Translations under genes and position numbers: made by a program | Shown here: positions 1 through 45,976 of the stretch, piece after piece | Layout: every line of letters starts with the position of its first letter | How positions within the stretch are numbered: the stretch's first letter is position 1 | The notes under the pieces: model-generated | Databases searched by the model: none | What the model was told of the DNA's origin: nothing | Seen by the model: only the letters and a program-made list of their open reading frames with translations | NCBI GenBank assembly: GCA_028873925.1 | Contig: JAPPNA010000033.1 | Coordinates: forward strand, 1-45,976 | Direction: 5' to 3' | DNA from: Bacteroidota bacterium | GTDB taxonomy: Bacteria; Bacteroidota; Rhodothermia; Rhodothermales; Bin80 | Length of the DNA: 45,976 nucleotides

Positions 1-485
1 CAAAGTACAACAAGAAATTCAAAAGATTGCCATTTTGGACAGCGGATGACGATTTCTTTGCCCATTTCGCCCGTCGCGGGGTAAAATCCAGCCAATTTGC
101 CGGAAGCGCCGCAAACAACCAAGCCGCACAGAGTGCCGTGGTGGGCGTTGCGACCCTCGGTTGGTACTTGGGTCGGGTACATGTTGAGCTCCTGGCGCAG
201 CTTTCTGTTCTCCTCCACCTTCGCCAGCAGCTCCTTACCGATCTGGGTTGACCCCAACAGGGTGCCTTGCTCGCGCTGGCGGCACCACTGGGTCAGATGC
301 GAGGAATACAAGCCCTCCCGCCGCAGCAACGCTCCTACCTCTCCTGATGCCGTGGCCGCATCCGCCTCCTCCAGAATACGCAGCTTGTAGCTCGCACTGA
401 ACCGGCGACGCTTTGCCCTCGGGATCACTTCCGTCGGCGGGGCCTCGCCCTCACTTTCAGTGTACGAAAATTTCTTGTCGTCCAT
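1..485 (-). CDS. IS3-family OrfA-like transposase, partial, 3' end outside window
   Basis: The minus-strand frame opens with ATG at 485 and has no stop before the window edge (about 161 codons visible). Residues 22-75 carry the typical OrfA helix-turn-helix: an RRRFSASYKLRILEEAD stretch, then GEVGALLRREGLYSSHLTQW. In the family this region binds the terminal repeats, and OrfA is normally joined to the DDE-domain OrfB by a programmed frameshift. After about residue 80 a charged LAKVEENRKLRQEL segment keeps the leucine-zipper character. From about residue 98 the sequence (MYPTQVPTEGRNAHH and onward) no longer looks like OrfA, so the 3' part may be frameshifted or decayed. The N-terminal assignment is firm; whether the element is active is unknown. 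Confidence 0.65.
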   Translation of the reverse strand, partial: MDDKKFSYTESEGEAPPTEVIPRAKRRRFSASYKLRILEEADAATASGEVGALLRREGLYSSHLTQWCRQREQGTLLGSTQIGKELLAKVEENRKLRQELNMYPTQVPTEGRNAHHGTLCGLVVCGASGKLAGFYPATGEMGKEIVIRCPKWQSFEFLVVL

Positions 486-606
486 GTATCACAGGGTCTG
501 GTGAATAAATTGACCGATTCTCTCCAATGCCAAAAACCGCCATCCTTCCCCCACCCCTGCTTCACAAATTAGTGTCTAACCGTGTCTCACGTTTTATGGG
601 CACACA
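1..606 (-). mobile_element. IS3-family-like insertion sequence, left end only
   Basis: The window opens inside a transposable element read on the minus strand. The first transposase frame starts at 485. The leader upstream of it appears to end near 606, where the minus strand reads TGTGTGCCCATAAAACG; a TG start is typical of IS3-family termini. The boundary is inferred because an amino-acid permease reading frame stops resembling its family at exactly this point (about 600-612). The second transposase frame and the right end lie outside the window, so terminal repeats and a target duplication cannot be checked. The family assignment rests on the OrfA helix-turn-helix region. Confidence 0.6.
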
Positions 607-1145
607 GGGGGCCCCAGCGATCAGCACCACGAAAACAATGACTTTGCCAATCGTGGCCGCATTACCGCCGCCTGATGTTCTGGCCGACAGCTTCCATGTG
701 TAAAATCCGATGGCCCCTAGGGCCAGGATCACATTGCCCCTTCCATCTGCCAGGAATGCATATGATTCGGCGGCGGACGGTAGCAGTCTGAGTATGCCTT
801 CCAAAGTGAAGGCCGCAAAGCTAAGCGCGTACAGTACACCGCCACGATGGAGGCAAACCAGACGCCCCAGCCCACCATGAAGGCCACCTGGATGGACAGC
901 ACGCGCTTCGCGTAGGTGTAGATGCCGCCTGATTCCGGAAACCGGCGGGCCAGACGGGCGAAGCTGGCCACTGTGATAGCCGCGATCACCCCGTTGAGGG
1001 CAAATGCCGCAATTGCGCCGGGACCCGCCGTTGCAAAGGCAACCCCTGCAAGGGCGAGAATGCCGCCACCCACAATGGCATCAACTCCCAGAGCGGTTGC
1101 TCCGTAGAGTCCCATATGTCGTTCACTACGCCGGCTCGTTGCCAT
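562..1145 (-). pseudogene. APC-superfamily amino-acid permease, frameshifted and truncated by the IS
   Basis: ATG at 1145 begins a classic amino-acid/polyamine permease N-terminus: an MGLYGATALGVDAIVGGGIL segment in the first transmembrane helix, with the GGGI substrate-backbone motif, then a second helix and FPESGGIYTYAKR. Such proteins are 12-helix inner-membrane transporters of about 450 residues. The frame is lost near 825: reading changes from VAVYCTRLALRP to YALSFAAFTLEGILRLL in another frame, consistent with one missing base. The second frame continues through two more hydrophobic segments to VLIAGA and then runs into unrelated residues and a stop at 562, at the inferred IS end near 606. 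Only about 180 permease residues remain, so this is a dead gene. Confidence is high for the family and for the disruption. Confidence 0.75.
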
Positions 1146-1729
1146 GCGCCTGATCTTGCCTCTTGGATGTGAAACTGAGCAGCCGGGCAGGTGCCGGCAC
1201 AATCACCTGCCCGAAAATGCGCAGCCGCATCGCAGAGATTGTACGCGCAGGCCCGGCACAAAGTCTAACAATCCAACGGTTCATTCCAAGCTGTTTGGCC
1301 CTGATTCATTCCAACCGTGTCCAGCGCAAAGGTTCGCCCGACCCCGGCATGCCGATGCCTGCGGTGTGCTCCGGCCCGGATGCCGGGCGTTGTGCATGAT
1401 GCTCCCAGGCAATTCTCCAACTCACTGTCCTGCCAAACCCCAGGTTATCCATGCGAGCGCATTCAGCGGCCCGCTACTCCGCTGTCGGCCAAGGGTTCAC
1501 CGGGGACTGCGGCATTGAACCCGAGCATGCGGATGTCGGATTCCGCGGGCGGAATTAGGGCAGTGTGGATGGCCGCTGCACGGGTGCGCTTTGTTTGCAT
1601 TGCGCATCGGCGACCGCACGGCCCGCGCCTCCAGGTGCCCATTCTGCTTTGTTCGGCGCAACTGCGTATTATTCCGGGGCGGTGACTGCTCCGGCGGCAC
1701 CGGGTGTGAATTGAACCGACAAAACTCAA
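1146..1729. other. Intergenic stretch, no recognised gene
   Basis: This 584-base stretch lies between the divergent permease remnant and the plus-strand beta-propeller gene. Short open frames occur on both strands, but none shows a domain, signal peptide or family motif. The composition looks like degraded sequence. Promoters for the two flanking genes should lie here, but I see no convincing -35/-10 or Bacteroidota-type -33/-7 pair. Confidence 0.4.
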
Positions 1730-2857
1730 ATGCGTGGATTCTTATCTGTGAGTCTTGGGGTGCTGTTGATCGCGGCGGCCCTGATTGACCCCCCGCCGGA
1801 TCTTCCGCTGGATAAGATTGTGCTTCCAGACGGATTCAAGATTGAGGTGTACGCCGACAGCGTTCCTGATGCCCGTCAGATGGCACTGTCGCCCGGCGGC
1901 GTACTGTTTGTGGGGTCGCGAAGGGCAGGTCAGGTGCATGCCCTGCTGGATCATGATGGCGATAACGTTGCAGACGAAATGATCCGCATCGCCGACAGCC
2001 TTACGATGCCCTCAGGTCTGGCATTTCATAATGGCGCTCTGTGGGTGGCGGCCGTGAATCAGATTCTGAGGTACGATGATATTGAAGCGCGTCTGCACGA
2101 TCCCCCGGAGCCGGTGGTCGTGGTGGATGACCTGCCCTCCGACCGGCATCACGGCTGGAAATTCATCGCTTTCGGGCCGGATGGCATGCTGTATGTGCCG
2201 GTCGGCGCTCCCTGCAATGTGTGCGAACGGCCGGATCCGTATGCCACCGTGGTCCGCATGAATCCTGACGGATCCGGGCGCGAAGTATACGCCCGAGGCA
2301 TACGCAATTCTGTCGGATTCGATTGGCATCCTGTAACAGGTGACTTGTGGATCACCGACAACGGGAGCGACAACATCAGCGATGATCCTGCCATCACCGA
2401 CAATCTGCCCGCATGTGAGCTCAACCATGCGCCGGAGCCTGGAATGCATTTTGGATACCCATACTATCACCAGGGGGATACACCTGACCCAGAGTTTGGA
2501 GAGAGTCGAACGGCGGACGAATTTGTGGCTCCGGCCATTCTGCTGGGCCCCCATGTGGCTCCGCTGGGTATCGAATTCTATACCGGAGAAATGTTTCCAG
2601 ACTCTTACACGCATCAGGCTTTCATAGCGGAGCACGGGTCCTGGAATCGGCGCGAAAAAATCGGTTACCGGGTCAAATTGGTTCATTTTGATGAGGCTGG
2701 ACTGGCCGTGTCTCAGGAAGTGTTTGCCCGTGGCTGGCTGGAGAACGAAGAAGCCTGGGGTCGCCCGGTGGATCTGGAAATGTTGCCGGACGGATCAATG
2801 CTAGTAAGCGATGACTTCGCCAACGCCATTTATCGAATCACCTACGAGGCACCGTAA
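1730..2857 (+). CDS. Secreted sorbosone-dehydrogenase-like PQQ-type beta-propeller protein
   Basis: The 375-residue product starts with a hydrophobic export signal (residues 1-20, MRGFLSVSLGVLLIAAALID), so it should act in the periplasm or be secreted. The rest matches the glucose/sorbosone dehydrogenase six-bladed propeller family: LPDGFKIEVYADSVPDARQM at the front, SGLAFHNGALWVA, FGPDGMLYVPVGAPCNVCE, then the family hallmark ARGIRNSVGFDWHPVTGDLW and ITDNGSD. A Cys pair sits in the CNVCE loop. Family members oxidise sugars or aldehydes using PQQ, but many paralogues have unknown substrates, so the substrate is not assigned. It is monocistronic, and the next gene converges on it with an 11-base gap. 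Confidence 0.85.
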   Translation: MRGFLSVSLGVLLIAAALIDPPPDLPLDKIVLPDGFKIEVYADSVPDARQMALSPGGVLFVGSRRAGQVHALLDHDGDNVADEMIRIADSLTMPSGLAFHNGALWVAAVNQILRYDDIEARLHDPPEPVVVVDDLPSDRHHGWKFIAFGPDGMLYVPVGAPCNVCERPDPYATVVRMNPDGSGREVYARGIRNSVGFDWHPVTGDLWITDNGSDNISDDPAITDNLPACELNHAPEPGMHFGYPYYHQGDTPDPEFGESRTADEFVAPAILLGPHVAPLGIEFYTGEMFPDSYTHQAFIAEHGSWNRREKIGYRVKLVHFDEAGLAVSQEVFARGWLENEEAWGRPVDLEMLPDGSMLVSDDFANAIYRITYEAP

Positions 2858-2868
2858 CGACCGGGCCA

Positions 2869-3741
2869 TCAGCCGGCATCAGAACGCCGGGGCATCAGGT
2901 TGAACGTCAGGCCCAGTGAAACGACCTCTTTCATCTGGACTGCCCTGGACACATCGCGGTCCATTTGAGCCGTGTACTCCGCGTTGATCTGCAGCCACCC
3001 GTTTACCCGCATTGTGATGAGCGTTTCTGAGACAAAGTCCGGCTTTTGAGCCGCCTTGAATGCGGCAAATAGCGACAGGGAATGGGTCAGGTGAATATTG
3101 GTGAAGGGTTCGGCATCAATCTGGATCAGACCGGACATGCCTACTTCAGCCCGCAGGAGACTGGAGCTGTTGACCCTGTAGCGATCTCGAAGATCCTCGT
3201 TTAGTACCATCGTCTGTTTGGAGGCGAACCCTGCTTGGAGGGTGACCCAGGGAGCAGGCTTATGATCGACTCCCAGTGACTGCAGGAGCGTGGCCGGTGA
3301 CAGGAAATCAGAAATGACCATCGGGGGCTGCTCGTCTTTGGCATCATACTTGAACCCGCGCGCGAACTGGGACCGGATGTCAACAGTCAGGATCGGGTGG
3401 AATGACCCGACATAGGAGTCACGCAGAAGCTCAATCTCGGTGCGCCAATGAATCAGATCTTCCGCCTTGCGCAAGTCCAGGTCATTTTGCTTGACGACCC
3501 CGTAAGCAAGCCGCATCGCGTGGGATTGCCCTACGGATCGGCTCCTGTGGCTGGCCTCAGCGGTCACGCCGGTACTCAGGGAGAGCGAATTGATTCCGCC
3601 ATCGTGCCACCGGTAAAAGCCGACCTGTGAGAAAGAAATCCTGCCGGACGCTTCCGTCTGCCATGCTGTATCAGGTACCTGCCCCAGCATATTGAGGGGC
3701 AGCATAAACGCAATTGCTCCGATAATCCAAACGACTTTCAT
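2869..3741 (-). CDS. DUF3078 outer-membrane-type protein
   Basis: The 290-residue product has a signal peptide (residues 1-20, ending near LGQ). It then shows the DUF3078 pattern known mainly from Bacteroidota: ISFSQVGFYRWHDGGINSLS, a LRLAYG-like strand (MRLAYGVVKQND), alternating polar/hydrophobic beta strands throughout, and a C-terminal strand ending VVSLGLTFNLMPRR. This is the architecture of a small outer-membrane beta-barrel of unknown function. It lies 45 bases downstream of atpC on the same strand and could be the last gene of that transcript, although no functional link to ATP synthase is known. The tail converges on the sorbosone-dehydrogenase-like gene. Confidence 0.7.
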   Translation of the reverse strand: MKVVWIIGAIAFMLPLNMLGQVPDTAWQTEASGRISFSQVGFYRWHDGGINSLSLSTGVTAEASHRSRSVGQSHAMRLAYGVVKQNDLDLRKAEDLIHWRTEIELLRDSYVGSFHPILTVDIRSQFARGFKYDAKDEQPPMVISDFLSPATLLQSLGVDHKPAPWVTLQAGFASKQTMVLNEDLRDRYRVNSSSLLRAEVGMSGLIQIDAEPFTNIHLTHSLSLFAAFKAAQKPDFVSETLITMRVNGWLQINAEYTAQMDRDVSRAVQMKEVVSLGLTFNLMPRRSDAG

Positions 3742-3786
3742 AGCATCTTGAATGAAAATACACCAGATTCGTACCGACCCCGGTGC

Positions 3787-4251
3787 TTACGAGCCGGCAC
3801 GCTCTCCGACGCGGGCCATGCCGATCCGCAAACGGTTGCGGGCCCGCTCCAGTGCACGCTCTGCCCGAACGCGGTCCAGGGACATATCAGCGGCTCGCAG
3901 TCTTTCCAGCGCACGCTGTTCGGCCGCCCGCGCGCGGTCCACATCAATATGGCTGGCCGGTTCGGCGGTCTCCGCGAGCACCGTGCCCACATTCCCGATG
4001 ATCTCCAGGAACCCGCCACTGGTGGCAAAGGTCAGTTTCTGAGCGTCCGGGAGCGTCAGGATGATAGGTCCGACCTCAAGCGTAGCAATCATAGGGGCAT
4101 GATTGTAGCGTACTTCAAAGCCACCCGCAGCTCCCGGTGCACGGATGCGGGCAACTATGCCCTGGAATACGCGCTTGTCCGGTGCTACGATATCCAGCGT
4201 CAGGGTACGACCCTCTGATCGGGCCGCCGAAATATCTGTGTTGCTTTCCAC
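3787..4251 (-). CDS. atpC: ATP synthase F1 epsilon subunit
   Basis: The 154-residue product is the epsilon subunit, which joins the F1 rotor and modulates ATP hydrolysis at the cytoplasmic face of the membrane. The N-terminal beta-sandwich is clear: TLTLDIVAPDKRVFQGIVARIRAPG, the conserved NHAPMIATLEVGPI turn and FATSGGFLEIIGNVGTVLAETAE. The C-terminal part (about residues 103-150) is the expected Arg/Ala-rich two-helix domain (AEQRALERLRAADMSLDRVRAERALERA). It is longer than the typical 135 residues because of about 15 N-terminal residues. The start is GTG at 4251, and it follows atpD by 31 bases on the same strand. Confidence 0.93.
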   Translation of the reverse strand: MESNTDISAARSEGRTLTLDIVAPDKRVFQGIVARIRAPGAAGGFEVRYNHAPMIATLEVGPIILTLPDAQKLTFATSGGFLEIIGNVGTVLAETAEPASHIDVDRARAAEQRALERLRAADMSLDRVRAERALERARNRLRIGMARVGERAGS

Positions 4252-4282
4252 GGTGTTTTCCTGTGAGTCTGCCTCTACCCAA

Positions 4283-6164
<1,882 letters not shown>

Positions 6165-7240
6165 ATGACCCGAATCCTGCTGCTGGCCCATACGTTCCTT
6201 GGTGTCTGTACGGAGCACGAGGTGGGCGATGAGTTGCCTGCATCGATGGTGACGCATTTTTCCGCAGATACGCTTGCCACCTACGACTTGTTCGGCAGGA
6301 TTTTCACGGGCTCCGACTCGCTGGTGAGTCCCTATTTCATGGCGGTCGGAGAGCTTAAGGTGTACGTTGGGGACACCCGGGCGAGGTTTGCGCTGCTGGC
6401 TTTTGATCGAAAGAATGGTCAGCTTACCCAATTCGCGGGCCGGCGCGGGCGCGGTGAGCGTGCAATTTCACGGCTTTGGCACATTGATTTCAAGCCGGGA
6501 AGCGATTCGGGCTGGCTGTATGACATCGATTCGGGCACAATGTATTTCTTCAACGGTAACTCACTGACGGATCGGACCATTCGCCTGACCGGAGATGTGC
6601 GACGCATGACACCGGTTCTGATTGCCCGAGACAGTGTTGCCGCGGCGGGCATGTACGAAGAAGGCAGGCTGGCGCTTTACGACCCCGGCGGTGAATTCAG
6701 CCGCATGGTTGGGCCGGACCCGCCGGGTGACCCCTCACTGCCTGTGTCCTTTAGGCAACAGCTGTCATCCGGCCGGTTGCGCACGAATGCCGCCGGCACT
6801 TGAATGGTGCTGGGGGCCATGCATAGTGACCGAATTGAGATTTCCAATACCAACGGCCTGCTGCACCGCGTCCGAGGGCCCGGCCTGCATGAGCCGGACT
6901 ACACGGTAAACAGAGAAGGTGATGGTGAAGTATGGCTGGGCCTTAATGGCGAATCAGTTTTTGGATATGTAGGTCTGGCCGTGACCGATGACCTGATTTT
7001 CGGCCTCTATTCGGGTCGAACGCTGGATTGGATGAACGAGATGGAGTGGCGGGGTCCATCCGCCGGTCAGATAGTGGTGTTCACCTGGACCGGCCGGTGG
7101 CTGTCTTGAACATTGATGATGGAGCGATGCAGATTGGCGTATCGGGAGATGGCCACCACCTATATACGATACACTCAAGGCCTGCACCGCTGATCATGCA
7201 CTACGAATTGCCTGATCTGGGCCGGTATATCGCTCCATAG
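6165..7240 (+). pseudogene. BF3164/TolB-like six-bladed beta-propeller protein, in-frame stop plus frameshift
   Basis: From ATG at 6165 a secretion or lipoprotein-like leader (MTRILLLAHTFLGVC, imperfect lipobox) is followed by a propeller protein: YDLFGRIFTGSDSLVSPYFM, LLAFDRKNGQLTQFAG, LWHIDFKPGSDSGWLYDIDS and so on. This pattern resembles the BF3164-like and TolB-like propellers that are abundant in Bacteroidota. A TGA at 6801-6803 interrupts the frame, but the same frame continues at once (MVLGAMHSDRIEISNTNGL). A second lesion near 7090-7100 moves the frame: TWTGRWLS stops at 7109, while the alternative frame gives RPVAVLNIDDGAMQIGVSGD to a natural-looking end at 7240. Two independent lesions argue for a pseudogene over programmed recoding. 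Its original function is unknown. An earlier possible start exists at 6060. Confidence 0.6.
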
Positions 7241-7733
7241 CTCGAGTTGCCATGCGTGATTCAGATCGGACATGGCGGCTCCTGCAGATTGAGTAATCTG
7301 GAGGAGGCATCCGGCGGCTCAAAGGCTGCTGGCCCAACGGCAGGGATCGGTAGATCGCCCCTGTCTGGCCGCAGTTACGGGCAGAACTGGAGATCTCGCT
7401 GCCGCGGCTTGATTCTGCAGCTCCAATGAGGTCTTAATAGGGCTGGAGCCCGCTCGGGCGGCATGGATTGTCCGGCTGAGCCATCGGATTGAACTTACGT
7501 TTACGCGCCGGCGCTTGACTGCGGTAAGAAGTCGCGGATGCACGGGGTTTCGGTGCGGCTGGAGCCCTGTTGCCACCGTCGGCGCGCGGTACTGGTCCGT
7601 TATGGAAGCGGCCACCCTGGCGTGCAGCCACGGTGTTGAGTGGCTGGGCCTCCAAGGGGCACCTGATCGGCTCTGAGGCTGATCCTGCACCGGGCTGGTT
7701 TGTACTTTGTGGATGCACCTAAGCTCAAGTAAT
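7241..7733. other. Intergenic stretch, degraded sequence
   Basis: This 493-base stretch precedes the metalloprotease gene. A minus-strand open frame of 94 codons (7434-7718) is Arg/Pro/Ala-rich and basic (for example KPRASATSYRSQAPARKRKF) and faintly recalls the basic tails of RNA helicases, but it has no domain and could be chance in GC-rich DNA. No RNA gene or clear promoter was recognised. Confidence 0.3.
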
Positions 7734-10241
7734 ATGAGATTCCGTTGGCCTGCCTTAGTGATCACTGTTTGCCTGCTGAGTTTTCCGGCGCGGGGACAGG
7801 ATCTGCCCACCATTGCCGGCAAAACCGAAGGTACCGACAGGCGGGATGGCTTTGTGCCCGTCTATTGGGATGCAAAGGCCGGTAAGATCTACCTGGAAAT
7901 ATCGTCATTCAATGAGCCGCTTTTGTATGTGACCTCGCTGCCTGCCGGTCTGGGGTCCAATGATGTAGGTCTGGACCGGAGCCAGCTGCGCAATACGCGG
8001 CTGGTCCAGTTTGAGCGCATCGGGCCGAAGGTCTTGCTGGTTATGCCGAACCTGCGCTACCGGGCTACCTCCGACAACGCGGCAGAGCGGCTCGCGGTAC
8101 AGGATGCGTTTGCAGAGGCGATCATCTGGGGGTTCGATGTGGTGGCCGAGTCCGGGTCAGCTGCACTGGTTGATGCCACCTCTTTTGTCGTTCGGGATGG
8201 TCACGGCATCGCCCGGCAGCTCCAGAATACTCAGCAGGGCCGATTCACGGTGGATCGGAGCCGGAGTACTGCGGTGCCTGATCTGCTGAAGGCTTTCCCG
8301 CACAATACGGAACTGGAGGCACGCGTAACGTTCGCGACGGATGCGCCCGGACGGTATGTTCGGGATGTGGCTGCGGATCCGAATTCCGTCACGCTGCGGG
8401 TGCGTCATTCGCTGATCCGGCTGCCGGACGATGGCTATACGCCCAGGGTTTTTCATCCAGGATCGGGCTATATGGCCCAAAGCTATCGGGATTATGCCGT
8501 ACCCATTGGCGAGGACATGGTGCAGCGGTATATTCGGCGTCACCGGCTGGTTAAGGCGGACCCCCTGGCGGCGGTCAGCGATCCGGTTGAACCCATAGTG
8601 TACTACCTTGACCTGGGTACGCCGGAACCGGTTCGCGGTGCCCTGCTGGAGGGTGCACGCTGGTGGGAAGAGGCGTTTGAGGCCGCCGGATTCAGTAACG
8701 CCTTCCGTGTTGAGCTGCTTCCCGACAGCGCGGATGCCATGGATGTCCGGTACAACACCATCCAATGGGTCCATCGCGCCACCCGGGGCTGGAGCTACGG
8801 CTCTTCCGTGACAGATCCCCGAACAGGTGAAATCATCAAGGGCCATGTATCACTGGGTTCGCTGCGGGTGCGTCAGGACTATCTGATTGCGGAAGGGCTG
8901 CTGATGCCCTACGGCGATTCGCTGCTGGCCGAGGATCCCATGCTGGCCATGGCGCTGGCGCGTATCCGACAGCTGTCAGCCCATGAGGTCGGACATACAC
9001 TCGGTCTTACCCACAACTTTGTGGCATCGGTTAACAGCCGGTCCTCCGTGATGGATTACCCGGCTCCGTATGCGATGCTGGATGAAGAGGGCCAGGTAAG
9101 TCTGGAACAGGCCTATGCGATCGGGATCGGTGATTGGGATAAGGTCGCCATACAGTACGGCTACGCGCAGGCAGCGCCGGGAGAGTCAGAAACAGCCATG
9201 CTGGCAGGCATACTGGACCGCGCGGCGCAGCGGGGGCTTCAGTTCATTACAGACGCGGATGCCAGGCCCGCCGGTGCAGCCCATCCTCAGTCCAATCTCT
9301 GGGACAATGGAGATAACATGGTACTCGCACTGGAGCATGAGATGGCTGTTCGTGAAGCGGCGCTTGAGAGATTCGGAGAGCAGGCGATACGTTCAGGTCG
9401 GCCGCTGGCTATGCTTGAAGAAGTCCTGGTACCGCTGTATCTGCGCCATCGCTACCAGTTGGAAGCCACCATCAAACTCCTTGGAGGTGCCACCTACACC
9501 TATGCGCTGCGGGGTGGAACGCAGCCCCTGCCGGAAGCTGTCCCCGGAACCACCCAGCAAAGTGCATTGGATGTCCTGGTGCGGGCAGTGCAGCCGCCAG
9601 CACTGCGTCTGCCCGCCAACATTCGGACAAGAATTCCGCCCAGACCACCGGGATACGGGGCCCACAGAGAGCTCTTTGACCGCCACACCGGGCTGATATT
9701 TGATCCCTATACGCCGGCAGCTTCCGTGGCGGACCTCGTCTTCAGCCTGGTCCTCAATCCGGAACGCGCCGCGCGGCTTACCTATCAGGCGGACCATGAT
9801 CCATCATTGCCGGATTTTGAAAGCGTCCTGGAGGAAATAAGCAGTGCAACCTGGGGCGTTCCGGTGGTCAGTGATCCCTATGATGCGGAACTGCAGCGCG
9901 TGGTTCAGCAGGTTTGGATAGATGAGCTGATGACCTTGGCGGCCAATGGTCGGACGGCCGGAGCGGTACGGGCGATGGCCTCGCAGAAACTGCGGGAGTT
10001 TCATGAGTGGCTGCAGGAGAATCCGGGCAGCGCGCGCGACGAGGAAACACGGGCGCACCGCAGTATGGTGCTGGATGACATTGACCGATTCCTGCTGCGT
10101 GACTATGATCCGGACGAGGAGCGGCCATCAGTCACTTTGCCGCCGGGCGCGCCTATCGGCTCGCCTGCCTACGAGGAGCGAAGGTTGAGGAGGCGAACAT
10201 TTCTTGAAGTGACTCAGATTGAATACTGCAGCGGTCAGTAG
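7734..10241 (+). CDS. Secreted zinc-dependent metalloprotease (DUF5117/DUF4953 family)
   Basis: The 835-residue product has a signal peptide (MRFRWPALVITVCLLSFPARGQ), which supports ATG at 7734 over an ATG nine codons upstream. The middle contains the zincin motif HEVGHTLGLTHN, with zinc-ligand His417 and His421 and catalytic Glu418. It is followed by a SVMDYPAPYAML Met-turn-like segment, as in the large DUF5117-DUF4953 metalloproteases. The N-terminal third (FVPVYWDAKAGKIYLEIS, PLLYVTSLPAGLGSNDVGLDR) matches the family's DUF5117 region. Length and order are normal, so it should be a periplasmic or extracellular protease with unknown substrate. It stands alone on the plus strand and converges with the helicase gene, 26 bases apart. 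Confidence 0.88.
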   Translation: MRFRWPALVITVCLLSFPARGQDLPTIAGKTEGTDRRDGFVPVYWDAKAGKIYLEISSFNEPLLYVTSLPAGLGSNDVGLDRSQLRNTRLVQFERIGPKVLLVMPNLRYRATSDNAAERLAVQDAFAEAIIWGFDVVAESGSAALVDATSFVVRDGHGIARQLQNTQQGRFTVDRSRSTAVPDLLKAFPHNTELEARVTFATDAPGRYVRDVAADPNSVTLRVRHSLIRLPDDGYTPRVFHPGSGYMAQSYRDYAVPIGEDMVQRYIRRHRLVKADPLAAVSDPVEPIVYYLDLGTPEPVRGALLEGARWWEEAFEAAGFSNAFRVELLPDSADAMDVRYNTIQWVHRATRGWSYGSSVTDPRTGEIIKGHVSLGSLRVRQDYLIAEGLLMPYGDSLLAEDPMLAMALARIRQLSAHEVGHTLGLTHNFVASVNSRSSVMDYPAPYAMLDEEGQVSLEQAYAIGIGDWDKVAIQYGYAQAAPGESETAMLAGILDRAAQRGLQFITDADARPAGAAHPQSNLWDNGDNMVLALEHEMAVREAALERFGEQAIRSGRPLAMLEEVLVPLYLRHRYQLEATIKLLGGATYTYALRGGTQPLPEAVPGTTQQSALDVLVRAVQPPALRLPANIRTRIPPRPPGYGAHRELFDRHTGLIFDPYTPAASVADLVFSLVLNPERAARLTYQADHDPSLPDFESVLEEISSATWGVPVVSDPYDAELQRVVQQVWIDELMTLAANGRTAGAVRAMASQKLREFHEWLQENPGSARDEETRAHRSMVLDDIDRFLLRDYDPDEERPSVTLPPGAPIGSPAYEERRLRRRTFLEVTQIEYCSGQ

Positions 10242-10267
10242 GTGCCGGACCGGTCGCAGGAGCCCCT

Positions 10268-13200
10268 TCAGGAGCGTGCGTATACGCACTCGGTAACGTC
10301 GCGCCAGGCCTGATCCAGATTAATGCCGCGGGCTTCAAGTTCCGGTGTTAGGCCCATGTGTTTGAGGCCCCGTTCAACCAGGGATCTCCAGTCGGAGTAT
10401 TGCACAATGGCCGTAGGGAAGATCTCAAAGTGTTTTTTGGCGCGGGTGTCCAGGGTGATGAACAGGCCTCGGTCTGACTTGCGCCGCATGAGACGGCCAA
10501 ATTGCTGAATGAACCGCAGCCGTACCTTGGGGTGGTAATAGTCTCTCCAGAACATGTCCGGTGCCATCACGCGCTTGCGGTGCTTTACAAGCGGATCGTA
10601 AAACGGCAGATTGGGTGTTCGCACCACAATGATCTGGGAGCAGGTCTGACCGGGAAAATCCACCCCCGCCCAGAACCGGTTGACACCGAACAGGACACTG
10701 TGCTCCGTGGTGCGGAAAAGTTCGGTTTCCGCATAGCTGGGTCCATCCTGAATCAGCAGCTCCACATCGTACTCAGCCATTACCGGATGCAGCCACTCGT
10801 AGTAATCCTTCATGTCCCGAATGCTGGTAAACAGTACCAGGGATCGCCCGTACATGGTAATGCTCAATATGCCAATGGCGGATGCCATGGCCTGATGCCA
10901 TTGTCGTTTCTTGTAATCAGGCCACTTGAAATTGAACGGCTGTCCGTACAGATCAATCAGGCCACCCAGCACTTGGGTGCGGTGATTGAATTCCGAGGCC
11001 ACAGGAGGTGCGGATTCCAACGGGATCGTATCCGCAAGTTGGCCGAATAGGTCACGTTTGAACAATTGAAGGCTGCCATCGACATTCAGCGTGGCTGAGG
11101 TGAAAATGGTTGCGTGACGGGATTCCAGCAGGCCGTTGATCTTCGGGCCGATTTCAAACGCATACTGGTTGAGCAGCCAACTGGGGACCGCCTGGCCCAT
11201 GAACTTGCGTTGGCTGGGATCGGTGGAGAGTGTGTGGACGAAACTCTCCTGGTCCTCGGTGTCTGGAGCGGCGAATTGCTGTGCGAGGTTGGCCCATTTC
11301 TCGGTCTGCTCGCAGTATTGGCTTAATTGCCGATATTCGCGCTCCACCTGCGGCGGTGTTTTCTGCGAGGCATCGCCGACGTATTTGTAACGATCAGATT
11401 CACGGATATTATCCAAGTGGCTGCCAATCTGGCCCAGATACCGCCCTGTTTCGCTTAACTGTTGTTCCAGACTGCTCTGGTCCTGCGGGCGGAGCTGTTG
11501 CCATGGGATCTCATCTTTGGCGGCAATATTCAGGCATAGTTCACCGAGGGAAGCCGAAAATCCATCAATTCTTCGGCAGCTCCTGCGGGCGGCCCGGACA
11601 TGATCCTGCAGTTTGGTATCCTCGCCCTGCAGAGCGCCTTCAAGCAGATTCAGGAACCCCCGCCGCTTGTTTCCTCCTCTGAGGCGTCGCATTAGGCGAT
11701 CCAAGTCAGTCTTGGACAGCGATTCACGGAGTGCGGTGCGGGAATTTTCGGCAAACTGATCGGCTTCGTCAATGATGAGCACGGCGACCTGACTTGCGTC
11801 CTGCATTGAGAACTGCAGCACGAGCTTGTGGTGATTGGTAAAGACGATGTTGGCTTGGTGTGCCTGCTTCAGGCTGACCGCATAGGTGCACGCGTTATAG
11901 TTGCTGCATGAATCTCTGGAACAGGCGGTATCGGAATTGAATTCCGCGCGCATGCGCGTTACTGCCGGAACGAGATCACTGACAGCTCGGGGAATATCTT
12001 CAATGATGCCATCGGCATGGCGCAGCACCATGAACATATGGAGCCAGGCTATGCGTTCGTCCTGGGACATTTCTCCAAACTCGCTGCTCTCCAGGTAGGA
12101 CATGACCGTAGAGCGGCACAGATAATTGCGCTTGCCCAGCAGGATCGCCGTCTTGATCGGTGCCCGAATATCGTCCGGAAGTTTGGGCCATTCGTGGTCA
12201 TGCAGCTGTTCGGCCAGATTCTTGGTACTTGAAGCGATGTATACCTGACATTCGGGATTAATTGTGGCGAACTGGCAGGCGGGGAGCAGATATCCCAGCG
12301 TCTTGCCTGTTCCTGTGCCGGCTTCAATCGCGTGGATGCCGCCATCTTTAAGCGCGTTGGCGCAGTACCCGAGGTATTCCTTCTGGCTTTTGCGCGGCTC
12401 CCAGGAGGCGGATTGAAATTTAATGGTCCGATCCAGCATCTCGGTCACAGAATCAGGATCAATCTCTTCCGGCTCCTCGCATCCATCAAAGTTAAAGGCA
12501 GATCCCGCGACGTTTGAGGTATTCCTGAGTGTAGCCTCCAGCAGGGCTCGAGTTGACAAGCTTAGCTTCAAGGGCAGCGTTGGGACAGCAGGGAAGCTCT
12601 CCAGCATGCGCTGCGCTGTCCACTGAGTCCGGCTGGCCCCCAATGCTACCCGCAGCAGCGGCGCAAACGCTCTGGCCGCCCGGCTGGTCTGATGGTGTAG
12701 ATCAATTGTCCAGTAATGAAAAAAACAGATTGCCGCCGGATGAAAAGTCTGGCCGGTATGTTGTCCCTGGAGCAGCGCATTCAGGATCTCCATTAAGAGC
12801 ACGCGGGAGCCATCCAGTACGCGGCGGGATTTTTGGGATTTGGGCACTTTTGACTGTGTCGCCAGGCTATCAATGATGGCATCGGTGTAGGCTCGCTGTT
12901 TGCCGGGCAAAAAGAAATGAGCCAGGGCCGCCAGATCGACCAGCGAGGGTGCTTCATCCATCCCGGCGAGAACGACATCTTCCAGCCAGTGTCTGCGCGA
13001 TTCCGTGTCCACAAAGAAGAGCACATCAATCTGTTGAAGCGTGGCCTGCACCTCGTGGCGGGCCTGCCCCCACGAATGCGCGGAGTCAGATGAGCAGTCT
13101 GTATTGCTGAGGCCGGTTTTTTCGTGGAGGCGTTTGGTTATGCGCCGCCGGGGATTGAGAATCCAGGATTCTTCCTCGGGTCCGGCTGAATCCGAGAACC

Positions 13201-13369
13201 GGATGATCGAAATCTGAACCAAGGCGTTCTGCTCAATACCGGGTCCGGTCGCAAACAGATGAATGATGCCGACCCGTGAGGTCGGTTGCGGGCCTTGAGC
13301 CATCTGGGGTTTCGGGTTTGCAGAATATATGATTCTGATGGCTCCCCAGGGTTGGTAAAGCGGTGTCAT
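10268..13369 (-). CDS. dinG: DinG-type Fe-S superfamily 2 helicase with degenerate DnaQ-like exonuclease domain
   Basis: The product resembles the long DinG class: an exonuclease-like domain followed by an XPD/DinG helicase. With ATG at 13369 it has 1033 residues; the open frame extends to a TTG at 13627, adding 86 residues without recognised features. Helicase motifs are Walker A GTGTGKT (351-357), DEAD box (534-537), four cysteines for a 4Fe-4S cluster (Cys418, 483, 488, 494) and motif VI QFGRLMRR near the C-terminus. In the N-terminal domain the DnaQ-fold is traceable (SIIRFSDS, LNPRRRITKRLHEKTGLS, ALAHFFLPGKQRAY). However, the catalytic DxE of motif I is replaced (IHLFATG) and the HNxxFD motif is lost. 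It should unwind DNA during repair or R-loop removal, probably without nuclease activity. Confidence 0.85.
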   Translation of the reverse strand: MTPLYQPWGAIRIIYSANPKPQMAQGPQPTSRVGIIHLFATGPGIEQNALVQISIIRFSDSAGPEEESWILNPRRRITKRLHEKTGLSNTDCSSDSAHSWGQARHEVQATLQQIDVLFFVDTESRRHWLEDVVLAGMDEAPSLVDLAALAHFFLPGKQRAYTDAIIDSLATQSKVPKSQKSRRVLDGSRVLLMEILNALLQGQHTGQTFHPAAICFFHYWTIDLHHQTSRAARAFAPLLRVALGASRTQWTAQRMLESFPAVPTLPLKLSLSTRALLEATLRNTSNVAGSAFNFDGCEEPEEIDPDSVTEMLDRTIKFQSASWEPRKSQKEYLGYCANALKDGGIHAIEAGTGTGKTLGYLLPACQFATINPECQVYIASSTKNLAEQLHDHEWPKLPDDIRAPIKTAILLGKRNYLCRSTVMSYLESSEFGEMSQDERIAWLHMFMVLRHADGIIEDIPRAVSDLVPAVTRMRAEFNSDTACSRDSCSNYNACTYAVSLKQAHQANIVFTNHHKLVLQFSMQDASQVAVLIIDEADQFAENSRTALRESLSKTDLDRLMRRLRGGNKRRGFLNLLEGALQGEDTKLQDHVRAARRSCRRIDGFSASLGELCLNIAAKDEIPWQQLRPQDQSSLEQQLSETGRYLGQIGSHLDNIRESDRYKYVGDASQKTPPQVEREYRQLSQYCEQTEKWANLAQQFAAPDTEDQESFVHTLSTDPSQRKFMGQAVPSWLLNQYAFEIGPKINGLLESRHATIFTSATLNVDGSLQLFKRDLFGQLADTIPLESAPPVASEFNHRTQVLGGLIDLYGQPFNFKWPDYKKRQWHQAMASAIGILSITMYGRSLVLFTSIRDMKDYYEWLHPVMAEYDVELLIQDGPSYAETELFRTTEHSVLFGVNRFWAGVDFPGQTCSQIIVVRTPNLPFYDPLVKHRKRVMAPDMFWRDYYHPKVRLRFIQQFGRLMRRKSDRGLFITLDTRAKKHFEIFPTAIVQYSDWRSLVERGLKHMGLTPELEARGINLDQAWRDVTECVYARS

Positions 13370-14085
13370 TGCTAACGGTTGTTCTGCAGTATCGCCATCC
13401 AGACCGGTCCTGGGAAGCGGTAATCGGACGATTATGCGGTCAGAATTCGCCGCCGCAGCGGGTAGGTCTGGATTTTTAAGCAGGGTTCGGGGGCTGAATG
13501 ACTCTGATATTGGGAAATTCAACGGGCCGCTTATGCGTGTCGGGCCACCCTGTGGATCGGAAGTTTGATCTTCAGGGCAATTGTTGGCGCTATCACGCGG
13601 ATACAGGTCACTCTGCAGCTCCGTCAAGCAGATCCCGATGCACTTCGGATGTGCAGGGTGGGGCGGCTGATTCGGTTGGGAATCGCGGCCACCTATCCGT
13701 ACGCAGTCAGACTGGGAGAGCGCGGACTGACAGACAGATCATCCTGCGGAATGCCACCGATGTCTCGTTGACTTCTGCGAAATGATCTTCTGAATGTCGG
13801 TCGCACCGACACAAAATCAGATCCAAGATCCACTCCACAGGCCGAAACAGCCCGCGCGACCTATACGGGGTGACTGCCGTAAATCCTTGTCACAGCAACC
13901 GAAACCGACCGGAATGACCCTAATTGCCGCCCTATTCGGCCCGGCACCTAATTTTAGGGCAAGCAGCATGTACGAGTGAAGTTTCCTCCGACAAGGCGAG
14001 AAGGTTGTCGCGGTATCTCGCTGGAGGCTTCCGAGAACCAGAGGCCATCCCGGTGTTCAAGTCTACAAATGGAGGTGGCACGGGA
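13370..14085. other. Gap between helicase gene and DUF2335 gene
   Basis: This is a 716-base stretch if the helicase starts at ATG 13369. Up to 13627 it is still open in the helicase frame and may be a real N-terminal extension. The rest (13628-14085) has only short frames without motifs on either strand. No tRNA or obvious hairpin with a T-run was seen. The lower coding density here marks the right edge of the DUF2335 cassette. Confidence 0.3.
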
Positions 14086-14661
14086 TTATCCCGGGGGTGC
14101 GGGAAGATCGGACGGCTGGGTCGAGGATTGAGGCGAATCCGAGGATAATATGCTTGATCTTGGTCGCCGTGACCACACGAACAGGCTCACGACGCTCGCA
14201 ATGGCTCCGAACAAAGTCGTGAATCCTAGGATCGGCTTATCTAACCAGATCAGCGTCACTCCACCGACTATGGCCGACACCGCGATCAAAAACCCCATCC
14301 ACTGGCCTCGGCGTTCGCGCGTACCATCAAGCATCAGCCGTTGTGATGCCTGAAAGTGGCGATGAATTTGCTGCTTTTCAGCCATTTCCAGAATACGGTT
14401 CGCTGCGCCTGGCAGTGTATGCTCGTAGGCTTGGAATAATGTGGGATGGGGTAACGGCCCAGAGAACGCTGAGGCTGTAGTGACCTGTATATTGAAATCG
14501 GCACCCACCTGCACAGCCGATGGCTGGTCGGTGGGGCGGCTCAATGGGTTTTCTGTGACCTCCCCGGGACCAGCAGATTGTGGAGACGACGAGTTGTCCC
14601 TCCGGCCAACCAATTCTTCAGTCCGTTTCGGATTTTGATGTTGCTTGCTCACCAAATGCAC
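14086..14661 (-). CDS. DUF2335 membrane protein
   Basis: The 191-residue product matches the DUF2335 family. A disordered Ser/Pro/Gln-rich N-terminus (1-62) leads into the hallmark FSGPLPHPTLFQAYEHTLPG (residues 66-85), then AANRILEMAEKQQIHRHFQ, then two transmembrane helices (about 121-139 and 145-163) with a GG turn, and a Ser/Pro-rich tail. Family members are small predicted membrane proteins of unknown function, often found in accessory or phage-related DNA. The GTG start at 14661 lies inside the end of the upstream gene (13-base overlap), so the two are almost certainly co-translated. Together they look like a two-gene cassette; a toxin or membrane-effector role is a hypothesis only. Confidence 0.75.
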   Translation of the reverse strand: MHLVSKQHQNPKRTEELVGRRDNSSSPQSAGPGEVTENPLSRPTDQPSAVQVGADFNIQVTTASAFSGPLPHPTLFQAYEHTLPGAANRILEMAEKQQIHRHFQASQRLMLDGTRERRGQWMGFLIAVSAIVGGVTLIWLDKPILGFTTLFGAIASVVSLFVWSRRPRSSILSSDSPQSSTQPSDLPAPPG

Positions 14662-15314
14662 GCAGATTTGCCGAGCTGGACCATTGCCTGCTCAATGTCT
14701 TCGCCCACGGCACGCCAGTCCCCATGTAGCGCATCTGCTTCAGATTGGAGGCCAATTTCCGCATCTGGAGTACGGTACATCATGCCGGTGAGATCGAAGG
14801 CCTGAGTTATTCCGCGAATGAATGCATTCTCCCGCGTCGTCTTGCGCTCCATACCCAGGTGACCTACAACGCTTTTCGTCGCCATCTCGGGGTATTCCCG
14901 ATAGATTGCGGCGAGAATGCTACGATACGGTATCACCCGGATCCATTGAGCAGCGCGCCGGAAGTAGTCAGCTACGGGGGCGGAAAGAGCGGCGAGAGTT
15001 GATGTGCCAAGCTGAACCCCAGATTTGGTGAGAAAATAGCGATTATAATCTCCCGATTCATCAATCCGGATATGTCCCGTTGCTGACATTCCGCTGATAA
15101 CGCTGTAGACGGCACAATCAAAGGGTCCGTAATGGTAGGGTTGGAAGTGGAAGAACGGACCTCCGATCTGTTCTGAGACCACACGATCAATCAGGAACAA
15201 GAGCTTTTGCACCCGAATCGGATCAAGTGATGCCCCAAGGCCAGCTGCAGCGAATGCAGCCGCTACAATTTCCTCACGGCCCCATTTCCTGTGTTCCTGC
15301 TCAGCTGCATTCAT
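14649..15314 (-). CDS. YwgA/Panacea-like winged-helix protein (putative antitoxin-type partner)
   Basis: The 221-residue product contains LDPIRVQKLLFLIDRVVSEQ (residues 30-49), then FFHFQPYHYGPFDCAVYSVI and NRYFLTKSG. This is the pattern of the YwgA and SocA/DUF4065 (Panacea) type proteins: a 'KLLFLID' helix, a 'YGPF' loop and a wing. Panacea-domain proteins are known antitoxins that neutralise many unrelated toxins, including membrane toxins; YwgA-like proteins are not characterised. The C-terminal half is unfamiliar. The start is ATG at 15314 (an in-frame TTG lies four codons upstream). Its stop overlaps the start of the DUF2335 gene, and two operator-like inverted repeats lie 55-120 bases upstream. 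The family call is moderate and the antitoxin role speculative. Confidence 0.6.
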   Translation of the reverse strand: MNAAEQEHRKWGREEIVAAAFAAAGLGASLDPIRVQKLLFLIDRVVSEQIGGPFFHFQPYHYGPFDCAVYSVISGMSATGHIRIDESGDYNRYFLTKSGVQLGTSTLAALSAPVADYFRRAAQWIRVIPYRSILAAIYREYPEMATKSVVGHLGMERKTTRENAFIRGITQAFDLTGMMYRTPDAEIGLQSEADALHGDWRAVGEDIEQAMVQLGKSACIW

Positions 15315-15371
15315 GGTGAGATACAACGGATCACCCTGTCATAGTCATACCAATTGTATGAGCTTCAGGCT

Positions 15372-15389
15372 AAAAAGTTACGACTTTTT
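15372..15389. promoter_or_regulatory. AT-rich inverted repeat upstream of the two-gene cassette
   Basis: AAAAAGT (15372-15378) and ACTTTTT (15383-15389) are perfect inverted arms around TACG. It sits 58 bases upstream of the cassette's ATG, where an operator or promoter element would be expected. It could also act as a hairpin; on the plus strand it has a T-run but no plus-strand gene ends here. Confidence 0.4.
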
Positions 15390-15408
15390 TACAGGCACGC
15401 GACATTTG

Positions 15409-15432
15409 CCGAAATTTGCCGGCGATTTTCGG
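15409..15432. promoter_or_regulatory. 24-base dyad with 10-base direct repeat, candidate operator
   Basis: CCGAAA (15409-15414) and TTTCGG (15427-15432) are symmetrical around a central GCCGGC palindrome (15418-15423), so nearly all of the 24 bases are in dyad symmetry. In addition ATTTGCCG is repeated directly at 15404-15411 and 15414-15421, exactly 10 bases (about one helical turn) apart. It lies about 95 bases upstream of the winged-helix/DUF2335 pair, consistent with autoregulation. No binding protein is shown. Confidence 0.4.
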
Positions 15433-15818
15433 ATTCCGGTACGAGTCACAGGCTCTTCGCCCATTAGCCCTGCCGGGTCCCAACCGATCAACTAACCTCA
15501 GGCAGAATGTGAGCGTTTTGCGGTGTCAGTTTAGGTACCGGGCCCTGGTTTGGGGCTGTTCCGGGACCAAAATGATCAGCTGCACCCGCGGCGGATAACG
15601 CGTGAATTGGGCGTTAATTGGACAGGCATTGCGAAGGGCAGGCCGGATCAGGGATAGGCCTTCGCGATGGCCGGATGCCGGGTCAGAGGAAGCCCGTTGG
15701 TGGACGCTTGCGTTTGACGCGTGCTATATCCTCTTGACATAATGTCATGACCCGGTGGCGGTGCTGCCAAGCCGTAAAGCAACCGAAAAGACTGTCAGGT
15801 TGCTGTTGATGAAGAGGG
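15433..15818. other. Intergenic stretch with a small palindrome
   Basis: No gene is recognised in these 386 bases. The one notable element is TGACAT-A-ATGTCA at 15735-15747, a perfect 6-base dyad around one base. It is preceded by a T that gives a TTGACA hexamer at 15734-15739; no matching -10 follows at the usual spacing. Confidence 0.35.
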
Positions 15819-15968
15819 TTAGCTGAAGTGGGCTATTTCGTAGAATTTTCCTGAATTTTTCGGGGTGGAGGAAGCCAAAAAGGCCGTGTAATCGGGATAC
15901 GTCTGAAGCTCTGCGCGTCGATCAGCGGACAGGCCGGGCAGTGACTCTCGGGGCAGGTGCCGGGTCAT
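15819..15968 (-). CDS. Small ORF (49 aa) directly after thiL, unknown or remnant
   Basis: An ATG at 15968 overlaps the thiL end region (the minus strand reads TGAAATG), so translation could follow directly from thiL. The 49-residue product is hydrophilic: MTRHLPRESLPGLSADRR at the start, then YPDYTAFLASSTPKNSGKF, ending EIAHFS. It has no membrane segment or known motif. It may be the first residues of a longer gene that has been cut off, or a genuine small protein. I do not recognise it. Confidence 0.3.
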   Translation of the reverse strand: MTRHLPRESLPGLSADRRAELQTYPDYTAFLASSTPKNSGKFYEIAHFS

Positions 15969-15969
15969 T

Positions 15970-16995
15970 TCACGGTCCCGCAAAATGGTCGTGGCCGCCA
16001 GGGCCGAGGGCCACCTCATCGCCTTCTTCCCTGCGCAGGAAGACTGCCCCTGCATCCGCGGTTAAACGGCCAATGACCGTAAACAGGCAGGCATCCATGC
16101 GTGCACAATCTTCCGCGGGTGCCGCAAATAGAAGTTCATACTCATCACCGCAGCTGAGCGCAAATTCCATCGCACGGGCTGGATCACTCTCCAGCATGCG
16201 AACGGCACGGGCAACGGGTACAGCCGCCAGGTCAATTGCAGCGCCGCATCCGCTGGCTCGGCATATGTGATGCACCTCGGCGGTCAATCCGTCAGAGATA
16301 TCAATCAGCGCATGGGGCTTTACGCCGGCCTTTTTCCACCTGTTGACCATATCTGTCCTAGGCATCGGGCGCAGATGGCGGTCCTTGGCCTGCCTGACGA
16401 TGGCTTCATCGAGGCCTGCCATCGGCGGAGATTGGCTTTCGGCCTCAAAGCGCAACAGTTGAAGCCCGATATCCGCAGCTCCCAGCGGGCCGGTTACACA
16501 AAGCAGATCGCCCGGTAGCCCGCCGTCGCGATACACCACATCCTGCTCAGCGGCTTCGCCGATAATGGTGATGCTGAGTGTGACCCGATCCGACCGTGTC
16601 GTGTCACCGCCGATGATGTCAACATCCTGCTGCTCGGCGCACAGTCGCAAGCCCTCGTAGATTCGCTCTGCATCAGCAACCAGAAACTTAGGCGGCAAAG
16701 CTAAGGCCACCGTGGCATACCGCGGCACAGCGTTCATGGCGGCGATGTCGCTGATGCTGGCGGCCATAGCCTTGCCGCCCACATCTACCCAGGAATAAAA
16801 CCTCGCGTCAAAGTGATACTGATCCGCAAAGGCATCCGTACTGACGACATGGACCCTACCCGGAGCCGTACGATAAACGGCTGCATCATCACCGATAGCG
16901 CGGACGATCCGGCTCCCCCGGGGTTTGCCGATAATGTCCGCCAACCGGCGAATCAGTTTGAATTCGCCCACACCACCCACATGCCGGCCCTTCAT
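15970..16995 (-). CDS. thiL: Thiamine-monophosphate kinase
   Basis: ThiL (341 residues, cytoplasmic) phosphorylates thiamine phosphate to the coenzyme thiamine diphosphate with ATP. Family signatures appear in order: GEFKLIRRL, the Mg/ATP-binding AIGDDAAVY, VVSTDAFADQYHF, SISDIAAMNAVPRY, IIGGDTTRSDRVTLSIT, VTGPLGAADIGL, LIDISDGLTAEVHHIC and SCGDEYELLF. The length is normal. Its ATG at 16995 overlaps the anmK stop by four bases, so it is translationally coupled as the end of a long minus-strand operon. No TPP riboswitch is visible upstream, fitting its internal operon position. Confidence 0.95.
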   Translation of the reverse strand: MKGRHVGGVGEFKLIRRLADIIGKPRGSRIVRAIGDDAAVYRTAPGRVHVVSTDAFADQYHFDARFYSWVDVGGKAMAASISDIAAMNAVPRYATVALALPPKFLVADAERIYEGLRLCAEQQDVDIIGGDTTRSDRVTLSITIIGEAAEQDVVYRDGGLPGDLLCVTGPLGAADIGLQLLRFEAESQSPPMAGLDEAIVRQAKDRHLRPMPRTDMVNRWKKAGVKPHALIDISDGLTAEVHHICRASGCGAAIDLAAVPVARAVRMLESDPARAMEFALSCGDEYELLFAAPAEDCARMDACLFTVIGRLTADAGAVFLRREEGDEVALGPGGHDHFAGP

Positions 16996-18170
16996 TCCTG
17001 CCTGCCCGCCGGGCAGTACTTGCCCAAAACGGCGCTGCGGCTCGCCCCCGTCACCGAGGGCATACCGGTGGGGTGGCCGCTGGCGGTTTCATGGGCCAGC
17101 ACCGCAAAGCACAAGGCCTCCTTTGCGTCTTCATCAATACCGTACTTGCCGGACGTATTGACGGGAATAGGGGCGAAGCAGTTCCGCAACATTTCCATCA
17201 GAGTCTGATTGTGCACCCCGCCTCCGGCCACTATCAGGCGGTCCAGCGGATGGTGCTCTGCCACAAAGTTTTCGTACGCCGCAAAGATACTCTTGGCCGT
17301 GAACATTGTAGCGGTAGCCATTATGTCGTGTGGCGGCAGATCCATCGCCGTACTCTGCAAGGATGCCACATAGGCATGACCAAAGCGCTCACGCCCGGTG
17401 GATTTAGGCGGTTTCTGCACCAGAAAATCATCCAGGAACAGGGCCTCCATAAGCTCGTCGCAGACCTCGCCCTGAGCGGCCAGTCTGCCCCAATCGTCAT
17501 AAGGCATACCGAACAGGCCGCGGGCCAGCGCGTCAATAACCAAATTGGCCGGGCCCGTATCAAATCCGTAAACCGAATTTCGGTCCTGACCTGCCGGAAG
17601 TAGGGTCAGATTGGCAATACCGCCAAGATTCAGGCAGCCGCGGTTTTCGGTTGGATGGCTCAGCAGGACATAATCCAAATACGGTACCAGCGGGGCACCC
17701 TGGCCGCCCAGCCCCATGTCCGCCATCCGAAAATCTCCAACCACATCAACCCCCACCAGATGTGCCAACACACTGGGATCTCCAATCTGAAGCGTTGAAC
17801 GGATATCCATGCCCGCACAGTTCTCCGGCTCAGGTACATGGCGCACGGTCTGCCCGTGACAGCCGATCAGATCGAGATCATCGATCGACAGGCCTGCCGC
17901 AAGCACAGCCCGCTGGATCGCATCGGCATACGTATGCGCAAGACGGATATTGAGCCGGCACAACGCGCCCGGATCCACCCATTCTGATGTCGCGACTTCA
18001 AGGAGTTGTTTTCCAAGGGCAGGGTTGAAACCTGTGCTGTTGTGAAAGAGCACATCAGTTGTGATTTCCGTCTGGTGCCCGCTGAGACGGACCAGGCACA
18101 CATCTACTCCATCGAGCGAAGTGCCGCTCATTATCCCGGCCACCAGCCGCGTATCCGTGCGGCTGTTCAC
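16992..18170 (-). CDS. anmK: Anhydro-N-acetylmuramic acid kinase
   Basis: The 392-residue cytoplasmic kinase cleaves the 1,6-anhydro bond of anhydro-MurNAc released from murein and phosphorylates it to MurNAc-6-phosphate for recycling. The signature GIMSGTSLDGVDV is at residues 12-24. It is followed by IGCHGQTVRHVPE, LQIGDPSVLAHLVGVDVVGDFRM split over the substrate site, GGQGAPLVPYLD, NLGGIANLTLLP, GFDTGPANLVIDAL and VAGGGVHNQTLMEML with GIDEDAKEALCFAVLA near the C-terminus. The start is GTG at 18170, overlapping the stop of the TPR-like gene by four bases. Its envelope-recycling role fits the lptE and glycosyltransferase genes upstream. Confidence 0.96.
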   Translation of the reverse strand: MNSRTDTRLVAGIMSGTSLDGVDVCLVRLSGHQTEITTDVLFHNSTGFNPALGKQLLEVATSEWVDPGALCRLNIRLAHTYADAIQRAVLAAGLSIDDLDLIGCHGQTVRHVPEPENCAGMDIRSTLQIGDPSVLAHLVGVDVVGDFRMADMGLGGQGAPLVPYLDYVLLSHPTENRGCLNLGGIANLTLLPAGQDRNSVYGFDTGPANLVIDALARGLFGMPYDDWGRLAAQGEVCDELMEALFLDDFLVQKPPKSTGRERFGHAYVASLQSTAMDLPPHDIMATATMFTAKSIFAAYENFVAEHHPLDRLIVAGGGVHNQTLMEMLRNCFAPIPVNTSGKYGIDEDAKEALCFAVLAHETASGHPTGMPSVTGASRSAVLGKYCPAGRQE

Positions 18171-18736
18171 GAGCCGGGCATGGTTTGGGCCAGCAATGTG
18201 AGCCGCTCAGCTTCAGCCAGATAGGTGTCCCGCTGGTCTGGAGAGCCTTCGGCCAGTCGGCGGTACACGACAGCAGCCTCGGCATACTTGTGCTGCGCGA
18301 CGAGAATTCGGCCGAATGTAGGAGAAACAATGGTCGATTCGTCATCCAGGTCCACCAGGTCATGCATCAGGGACGGATCAATTTCCGGTGAATCCGATGC
18401 GGGGGCCGCGTTCAGGTGGGCAATCATCTGATCAATGGGATCGTCGCCCCCGTCCAGTGTCCAGACCGCAACCAGGTTGGCCGCCAGCTCATAGGTGTAT
18501 TTGATGGGGACCGCCTCAATTGGGGGGTCTGCTTCCGGCTCCGGGCCACGGCAGGTGTCCCACACGCCGGCGGCCTCAGCATGGAATCCGGCCTCCTCCA
18601 AGGCCCACGCATACAGGTAGGAGGCACTCCTGTCATGGGGATCAGAAACCCGCCATTGCAGCAACGTCGGCAATACCTGCGCGGCCTGACCTTTGCGAAT
18701 AGCTGCGATGGCCTGCTCCTTCGTCGTTATCGTCAT
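18167..18736 (-). CDS. TPR-like hypothetical protein
   Basis: The 189-residue product starts at ATG 18736 (an open frame upstream belongs to no family). It has no signal peptide. Helical repeats of tetratricopeptide type are suggested by RSASYLYAWALEEAGFHAEA near residues 38-58 and by TFGRILVAQHKYAEAAVVYRRLAEG near the C-terminus; the middle is acidic. The C-terminal repeat with its 'Q-HKYAEAAVVYRRL' pattern matches the last TPR of proteins seen next to lptE in this phylum. It overlaps both neighbours by four bases (glycosyltransferase upstream, anmK downstream), so it is certainly co-translated. The function is unknown; a scaffold role in envelope metabolism is a guess. Confidence 0.7.
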   Translation of the reverse strand: MTITTKEQAIAAIRKGQAAQVLPTLLQWRVSDPHDRSASYLYAWALEEAGFHAEAAGVWDTCRGPEPEADPPIEAVPIKYTYELAANLVAVWTLDGGDDPIDQMIAHLNAAPASDSPEIDPSLMHDLVDLDDESTIVSPTFGRILVAQHKYAEAAVVYRRLAEGSPDQRDTYLAEAERLTLLAQTMPGS

Positions 18737-20184
18737 GGGGTGTGCAAGCCAGTCCGGGTGGGGAACCACTCCTGCATATTGTAAAGGGTCATCGCAATAT
18801 AGGCAAATGCAAAAACAGCTTGGAAGGCCATGGACAGCCAAATATACTCCAATCCCATCGCTACAAGGCCGGCCAGGCAATATATGGCCAGCAGTCCTTC
18901 CAGTGCGGCCCTAAGCGGAGCGCGCTGGCTGTCGTACGGGGACCTGCCGTGTTGCGCCGCCTTAGGTGTGCGCTCAAAGGGTGTGACACGGCGGCGTAGG
19001 GCTTGCCATAACGCCTTAGAATTGCTGATGGCCAGTGCCATGGATCCGGCCATGAATACGGGAAAACCCCAGATTCGACGGTGCCAGTCCGGATACAGAG
19101 CACGCTGCGCAAACAGTTGGGCCAGAAAAAAACCCAATAACCCACACAGTCCCAAGCTCAGTATGGCAAAGTAGACCGGGCCCGGGCCGCTGCCGCGCGC
19201 CTCCAGCAACGATAGGGGGGCGTGCAGAAGCGCTACTACTACCAGCGCCGGATATACGATATGGGAGGTAAGGTGCAGCGTGCCTTCGATCTTTACCCCC
19301 GGCAAGGACTTGGAGCGCCACAGCGCAGTGAGGAGTTTGCGTGCGGCTTCGGCAGTCCCTTTGGTCCACCGGAACTGCTGCGCGCGCAGCGCGGACAGCG
19401 TAGCTGGCAATTCCGCGGGCGCTTCCACATTGGACATAAACAGGAACCGCCAGCCCTTCAGCTGCGCACGGTAGCTCAGATCCACATCCTCTGCAAGAGT
19501 GTCGCTGTGCCAGCCGCCAGCCTCGTGAATGCAACGCGTTCGCCAAACGCCCGCTGTACCGTTAAAATTGACAAAATATCCCGCGGCCTGACGTGCCGCC
19601 TGTTCCAGCGCGAAATGCGCATCCAAAGCCCAGGCCTGCAAACGCGTCAGCATGGATAGCCCTGCATTGAGATGGCCCCAGCGGGCCTGCACCATGCCAA
19701 CCCCCGGCTCTTCAAACTTGGGCACCAACCGACGGAGGAAATCCGAATTCGGTACAAAGTCCGCGTCAAAAATCGCTATCAGCGAGCCGCGGGCCCGGGC
19801 GAGGCCGTTCTGGAGTGCACCCGCCTTGTAGCCGGTTCGGTGGGCCCGCCGAATGTGAACTATGTCCACCCCACGCGCCTTCCAGTGGAGGACCGCATCA
19901 GCTACCACATCCGCGGTCTGATCATTAGAGTCATCCAACACCTGGATGTCCAGATTAGGGTAGTCCAATGCTGCACAGGCATCAATAACGCGTCGGGCAA
20001 CCAGAGCTTCATTGAACAGCGGGATCTGCACCGTTACCCATGGTAACTCCTTATCCGGAATCGGGCAGGTACGATTACGATCCTTAAGCGAGTCATGCCG
20101 GGCCCGCTGCAGCGAAAGCCACAACAGATTGATCCCGTACAGAACCAGCACCGACATGGCCGCGGCGTAAAGGACTGCAACCAT
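18733..20184 (-). CDS. Membrane glycosyltransferase family 2 (cellulose-synthase/glucosylceramide-synthase type)
   Basis: The 483-residue protein starts at ATG 20184 (an in-frame TTG at 20202 is possible). An N-terminal transmembrane helix (about 3-25) precedes a GT-A domain: VTVQIPLFNEALVARRVID, the first aspartates at LDDSND (Asp84/85), the DAD metal site (140-142), the catalytic-base region TLAEDVDLSYRA (Glu232/Asp233) and QQFRW (269-273), the QxxRW motif of processive enzymes. Four to five C-terminal helices follow. It should transfer a sugar from a nucleotide donor at the inner membrane; the acceptor cannot be told. The context (lptE, anmK) suggests an envelope glycan or glycolipid. Confidence 0.9.
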   Translation of the reverse strand: MVAVLYAAAMSVLVLYGINLLWLSLQRARHDSLKDRNRTCPIPDKELPWVTVQIPLFNEALVARRVIDACAALDYPNLDIQVLDDSNDQTADVVADAVLHWKARGVDIVHIRRAHRTGYKAGALQNGLARARGSLIAIFDADFVPNSDFLRRLVPKFEEPGVGMVQARWGHLNAGLSMLTRLQAWALDAHFALEQAARQAAGYFVNFNGTAGVWRTRCIHEAGGWHSDTLAEDVDLSYRAQLKGWRFLFMSNVEAPAELPATLSALRAQQFRWTKGTAEAARKLLTALWRSKSLPGVKIEGTLHLTSHIVYPALVVVALLHAPLSLLEARGSGPGPVYFAILSLGLCGLLGFFLAQLFAQRALYPDWHRRIWGFPVFMAGSMALAISNSKALWQALRRRVTPFERTPKAAQHGRSPYDSQRAPLRAALEGLLAIYCLAGLVAMGLEYIWLSMAFQAVFAFAYIAMTLYNMQEWFPTRTGLHTP

Positions 20185-20195
20185 GCCCGCCGCGC

Positions 20196-20702
20196 CTACC
20201 AATTGGACGTAGCTGCGGTAAACAGATCATCGGCAACATTACCGAGCGCATTCAATGCCGCGGACTCCTCAGCTTCCAGCCCGCCCTCAAGCGGGTCGTA
20301 GTCGTCAAAATTGCTGAATGTCCGCTCCAGCATATCGTCATCCACGCGGTTATGATATTGCGCAGCGACCGAAAGCGTGATCCGATTGAACTGTGCGCGC
20401 TCCTGGCCAGTCACGGAGCTGGGTGCGTTGTTGTACTGGGTGATCTGGGCGGTCAGCACAATGTCGGCCTCATCTTCGTCCTCCACCAGGGCAAGTCGCG
20501 TCTGTCGCACAAACCGGTCAACCAGCATTTCGGTGAGAGACTCGTCCAAAACAGTTATTGGACTCAGGCTGCGGTCCTCAGCCAGCGGGATGGCAATGGT
20601 GGTCAAATGGGCCGGGATGCTGGCCCCACTGAAGCTGTAGTAGCCGCATCCTGCGAGCAGTACAAGCAGCATGACGATGGCAGAATCAGCTTTTGTCCAC
20701 AT
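20196..20702 (-). CDS. lptE: LptE-like LPS-assembly lipoprotein
   Basis: The 168-residue product has a lipoprotein signal with lipobox LLAGC (Cys about 19). GYYSFSGASIPAHLTTIAIP then marks the start of the LptE fold, followed by SLTEMLVDRFVRQTRLALVEDEDEADIVL and QITQYNNAPSS. LptE plugs the LptD barrel in the outer membrane and helps place lipopolysaccharide at the surface. The start is ATG at 20702, inside the 3' end of the sigma-54 activator gene (17-base overlap). The miaB / sigma-54 activator / lptE order is a familiar arrangement in Bacteroidota. Sequence conservation in LptE is low, so the call relies on fold pattern plus context. Confidence 0.82.
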   Translation of the reverse strand: MWTKADSAIVMLLVLLAGCGYYSFSGASIPAHLTTIAIPLAEDRSLSPITVLDESLTEMLVDRFVRQTRLALVEDEDEADIVLTAQITQYNNAPSSVTGQERAQFNRITLSVAAQYHNRVDDDMLERTFSNFDDYDPLEGGLEAEESAALNALGNVADDLFTAATSNW

Positions 20703-21933
20703 CAATGTCGCTCAGTTTGCGATACAGGGTTCGCGGACTGATCCCCAGAACCGCCGCGGTAGCTCTACGGTTGCCCCCGTGCTTGCGCAGCGCACGCAGG
20801 ATAAGTTTGCGTTCGGCCGCTTCCAACGTCGGCAATTCCTCCTCATCGTCAGGCGCACTACCGGTGCGTGGTACCACCTCAACCGAAACCTGAGGCACGG
20901 GGGTCTCCTGGTTGTCATCACTTCCCTTGCCCAGGTAGGCCACGGGTGTTTCGTCTTTGTAACTGATTGAAGGGTAGGACAGATCGGCTCGTTCGCGGCG
21001 ATGGGCAAGCTCATGCACTTCGCGGCGAAGATCCCGCAGTCCGAGCCGGATATCCAGCAATGCACCGTAAATCAGCGCCAATTCCTGGGACGAGTCGGTC
21101 GGACCTTTTGCGGGCACTTTCATCAGGGCCGTTGAGGCGGAGCTGCCGGAAGTCACCCCGCGCATGAAGGGGCGAACCGCGTCGGCATCCACGGTTTTGC
21201 CCCGGTGCAGCACGACCACCTGTTCCGCCACATTGCGCAGCTCCCGTACATTGCCAGGCCAATTGTAGGACAGCATCAGCCGTTGGGCCTCTGGAGAAAG
21301 CTGACGCTTGGGCGAATTGTACTTCTGGGCAAGCGTGTACAGGAAGCTGTCCAGAATGGGCAGTATATCCTCTTGGCGTTCTCTTAGCGGGGGAATACGG
21401 ATAAGCACGGTGCTCAGCCGGTAATACAGGTCTTCCCTAAAGCGTCTCGCCGCCACTTCCTGACCGAGATTCTTGTTGGTGGCGGCTATGACGCGCGTAT
21501 CAGTTCGCTGCAGTTTGCTGGAACCCACCCGATTGAACATGCCACTTTCCAGCACGCGCAGCAGCCTGACCTGGGCGGCGGCAGGCATTTCTCCGATTTC
21601 ATCAAGAAATACGCTGCCACCATCTGCTTCTTCAAACAGCCCGGTTCTGCGCTCGGTAGCCCCGGTGTACGCCCCTTTTTCCGCGCCGAAGAGTTCAGAT
21701 TCAATAAGCCCTTCCGGGATGGCCCCGGTATTGATGATCTTGATCGGACGGTGCCGGCGCATACTGATGCCGTGAATGGCGTGTGCCACCAGCTCTTTGC
21801 CGGTTCCGCTTTCGCCTTCAATCAGGACGGTGATATCCGTTCGGGCCACCTGCCTGAGCCGGTCAATCACATGGTGAATGCCGGGTGAGCTGCCAAGAAT
21901 CCCGAAACGCTCCTGTACAGCCTGTCGGTCCAT
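20686..21933 (-). CDS. Sigma-54-dependent AAA+ transcriptional activator with Fis-type HTH
   Basis: The 415-residue protein begins directly with the AAA+ domain. Walker A is GESGTGKE (40-47), followed by the sigma-54 contact loop ELFGAEKGAYTGA, where the usual GAFTGA reads GAYTGA (87-92). Walker B is GGSVFLDEIGEM, then FREDLYYRLSTVLIRIPPLRER and YNWPGNVREL. After an acidic linker (about residues 275-370) the C-terminus carries the Fis-type helix-turn-helix NRRATAAVLGISPRTLYRKL. There is no receiver, GAF or PAS sensor, so control must come from expression or a partner. The target genes are unknown. It sits nine bases downstream of miaB and overlaps lptE. Confidence 0.93.
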   Translation of the reverse strand: MDRQAVQERFGILGSSPGIHHVIDRLRQVARTDITVLIEGESGTGKELVAHAIHGISMRRHRPIKIINTGAIPEGLIESELFGAEKGAYTGATERRTGLFEEADGGSVFLDEIGEMPAAAQVRLLRVLESGMFNRVGSSKLQRTDTRVIAATNKNLGQEVAARRFREDLYYRLSTVLIRIPPLRERQEDILPILDSFLYTLAQKYNSPKRQLSPEAQRLMLSYNWPGNVRELRNVAEQVVVLHRGKTVDADAVRPFMRGVTSGSSASTALMKVPAKGPTDSSQELALIYGALLDIRLGLRDLRREVHELAHRRERADLSYPSISYKDETPVAYLGKGSDDNQETPVPQVSVEVVPRTGSAPDDEEELPTLEAAERKLILRALRKHGGNRRATAAVLGISPRTLYRKLSDIDVDKS

Positions 21934-21942
21934 GGCGGGCGG

Positions 21943-23334
21943 CTAGATGGCTTGGACGGGTACCCCAAGGAGGGTGGCAGAAGTGCATCCGGTCACGCGT
22001 ACCCGGACATACTGGCCGGGAACATAGTGATGCCGGTCAAAAATGACCATCTTGTTGGTATCGGTCCGCCCGCAGAGCTGCCGGTCACTCCGCCTGCTGT
22101 TGCCCTCCACCAGTACCGTATGAATCCGGCCGATTTCCTGCTGATTGTTTTCGAGCGAGATGCTGTTCTGCAATTCAATGATTTCGGTCAGCCTGTGCTT
22201 CTTGACCGCTTCCGGCACATCGTCGCGCATCTTGCGGGCCGCATATGTATCGGGTCGTTCCGAATACATGAACGTGAAGGCGTAGTCATACCGAATCTCC
22301 CGCATCAGATCAAGCGTGTCCTGGTGCTCGGCTTCGGTTTCCCCGCAGAAGCCCGCAATAATGTCTGTTGAAAACGATACGCCCGGACAGATCTCACGCG
22401 CACGCGCTATGAGCGCACGGTAGTGCTCGGCGGTGTAGCCGCGTCGCATGCGTTCCAGCACCTCACTGTTACCGTGCTGGACCGGCAGGTGGATATAATT
22501 GCATACGTTTGGGCATTCCCGGTGGACTTCCAGCAGCTCCCGGGAGCAGTCCTTTGGGTGGCTGGTCGAATAGCGGACCCGCATAGCCGGAACCGTGAGG
22601 CTGATCCTGTTAAGCAGGTCGGGAAAGCTGCATGTTCCATGCCGGTAGGAATTCACGTTCTGCCCCAGCAGGGTTACCTCGCGGTATCCGTCCTCAAACA
22701 GTGCCTGACATTCGTCCACAATCGTGTCGGCCTCACGGCTTCGCTCGCGCCCTCGGGTAAAGGGAACCACGCAGAATGCACACATATTGTCGCATCCACG
22801 CATGATGGACACAAACGCACTGACCCCGTTGGACCCGTATCGGACCGGGGCAATGTCGGCATACGTTTCCTCGCGCGACAACTGAATGTTCACCGCGCTT
22901 TGCCCGGTTTCCGCAGATTCATCCAGCAGTCTGGGCAGATCCCGATAGGCATCCGGGCCAGCTACCACATCCACCAGGCGCTCCTGCTCCAGCAGCTTGT
23001 AGCGCAGGCGCTCGGCCATACAGCCTAATACCCCGATCTTGAGATGCCGGTCACGCTTGCGTTTGCGCGCCCGGAAATGCCCCAGACGCCGGCGCACGCG
23101 CTGCTCAGCGTTTTCGCGAATCGCGCACGTATTGAGCAGCACCACATCCGCCTGTTCAGGGTCGCGGGTCAGGCCATAGCCCGCCTTTTGCAGCACAGAT
23201 GCGACGATTTCCGAGTCAGAGACATTCATCTGGCACCCGTAGGTCTCCAAGTATACGCGCTGATGGCCCGAAGCCTCTTGGCGCGTGACGCGGGCGGCAT
23301 CAATGTCTTCCAGAACGGGGATCGTAGATTGCAC
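21943..23334 (-). CDS. miaB: tRNA-2-methylthio-N6-dimethylallyladenosine synthase
   Basis: MiaB (463 residues, GTG start at 23334) is a radical-SAM methylthiotransferase that adds the 2-methylthio group to i6A37 of tRNAs reading U-starting codons. Visible features are the N-terminal UPF0004 domain with three cluster cysteines ([41 protein letters not shown]), the radical-SAM CxxxCxxC in [19 protein letters not shown], and the C-terminal TRAM domain ([21 protein letters not shown] spread over the last 70 residues). Length and order are standard. It heads the long minus-strand block, 118 bases from the divergent secreted-protein gene at 23453, so the operon promoter should lie in that gap. Confidence 0.96.
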
Positions 23335-23452
23335 GGATTCAGCAGTTTTGAACCCGTAAAAACGACTAATGCCCGCTGCTTGTTCAACACCAGCAATTCA
23401 GTACACAATTGACTAATTTGAGTGCGAGACACATTCACTTATTCCGCCTCAG

Positions 23453-24127
23453 ATGAAACGCTTACTTGCCGTGCTGATGCTTCTGGTTGTGCCGACGCTT
23501 ACGTTCGCGCAGCCCGACCCCAATGAACCGGAGGGAGACGACCTGACCACGCCGCCTTCGTGGAAAGTCCGTCTGGATCGCCCGAATCCTGAGGCCACCA
23601 TCGGTTCAGCGCAGGGCGAGGTGGACATCTGGTTCGTGAACATGACACCCGGCTGGCACATTACCACCGGTCCGGCGGCGATATTCTATCACCCGGAAAG
23701 CACCGCCAGCGGCAATTTCCGGTTGGAGGCGACCATTCACCTGTTTGATCCGGGAGAGCGCCGCGAGGCCTATGGGGTGTTTATGGGCGGCACGGATCTG
23801 GAGGGCGAGAACATCTCATACGATTATTTCCTGCTCCGCAATACCGGGCAGTATTTGATCAAGCGCCGCACCGGCGAAGAAACCTCCCTAATTCAGGACT
23901 GGAGTGATGCGGAATCCGTGGCGAATTTTGGACCGGATACGGAGGGCTCCGTGGAAAACCACCTCTCCGTCGCGGTCATGGCGGAAGAGGTTGTTTTCAG
24001 CGTCAATGGCGTGGAGGTGGCCCGGGCACCGCGCGCAGAGGTACACACCGAGGGTATGGCCGGTCTGCGGATCAATCATGCACTCAATGTGCATGTGTCC
24101 GATTTTTCGGTCACGCCGCTGGAATAA
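23453..24127 (+). CDS. Secreted protein with a LamG/DUF1080-like beta-sandwich pattern
   Basis: The 224-residue product has a signal peptide (MKRLLAVLMLLVVPTLTFAQ). The rest is beta-rich and shows the pattern of a concanavalin-like jelly roll: GWHITTGPAAIFYHPESTAS, a NFRLEATIHLFDPGERREAYG strand pair, GVFMGGTDLEGENISYDYFLLRN, FSVNGVEVARAP and the closing AGLRINHALNVHVSDFSV. Domains like this often bind glycans or accompany hydrolases, but no catalytic residues are evident and the family is not certain. It is alone on the plus strand between miaB (divergent) and ribE (convergent), and its last 17 bases overlap the ribE 3' end. Confidence 0.65.
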   Translation: MKRLLAVLMLLVVPTLTFAQPDPNEPEGDDLTTPPSWKVRLDRPNPEATIGSAQGEVDIWFVNMTPGWHITTGPAAIFYHPESTASGNFRLEATIHLFDPGERREAYGVFMGGTDLEGENISYDYFLLRNTGQYLIKRRTGEETSLIQDWSDAESVANFGPDTEGSVENHLSVAVMAEEVVFSVNGVEVARAPRAEVHTEGMAGLRINHALNVHVSDFSVTPLE

Positions 24128-24707
24128 GCCGCAGTTGTCGGGCCGCATACTTGCCCAGTACGTCGAATTCGATGTTGCATGTTGTGCCGGGTTGCCAAGT
24201 CCGCACATTGGTGTTTTCGTAGGTATGCGGCACGATCGCCACAGTCAGCTGCTGTTGCTGCTGCCGGGCAATGGTCAGGCTGATGCCATCAACGGCCACC
24301 GAGCCGGTCTCTATCACCAATCCGGACGAGCTATCCGGGTATTCCAGCGTGTACCATCGATCTGATTCCCTGGCGGATACATCAACAACGGGACACGCAG
24401 CGTCCACATGCCCCTGGACCAGGTGACCATCCAATCGTGCGCCGAGTTGAAGGGCTCGTTCCAGGTTGACCGGCGCACCGCGCCGCAGCAGTCCAAGGTT
24501 GGTTTTGCGTAGGGTCTCGGCAATGGCGATCACCTCAAAGTGCATGTCTGTGGTGTGGACTACCGTCTGGCATACGCCGTTAACCGAGATGCTTTGGCCT
24601 TGGGCCAATTCTGAGGCCAGCCGGGTCTGAACACGCAGCCGCAGGCCTTTTTCGCAGGGTGTTGAGTCCAGCACATGGCCGACATCCTCAATGATTCCGG
24701 TGAACAT
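24111..24707 (-). CDS. ribE: Riboflavin synthase, alpha subunit
   Basis: The 198-residue enzyme dismutates two 6,7-dimethyl-8-ribityllumazines to riboflavin and a pyrimidinedione in the cytosol. It starts with the invariant MFTGIIEDVG and shows the two lumazine-binding repeats: SISVNGVCQTVV (first barrel), then LGARLDGHLVQGHVDAAC, VAVDGISLTIAR (second barrel) and VPHTYENTNVRTWQPGTTCNIEFDVLGKYAAR split over the C-terminus. The length is normal. The ATG at 24707 lies 20 bases inside the ribD end, so the two are coupled. No FMN riboswitch is visible. Confidence 0.96.
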   Translation of the reverse strand: MFTGIIEDVGHVLDSTPCEKGLRLRVQTRLASELAQGQSISVNGVCQTVVHTTDMHFEVIAIAETLRKTNLGLLRRGAPVNLERALQLGARLDGHLVQGHVDAACPVVDVSARESDRWYTLEYPDSSSGLVIETGSVAVDGISLTIARQQQQQLTVAIVPHTYENTNVRTWQPGTTCNIEFDVLGKYAARQLRLIPAA

Positions 24708-25842
24708 ACCAGTTTTCGGGTTGGTGGCGGTAGCCCCGAAACAGCATGTCGGGTTCCATGACCTCCCAGGAGTGTTCCTTAAATTTGTGCTTATCCACCA
24801 GGTTCTTCACCCCGACATCGTTGAAAGAGCAGATACCCTTCCCAATGATACTGGGGGCCACAAACAGGTACAGCCGATCCACAAGTTCCGCCTTGAGCAG
24901 CGCGGTAGCCAGGCCGGGACCCGCTTCCACCAGCACGGACTGCACCGGAGCGTAATCCGTCTGTTCTCCGAGCCCATGCAAAACGGCCGCAAGGTCCAGA
25001 TGTCCCTGCTGATCTGCGTCAAACCGCAGAATCCGGCCGCCTTTCGCAGATAGGTCGGAGGCGTAGGCGGGGGCGCTGTCTTTTGAGATGATTGCCGTGG
25101 TGCGGTCGGCCCAGGAATCGGTGAATACTTTAAGGTGCGGCGGCAGCTGCCCCCGGGAGTCAACCACAATGCGGCGGGGCTGGGGCCCTGATACGTGGCG
25201 TACGGTTAAGGAAGGATTATCCGCGAGGGCTGTTCCAGCTCCGGTGAGCACGGCATCGGTCTCAGCGCGCCACTGATGTACCCGGTGCCTGGCGCGCTCT
25301 CCGGTAATCCACTGGCTGTCCCCGGTACTGGTAGCCACACATCCATCCAACGATTGGGCCAGCTTCAGCGTCACAAGCGGGCACCCGGTTGTGACAAATC
25401 GGCCAAAGGCCTCATTAAACCGCCAGCATTGCGGACCGAGGATGCCTCCGGTCACTTTTACACCCGCCGAGGTTAGCTGTGCGGCCCCGCCCGCGGCGCG
25501 GGGATTGGGGTCGGACATTCCATAGATGACGCGCGGGATTCCGTGCTTGAGGATTGTCTCCGTACACGGAGGCGTACGTCCGTAATGACTGCATGGCTCA
25601 AGGTTCACGTATAGTGTGGCATCCCGCAGCTTTGCGGCGGGATGCCTGTCGATTGCATCCGTAATGGCGGCTACCTCTGCATGGGCTTCACCATATGCCG
25701 CGTGCCAGCCTTCACCCAGCAGCTGGTCCGCCGGATCAACCAGGACCGCGCCCACTCTGGGATTGGGGCTCGTGCGGCTCTGACCCTTAGCAGCCAGCGT
25801 GAGGCAACGAGCCATCCAGTATTCAGCATCCGCAACGGCCAT
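24688..25842 (-). CDS. ribD: Bifunctional riboflavin deaminase/reductase
   Basis: The 384-residue enzyme carries out the second and third steps of riboflavin synthesis. The N-terminal zinc deaminase shows SPNPRVGAVLV, the HAEVAAI zinc/catalytic site near residue 54 and EPCSHYGRTPPC with two zinc cysteines. The C-terminal reductase shows VTLKLAQSLDGCVAT, QWITGERARHRVHQWRAETDAVL and LVEAGPGLATALLKAELVDRL. I chose ATG at 25842 because it falls just before the AEYWMARCLTLAAKG helix where the family begins; the frame is open to 25938. It is divergent from the acyltransferase gene (62 bases) and overlaps ribE by 20 bases. Confidence 0.95.
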   Translation of the reverse strand: MAVADAEYWMARCLTLAAKGQSRTSPNPRVGAVLVDPADQLLGEGWHAAYGEAHAEVAAITDAIDRHPAAKLRDATLYVNLEPCSHYGRTPPCTETILKHGIPRVIYGMSDPNPRAAGGAAQLTSAGVKVTGGILGPQCWRFNEAFGRFVTTGCPLVTLKLAQSLDGCVATSTGDSQWITGERARHRVHQWRAETDAVLTGAGTALADNPSLTVRHVSGPQPRRIVVDSRGQLPPHLKVFTDSWADRTTAIISKDSAPAYASDLSAKGGRILRFDADQQGHLDLAAVLHGLGEQTDYAPVQSVLVEAGPGLATALLKAELVDRLYLFVAPSIIGKGICSFNDVGVKNLVDKHKFKEHSWEVMEPDMLFRGYRHQPENWYVHRNH

Positions 25843-25904
25843 ACTCCGCAGTTGGAAAACCCTGATGAAACGCCCCGGTATTCTGCGGCGTTTCTTGGTG
25901 TTCC

Positions 25905-26681
25905 ATGCAGACCCTGCTCCCAAAATTCGAATCCGCACTGACCTGGGCCGCTCTGATTGTGCTTATAGTCGGGTGGATTCCCATGTGCGCGGTGTATCGA
26001 ATACTGGACCGGGACCCTGCCCACTACCATTCCGGACGTTTCCTTAGAAGACTGGGCTGGTGCATGAGTCGCGTCAATCGGGCCTGGCGGATTGATGTGG
26101 ATGGTGTGATATTGGAGAATCCTCGAAATCCCTATGTGGTCGTTTGTAATCATCTGTCGCTTGCGGATATCCCCATTATCAGCGGATTGCCTTGGGAGAT
26201 GAAATGGATTGCCAAAAAAGAACTGCTACGGACACCGCTCATTGGATCGCTCATGCGGTTGGCCGGGGATATTCCGGTGGACCGGTCCAGTCGGTTCAGC
26301 CGCATGAAAACACTGGTCAGAGCGCGTGATTACATCAGGAACCGGTGCTCGGTCATGTTCTTCCCGGAGGGCACGCGCTCGCCGGATGGGAAACTGTATG
26401 AGTTTCAGACCGGAGCCTTCAGCCTCGCTATCAAAGCACAAGTGCCGGTGCTCCCGCTGGTAATTGACGGATCGCAGCATACACTTCCCCCCAGCGGCTG
26501 GCAGTTCGGACGCGCCCATGTGCGCCTGAGGGTCCTGTCGCCGGTAGACACCGCCGGACTGAAACCGGAAGATACCGCAGCGTTGAGCCATCGGATCCGT
26601 CAGTTGATGGTCGGGCAGTTGGCCAGGTGGCGGAATGTCCCTGACACCCGAGTGGACGGTTTGTTGAATGCGGAACCGTAA
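25905..26681 (+). CDS. plsC: 1-acyl-sn-glycerol-3-phosphate acyltransferase (PlsC family)
   Basis: The 258-residue membrane enzyme acylates lysophosphatidic acid to phosphatidic acid in phospholipid synthesis. An N-terminal hydrophobic segment (about 11-33) is followed by the catalytic HX4D motif in NHLSLADIP (His83, Asp88), acyl-CoA/ACP-side KKELLRTPLIGSLMR, the glycerol-phosphate-binding FPEGTRS (153-159) and VPVLPLVIDGS. Length and spacing are typical. A paralogue with a different acyl acceptor cannot be excluded. tRNA-Gln follows 27 bases after its stop on the same strand, which could place the tRNA in the same transcript. Confidence 0.92.
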   Translation: MQTLLPKFESALTWAALIVLIVGWIPMCAVYRILDRDPAHYHSGRFLRRLGWCMSRVNRAWRIDVDGVILENPRNPYVVVCNHLSLADIPIISGLPWEMKWIAKKELLRTPLIGSLMRLAGDIPVDRSSRFSRMKTLVRARDYIRNRCSVMFFPEGTRSPDGKLYEFQTGAFSLAIKAQVPVLPLVIDGSQHTLPPSGWQFGRAHVRLRVLSPVDTAGLKPEDTAALSHRIRQLMVGQLARWRNVPDTRVDGLLNAEP

Positions 26682-26708
26682 GCCGCCCCGGTGCTATAAT
26701 CCCGCTGC

Positions 26709-26781
26709 TGCCCTGTAGCTCAATTGGCAGAGCGCCTGGCTCTGGACCAGGAGGTTCCAGGTTCGAATCCTGGCGGGGCAA
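26709..26781 (+). tRNA. tRNA-Gln (anticodon CTG)
   Basis: The cloverleaf is complete: acceptor arm TGCCCTG pairs with CGGGGCA (26774-26780) and A26781 is the discriminator. The D arm is AGCTCAATTGGCAGAGC. The anticodon stem CCTGG/CCAGG holds loop CTCTGGA, with anticodon CTG at 26742-26744 (reads CAG). The T arm is CCAGGTTCGAATCCTGG. CCA is not encoded. The anticodon decides the identity. The 3' end lies five bases from the stop of the converging glycosidase gene. Confidence 0.95.
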
Positions 26782-26786
26782 CTATC

Positions 26787-27554
26787 CTACCGCTTGGGCC
26801 GGACTACCAAAAACGCGCCATATCGTTTGCCGGATTGTCGGGTCCGACCCAGAGGGGGCGCATAGAGCGTACTGATGGCTCCATCCAGATACAGGGCATT
26901 CTGCACCCCCAGGTTTTCCCGGAAGTACATCGCGAAGTCGTGGAAATTCACAGCTCCGTTGGAAATGGCCACAAAGATCCTGCCTTCCGGGGCGACACCT
27001 ATACCGCTGCGCAGGCGACAGTTGATCGAGCCCCGCATAAAGGCGGGATGGACACGGCCGTCTGATAGCAGCAGCGGGCCGGACTGAATGGCAAAAGTAG
27101 CGGAGCCTTCCTGCGTCGAGAATTGTGAGGCATCAATTATGGCTGCGCCATGGGGTGTGATATAGAAGATCCCGTTGGGTTTGAGGTAGAAATTGCCGTA
27201 CCCGTCGGCCAGGTTGATGGGATTCAGCGTGAGGCTACGCTCAATGTAGAGACCCGCCGGAGTCAGGTTCTTTTCAAAAATGCCTGCGTTAGTAATGGCA
27301 ATCACAGAATCCCCTTGTGACTCCAGGTAGGCCAGCAGGCTGCCGATCCTGGCAAACGGCTCTCCCGAAGCGGGATTGCGCCAGTAGAGCGCGATTTCAT
27401 GCCGCATCGGATCGATGGCAACCACATCATAGGGCGCGTTGGCATCCAGGACACACGGCCGGTTCTGCAGCGTTTGGCGCAGGGAGCTGCAGCCAGTCAA
27501 TAAAGCTGTTGCCGCCAATACGGCCAGCGCCGAGCGGCAGGCGTGTGTGGACAT
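26787..27554 (-). CDS. Phosphodiester glycosidase (NAGPA/DUF2233) lipoprotein
   Basis: The 255-residue product has a lipoprotein signal with lipobox LLTGC (Cys22). Then comes the DUF2233/NAGPA fold: VVAIDPMRHEIALYW, ITNAGIFEKNLTPAGLYIE, FYLKPNGIFYITPHGAAIID, FAIQSGPLLLSDGRVHP, SGIGVAPEGRIFVAIS, and the last motif NALYLDGAISTLY. Human NAGPA removes a GlcNAc cap from phosphodiesters; bacterial relatives act on phospho-linked sugars in the envelope, so the substrate is unknown. The start ATG at 27554 shares one base with the stop of the upstream methyltransferase (TGATG), so translation is coupled. Confidence 0.85.
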   Translation of the reverse strand: MSTHACRSALAVLAATALLTGCSSLRQTLQNRPCVLDANAPYDVVAIDPMRHEIALYWRNPASGEPFARIGSLLAYLESQGDSVIAITNAGIFEKNLTPAGLYIERSLTLNPINLADGYGNFYLKPNGIFYITPHGAAIIDASQFSTQEGSATFAIQSGPLLLSDGRVHPAFMRGSINCRLRSGIGVAPEGRIFVAISNGAVNFHDFAMYFRENLGVQNALYLDGAISTLYAPPLGRTRQSGKRYGAFLVVRPKR

Positions 27555-28183
27555 CAGGCGCGCTCGTAGATGGCAATCTGCCAGATCAGGGTTTGATCTG
27601 AAGCTGCCAATTGAAAACCGGCTGCCTGCAGGAGCGCATCCACATTCGAGGGATCATGATGGAAAACCCTGAAAGCATGGTGCCGGGCCATTTGGATGAT
27701 GTTGAAGAGCCGGATCCCCATGCATGACCACCAGGTGCCTCTCGGATACACCATCCCGATGCGCCATCGGGTCTGTTGCGCCACCGTGGTCAGCAGTAGG
27801 TCCAGGTTCGGATAGCAGCACAGTACGCGGTCCAGCGTGGCCACATCTACCGGTCTCAGGTCGGCCGCCAGCGTTGTAAAGTCGCCGAAACGCGTCGTAA
27901 TCCGCTCGGCATGTCCCTGGCGCTGAGCCTCCTGCACCAAGGCCTGCAGATAGGCGCGCGATGCATCCACAACGGTGACCCTGTGGGCACCGGCAGCCAG
28001 CACGCTATGTGTGACGGCACCCACGCCGCCCCCTATATCAAGGATCGATCGGCCATCAACCGGCCCTAAGGCCATCAGCATTTTCCTGGCCGATCTAAGC
28101 GGCCCGCGTCGGCGGTAGCGGCGCAGATCGTGCCGCGCCATTGTGTCGTCAAAAAAGCGATCGGCCGCCTGGCAGCACGACAT
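27554..28183 (-). CDS. SAM-dependent methyltransferase, Mg-protoporphyrin methyltransferase-like
   Basis: The 209-residue product begins at ATG 28183: MSCCQAADRFFDDTMARHDL, then RRYRRRGPLRSARKML, then the SAM-binding glycine motif ILDIGGGVGAVTHSVLAAGA. VTVVDASRAYLQALVQEAQ follows, then TLDRVLCCYPNLDLLL and a PRGTWW-like acceptor region. The 'F..DLRRYRRRGP' opening and the CCYP motif are shared with the BchM/UbiE-like group annotated as Mg-protoporphyrin IX O-methyltransferase C-terminal proteins. No other tetrapyrrole genes are nearby, so the substrate is open. It is coupled to the glycosidase lipoprotein downstream. The open frame runs 20 codons upstream without family residues. Confidence 0.8.
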   Translation of the reverse strand: MSCCQAADRFFDDTMARHDLRRYRRRGPLRSARKMLMALGPVDGRSILDIGGGVGAVTHSVLAAGAHRVTVVDASRAYLQALVQEAQRQGHAERITTRFGDFTTLAADLRPVDVATLDRVLCCYPNLDLLLTTVAQQTRWRIGMVYPRGTWWSCMGIRLFNIIQMARHHAFRVFHHDPSNVDALLQAAGFQLAASDQTLIWQIAIYERA

Positions 28184-28494
28184 GAATCTGATTGGATAGG
28201 GACTGCCATTGGTACAGCGGCAGCGGGCCGCGGTTCTGGTCACGAATGTCCTACGGCAACTATAACTGGGGTCAGCGACAATTACTCTACCTGTTGGTTG
28301 GGGGAATCATGGCCAGCTACGCTTGGTTGAGGCAGGTGATGTAACTCACGGAACTACAAGCGATTGCGGGGTAAATGGGGTGTCACATGGTGATGGGGCC
28401 GTTGTTGCCCCGTTTCTAAGATCTAATTATCGCTGCCCCTAATTTCAATTATCGCCAAACACACGAAGCCTCGCAGGGCCGCATAGCTGATCGG
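28184..28494. other. Intergenic region with a weak hairpin
   Basis: These 311 bases lie upstream of the methyltransferase and downstream of the propeller pseudogene. GGGGC (28395-28399) and GCCCC (28407-28411) can form a 5-bp stem followed by GTTTCT on the plus strand, but no plus-strand gene ends here, so it is a poor terminator candidate. The part at 28420-28460 is AT-rich and could hold the methyltransferase-glycosidase promoter. Confidence 0.3.
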
Positions 28495-29279
28495 CTATAG
28501 GCCTGCTGCGTGCCCGAACTGACTCAGTTCATGCCCCAATTCCTCGTTCGGGGCGATCGAAAACAGTGTTTTCACCTGGAGAAAAGGAGCATTCGAGTCT
28601 GCTGCAGGCGGGCGCAGCCCGCTCAGACCTGCAAGTGTGGCTGCGTTGCGCTGCCATAATGCATACCCGACCGACCTTTGTCTGAAAGTCACTGTATTCC
28701 CGCCGCGTCGCTCTTCAATCGGAGCTGGCTTAATGCCTTCAAATCTCACGCGGTGCAAAATCTCACCATCCTCCGAGTATCCGAAAAAGATCGGTATACT
28801 GCCCCTCCTGCTGCCGCTCAAACACATGAATTTGAAGCGCAAAAATCACAGCGTACCTACCTGCGTCAGAGAACCAAAATGATTGGGCAGACGTGAATTC
28901 GCCAGGACCGTTTCCTGCGCGGCCAAAGGATCCGACGAAGGTGCCATCAGGTTCGTAGATCAGTACGGCACTGAGTCCGCTGTCCGGAATGTAAACATGT
29001 CCATCAGGACCCACATGAACATCCGCGATATCACCCAGCATCTCATGCATTTCGCCCTCACTGACTCCGATCGTTACCGAGTCGGTCAGCCCCAGAGAGG
29101 CGAGATAATCCGGGCCCACATCCATAGCGCCGCTGGGTAGGGATACTGAGCTTGCGGGTGCGGAAAACTCCGGCAAGTATCTATCAGACGGATGAGTGCG
29201 CGCTTGAGACCCGAAGGCCCACCTGGCCCCAAACCGTAGCAATCAGCACGAGATGTTTGAGCTCGAGTTGAAGACGCAC
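28495..29279 (-). pseudogene. Six-bladed beta-propeller (NHL/DUF5128-type) protein, at least two frameshifts
   Basis: Three minus-strand frames in succession make one protein. A leader from GTG 29279 (LKHLVLIATVWGQVGLRVSS, hydrophobic) runs to a stop near 29187. The next frame continues with DRYLPEFSAPASSVSLPSGA, DIADVHVGPDGHVYIPDSGL, then LIYEPDGTFVGSFGRAGNGP, a clear NHL blade. Near 28800-28830 the frame changes again to GSIPIFFGYSEDGEILHRVR and ends at 28495. Family members are exported propellers of unknown function, common in Bacteroidota, often beside small exported peptides. Here a Cys-rich peptide frame ends nine bases upstream of the leader. With two or more shifts and a length short of six blades, it is a decaying gene. 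Confidence 0.6.
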
Positions 29280-29287
29280 GGAAAAGG

Positions 29288-29635
29288 TCAACACCAGAAT
29301 TTCCACCATGGACAACACGAACTCATGTTACATTCATCCCCCTCCATATCAAAATTCGCCCCGATTTTGGGGTTTCCATCCTCGTCAAGCGGGCTGGACA
29401 TGCAGTCCTTAATATTCACTTCCCCGCCATCTGGCAGCTCAATTGATATCGTAGTGCAGGCATCATACTCATACGGACGAGCCGCCGCACTCTCAATCTC
29501 CGTCGCGGCCGCGGTGATCAGGACGCTCGTGAGCCACGCACCCGCGCGGTGACGAGGAAAACGGCCCGAACGGCCGCCAAATTCAGATTCGCAAGATTTT
29601 CCTTCAGTAGGTAACTGTTTGTTCAGGTGAGAATT
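29288..29635 (-). CDS. Small Cys-rich exported peptide frame next to the propeller gene (NVEALA-like context)
   Basis: A minus-strand frame is open from 29635 to the TGA at 29290-29288 (115 codons) without a standard ATG/GTG/TTG start; CTG at 29626 or a start in another frame is possible. The part from about 29536 looks protein-like: a hydrophobic WLTSVLITAAATEIESAAA, then YEYDACTTISIELPDGGEVN, IKDCMSSPLDEDGNPKIG, and a striking Cys/Trp-rich end, CNMSSCCPWWKFWC. In Bacteroidota, small exported NVEALA-type peptides are encoded directly upstream of six-bladed propeller genes; the position and size fit that habit, though the NVEALA sequence itself is not seen. It may have lost its start like its neighbour. 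Confidence 0.35.
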   Translation of the reverse strand, partial: NSHLNKQLPTEGKSCESEFGGRSGRFPRHRAGAWLTSVLITAAATEIESAAARPYEYDACTTISIELPDGGEVNIKDCMSSPLDEDGNPKIGANFDMEGDECNMSSCCPWWKFWC

Positions 29636-30001
29636 TTACGAAAGAAATCCGGGTTGAGTCAACCCTTGAGGTCGGACCCACGAAAAGTGCACAAGAGTCA
29701 GGCAGTTTTCCGCATTGAGCCTGGATTCCCAGCCGGATTGCCCGGCTGTGCCACTCGAGTCAGCCGATAAGGCCGGCACCTGAGTCAAGAGACCGTGTAA
29801 ACGCGGCAGGAAAGACGTACCTGCTGCTGGAGACAATGGGGTGTTGGGCTTGGGGCGGCTGAAGGGGCATCATCATATCGCTACAGCCGAGCAGCGTGTC
29901 CCCGCAATCAGGCGAAAGAACGACCGGTGACCCTCTTACGCTGGCGCACGCCGGTGGGACCGCGAATCCATTTGCCGGTCGCGGCTGGGCGTGGCACGGA
30001 A
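29636..30001. other. Intergenic stretch, no recognised gene
   Basis: This 366-base stretch lies between the Cys-rich peptide frame and the tesA 3' end. Short frames on both strands lack any motif. GCCGG/CCGGC-type short repeats occur near 29741-29790 but no stable terminator is apparent. Confidence 0.3.
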
Positions 30002-30664
30002 TCACCGGGCCACCAACAGCTCCAACAGACCGCGCATTACGGCCCAAACATTGTCCGCCAGCCTCTCCTGACCCTCCGCAGTGGGGTGAATGCCATCAGG
30101 CTGATTCAGGGCGGCTACGCCACCGACTCCCTCCAGCAGAAAAGGAATCAGATAAGATCCGGTCTGCCGAGCGACTTCAGGGAATATTTCTCTGAAAGCC
30201 TGCGTGTAGATCGCGCCAAGATTCGGGGGCACTTGCATGCCAGCCAGGATTACCTGCATCCCGGGCTGCTCGCGCTTGGCCATACGTATGATACTGAGCA
30301 GATTGGCCTGTGTATCTTCTACGGGCAGGCCGCGTAATCCATCATTGCCCCCCAACGCAACCACCAGTATGTCTATGTCCGTCCGCGACAGCCACTGCAG
30401 CCGCCTGAGTCCGCCGGCGGTGGTTTCGCCGCTGACCCCGGCATTGACCATGGTGACAGGCCAGCCTAACTCGTCAGCTCTGCGCTGGAGCACTGCCGGG
30501 AAAGCCTGGCTGATCCTGAGCCCGTGTCCGGCCGTGAGGCTGTTGCCGAGAAAAACTACCGTAATCCCGGAATCCGCCGGCAGCGGATCAGAATGCAGGG
30601 GCTGGCAAAGTGCGATCTGATGAACACAACAGGCCAGTCCAAAGTAAAGCGCGTGCCTGAACAA
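30002..30664 (-). CDS. tesA: SGNH-hydrolase esterase (TesA-like)
   Basis: The 220-residue product starts at TTG 30664 with a signal peptide (to about residue 21), so it works in the periplasm. The GDSL-type block I reads VFLGNSLTAGHG with nucleophile Ser42. Block II is NAGVSGETTAGGL, block III is ALGGNDGLRG (oxyanion Asn107), and block V is DGIHPTAEG with Asp190 and His193 completing the triad. It is the TesA/arylesterase type that hydrolyses acyl esters, thioesters and lysophospholipids. It is divergent from ybbA with six bases between, as in E. coli, where tesA and ybbA also abut. Confidence 0.92.
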   Translation of the reverse strand: MFRHALYFGLACCVHQIALCQPLHSDPLPADSGITVVFLGNSLTAGHGLRISQAFPAVLQRRADELGWPVTMVNAGVSGETTAGGLRRLQWLSRTDIDILVVALGGNDGLRGLPVEDTQANLLSIIRMAKREQPGMQVILAGMQVPPNLGAIYTQAFREIFPEVARQTGSYLIPFLLEGVGGVAALNQPDGIHPTAEGQERLADNVWAVMRGLLELLVAR

Positions 30665-30670
30665 AAGCAG

Positions 30671-31363
30671 ATGCCTGATTCAATTCTTCAAGTAGAGCGG
30701 CTAACGAAAACCTACCGAAGCGGGTCCCGCGACCTGACCGTACTCGCGGATGTGTCGTTTGAAATCAGCTCAGGTGAAACCTGCGCGATCCTGGGACCAT
30801 CCGGGAGCGGCAAAACCACCCTGCTGGGACTGTGCGCCGGACTGGATACACCCTCTTCCGGGCGCGTAATCCTTCGCAATCAGGATCTGAGCCAATGCTC
30901 AGAGAATACTCGGACCGCCCTGCGTCGCGCAACGGTGGGCTTTGTCTTTCAAACGTTCCGGCTTCTGGCCACGCTCACGGCATTGGAAAATGTAATGGTG
31001 CCGGCGGAACTGAGCGGCCGGGGTCAGGCCCGTAACCGGGCCCGTGACCTGTTGCATCAGGTCGGTCTGGAAGGCCGTGAGCATCACTATCCGGCCCAGC
31101 TAAGCGGGGGAGAGCAGCAGCGGGTGGGACTCGCGCGCGCATTCATTAATAGGCCGGACATTCTGTTCGCCGATGAACCGACCGGCAACCTTGACGCGGC
31201 TACGGGGGATCGGATCAAAGAACTGCTGTTTGAGCTGAACCGGAATGCCGGCACGGCACTGATTGTGGTGACCCATGACCTGACCCTGGCCTCAAACTGC
31301 CGGCGTGCGCTGCATCTGCATGGCGGCCGCATTACCCGCGACACGGCGCACCCGACCGCATGA
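30671..31363 (+). CDS. ybbA: ABC transporter ATP-binding protein (YbbA/LolD type)
   Basis: The 230-residue nucleotide-binding subunit starts at ATG 30671 (another ATG at 30620 would overlap tesA). Walker A is GPSGSGKTT (42-50), the Q-loop is FVFQTFRLLATLTALENVMVP in two parts, the signature is LSGGEQQ (144-150), Walker B is ILFADEPTGNLD and the H-loop is VVTHD. It belongs to the MacB/LolD class that pairs with FtsX-type permeases and powers export or lipoprotein-like substrate extraction. Its stop overlaps the ybbP start by four bases (ATGA), so the two subunits are made together. The neighbouring tesA matches the E. coli tesA-ybbA-ybbP locus. Confidence 0.93.
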   Translation: MPDSILQVERLTKTYRSGSRDLTVLADVSFEISSGETCAILGPSGSGKTTLLGLCAGLDTPSSGRVILRNQDLSQCSENTRTALRRATVGFVFQTFRLLATLTALENVMVPAELSGRGQARNRARDLLHQVGLEGREHHYPAQLSGGEQQRVGLARAFINRPDILFADEPTGNLDAATGDRIKELLFELNRNAGTALIVVTHDLTLASNCRRALHLHGGRITRDTAHPTA

Positions 31364-33879
31364 ACCTGTTTGACCGCTGGCTCTGGATAATGGCCTGGCG
31401 GGAAAGCCGGGGCAGCCGGCACCGTCTGGTGCTGTTTCTGTCGTCTATGACGGTAGGCGTAGCCCTGCTTACCGCGCTGACTTCTACCGGAGACAGCCTG
31501 GAAAAAACCGTACATGATGAGGCTCGCCAGCTGTTGGGTGCAGATCTGCGCATCGCGTCCTCAAGACCTTTTACAGAGGACCAGCAGAAGGTCATTCGGC
31601 AGCTGGGCGGCGACCAGGCAAACCGCGTGTCGTTCCTCTCCATGGCTCTCTTTCCCGAACAGGAACGGACCCGGATGGTTATGGTCCGCGTCATTGAAAG
31701 GGGCTATCCGCTTTACGGATCGGTGGAGACTGATCCGCCGGAGGCCGCCGACAGCTACCTGGATGATCAGCAGGCCCTGGTGGATCACGGCCTGATGAGC
31801 GGTATGGGGCTGGCTGCCGAAGACTCTATCCAGATCGGACGCAACCGGCTGGCTATCGCCGGGGCGATCCGGCGGGCACCGCGCGAAATCCCGATCGGCA
31901 TGATCGTAATGCCGCCGGTCTATATCCCTGCCGGAGCCCTGGACAGTACGCTGCTGGCACGCGGTTCCATGGCCGAGCATGATGTCTATGTGCGGCTTCA
32001 TGGTCGCACAAATCAGGAAATCGCCGAGCTTAAGGACTCCCTGGAGGCAACGCTGGATCTGGATGTGGACACGGCCGAGGAAGAGCAGGAGGCCTGGAGA
32101 GAGGTGCTGAAGTTCTTCCACCGTTTTCTGGGGCTCTCAGGGTTCGCCGCACTGGTACTGGGCGGACTGGGGGTTGGTGGGGCAATTCGGGCCCATATTG
32201 ACCGCTGCCTCACTAACATTGCCGTGCTGCGCTGCCTCGGAGCCAGTTCAGGCCGAACACTCGGTGTGTACTTTGTGCAGGCGCTGATCCTGGGAAGCCT
32301 GGCGGGCCTGTTGGGCTGTCTGCTGGGCATGATGATTCAACTGGGGCTGCCGCGGGTACTGGAGGTATTCCTGCCTTTTTCGGTGCGCTTTATCGTCTCG
32401 TGGGACGGACTGGCAATCGGATTCGGGATCGGTCTGGTGGTCACACTGCTCTTCGCACTGATGCCGCTGCGGGATGTGCAGCGGGTGTCGCCATTGCGGG
32501 CCCTTCGGTTTGTGGTTGAACCGCTGCCGCGTACGCGGTTTCAATATGTGGTGTTTGTGATAATTGCTCTGGGGCTGGCGGCCGTTGCGTACATGCAGTC
32601 CGGTAGCTGGCAGACCGGTCTGGCCTACACCGCGGCACTAATCGTCGTATTCGGGGTCCTCACGCTCCTGGCGAAAGTGTTGATGAGCGCAGCTAAACGG
32701 CTGACCCGCCGAATCCGGCTCTACTCGCTGCGCCAAGGGGTGGCCAATCTGCATCGGCCCGGGAACCAGACAACACTCATGATGCTGGCCCTGGGACTGG
32801 CAACCTTCATCGTAATGGTGATGCTGATAGGCGAACACATGGTCGTTCAGCGTATAGACACCTTTACGGGTGAGGATCGACCGGACATGATTCTATTTGA
32901 CATTCAGGCCGATCAGCTAAGCGGCGTGCACGATATTCTTGAAGCGGAAGCCCTACCTATGATCGAGTCCACGCCTATGGTTAACATGCGCATTCATGCC
33001 CGCGGGGATTCGACCGTAGCCGCGATGCAGCATGACTCCGTGCGCAGTAACCTATGGGCGTACACGCGCGAATACCGCAATACCTATCGCGCCGCCATAA
33101 CGGATGCCGAAGAGATCGTGGAAGGGGAATTTACCGGCAGCTACCACGGTTCAGGACCGATCCCTATCTCAATTGAGGAGGACTTTGCGCGCAATGCACT
33201 CGACGTTGCACTTGGCGACACGCTCGTCTTTGATGTGCAGGGCGTGCAGATTCCGACCGTAATCGGGAGCTTGCGCCGCGTGGACTGGGAGCAGGTGCGG
33301 GCCAATTTCTATGTGGTGTTTCCCGCCGGCGTACTGGAGGAGGCCCCCCAGACGTACATTGTCTCAACGCGCGAAGGGACCTTCAATCGCTACGAGCAGA
33401 TTCAGGCGGCCGTAGTTGCCGCCTATCCTAACGTTACAGTGCTAAGTCTAGATCTCTTGCTCAAAGTGTTTGATGAAGTGGTCGGGCGGATCAGATCCGT
33501 AATCAGCTTTATGGCCTATTTTTGTCTTGTGGCGGGCTTAATTGTTCTGATGGCAGCCGTAATGATCAGCCGATCGGGCCGAATCCGGGAGCAGGCTCTG
33601 CTCAAGACGCTGGGCGCGGCCCGGCACCAGGTGGCCGCAATAACGGTGTTTGAATACACGGTGCTGGGGCTGCTTTCCAGTATCGTAGGGCTGGTGCTGG
33701 CACTGGCTGGCTGCTGGCTGCTGGCCAGATTTGTCTTTGACCTTGCCTACGTTGTTGCGCCGGTTCCCATCATACTGGTCGTTAGCATGGTAGTACTGTT
33801 CACGGTGGCGGTAGGACAACTGAGCACTTGGCACCACTATGCGCGGCCTACCTTGGCCGTGCTGCGAACTGAAGTCTAG
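31360..33879 (+). CDS. ybbP: FtsX-family ABC transporter permease (YbbP type)
   Basis: The 839-residue inner-membrane protein has the YbbP build: an N-terminal transmembrane helix (about 25-45), a periplasmic MacB-like domain (to about 245), an FtsX-type three-helix unit (GLSGFAALVLGGLGVGGAIR, then the VLRCLGASSGRTLGVYFVQA coupling region), two more helices around 395-440, a second periplasmic domain, and a second FtsX unit near the end (MAYFCLVAGLIVLMAAVMI, LKTLGAARHQVAAITVFEY). This doubled FtsX arrangement separates it from the four-helix MacB. It works with the ATPase encoded just upstream. The substrate is unknown in any species, with lipid-related export being the usual suggestion. Confidence 0.92.
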   Translation: MNLFDRWLWIMAWRESRGSRHRLVLFLSSMTVGVALLTALTSTGDSLEKTVHDEARQLLGADLRIASSRPFTEDQQKVIRQLGGDQANRVSFLSMALFPEQERTRMVMVRVIERGYPLYGSVETDPPEAADSYLDDQQALVDHGLMSGMGLAAEDSIQIGRNRLAIAGAIRRAPREIPIGMIVMPPVYIPAGALDSTLLARGSMAEHDVYVRLHGRTNQEIAELKDSLEATLDLDVDTAEEEQEAWREVLKFFHRFLGLSGFAALVLGGLGVGGAIRAHIDRCLTNIAVLRCLGASSGRTLGVYFVQALILGSLAGLLGCLLGMMIQLGLPRVLEVFLPFSVRFIVSWDGLAIGFGIGLVVTLLFALMPLRDVQRVSPLRALRFVVEPLPRTRFQYVVFVIIALGLAAVAYMQSGSWQTGLAYTAALIVVFGVLTLLAKVLMSAAKRLTRRIRLYSLRQGVANLHRPGNQTTLMMLALGLATFIVMVMLIGEHMVVQRIDTFTGEDRPDMILFDIQADQLSGVHDILEAEALPMIESTPMVNMRIHARGDSTVAAMQHDSVRSNLWAYTREYRNTYRAAITDAEEIVEGEFTGSYHGSGPIPISIEEDFARNALDVALGDTLVFDVQGVQIPTVIGSLRRVDWEQVRANFYVVFPAGVLEEAPQTYIVSTREGTFNRYEQIQAAVVAAYPNVTVLSLDLLLKVFDEVVGRIRSVISFMAYFCLVAGLIVLMAAVMISRSGRIREQALLKTLGAARHQVAAITVFEYTVLGLLSSIVGLVLALAGCWLLARFVFDLAYVVAPVPIILVVSMVVLFTVAVGQLSTWHHYARPTLAVLRTEV

Positions 33880-33885
33880 TGCAGC

Positions 33886-34572
33886 ATGGTTGAGGCGATA
33901 GCGGAGCGACTGACCGTAGTTCGCGAGAAAATCGAGGCGGCTTGCGCACGCGCCGGGCGCAGCGTTGACAGTGTGACGCTGATTGCGGTGACCAAAACGT
34001 TTCCGGCAGCGGTGGTTGAACAGGCCATAGCGGCCGGACTCAGAGACTTCGGCGAGAATAAAGTCCAGGAACTGACAGCTAAGGCAGCGGCGATTCCCCC
34101 GGAGAAGTGCCGATGGCACATGATCGGGCATTTGCAGCGCAACAAGGCGCGCCAGGTGGTGCGGTGCGCGGACACCTTTCATGCGCTGGATTCAAGGCGG
34201 CTCGCTGCTGCGCTGGATCGCCAGGCGAAAGCCCAGGACCGCGTGCTGCCCTGCTTTGTGCAGGTCAATGTATCCCGGGAGCCTACTAAGTCTGGCTTTC
34301 TTGCGGAAGATGTAGGTAGCTTCCTGATGAGCATCGGGCAATGGGACAATCTGAAGCCGGTCGGGCTGATGACGCTGGCGGCTCATTGGCAGAGCGGTCA
34401 GGATGTACGCGGTCAGTTCAGGCAAATGCGTCAGTTGCGTGACCGCTACGAGCATCTGGGAGGTACCGCGCTTTCCATGGGTATGAGCGGCGATTATGAG
34501 CTGGCAATAGCGGAGGGGGCCACTCACATCCGCGTGGGATCGGCTATATTCGGACCACGCACACGATACTGA
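33886..34572 (+). CDS. yggS: YggS-family PLP homeostasis protein
   Basis: The 228-residue cytosolic protein is a single-domain PLP-binding TIM barrel (PLPBP) that buffers pyridoxal phosphate and affects amino-acid pools without known catalysis. Lys37 in LIAVTKTFP is the PLP-binding lysine. FGENKVQEL, WHMIGHLQRNKARQV, CFVQVNVSREPTKSGF, GLMTLA and LSMGMSGDYELAIAEGATHI follow in the expected order, ending VRVGSAIFGPR-like (IRVGSAIFGPR). The length is normal. It starts six bases after the ybbP stop and one base before the nucleoside phosphorylase gene, so it is probably in that transcript. Confidence 0.95.
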   Translation: MVEAIAERLTVVREKIEAACARAGRSVDSVTLIAVTKTFPAAVVEQAIAAGLRDFGENKVQELTAKAAAIPPEKCRWHMIGHLQRNKARQVVRCADTFHALDSRRLAAALDRQAKAQDRVLPCFVQVNVSREPTKSGFLAEDVGSFLMSIGQWDNLKPVGLMTLAAHWQSGQDVRGQFRQMRQLRDRYEHLGGTALSMGMSGDYELAIAEGATHIRVGSAIFGPRTRY

Positions 34573-34573
34573 A

Positions 34574-35434
34574 ATGAGGATAAACGACAGTTTTCCGGAC
34601 TCCGACACCCAACAGCGGTGCGTAGCGGAGACTGTGACCGCTGTTCGTCAGGTAACCTCCGCCGCTCCAAGGGTCGGACTCATCCTGGGCACCGGCCTGG
34701 GGCAGCTGGCCCGGGAAATTGTTGTGGAGCACTCCATGGATTACGGCACCCTCCCGCATTTTCCGGTCTCCACCGTTGAGTCACACCAGGGAAGGCTGCT
34801 TATCGGCACGCTGCGCTCCGTCCCGGTTGTTGCTATGCAGGGACGGTTCCACATCTACGAAGGCTACTCCGCCCGTGAGGTGACTTTTCCAGTGCGGGTA
34901 CTGGGCCGATTGGGCATTGAAAACCTGCTCATTTCCACCGCCTGCGGCGGCATGAATCCGCTGCACCAGCGCGGAGATCTCATGCTGGTTACCGACCATA
35001 TCAACCTGCAGGGTCACAGTCCGCTGCGAGGCCCGAATGTCAGCCATTGGGGTCCGCGCTTCCCGGACATGAGTGATCCCTATAATGCCGGGCTGCGCGC
35101 GCTGGCGGAACAGGTTGCTCTGACATCAAATATCAAACTCCACCAGGGCGTGTATGTGGCCGTGGTCGGGCCCAACCTGGAAACCAAAGCAGAGTACCGC
35201 TTCCTGCGGGCCATCGGGGCCGATGTCGTGGGCATGAGTACGGTGCCGGAAGTTATCGTGGCCCGTCATATGGGAATTAAGGTCATGGCGATCGGAGTCA
35301 TTACCGACGAGTGTTTTCCAGATGCGCTGGAGCCGCTGGAGCTGGACCAGGTGTTGGCCGCCGCTGCTGAGGCCGAACCGAAGCTCACCCAGATTATCGC
35401 CGGCGTGACCGAACGCATAACGCAATCCGGGTAG
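34574..35434 (+). CDS. Purine nucleoside phosphorylase (trimeric PNP type)
   Basis: The 286-residue enzyme should cleave purine nucleosides with phosphate to the base and ribose-1-phosphate (purine salvage). Family motifs are LILGTGLGQLA, FPVSTVESHQGRL (phosphate-binding His), GRFHIYEGY, STACGGMNPLHQRGDLML, GPNLETKAEYRFLRAIGADV and GMSTVPEVIVARHMGIKV. Two places differ from the better-known enzymes: the 'AAGG' segment reads ACGG, and the base-recognition region reads ITDECFPD where the mammalian enzyme has an Asn motif. The differences may change base preference, and an MTA phosphorylase-like role is less likely given GPNLETKAEYR. It starts one base after yggS. Confidence 0.9.
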   Translation: MRINDSFPDSDTQQRCVAETVTAVRQVTSAAPRVGLILGTGLGQLAREIVVEHSMDYGTLPHFPVSTVESHQGRLLIGTLRSVPVVAMQGRFHIYEGYSAREVTFPVRVLGRLGIENLLISTACGGMNPLHQRGDLMLVTDHINLQGHSPLRGPNVSHWGPRFPDMSDPYNAGLRALAEQVALTSNIKLHQGVYVAVVGPNLETKAEYRFLRAIGADVVGMSTVPEVIVARHMGIKVMAIGVITDECFPDALEPLELDQVLAAAAEAEPKLTQIIAGVTERITQSG

Positions 35435-35491
35435 GGGCGAACATGAACGGTCGCGATTTCGTTGACCGGCAATTGCCGATGGTCCTTCGCA

Positions 35492-38400
35492 ATGCCCCAC
35501 TTTGACGAGATTCGCCGCCCCGACGCATTCCGCATTGAGGCCGATGTACTGGTCTGGTGGGAGTCTGAGCGAATCTTTGAGCGGAGTATTGCGGCGCGTC
35601 AGGGCGGACCGTCGTACACCTTCTATGAAGGCCCGCCGACAGCGAACGGCCGTCCGGGTATCCACCATGTGATGGCGCGCACCATCAAGGATGTGTTCTG
35701 CCGCTACCACACCATGAAGGGCTGCCGCGTTGAGCGTAAGGCAGGCTGGGATACCCACGGGCTGCCGGTGGAAATCGAGGTGGAAAAAGCACTCGGACTC
35801 AATTCCAGGGAAGACATCCTCCGTTTTGGTATGGCCCGCTTCAATCAGGCCTGCCGCGAAAGTGTGCTCTCATACAAGGAAGAATGGGATGATCTGACAA
35901 GGCGGATGGGCTATTGGGTGGATCTGGCGGATCCCTATGTTACGTTTGAGACCTCGTATATCGAAAGTGTATGGTGGCTGCTCAAACAGATCCACCGCAA
36001 GGGGCTGCTGTACAGAGGGCACAAGATTCAGTGGTACAGCCCGGGATCAGGCACCGTTCTGAGCTCACATGAAGTCAGTCTGGGTTACCGTGAGGTGCAG
36101 GATCCCAGCGTAATTGTGGCATTCCGCGCCGTCCACCATCCCAAGGTCTTTCTGCTGGCCTGGACCACCACGCCCTGGACACTTGTTTCCAACGCGGCAC
36201 TGGCGGTCGGCCCGGACATTGATTATGTGGAGGTGCGCTGTGCGCGGGATCCCGGGCGTACGTATATCGTGGCCGCCGCCTGCCTGAGTATCCTTAAGGA
36301 TGAATTTGAGGTTGTTAGGTCCTTCATTGGGAGGGATCTGGCCGGTTGGCGTTATGAACCGCTGTTTGATCTGTTTGCGGAGCATCAGCACGATGCGTGG
36401 CGGGTGGTTGCCGCGGATTTCGTGTCTACCGGCGACGGAACCGGCATCGTTCACCTTGCCCCGGCGTTCGGTGCGGATGACTATGCGGTGGGGAAAAAGG
36501 CCGGTCTGCCGGTACTCAACCCCATCGGTCTGGACGGACATTTTCTGGCCGATGTCCCCTTGGTGGGGGGACTCTGGTTCAAGGAGGCGGACCGCCTGAT
36601 TATGCGGGACCTTCGCGCACGCGAGCTGCTGTTCCGGCAGGATTCCTATGTGCATAACTACCCGCATGACTGGCGCAAGGGCACGCCGCTTATGAGCTAT
36701 CCGGTGGAGAGCTGGTTTATCCGCACCACTGCTCTCCGTGAGCAACTCATTGCGCTAAACAAGGCCATAAACTGGCAGCCCGAAGCCATTGGTATCGGCC
36801 GCTTTGGGATGTGGCTCGAAAACAATGTGGACTGGGCGTTGAGTAGGCGACGATTTTGGGGGACACCGCTGCCGGTGTGGGTATCGGACCGGGACCCCAA
36901 CTGCATAGAGGTAATCGGATCCATCAGGGAGCTGCGGGCGCGCTGCCCGTCAATGCTGCCGGACAATGATGGCGAGGTGGACCTGCACCGTCCGTTTGTG
37001 GATAAGTTGACCTGGCCAGCCCCGGATGGCGGCAGTATGCGCCGCGTGCCGGAAACGATTGATGTCTGGTTTGATTCCGGGGCCATGCCCTTTGCTCAGT
37101 GGCATTACCCTTTTGAGAATCGGGAGGCCTTTGAGCGGAACTATCCGGCGGATTTCATTGCAGAGGGCGTGGACCAGACGCGTGGCTGGTTCTACACGCT
37201 GCACGCCATTGCGACCCTGGTTACCGGACAGGCGGCCTTTAGGAACTGCGTGGTTAACGGACTGGTGCTTGATGAGAAAGGCGAAAAAATGTCCAAGACG
37301 AAAGGGAATGCGGTGGATCCCTTCCAAATGATCAGCATCTACGGGGCTGATCGCGTGCGGTGGTATCTGATGAGCAATTCGCCGCCCTGGGAAGATCTGA
37401 AATTCTCAGAGCGGGGCATACGTGAGGTGGATCGCAAGCTCTTCGTCACGCTGACCAATGTCTACAGTTTCTTTGCTACCTATGCCAACATTGACGGATT
37501 CACCGGTGATCAGCGAGCGGTGCCCCTGGACGAGCGGCCGGAGCTGGACCGCTGGATCATCAGCAGGCTGCAGACTACCGTTGGCGAAGTGGATGTCGCG
37601 TATGCGGACTATCACCCGACCCGTGCAGCCCGCGCTATGGAAAGCTTTGCCGATGAGTTATCCAATTGGTATATACGCCGGTCACGCCGCCGCTTCTGGT
37701 CCGCCAAGAGCGGCGAAACCGATGAGTCGGACTATAAGTGGGCGGCCTATCAGAGTGTGCTGTCCTGTCTGGAAACACTGACGCGGCTTATGGCTCCGCT
37801 GGCCCCGTTCTTTAGTGAGTGGCTGTATCAGCGGCTGCGGCCTGTCGGGGCGGCAGGCCGCCCCCGGTCGGTGCATATGGCGGACTTTCCGACACCAGAT
37901 CCCGGGCAGACCGATGATATCCTTGAACGGCGTATGCGTCTGGCTCAGCAGATAGCCTCGGCTGCGCTGGGACTTCGCAACCGGGCCGCCATCAATATCC
38001 GCCAGCCCGTGGCCCGACTGATCGTGGTCACAGGTGCTGCCTGCAGACGAAAAGACGTTGAGGCGGTGGCCCCCATTATTGTTGATGAAGTGAATGCTAA
38101 GGCAATGCGGTATGTGGATCACTCCGATGAGATCGTCCGGCGGTCGGCCCGACCTAATTTTCGGCAGCTGGGTCGGAGGGCGGGTCGGATGATGCCCAAG
38201 GTGAAGCAGGCCATCCTGAACCTGGAGTCTGATGCGCTTACCAGGTACCAGGCCACCGGACAGCTGATGCTGGATGTTGAAGGCGAGCCGTTTGCCCTCG
38301 GAGCAGGCGACATGGAGGTGGTCGTAAAGGGAGTGGAAGGGTGGCTGGTGTCCGAAGAGCAGGGGGTCACGGTAGCCATGGATACGACGATCACCGAAGA

Positions 38401-38680
38401 ACTCATGCTTGAGGGGCTGGCTCGGGAGTCCATAAACCGACTGCAGAATCTGCGCAAGCAGGCCGGATTTGATATTACCGATCGCATTGATGTGACCTGG
38501 GCGGCCTCGGCGAAAATGGACCATGCCCTACGTCGGCACGGAGGCAGAATAAGGAACGAGACGCTCGCAGTATCGTTTGAGCACAGGTCGGAACCCACCG
38601 GAGATTTTGCCGATTCGTTTGAAGTCGCTGGTGAACGGCTGACATTTGCCATCCGTCGGCGAATTCAGGATTCCCGGTGA
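35492..38680 (+). CDS. ileS: Isoleucyl-tRNA synthetase
   Basis: The 1062-residue synthetase charges tRNA-Ile. I took ATG 35492 because MPHFDEIRRPDAF fits the family start; the frame is open for ten more codons. Visible parts are the class I signature (GPPTANGRPGIHHVMART, the HIGH equivalent at residues 56-59), AGWDTHGLPVEIEVEKAL, the editing domain between about 190 and 390 (WTTTPWTLVSNAALAV, GTGIVHLAPAFGADDYAVG), a WFIRTTALRE segment, and EKMSKTKGNAVDPF, where the KMSKS loop reads KMSKT (599-603). The anticodon-binding region follows. The length and missing C-terminal zinc finger suit the long eukaryote-like IleRS2 type that is common in this phylum. It runs with dksA-like and lspA. Confidence 0.96.
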   Translation: MPHFDEIRRPDAFRIEADVLVWWESERIFERSIAARQGGPSYTFYEGPPTANGRPGIHHVMARTIKDVFCRYHTMKGCRVERKAGWDTHGLPVEIEVEKALGLNSREDILRFGMARFNQACRESVLSYKEEWDDLTRRMGYWVDLADPYVTFETSYIESVWWLLKQIHRKGLLYRGHKIQWYSPGSGTVLSSHEVSLGYREVQDPSVIVAFRAVHHPKVFLLAWTTTPWTLVSNAALAVGPDIDYVEVRCARDPGRTYIVAAACLSILKDEFEVVRSFIGRDLAGWRYEPLFDLFAEHQHDAWRVVAADFVSTGDGTGIVHLAPAFGADDYAVGKKAGLPVLNPIGLDGHFLADVPLVGGLWFKEADRLIMRDLRARELLFRQDSYVHNYPHDWRKGTPLMSYPVESWFIRTTALREQLIALNKAINWQPEAIGIGRFGMWLENNVDWALSRRRFWGTPLPVWVSDRDPNCIEVIGSIRELRARCPSMLPDNDGEVDLHRPFVDKLTWPAPDGGSMRRVPETIDVWFDSGAMPFAQWHYPFENREAFERNYPADFIAEGVDQTRGWFYTLHAIATLVTGQAAFRNCVVNGLVLDEKGEKMSKTKGNAVDPFQMISIYGADRVRWYLMSNSPPWEDLKFSERGIREVDRKLFVTLTNVYSFFATYANIDGFTGDQRAVPLDERPELDRWIISRLQTTVGEVDVAYADYHPTRAARAMESFADELSNWYIRRSRRRFWSAKSGETDESDYKWAAYQSVLSCLETLTRLMAPLAPFFSEWLYQRLRPVGAAGRPRSVHMADFPTPDPGQTDDILERRMRLAQQIASAALGLRNRAAINIRQPVARLIVVTGAACRRKDVEAVAPIIVDEVNAKAMRYVDHSDEIVRRSARPNFRQLGRRAGRMMPKVKQAILNLESDALTRYQATGQLMLDVEGEPFALGAGDMEVVVKGVEGWLVSEEQGVTVAMDTTITEELMLEGLARESINRLQNLRKQAGFDITDRIDVTWAASAKMDHALRRHGGRIRNETLAVSFEHRSEPTGDFADSFEVAGERLTFAIRRRIQDSR

Positions 38681-38693
38681 ACAGGGCCCAAGT

Positions 38694-38700
38694 AGGAGAG
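38694..38700 (+). promoter_or_regulatory. Ribosome binding site of the dksA-like gene
   Basis: AGGAGAG lies four bases before ATG 38705 (the AGGAG core six bases before), just after the ileS stop. It is one of few clear Shine-Dalgarno sequences in the window and confirms this start. Confidence 0.6.
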
Positions 38701-38704
38701 AACC

Positions 38705-39118
38705 ATGCGTGCAAACAAAGAAGCCATGGGGCCGCCGCCCCAAACGACGCTTTCGGACGAAGAACTGGCGCATTTTCGGGCGCTGATCCGCACAAAGCGG
38801 GACGACGCGATCGCGGAAATACGGAACCTTACCCACCAGATTGAGGATTCCCGGGATTCGGCTGAAAACGATTCGGCCTACAGCTTTCACATGGCGGACG
38901 CAGGCACCGATGCCATGGAACGCGAGAAATTATACCTGATGCTGGCCCGTCTGCGCAAGTTTGTGGGCTATCTGGATCGGGCTCTGGAGCGGATCGAAAA
39001 CAAGACCTACGGCATCTGCAAGGTCACCGGCCATCCCATTGCTAAAGAGCGTTTGGAGGCGGTGCCCCATACGGAGATTTCTATTGAAGCCAAACTGAAT
39101 CAGCAGAGAGGGCGATAG
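38705..39118 (+). CDS. TraR/DksA-family regulator without zinc finger
   Basis: The 137-residue product has the DksA coiled-coil build. A long helical hairpin (about residues 17-95) carries the acidic tip MADAGTDAMEREK (residues 63-75), which in DksA enters the RNA polymerase secondary channel. The globular part reads YGICKVTGHPIAKERLEAVP. Only one cysteine (Cys105) remains of the four that bind zinc in DksA; KVTGHPIAKERL replaces the paired cysteines, as in the Bacteroidota members. It probably tunes transcription initiation during stress, though its exact output is unknown. It lies between ileS and lspA (24 bases on each side), a conserved order in this phylum. Confidence 0.88.
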   Translation: MRANKEAMGPPPQTTLSDEELAHFRALIRTKRDDAIAEIRNLTHQIEDSRDSAENDSAYSFHMADAGTDAMEREKLYLMLARLRKFVGYLDRALERIENKTYGICKVTGHPIAKERLEAVPHTEISIEAKLNQQRGR

Positions 39119-39141
39119 TCGCTGGCTCAATAGCAGTCTGA

Positions 39142-39756
39142 ATGCGCTATTTCTGGATCATTTTCGGCGTTGTCGCGCTTGATCAGGCCACCAAGGTCGT
39201 TGTGCGGCTTAATATGGCGCACACCCCGTACCGGTCAATTCCGCTCATTGGAGACTGGCTTAAGTTCACGTTTGCGGAAAACGACGGGATGGCTTTCGGC
39301 ATTTCATTCGGACCCGCTCTGCTGATACCGATTCTGTCGCTGATCGCCACGGTGCTGATCGTGCTGTATCTGCAGCACATCCGCACAATTTACTGGCCGT
39401 ATTCTTTCTGCCTGGCCGCTGTACTGGGAGGGGCGATCGGCAACATCATTGACCGCCTGTTTTACGGGATGTTCTTCAACTACGGGAGCTTCTTTGGCGG
39501 ACATGTGGTGGACTTTATCCACTTTGATATCTGGCGCGGATTTCTGCCGGATGCCCTCCCCGTTGTTGGCGGCAGCTATATGGCGTTTTTCCCGATCTTC
39601 AATGTGGCCGACATAGCGATTGTAGGTGGAGTTATCGGTGTGATGATTTTTCAGAAACAATTCCACCTGCGTCAGGCAGCGCTTGCATCTCCCCCTGCCG
39701 GGGAAGAGGTGTCCGACGAGAGACCGGCGGAATCAGGTGAGACGGTACCTGCCTGA
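39142..39756 (+). CDS. lspA: Prolipoprotein signal peptidase (signal peptidase II)
   Basis: The 204-residue inner-membrane aspartyl protease cuts the signal from lipid-modified prolipoproteins, such as the LptE, TctC-like and glycosidase lipoproteins coded in this window. Motifs are LDQATKVVV (Asp14), FAENDGMAFG (Asn47), GGAIGNIIDR (Asn101, Asp104), HVVDFIHFDIW (Asp124) and FNVADIAI (Asn154, Asp157); Asp124 and Asp157 fit the catalytic pair. Four transmembrane helices are visible. The product is about 35 residues longer than typical, with a polar tail (SPPAGEEVSDERPAESG). That tail's 85 coding bases overlap the 3' end of tctA on the opposite strand. Confidence 0.95.
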   Translation: MRYFWIIFGVVALDQATKVVVRLNMAHTPYRSIPLIGDWLKFTFAENDGMAFGISFGPALLIPILSLIATVLIVLYLQHIRTIYWPYSFCLAAVLGGAIGNIIDRLFYGMFFNYGSFFGGHVVDFIHFDIWRGFLPDALPVVGGSYMAFFPIFNVADIAIVGGVIGVMIFQKQFHLRQAALASPPAGEEVSDERPAESGETVPA

Positions 39757-41222
39757 TCGCCACGCCGGAGTCTGCGCCGCGTAAGCCGCACGCCGGCGAT
39801 AATCGTCATGAGGGTCAGGGCCATCAGCACCAGGGCTACGGGCCGGTCAAAGAAGCTGAGCAAGTTCCAGTTGGATTTGATGGCGCTCACCATGAAATGC
39901 TGTTCCAGAATGGGTCCCAGCACCATGCCGAGTACGACCTGTGCCAGCGGAAAGCCGTAGCGGCGCAGCATCAGCGCCACTGCACCCATACCGACCATCA
40001 CCCCCACATCCACAGGATTACGGTTTATGGCATAGGCACCGATCAGGCAAGCGGCCGCAATTATGCTGATGAGCAGATTCAGCGGTAGCCGTACCGCCTG
40101 CGCGGCCATGCGGGCGGACAGATAGCCGCAGGCTGGCAGCAGCAGCAGATTGGCCACCAGAAACGTACCGTAGAGCGTCCAGATCAGCGTCATATCCTGC
40201 GCGAAGAGCATGGGCCCCGGCGTGATGCCCTTCATCATGAATACGGCCAGCACCATAGCGGTAACCGTATCGCCGGGCAGGCCCAGCGAAAGGGCCGGAA
40301 TCCACGCGCTCGCCACCGCGGCATTGTTGCTGCTGGCACCCGCCAGCACGACGCGCTCGTCATCGGGCGGGCCACGCCGCGTCAATTTCTGCAAACTGCA
40401 CGCAATCCAGGCACCGATATCCGCACCGGCACCCGGCAGGAAGCCGACCATGACACCCAGGAAGGAAGACCGGGCCACCAGGCCACGCGCCCGCAGGATG
40501 AGCCTGAGGGGAGCGGCAAAGAACTGGCGTATCGGGTGCGTGGCCGCGCCCGGCGGCACCGCCACCCGACGGGCACGCTGCTGCCACAAATGTGACAGCA
40601 CCTCGGAAAATCCGAAAAGCCCGATCATGGCCACGATGTAGTCAAGCCCGCCCAGCAGCCAGGAAAACCCGAAATGAAACCGCACATATCCAAGGGTCGG
40701 ATCAACCCCTACGGTGGACAGCAGCAGCCCCAGCAACAGCGATACCAGCCCCCGGAGCAGACGCGAGCCGGAGGCGAACACGCCCGCGGCGAGCCCCAGC
40801 ACCGCGACCCAGAAGTATTCAAAGGAGGAAAAGCGCATCGCCAGGGTCGCCAGGGCCGTTGCGCCCGCCATCAAAACCAGTGTGCCGACAAGACCGCCAA
40901 AGGACGATCCGAGCGCGCTGATGCCCAGACCAAGCATCGGGCTGCGCGCCTGCGCCACACGGTGCAGCTCAGCGGCATACGCGGCACTGGCCGGCGTGCC
41001 GGGTATGCGGGCCACCGCAGCACCCACATCTCCCGCATAGATGGCCACCGAGGAGATGGCCACAATCGCTGGCAGTGCAATTATCGGGTCAAGGAAGAAG
41101 GCGACCGGTATGAACAGGGCCACCGCCAGGGTGGCCGTAAGGCCGGGAATGGACCCGAACAGCGTCCCGTAGAGGGCACCCAGTACCAGGGCCAGGGCCG
41201 CTTCCCAGCTCAGCAGGCTCAT
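39672..41222 (-). CDS. tctA: Tripartite tricarboxylate transporter large membrane subunit TctA
   Basis: The 516-residue membrane protein is the large (12-helix) permease of a TTT-type secondary carrier. ATG 41222 begins MSLLSWEAALALVLGALYG and overlaps the tctB stop (ATGA); the frame upstream to 41432 is spurious. Family motifs are GSIPGLTATLAVALFIPVAF, AIYAGDVGAAVARIPGTPAS (PGTPAS motif, degenerate GG), LGLGISALGSSFGGLVGTL, FLPGAGADIGAWIA and LSLGLPGDTVTAMVLAVFMMKGITPGP in pieces. The C-terminal tail (about 490-516) is polar and antisense to the lspA tail. Order tctC-tctB-tctA is the usual one. Substrate class is carboxylates, but the exact one is unknown. Confidence 0.92.
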   Translation of the reverse strand: MSLLSWEAALALVLGALYGTLFGSIPGLTATLAVALFIPVAFFLDPIIALPAIVAISSVAIYAGDVGAAVARIPGTPASAAYAAELHRVAQARSPMLGLGISALGSSFGGLVGTLVLMAGATALATLAMRFSSFEYFWVAVLGLAAGVFASGSRLLRGLVSLLLGLLLSTVGVDPTLGYVRFHFGFSWLLGGLDYIVAMIGLFGFSEVLSHLWQQRARRVAVPPGAATHPIRQFFAAPLRLILRARGLVARSSFLGVMVGFLPGAGADIGAWIACSLQKLTRRGPPDDERVVLAGASSNNAAVASAWIPALSLGLPGDTVTAMVLAVFMMKGITPGPMLFAQDMTLIWTLYGTFLVANLLLLPACGYLSARMAAQAVRLPLNLLISIIAAACLIGAYAINRNPVDVGVMVGMGAVALMLRRYGFPLAQVVLGMVLGPILEQHFMVSAIKSNWNLLSFFDRPVALVLMALTLMTIIAGVRLTRRRLRRGDQAGTVSPDSAGLSSDTSSPAGGDASAA

Positions 41223-41644
41223 CAGAGGCCGAGCAGACTGGTAAACATCAGGTGCGCCACCAGCCCGGTGACCGTTGAAGCGACGAGTGCCTGCTTCCAG
41301 CCAATTCGCTGTATGGCAGCCATGATCAGGCAGGCCCCGCCTGCGGCCCATCCCGCGCCTGCCTGCGGGAGAACCAGCAGAAACACCCCAATGGCACCCA
41401 AACCTCCCCCCAGCCGCGCCAGGGATGTCCACGAAAATGGGTCAGATGAAGCTGACCCTGCGGTGCGCTGCCCCAGGAATCTTGCACCGGCCAACAGCAG
41501 CAGCACCGCAATCACTCTCGGAAACAGCGCCGGGCCGGGGTATCCCTCCGGCAGCGTCGGAAACTGCCGACTGCTTATCCACACCAGGCCGGCCAACAGG
41601 ATGATGGCCAGCCCCGGAATATTACGGGCTGACAAGACCGGCAC
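41222..41644 (-). CDS. tctB: Tripartite tricarboxylate transporter small membrane subunit TctB
   Basis: The 140-residue product (GTG start at 41644) has four hydrophobic helices: NIPGLAIILLAGLVWI, ALFPRVIAVLLLLAGARFL, LGAIGVFLLVLPQAGAGWAAGG and LVASTVTGLVAHLMFTSLLGL. The helix-1 and helix-2 loop GYPGPALFPRVIA is the TctB hallmark (YPGPALFP). It overlaps tctC by 23 bases and tctA by one codon-step (ATGA), so all three subunits are coupled. TctB assists TctA in the inner membrane. Confidence 0.85.
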   Translation of the reverse strand: MPVLSARNIPGLAIILLAGLVWISSRQFPTLPEGYPGPALFPRVIAVLLLLAGARFLGQRTAGSASSDPFSWTSLARLGGGLGAIGVFLLVLPQAGAGWAAGGACLIMAAIQRIGWKQALVASTVTGLVAHLMFTSLLGL

Positions 41645-42587
41645 GTTCCATCAGCAGGCCGTTTTCGAGGTCCTGCTCTTCAAGGAAAATATTCAGCGGC
41701 GTGCCGGTCAGCTGGCGAAGCCTGAAGCCGGCCCGCAGAAGCGGATCCCGGAACGCGGGCTTAACGAGTGCTCGTCGGAGGGCGCTTTGCAGCTGTTCGC
41801 GTATGGGACCCGGCAGTCGTTCCGGGGCAGCCAGCACCATCCAGCCGCCGGCCGACGCATAGTCGATGCCCAGTTCTCTGAGCGTCGGCACCTCGGGTGC
41901 CACGGGCAGCCGCTGCTCCGACATAACCGCCAGCACCCGCACATGTCCGGCTTGGCGGAGGGCATTGGTTTCCGCCAGGGCCGCAGTGACCACATCCACC
42001 CCTCCGGCCAGCAGTTCCTGCAGCGCAGGTGCGGCTCCCTGACTGGGTACCCACGGCATGGCCGCCTCATTCAGTCCGACTGCCTGCAAGAATCCGATCC
42101 GACACAGATCCCAAATTCCGCCGCGCGAAGTGCCGCTGGCTGTGATCGTTCCGGGCGATGCCCTGATGGCCGCAACGAGCTCATCAATTGACTGCCACGG
42201 CGCATCCGACCGTACGGTAATTGCACTGGGGTTGATGGTTACCAGTGCCAGCGGGGTATAGCTGTCAGAAGTCAGCGGTGTCAGACCGGTCCAGTGCATC
42301 ATGGTGATTTCCACCGTGACGGCACCCAGGGTGTAGCCATCCGGCCGGGCCTGGTGCAGAGCCAGATGCCCTACAATACCCCCGCCACCGGTCCGGTTGA
42401 CAACATTCACCGGCTGGCCCAGTTCGTCCTTAAGCACGGCTGCGAGCGCCCGCGTGGCCGTATCAGTTCCGCCTCCGGCCTTCCACGGCACAATCAGGGT
42501 GATGGGCCGATTGGGCCAGGCCTGCTCAGCAGCCGGCTGACAGCTGCCCAGCAGTATCGGCAGCAGGAGGCCCCACGCCCTTATCAT
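41622..42587 (-). CDS. tctC: Tripartite tricarboxylate transporter substrate-binding protein, lipoprotein form
   Basis: The 321-residue product is the extracytoplasmic receptor of the TTT carrier. Its signal ends in a lipobox (LLGSC, Cys16), so it should be lipid-anchored, unlike the freely periplasmic TctC of proteobacteria. The Bug/TctC fold is clear: WPNRPITLIVPWKAGGGTDT, VVNRTGGGGIVGHLAL, PDGYTLG, VRSDAPWQSIDELVAAIRA, GTITASGTSRGGIWDL, MPWVPSQGAAPALQELLAGG, RVLAVMSEQRLPVAPEVPTL and the closing GLVSP region. It binds a carboxylate of unknown identity. It is the first gene of the tctCBA unit. Confidence 0.9.
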   Translation of the reverse strand: MIRAWGLLLPILLGSCQPAAEQAWPNRPITLIVPWKAGGGTDTATRALAAVLKDELGQPVNVVNRTGGGGIVGHLALHQARPDGYTLGAVTVEITMMHWTGLTPLTSDSYTPLALVTINPSAITVRSDAPWQSIDELVAAIRASPGTITASGTSRGGIWDLCRIGFLQAVGLNEAAMPWVPSQGAAPALQELLAGGVDVVTAALAETNALRQAGHVRVLAVMSEQRLPVAPEVPTLRELGIDYASAGGWMVLAAPERLPGPIREQLQSALRRALVKPAFRDPLLRAGFRLRQLTGTPLNIFLEEQDLENGLLMERAGLVSP

Positions 42588-42597
42588 GCTCCCGCAA

Positions 42598-43116
42598 TCA
42601 ACCCCCGCTCCACGGCGGGGCGATATTGTTGGAGCGCGCGTACGCGATCATCTGGCCGAGGTGCTCGTGCGAATGTCCGGTGACGATCATCAGCACACCG
42701 TAGCGGGACATTTCCTGACCGAACATTGGCATGGTCTCGGCCAGATCGGATGAGGTATGCATATTGATGGCCTCACGCACGAGATCCTGCGAGGCCATCA
42801 GATGGGCCTTGATGGCATCTTTGTCTGCCAGGGATTCTTCCGGCATTTCCTCCGGTGCCGAGTGCCCCAGTGCCGTGGAGAAGTAATAGTTGGCCAATAC
42901 CACATGCATGAGCGCCTCGCTGACGCTCCGCACGCCTTCCGACGGGCGCCAATCGTATAATTCGGCCGGGATTGCCTCGGCCAGTTGGTTGATCTTGCTG
43001 GAAGAGCCGTCAAAATCGCTAACCAGCGCACCCAGATACGCGCTGTTGTCGTGATCCTGGGCGGCAGCAGGTACCGCCAGCATCAGCATGGAGAGAGCGG
43101 GGATCAGGTTTTTCAT
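42598..43116 (-). CDS. Secreted DinB-like four-helix protein
   Basis: The 172-residue product has a signal peptide (MKNLIPALSMLMLAVPAAAQ) followed by a DinB/YfiT-type four-helix bundle. The metal-ligand histidines of the fold are likely His72 in EALMHVVLANYYF and the pair in GHSHEHLGQMIAYAR. WRPSEGVRSVSEALMHV is the standard first motif of exported DinB proteins. DinB folds include thiol transferases and hydrolases, and no activity can be given here. It lies ten bases upstream of tctC on the same strand and may belong to the same transcript. Confidence 0.82.
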   Translation of the reverse strand: MKNLIPALSMLMLAVPAAAQDHDNSAYLGALVSDFDGSSSKINQLAEAIPAELYDWRPSEGVRSVSEALMHVVLANYYFSTALGHSAPEEMPEESLADKDAIKAHLMASQDLVREAINMHTSSDLAETMPMFGQEMSRYGVLMIVTGHSHEHLGQMIAYARSNNIAPPWSGG

Positions 43117-43296
43117 GATGAATCAATCTTTGAGTGGGCCAAAAGATACGCCGCCGCCTGCGGGATGTTTCGGCCAAGGCCGGCTCATGGTCACCTGCTG
43201 GCGCTCCATGTCACACAAATCGGGCAACTGGCCCCGGCACAAAACGGGCGGCGGCAGCGTGCATGCACTTGCCCCGCCAGCATGTCACATGTCCAT

Positions 43297-43315
43297 TCAC
43301 GGTGATCTACCGTGA
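43297..43315. repeat. Perfect inverted repeat over the amidohydrolase stop codon
   Basis: TCACGGT (43297-43303) and ACCGTGA (43309-43315) are perfect 7-base arms around GATCT. The right arm includes the last codons of the amidohydrolase gene. It could fold into an RNA hairpin at its 3' end, but no T-run follows on the minus strand, so a role as intrinsic terminator is weak; RNA 3'-end stabilisation is possible. Confidence 0.35.
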
Positions 43316-44881
43316 CGCTGTTTCGGCTTCTCTGGCCAGGGTCACCATGTCGGCCACATCCTGCAGCAGGGCTCGCGCGTCGTACACGATACCGCCCTTT
43401 ATGGTGTAGCGCACGCCGCCGACACGCTCCATTGTACCGGTGTTATCATTGAGCCGAAGCGCGCCGGTTCCGTATAGAGTCTTGAAATTCTGCAGGGGAT
43501 TTTCCTCAAGAACAAGCAGGTCGGCTCTCAGCCCGGCCCTAAGGATCCCATAATCAATCGGTTCGCCCAGCGGTTTGAAGATCTCTTCCGCGCCGTGCAT
43601 CGTGGCGGCCCGCACTACTTCCAGCGGATGAAACCCTGCTTCCTGCAGCATCTCCAGCTCCAGAATGGTGCCGAACCCGTAGAGCTGGTAGATGTATCCG
43701 CTGTCCGATCCCACGGTAACCTTCCCTCCCCGATTCTTGAACTCGTTCAAAAACCGCATCCACACCTGATAGAATTTCTTCCAGGCCACCTCATCATGAG
43801 TGGTCCAGTCAAAGAAATAGGACCCGTGGTCCGCGCGATCCGGGTTGAAGAATGCTTGCAGGCTGGGTAGCGTGTAGGTGGCATGCCAATCGGCATTACG
43901 GGCGCGCATGACATCCCGCCCCGCTGAATAAATGGCCAGGGTCGGGTTGATGTAGTAGTTCAATGCCAGAAACTCATCCATCACGGCGGTCCATTTGCGC
44001 CCGCCCGGCGTAACCAGGTGCCATTGTTGGGCCACCTGCCCGAACCGGAACTGCTCATCATTGTAATTCATCTCCACAGGCCAGGGCTGCACATCGTTGT
44101 GCTCGTACAGGGCTTCAAAGAGTCCGTAAAAGTGGGTCATGCTGCTCAGGCCCAGCCGTGCGGCATCCAGCGCATTCATCTGTGCGACCCCCATCTGCCC
44201 CAGATGTGCGGTTGATCCCATCCTGTGTTTCCGGGCCTCATCCAGCAGGGCTGCCATGATATCCGGCGGGTAGGAGCCCAGCTTCAGGCCATCTACGCCC
44301 CGTGAAGCTGCAAACCGAACCCAGGCGCGTGCCATCTCCGGTGTGTTGATCGGGCCTTCCTCCCAGCCGCTTCCGGGTCGGTGGTAGGACACCATATGGG
44401 GCGCGGTAATGGCATGTTCCGCGCTGCGCTGCTTCTCGCTGAGCGACCACTCAAAGCCTCCGAAGGAAACGCCTCGCACGGTCGTGATCCCGTGGGCCAG
44501 CCAGAGCTTGTAAACATATTCCGCCTCCGGTGTCTTGGGCAACCCGCCGGTGTGGGCATGCAGGTCAATGATGCCGGGCATGACATACATGCCGTGGGCA
44601 TCAATTTCCCGTGCGGCTTCGCCGGGGCGCCGATCTGGATCAATGGCGAGGGTCGGATCGCCCAGACTGGTGATCCGCACAATCCGGTCGCCTTCAATGA
44701 CAATATCCACCGGTCCGCGCGGCGGGCTGCCTGTCCCATCGATCATGATGGCTCCACGTACAATGAGGCGTTCAAACGGGCCATCGCCCTCTTGTCGGTC
44801 CGGGGCAGGTGCCACCTGAGCCGCGGCGGACTGCCCTACCAGCAGCAGCACAACGGACAAGCACTGAACAGTAATTCTCAT
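43307..44881 (-). CDS. Secreted amidohydrolase-family metal-dependent hydrolase
   Basis: The 524-residue product has a signal peptide (to about residue 21, VGQSAAAQ). It then shows the amidohydrolase TIM-barrel: a small beta domain (LIVRGAIMIDGTGSPPRG), the metal-binding HxH in MPGIIDLHAHTGG (His108, His110), further ligand histidines in STAHLGQMG and SSMTHFYGL, the catalytic aspartate in KVTVGSDSGY, and the closing PADLLVLEENPL-like motif (LRADLLVLEENPL). This is the class with imidazolonepropionase, dipeptidase and related enzymes that often act on peptides or cyclic amides. The substrate is unknown. It is 190 bases upstream of the DinB-like gene, and 15 bases separate it from the NIPSNAP gene. 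Confidence 0.87.
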   Translation of the reverse strand: MRITVQCLSVVLLLVGQSAAAQVAPAPDRQEGDGPFERLIVRGAIMIDGTGSPPRGPVDIVIEGDRIVRITSLGDPTLAIDPDRRPGEAAREIDAHGMYVMPGIIDLHAHTGGLPKTPEAEYVYKLWLAHGITTVRGVSFGGFEWSLSEKQRSAEHAITAPHMVSYHRPGSGWEEGPINTPEMARAWVRFAASRGVDGLKLGSYPPDIMAALLDEARKHRMGSTAHLGQMGVAQMNALDAARLGLSSMTHFYGLFEALYEHNDVQPWPVEMNYNDEQFRFGQVAQQWHLVTPGGRKWTAVMDEFLALNYYINPTLAIYSAGRDVMRARNADWHATYTLPSLQAFFNPDRADHGSYFFDWTTHDEVAWKKFYQVWMRFLNEFKNRGGKVTVGSDSGYIYQLYGFGTILELEMLQEAGFHPLEVVRAATMHGAEEIFKPLGEPIDYGILRAGLRADLLVLEENPLQNFKTLYGTGALRLNDNTGTMERVGGVRYTIKGGIVYDARALLQDVADMVTLAREAETASR

Positions 44882-44896
44882 GACGGGGCGTACAAA

Positions 44897-45661
44897 TCAG
44901 ATTTGGGAAAACGGCGCAGGCCTCAGGATGAAGTCGGTGATATTGGAGACCGTATCGGCATACATCGGATTGTCTCGCATTGCATGCCATTCGGGGTCGT
45001 CGATGAACCTGCGCCACGCATCATCCCGCTCGGACATACTGCTAAATCCCAGCATATAGGTCAGGTTGAGCATCATCGGCCCGAAAAGGGTTTCCCCAAA
45101 GAAAACAGGGTGCAGCCCGATCTTGCGAAATAGGGCAATCTCGCCGCCTTCATTGAACATATGAATCTTGGTCTGTCCCGCCCTGATACTGTGGCTTTCA
45201 TAAATGCGCAGCTCAAAAATGCGGTCCGCTCCGTTGACTGGCATTTCCACGGTGGGCATATCTTTGAAAGCCACCATCAACTGGCGGGTCTGGCGCACAT
45301 AGGCGGGACTCGTCAGGGATGCATTCAGGAATTCCGCCCCGTCCTGCACGAACGTCGCATCTTCCAGCAGCAGTTGATTGATCGCCGCCGCCTGTTCAAG
45401 GGATGCGTGCGGCACGAGCACATACACCGTGGGCTGATTAGGGCCATACTGGGGTGTGAAGACTCCTACGGGGCCGATTCCAAGCCGGCCGTACGCCGGC
45501 AGTGCGACATCCCTATAGAAATCCACCACCATGCTCTTGCGGGTGCCGACCTGCGTGTGGTAGGCGATCAGCTCAAGGTACTGCCGGTTTGGTGCGGGGG
45601 AAGCCACCAGCGGGGCGGCGGCAATGAGAGGCGATGTGGCAAGAAAAGATCGGCGTTGCAT
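44897..45661 (-). CDS. Secreted NIPSNAP-family protein with Tat-like signal
   Basis: The 254-residue product from ATG 45661 begins MQRRSFLATSPLIAAAPLVAS, a twin-arginine-type signal (RRSFL), so it may be exported folded. Two NIPSNAP ferredoxin-like repeats follow: YLELIAYHTQVGTRKSMV (first) and FELRIYESHSIRAGQTKIHMF with FNEGGEIALFRKIGLHPVFF (second). LTYMLGFSSMSERDDAWRRF and PEWHAMR are the standard closing motifs. Bacterial NIPSNAP proteins are seen next to amidohydrolases and in catabolic clusters; their activity is unknown. It is upstream of the amidohydrolase with a 15-base gap, so the two are probably co-transcribed. Confidence 0.85.
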   Translation of the reverse strand: MQRRSFLATSPLIAAAPLVASPAPNRQYLELIAYHTQVGTRKSMVVDFYRDVALPAYGRLGIGPVGVFTPQYGPNQPTVYVLVPHASLEQAAAINQLLLEDATFVQDGAEFLNASLTSPAYVRQTRQLMVAFKDMPTVEMPVNGADRIFELRIYESHSIRAGQTKIHMFNEGGEIALFRKIGLHPVFFGETLFGPMMLNLTYMLGFSSMSERDDAWRRFIDDPEWHAMRDNPMYADTVSNITDFILRPAPFSQI

Positions 45662-45686
45662 GGTTTCTGTGAACTGGCTGAATGCT

Positions 45687-45692
45687 ATTATA
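45687..45692 (-). promoter_or_regulatory. Candidate -10 element of the NIPSNAP gene
   Basis: On the minus strand TATAATAGCA reads from 45692, about 26 bases before ATG 45661. The same TATAATAGCA recurs from 45760. No good -35 hexamer lies at 17 bases from either copy, so this is only a candidate; the repeat within 68 bases is the stronger observation. Confidence 0.35.
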
Positions 45693-45874
45693 GTGCTTGT
45701 CCGAAAAATAGCCACTGGGTCGGACAGGGGTGATTCTGGCCGGTTTCTCCTGCTATTATAGGGAGTTATGGCAGTTTGCCCCTTATAGGTCTTGCGGGCT
45801 GTTTTGGCGAATGTGGAACGAATCTCGCTGACTTTGCCGGATATGGGCCTATTTTGAATGTAAGGCCGTATATT

Positions 45875-45976
45875 CTAGGCCAGATGCAAGCACTTTATAA
45901 AATGCGTTAACCTATCACTTAACAGATTGAGCTCGGGCAGGTTCAGATTGCGGACATCACGTTCAATCTCAAGCAC
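45875..45976 (-). CDS. Partial small protein, 5' end outside window
   Basis: The minus-strand frame enters at the window edge and ends with TAG at 45875 (33 residues visible): LEIERDVRNLNLPELNLLSD, then RLTHFIKCLHLA. The opening helix resembles the short helical start of antitoxin-like or DUF2281-type proteins (EIER..L..PEL..L), but a stop only 33 residues in suggests either a small protein with its start outside the window or a remnant. I do not assign a function. Between 45693 and 45874 there are only the two TATAATAGCA copies. Confidence 0.25.
   Translation of the reverse strand: MLEIERDVRNLNLPELNLLSDRLTHFIKCLHLA

What the first reader, a model, noticed from the sequence alone, without database searches (positions are those of the whole stretch)
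28495..29635. Decaying propeller gene paired with a small Cys/Trp-rich peptide frame
The peptide frame ends at 29288 and the propeller leader begins at 29279, nine bases later. The peptide ends with CCPWWKFWC and has hydrophobic then acidic Cys-containing parts. This resembles the known Bacteroidota pairing of NVEALA-type exported peptides and six-bladed propellers, but with a different peptide sequence, so it may be a further peptide type. At least two frameshifts show the propeller is degraded.
Basis: partly seen in the sequence, partly recalled or inferred. Interest (0 to 1): 0.55.

Follow-up and report, generated by a model that had tools for sequence, protein, structure and literature searches.

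The report
Decayed peptide–propeller–thioredoxin-like gene cassette
The window holds the ruined copy of a small gene set, apparently intact in related bacteria, that pairs a cysteine-rich exported-looking peptide with a propeller-shaped protein and often a thioredoxin-like protein; it matters because these peptides are many, highly variable and matched none of the family models tried.

Summary
On the minus strand an open frame ends CCPWWKFWC (stop 29288) and a six-bladed propeller gene starts at 29279. G002 (a Rhodothermales MAG, OX638318.1) carries the intact pair: a 104-residue peptide ending CLWWMFWC, then a full propeller. G008 carries a third copy. In the window both genes are dead: the peptide has no start codon, a frame break and two missing family cysteines; the propeller has two frame breaks, lacks about 80 inner residues (with both invariant cysteines) and its end.

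The pair is one of many. Of 40 close propellers in relatives, 21 have such a peptide upstream; 18 of those 21 also have third-gene sequence behind, coding for a thioredoxin-fold protein with a predicted membrane helix. A peptide-only profile led to a propeller at 18 of 19 places not used as seeds. The peptides and third proteins scanned reached no curated Pfam or NCBIfam cut-off.

Best guess: the cassette exports and oxidatively folds variable disulfide-rich peptides of unknown target. Anatomy is shown; mechanism is inferred.

The parts
29288..29542 (-). remnant of exported Cys-rich peptide gene, conserved part (GAWLTS... to CCPWWKFWC, stop at 29288)
   Evidence: tblastn to P0002 E 3.9e-17
29543..29607 (-). 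probable peptide leader remnant in another frame, without a start codon where the relatives have ATG
   Evidence: DNA alignment with G002 and G008 and translation, read by eye; weaker than the rest
29291..29317 (-). CCPWWKFWC tail, mark of the WWxFWC subtype
   Evidence: DNA pattern found once each in G000, G002 and G008; two other hits (G019, G023) are unrelated frames
29216..29279 (-). propeller leader remnant (GTG at 29279)
28796..29215 (-). propeller body, N-terminal part (P0001 residues 64-203)
   Evidence: E 2.7e-37; PF17170
28666..28815 (-). propeller body, later part in another frame (from about P0001 residue 283); about 80 residues before it are missing; similarity trails off weakly to 28462
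   Evidence: E 8.8e-14 with P0001, 7e-12 with the G008 propeller
28244..28461 (-). stretch before the next gene (methyltransferase, 27554-28243) where the third, thioredoxin-like gene would be expected; no trace found
   Evidence: best gene-3 match in 27001-30700 has E 0.54

Best explanation
It is a dead copy of a cassette of Rhodothermia that in full has three genes: (1) a small peptide with a hydrophobic leader and a domain of mostly 6 or 8 cysteines that opens with CExxxC; (2) a six-bladed NHL-type propeller, often with a lipoprotein-like start; (3) a thioredoxin-fold protein with a predicted N-terminal membrane helix and one conserved cysteine at the active-site position. Shown: parts, order, same strand, occurrence in several families, decay in the window. 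Inferred: the peptide is exported by its leader, its cysteines are paired as disulfides outside the inner membrane with the help of protein 3, and the propeller docks the leader or the folding peptide, while the loops between cysteines are free to change; the product acts outside the cell, most likely as a bacteriocin-like or host-directed secreted peptide.
For: Intact pair in G002 and a third copy in G008; the window propeller fragment is closest to just these two of 37 long propellers. Peptide-only profile matches 17 of 114 order genomes, 44 matches; of the 30 held as loci 28 have a propeller on the same strand downstream, 18 of 19 among places not used as seeds. Of 40 close propellers 21 have a peptide match upstream, of 38 more distant ones 1. 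Third-gene sequence behind 24 of the 40, 18 of the 21 with a peptide; also in families f3 and f4 and in G197. Gene-3 model resembles thiol-disulfide oxidoreductases (Foldseek E 2.7e-4 at best; VIA-align Z 8.4 at best); motif cysteine in 29 of 29 stretches. Even cysteine number in 31 of 35 peptides, all complete to the stop. Over 22 cassettes leader distance follows propeller distance (r 0.81) more than mature-domain distance does (0.55; among 201 distant pairs 0.54 vs 0.17), mature identity outside cysteines 17%. NHLRC2/SOQ1 join a Trx-like domain to a six-bladed NHL propeller (PMC6107167, passages).
Against: No function was tested. The window peptide itself matches the family profile only weakly (E 0.021 and 0.008; no match of the own genome at E 0.001); its place in the family rests on G002 and G008. 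CxxC is complete in only 6 of 29 gene-3 stretches, so these may not be oxidases; one weak, broken copy (L142) has tyrosine at the cysteine's place. The gene-3 model is of middling confidence (pLDDT 69, five sequences) with low Foldseek TM-scores (0.25-0.36 by query length). The distance comparison uses related sequences, short alignments and one mis-split row (L148), and mature distance also correlates (0 of 5000 permutations). Only 12 of 40 sets had all three genes at full length. 19 of the 40 close propellers, the intact own-genome copy G000:C12 among them, gave no peptide match. One further peptide match (L244) has no propeller behind it.
Confidence: 0.5

Rival explanations
1. The peptide is a periplasmic metal-binding (copper or zinc) small protein and gene 3 a Sco-like metallochaperone; the propeller is a scaffold.
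For: CExxxC opening motif; the gene-3 model also matches Sco1 structures.
Against: Residues between cysteines are hypervariable, cysteine number is mostly 6 or 8 and even, no histidine column is conserved in A2; gene 3 has one conserved cysteine, not CxxxC.
Confidence: 0.12
2. The peptide is a small regulator or inhibitor of its own propeller protein (a peptide-enzyme pair without a secreted product).
For: Leader and propeller co-vary; tight, often overlapping gene order.
Against: The leader tracks the propeller better than the cysteine domain does; two tandem peptides stand before one propeller in f3 genomes and in G197.
Confidence: 0.2
3. An NVEALA-type system: the peptides are diverged NVEALA peptides.
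For: Same order, peptide then propeller-like gene, in G329: 6 of 6 with a long frame, 5 of 6 in propeller families; one NVEALA unit continues with signal peptidase I and a small CxxC-bearing lipoprotein-like frame.
Against: PF14055 over cut-off in 0 of 59 order genomes; hhalign probability 2%; no NVEALA motif in A2.
Confidence: 0.15
4. The frame and its end are a chance open frame beside an unrelated broken propeller.
For: No start codon ahead of the conserved part; weak match to the family profile.
Against: Homologues with the same tail and the same neighbour, third-position bias.
Confidence: 0.01

Closest known systems
NVEALA peptides (Pfam PF14055) followed by six-bladed propeller genes (PF15869/PF17170)
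   Same: small peptide with hydrophobic start and cysteines directly before a propeller gene on the same strand, several units per genome: in G329 6 of 6 have a long frame behind, 5 of 6 in propeller families, one DUF4221
   Different: no NVEALA motif or profile match; CExxxC domain with mostly 6-8 cysteines; thioredoxin-fold gene right behind the propeller
NHLRC2 / SOQ1 (Trx-like domain plus NHL propeller in one chain)
   Same: thioredoxin-like fold combined with a six-bladed NHL-type propeller (PMC6107167, passages); top Foldseek matches of the propeller model are NHL domains; structures titled 'quenching protein' (7djk, 7djj), by recollection SOQ1, are among the matches
   Different: two separate genes, the other order, plus a Cys-rich peptide; one conserved cysteine instead of the CC(I/V)NC motif; the paper found no conserved neighbours for bacterial NHLRC2 homologues in 7 genomes
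TlpA/CcmG/DsbE-type thiol-disulfide oxidoreductases
   Same: thioredoxin fold with a predicted N-terminal helix on the model
   Different: no Pfam match for 6 proteins scanned; second CxxC cysteine mostly absent
Fulvocin C-related proteins (NF033852)
   Same: one weak peptide match, E 0.11
   Different: the one member over cut-off in 59 genomes (G058, L157) shows no propeller in its 1.5-kb flanks by eye

Membership tests
NVEALA (PF14055) | profile match over curated cut-off | tested here: not met
   0 of 59 order genomes over cut-off, own one included; window peptide 0 Pfam families
NVEALA (PF14055) | NVEALA motif at the leader end | tested here: not met
   absent in A2, present in A6; hhalign probability 2%
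NVEALA (PF14055) | propeller gene directly downstream (a works-like feature) | tested here: met
   window, G002, G008; 28 of 30 loci
Six-bladed propeller PF17170 | profile match over curated cut-off | tested here: met
   window body 28.7 vs 22.9 bits; P0001 28.4; NHL-like matches of the model
Six-bladed propeller PF17170 | complete set of blades in the window copy | tested here: not met
   broken, about 80 inner residues and the end missing
Thioredoxin-fold oxidoreductase (gene 3 of relatives) | thioredoxin fold | tested here: met
   on a model of pLDDT 69: Foldseek E 2.7e-4 (low TM-scores) and VIA-align Z 8.4, rmsd 3.6 over 130 at best
Thioredoxin-fold oxidoreductase (gene 3 of relatives) | CxxC active site | tested here: not met
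   CxxC in 6 of 29 stretches, first cysteine in 29 of 29
Fulvocin C-related (NF033852) | profile match over curated cut-off | tested here: not met
   best E 0.11, 1 of 15 peptides
Bacteriocin / RiPP | secreted, bioactive, processed product | not testable with these tools
   needs cultures or expression

The most novel reading that the evidence does not exclude
A so far unnamed class of leader-guided, hypervariable, disulfide-rich exported peptides of Rhodothermia, each made with its own NHL-type propeller and thioredoxin-fold partner, multiplying and decaying within genomes like an arms-race locus; together with NVEALA units it would show that peptide-before-propeller is a general secretion or maturation scheme in the Bacteroidota-Rhodothermota group.
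Probability: 0.4. Interest if true: 0.75.

Novelty: new variant of a known kind. Interest (0 to 1): 0.5.

Why it matters
I found no described function for NVEALA-propeller pairs: a full-text search for NVEALA found 0 papers in the held library, which misses most subscription journals. A second, sequence-unrelated peptide family with the same kind of partner, plus a redox-fold gene, turns 'a peptide next to a propeller' into a testable scheme: does the propeller bind the leader, and does the thioredoxin-fold protein form the disulfides? The peptides are variable and numerous, so they may be a source of new disulfide-rich bioactive peptides.

Tried and rejected
Rejected: NVEALA membership. Fulvocin relationship: weak match, no propeller seen by eye at the one true member; a paper search for fulvocin listed 12 papers, mostly on unrelated words. 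Chance frame. Anti-phage defence: 0 PADLOC matches for 3 proteins. Papers, seen as listings only: NVEALA 0; 6-bladed beta-propeller + peptide + Bacteroid 5, none on this by title and abstract start; propeller family names 1; Rhodothermales + sponge + symbiont + genome 5; NHLRC2 6, of which I read passages of one; thioredoxin + beta-propeller + cysteine-rich peptide + gene cluster + Bacteroid 0; natural product precursor and related terms 1; Rhodothermales + RiPP + cysteine-rich 0. These cover only the held library.

Homology of gene 3 to the small CxxC frame of the NVEALA cluster: not found (hhalign probability 0.2%). Sequence searches of solved structures with the gene-3 and peptide profiles: one chance-level match and none. 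Slot idea: the methyltransferase after the window cassette has a relative in G002 behind a different cassette type (L128), but 7 other neighbourhoods fetched, some short, showed no cassette, so a shared insertion slot stays unproven. A first reading of loci L029-L058 had the wrong orientation for minus-strand matches and was redone. One row (G001:C24) was left out of the 41 strongest rows; frames broken at the start were left out of the 35 counted peptides.

Full report
What is in the window. On the minus strand an open frame runs from 29635 to a stop at 29288 and ends ECNMSSCCPWWKFWC; the first ATG, GTG or TTG in it is a GTG at 29419. At 29279 a GTG opens a short hydrophobic stretch in another frame; the propeller body follows in a third frame (29215-28796) and, after a second break, in a further one (about 28815-28666).

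Are they real genes? Yes. A search of 59 genomes, the own one included, with the 87-residue frame gave a full-length homologue in G002 (E 6.6e-12, 42%). There the peptide is intact, 104 residues from an ATG, and ends CLWWMFWC; a 410-codon propeller frame overlaps its end. G002 is OX638318.1, a Rhodothermales MAG. G008 (JAPOTE010000086.1) carries a third copy: its peptide is split over two frames near a run of T, its propeller is intact and 58% identical to that of G002. tblastn of the G002 proteins onto the window gives E 3.9e-17 for the peptide and 2.7e-37 and 8.8e-14 for two propeller parts. Among 37 long propellers the window fragment is closest to those of G008 and G002 (129 and 127 bits, next 79), so peptide and propeller agree on their nearest kin. 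Differences are commonest in third codon positions. Against this, the window peptide matches the general family profile only weakly (E 0.021 and 0.008), and the own genome has no match at E 0.001.

State of decay. The window peptide has lost its start, shows a frame break before the conserved part and lacks two cysteines: the first of CExxxC is tyrosine and the fourth is gone; in the 15-sequence family alignment these two columns (C44, C79) are the invariant ones. The propeller lacks about 80 residues between P0001 positions 203 and about 283, hence both cysteines that are invariant among ten relatives (C217 and C275), and its end. No trace of the third gene was found in 27001-30700. The copy is dead.

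The wider family. The propeller search hit 11 of 16 genomes; in the ten genomes of the window's family that it covered there were 0 to 16 matches each. I took 40 of the 41 strongest rows (G001:C24 was left out) with long flanks. Of these 40, 21 have a match to the peptide profile upstream at E below 1e-5; the profile was trained in part on them. Of four rows just below, two have one (L075 and L078). Of 38 still weaker rows (some contigs end early) one has a match at E below 1e-3 (L081). The reverse test is cleaner: a peptide-only profile of 15 sequences found 44 matches in 17 of 114 genomes of the order. Of the 30 matches held as loci, 28 have a propeller downstream on the same strand; of the 19 not used as seeds, 18 do (two pairs of these share a place, and L201 and L202 are near copies). 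The exceptions are L204 and L214. Of two more loci seen later, L243 has a propeller in two frames and L244 has none behind it. The loci lie in three families of the order (f1, f3, f4). Across 394 genomes of the phylum sample 10 have matches at E 1e-4, all in this order except G197 of another family of the class, which has two tandem peptides, a propeller and third-gene sequence.

The third gene. Behind 24 of the 40 propellers lies sequence of a third gene, including 18 of the 21 with a peptide; fragments are counted. Its product has an N-terminal helix and a motif like ELVMVYIGSSxCxxxN. Six such proteins match no Pfam family. The AlphaFold model (pLDDT 69, five sequences) resembles thiol-disulfide oxidoreductases (Foldseek E 2.7e-4 at best, TM-scores by query length only 0.25-0.36; VIA-align Z 8.4 at best, rmsd 3.6 over 130 residues). 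A Z of this size alone is weak, but the rows are overwhelmingly thioredoxin-like by title, and the conserved cysteine (residue 77) lies between the first strand (66-73) and the next helix (85-102), as in thioredoxins. It is present in 29 of 29 motif stretches from matches at E below 1e-10, CxxC in 6; a weak, broken copy (L142) has tyrosine there. The propeller model is good (pLDDT 88); its best matches are NHL domains, which are six-bladed by general knowledge. At full-length thresholds 36 of 40 propellers, 17 peptides and 14 third genes pass, all three in 12, so incomplete or decayed sets are common.

What the peptides look like. A hydrophobic leader, then a domain opening CExxxC and usually closing with another CxxxC-like pair; 31 of 35 have an even number of cysteines in the domain, 22 of them 6 and 8 of them 8 (the 35 are related, all run to their stops). 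In 22 cassettes leader distances follow propeller distances (r 0.81, 0 of 5000 permutations), mature-domain distances less so (r 0.55, also 0 of 5000; among 201 distant pairs 0.54 against 0.17); identity of the mature domain outside cysteines is 17%. Sixty-column slices of the propeller itself give r of 0.86 or more, so shortness alone does not lower r that far, but gaps and one mis-split row (L148) blur the figure. An earlier run with 12 cassettes gave r 0.70 and 0.11, with another row mis-split.

Comparison with known systems. NVEALA (PF14055) is over its cut-off in 0 of 59 order genomes and in 1 of 247 of the phylum sample. In that genome, G329, all 6 NVEALA peptides stand before a long frame on the same strand; 5 of the 6 frames match six-bladed propeller families and one matches DUF4221. 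One unit continues with a signal peptidase I and a small frame with a CxxC motif. Profile comparison finds no homology between the peptide families nor between that small protein and gene 3. So this works like an NVEALA unit without being one. The combination of a Trx-like domain with a six-bladed NHL propeller is known in NHLRC2 and SOQ1; [quoted passage not shown]

Mechanism. Shown: composition, order, strand, conservation, variation and decay. Inferred: export, disulfide formation with gene 3, docking by the propeller, and an action outside the cell. Comparisons with TlpA-like function or bacteriocins rest on general knowledge, not on a test. That several source MAGs come from marine sponges is my recollection of their isolate names; no call shows it.

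Verdict. The window copy itself has no function; the family is what deserves work.

Noticed in passing
L238 (JAAXHW010000183.1), 1851-4947: A cassette with all three genes on a 6.3-kb contig binned as Candidatus Latescibacterota; either misbinned or horizontally moved.
   Followed up: no
L153 (G002:C1:331931-340911), 2866-4494: Propeller and start of the third gene read in one 543-codon frame, in a copy whose peptide and third gene look damaged; probably a product of decay, but a fusion would suggest contact.
   Followed up: partly
window 26787-28243, minus strand: Methyltransferase followed by a phosphodiester glycosidase (PF09992): by eye the same two genes follow each other in 5 of 7 neighbourhoods fetched (the other 2 end too early), while the upstream neighbour changes; G002 has another cassette type upstream.
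   Followed up: partly
L253 (G329:C2), 16204-19224: NVEALA peptide, propeller, signal peptidase I (PF10502) and a small CxxC-bearing lipoprotein-like frame in one run, a possible NVEALA maturation unit.
   Followed up: partly
L253 (G329:C2), 7525-9009: One NVEALA peptide stands before a DUF4221 (PF13970) gene instead of a named propeller family.
   Followed up: no
L209, L211, L212, L221 (family f3) and L256 (G197): Two tandem CExxxC peptides before one propeller.
   Followed up: no
L244 (G008:C16): A second peptide with the WWxFWC-subtype leader (RPCEDDVC), broken, behind another cassette's third gene and without a propeller of its own.
   Followed up: partly
window 30002-33879: Esterase-like gene divergent from an ABC transporter ATPase and permease, recalling the tesA-ybbA-ybbP arrangement (from memory, not tested).
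   Followed up: no
window 26709-26782, plus strand: tRNA-Gln.
   Followed up: no
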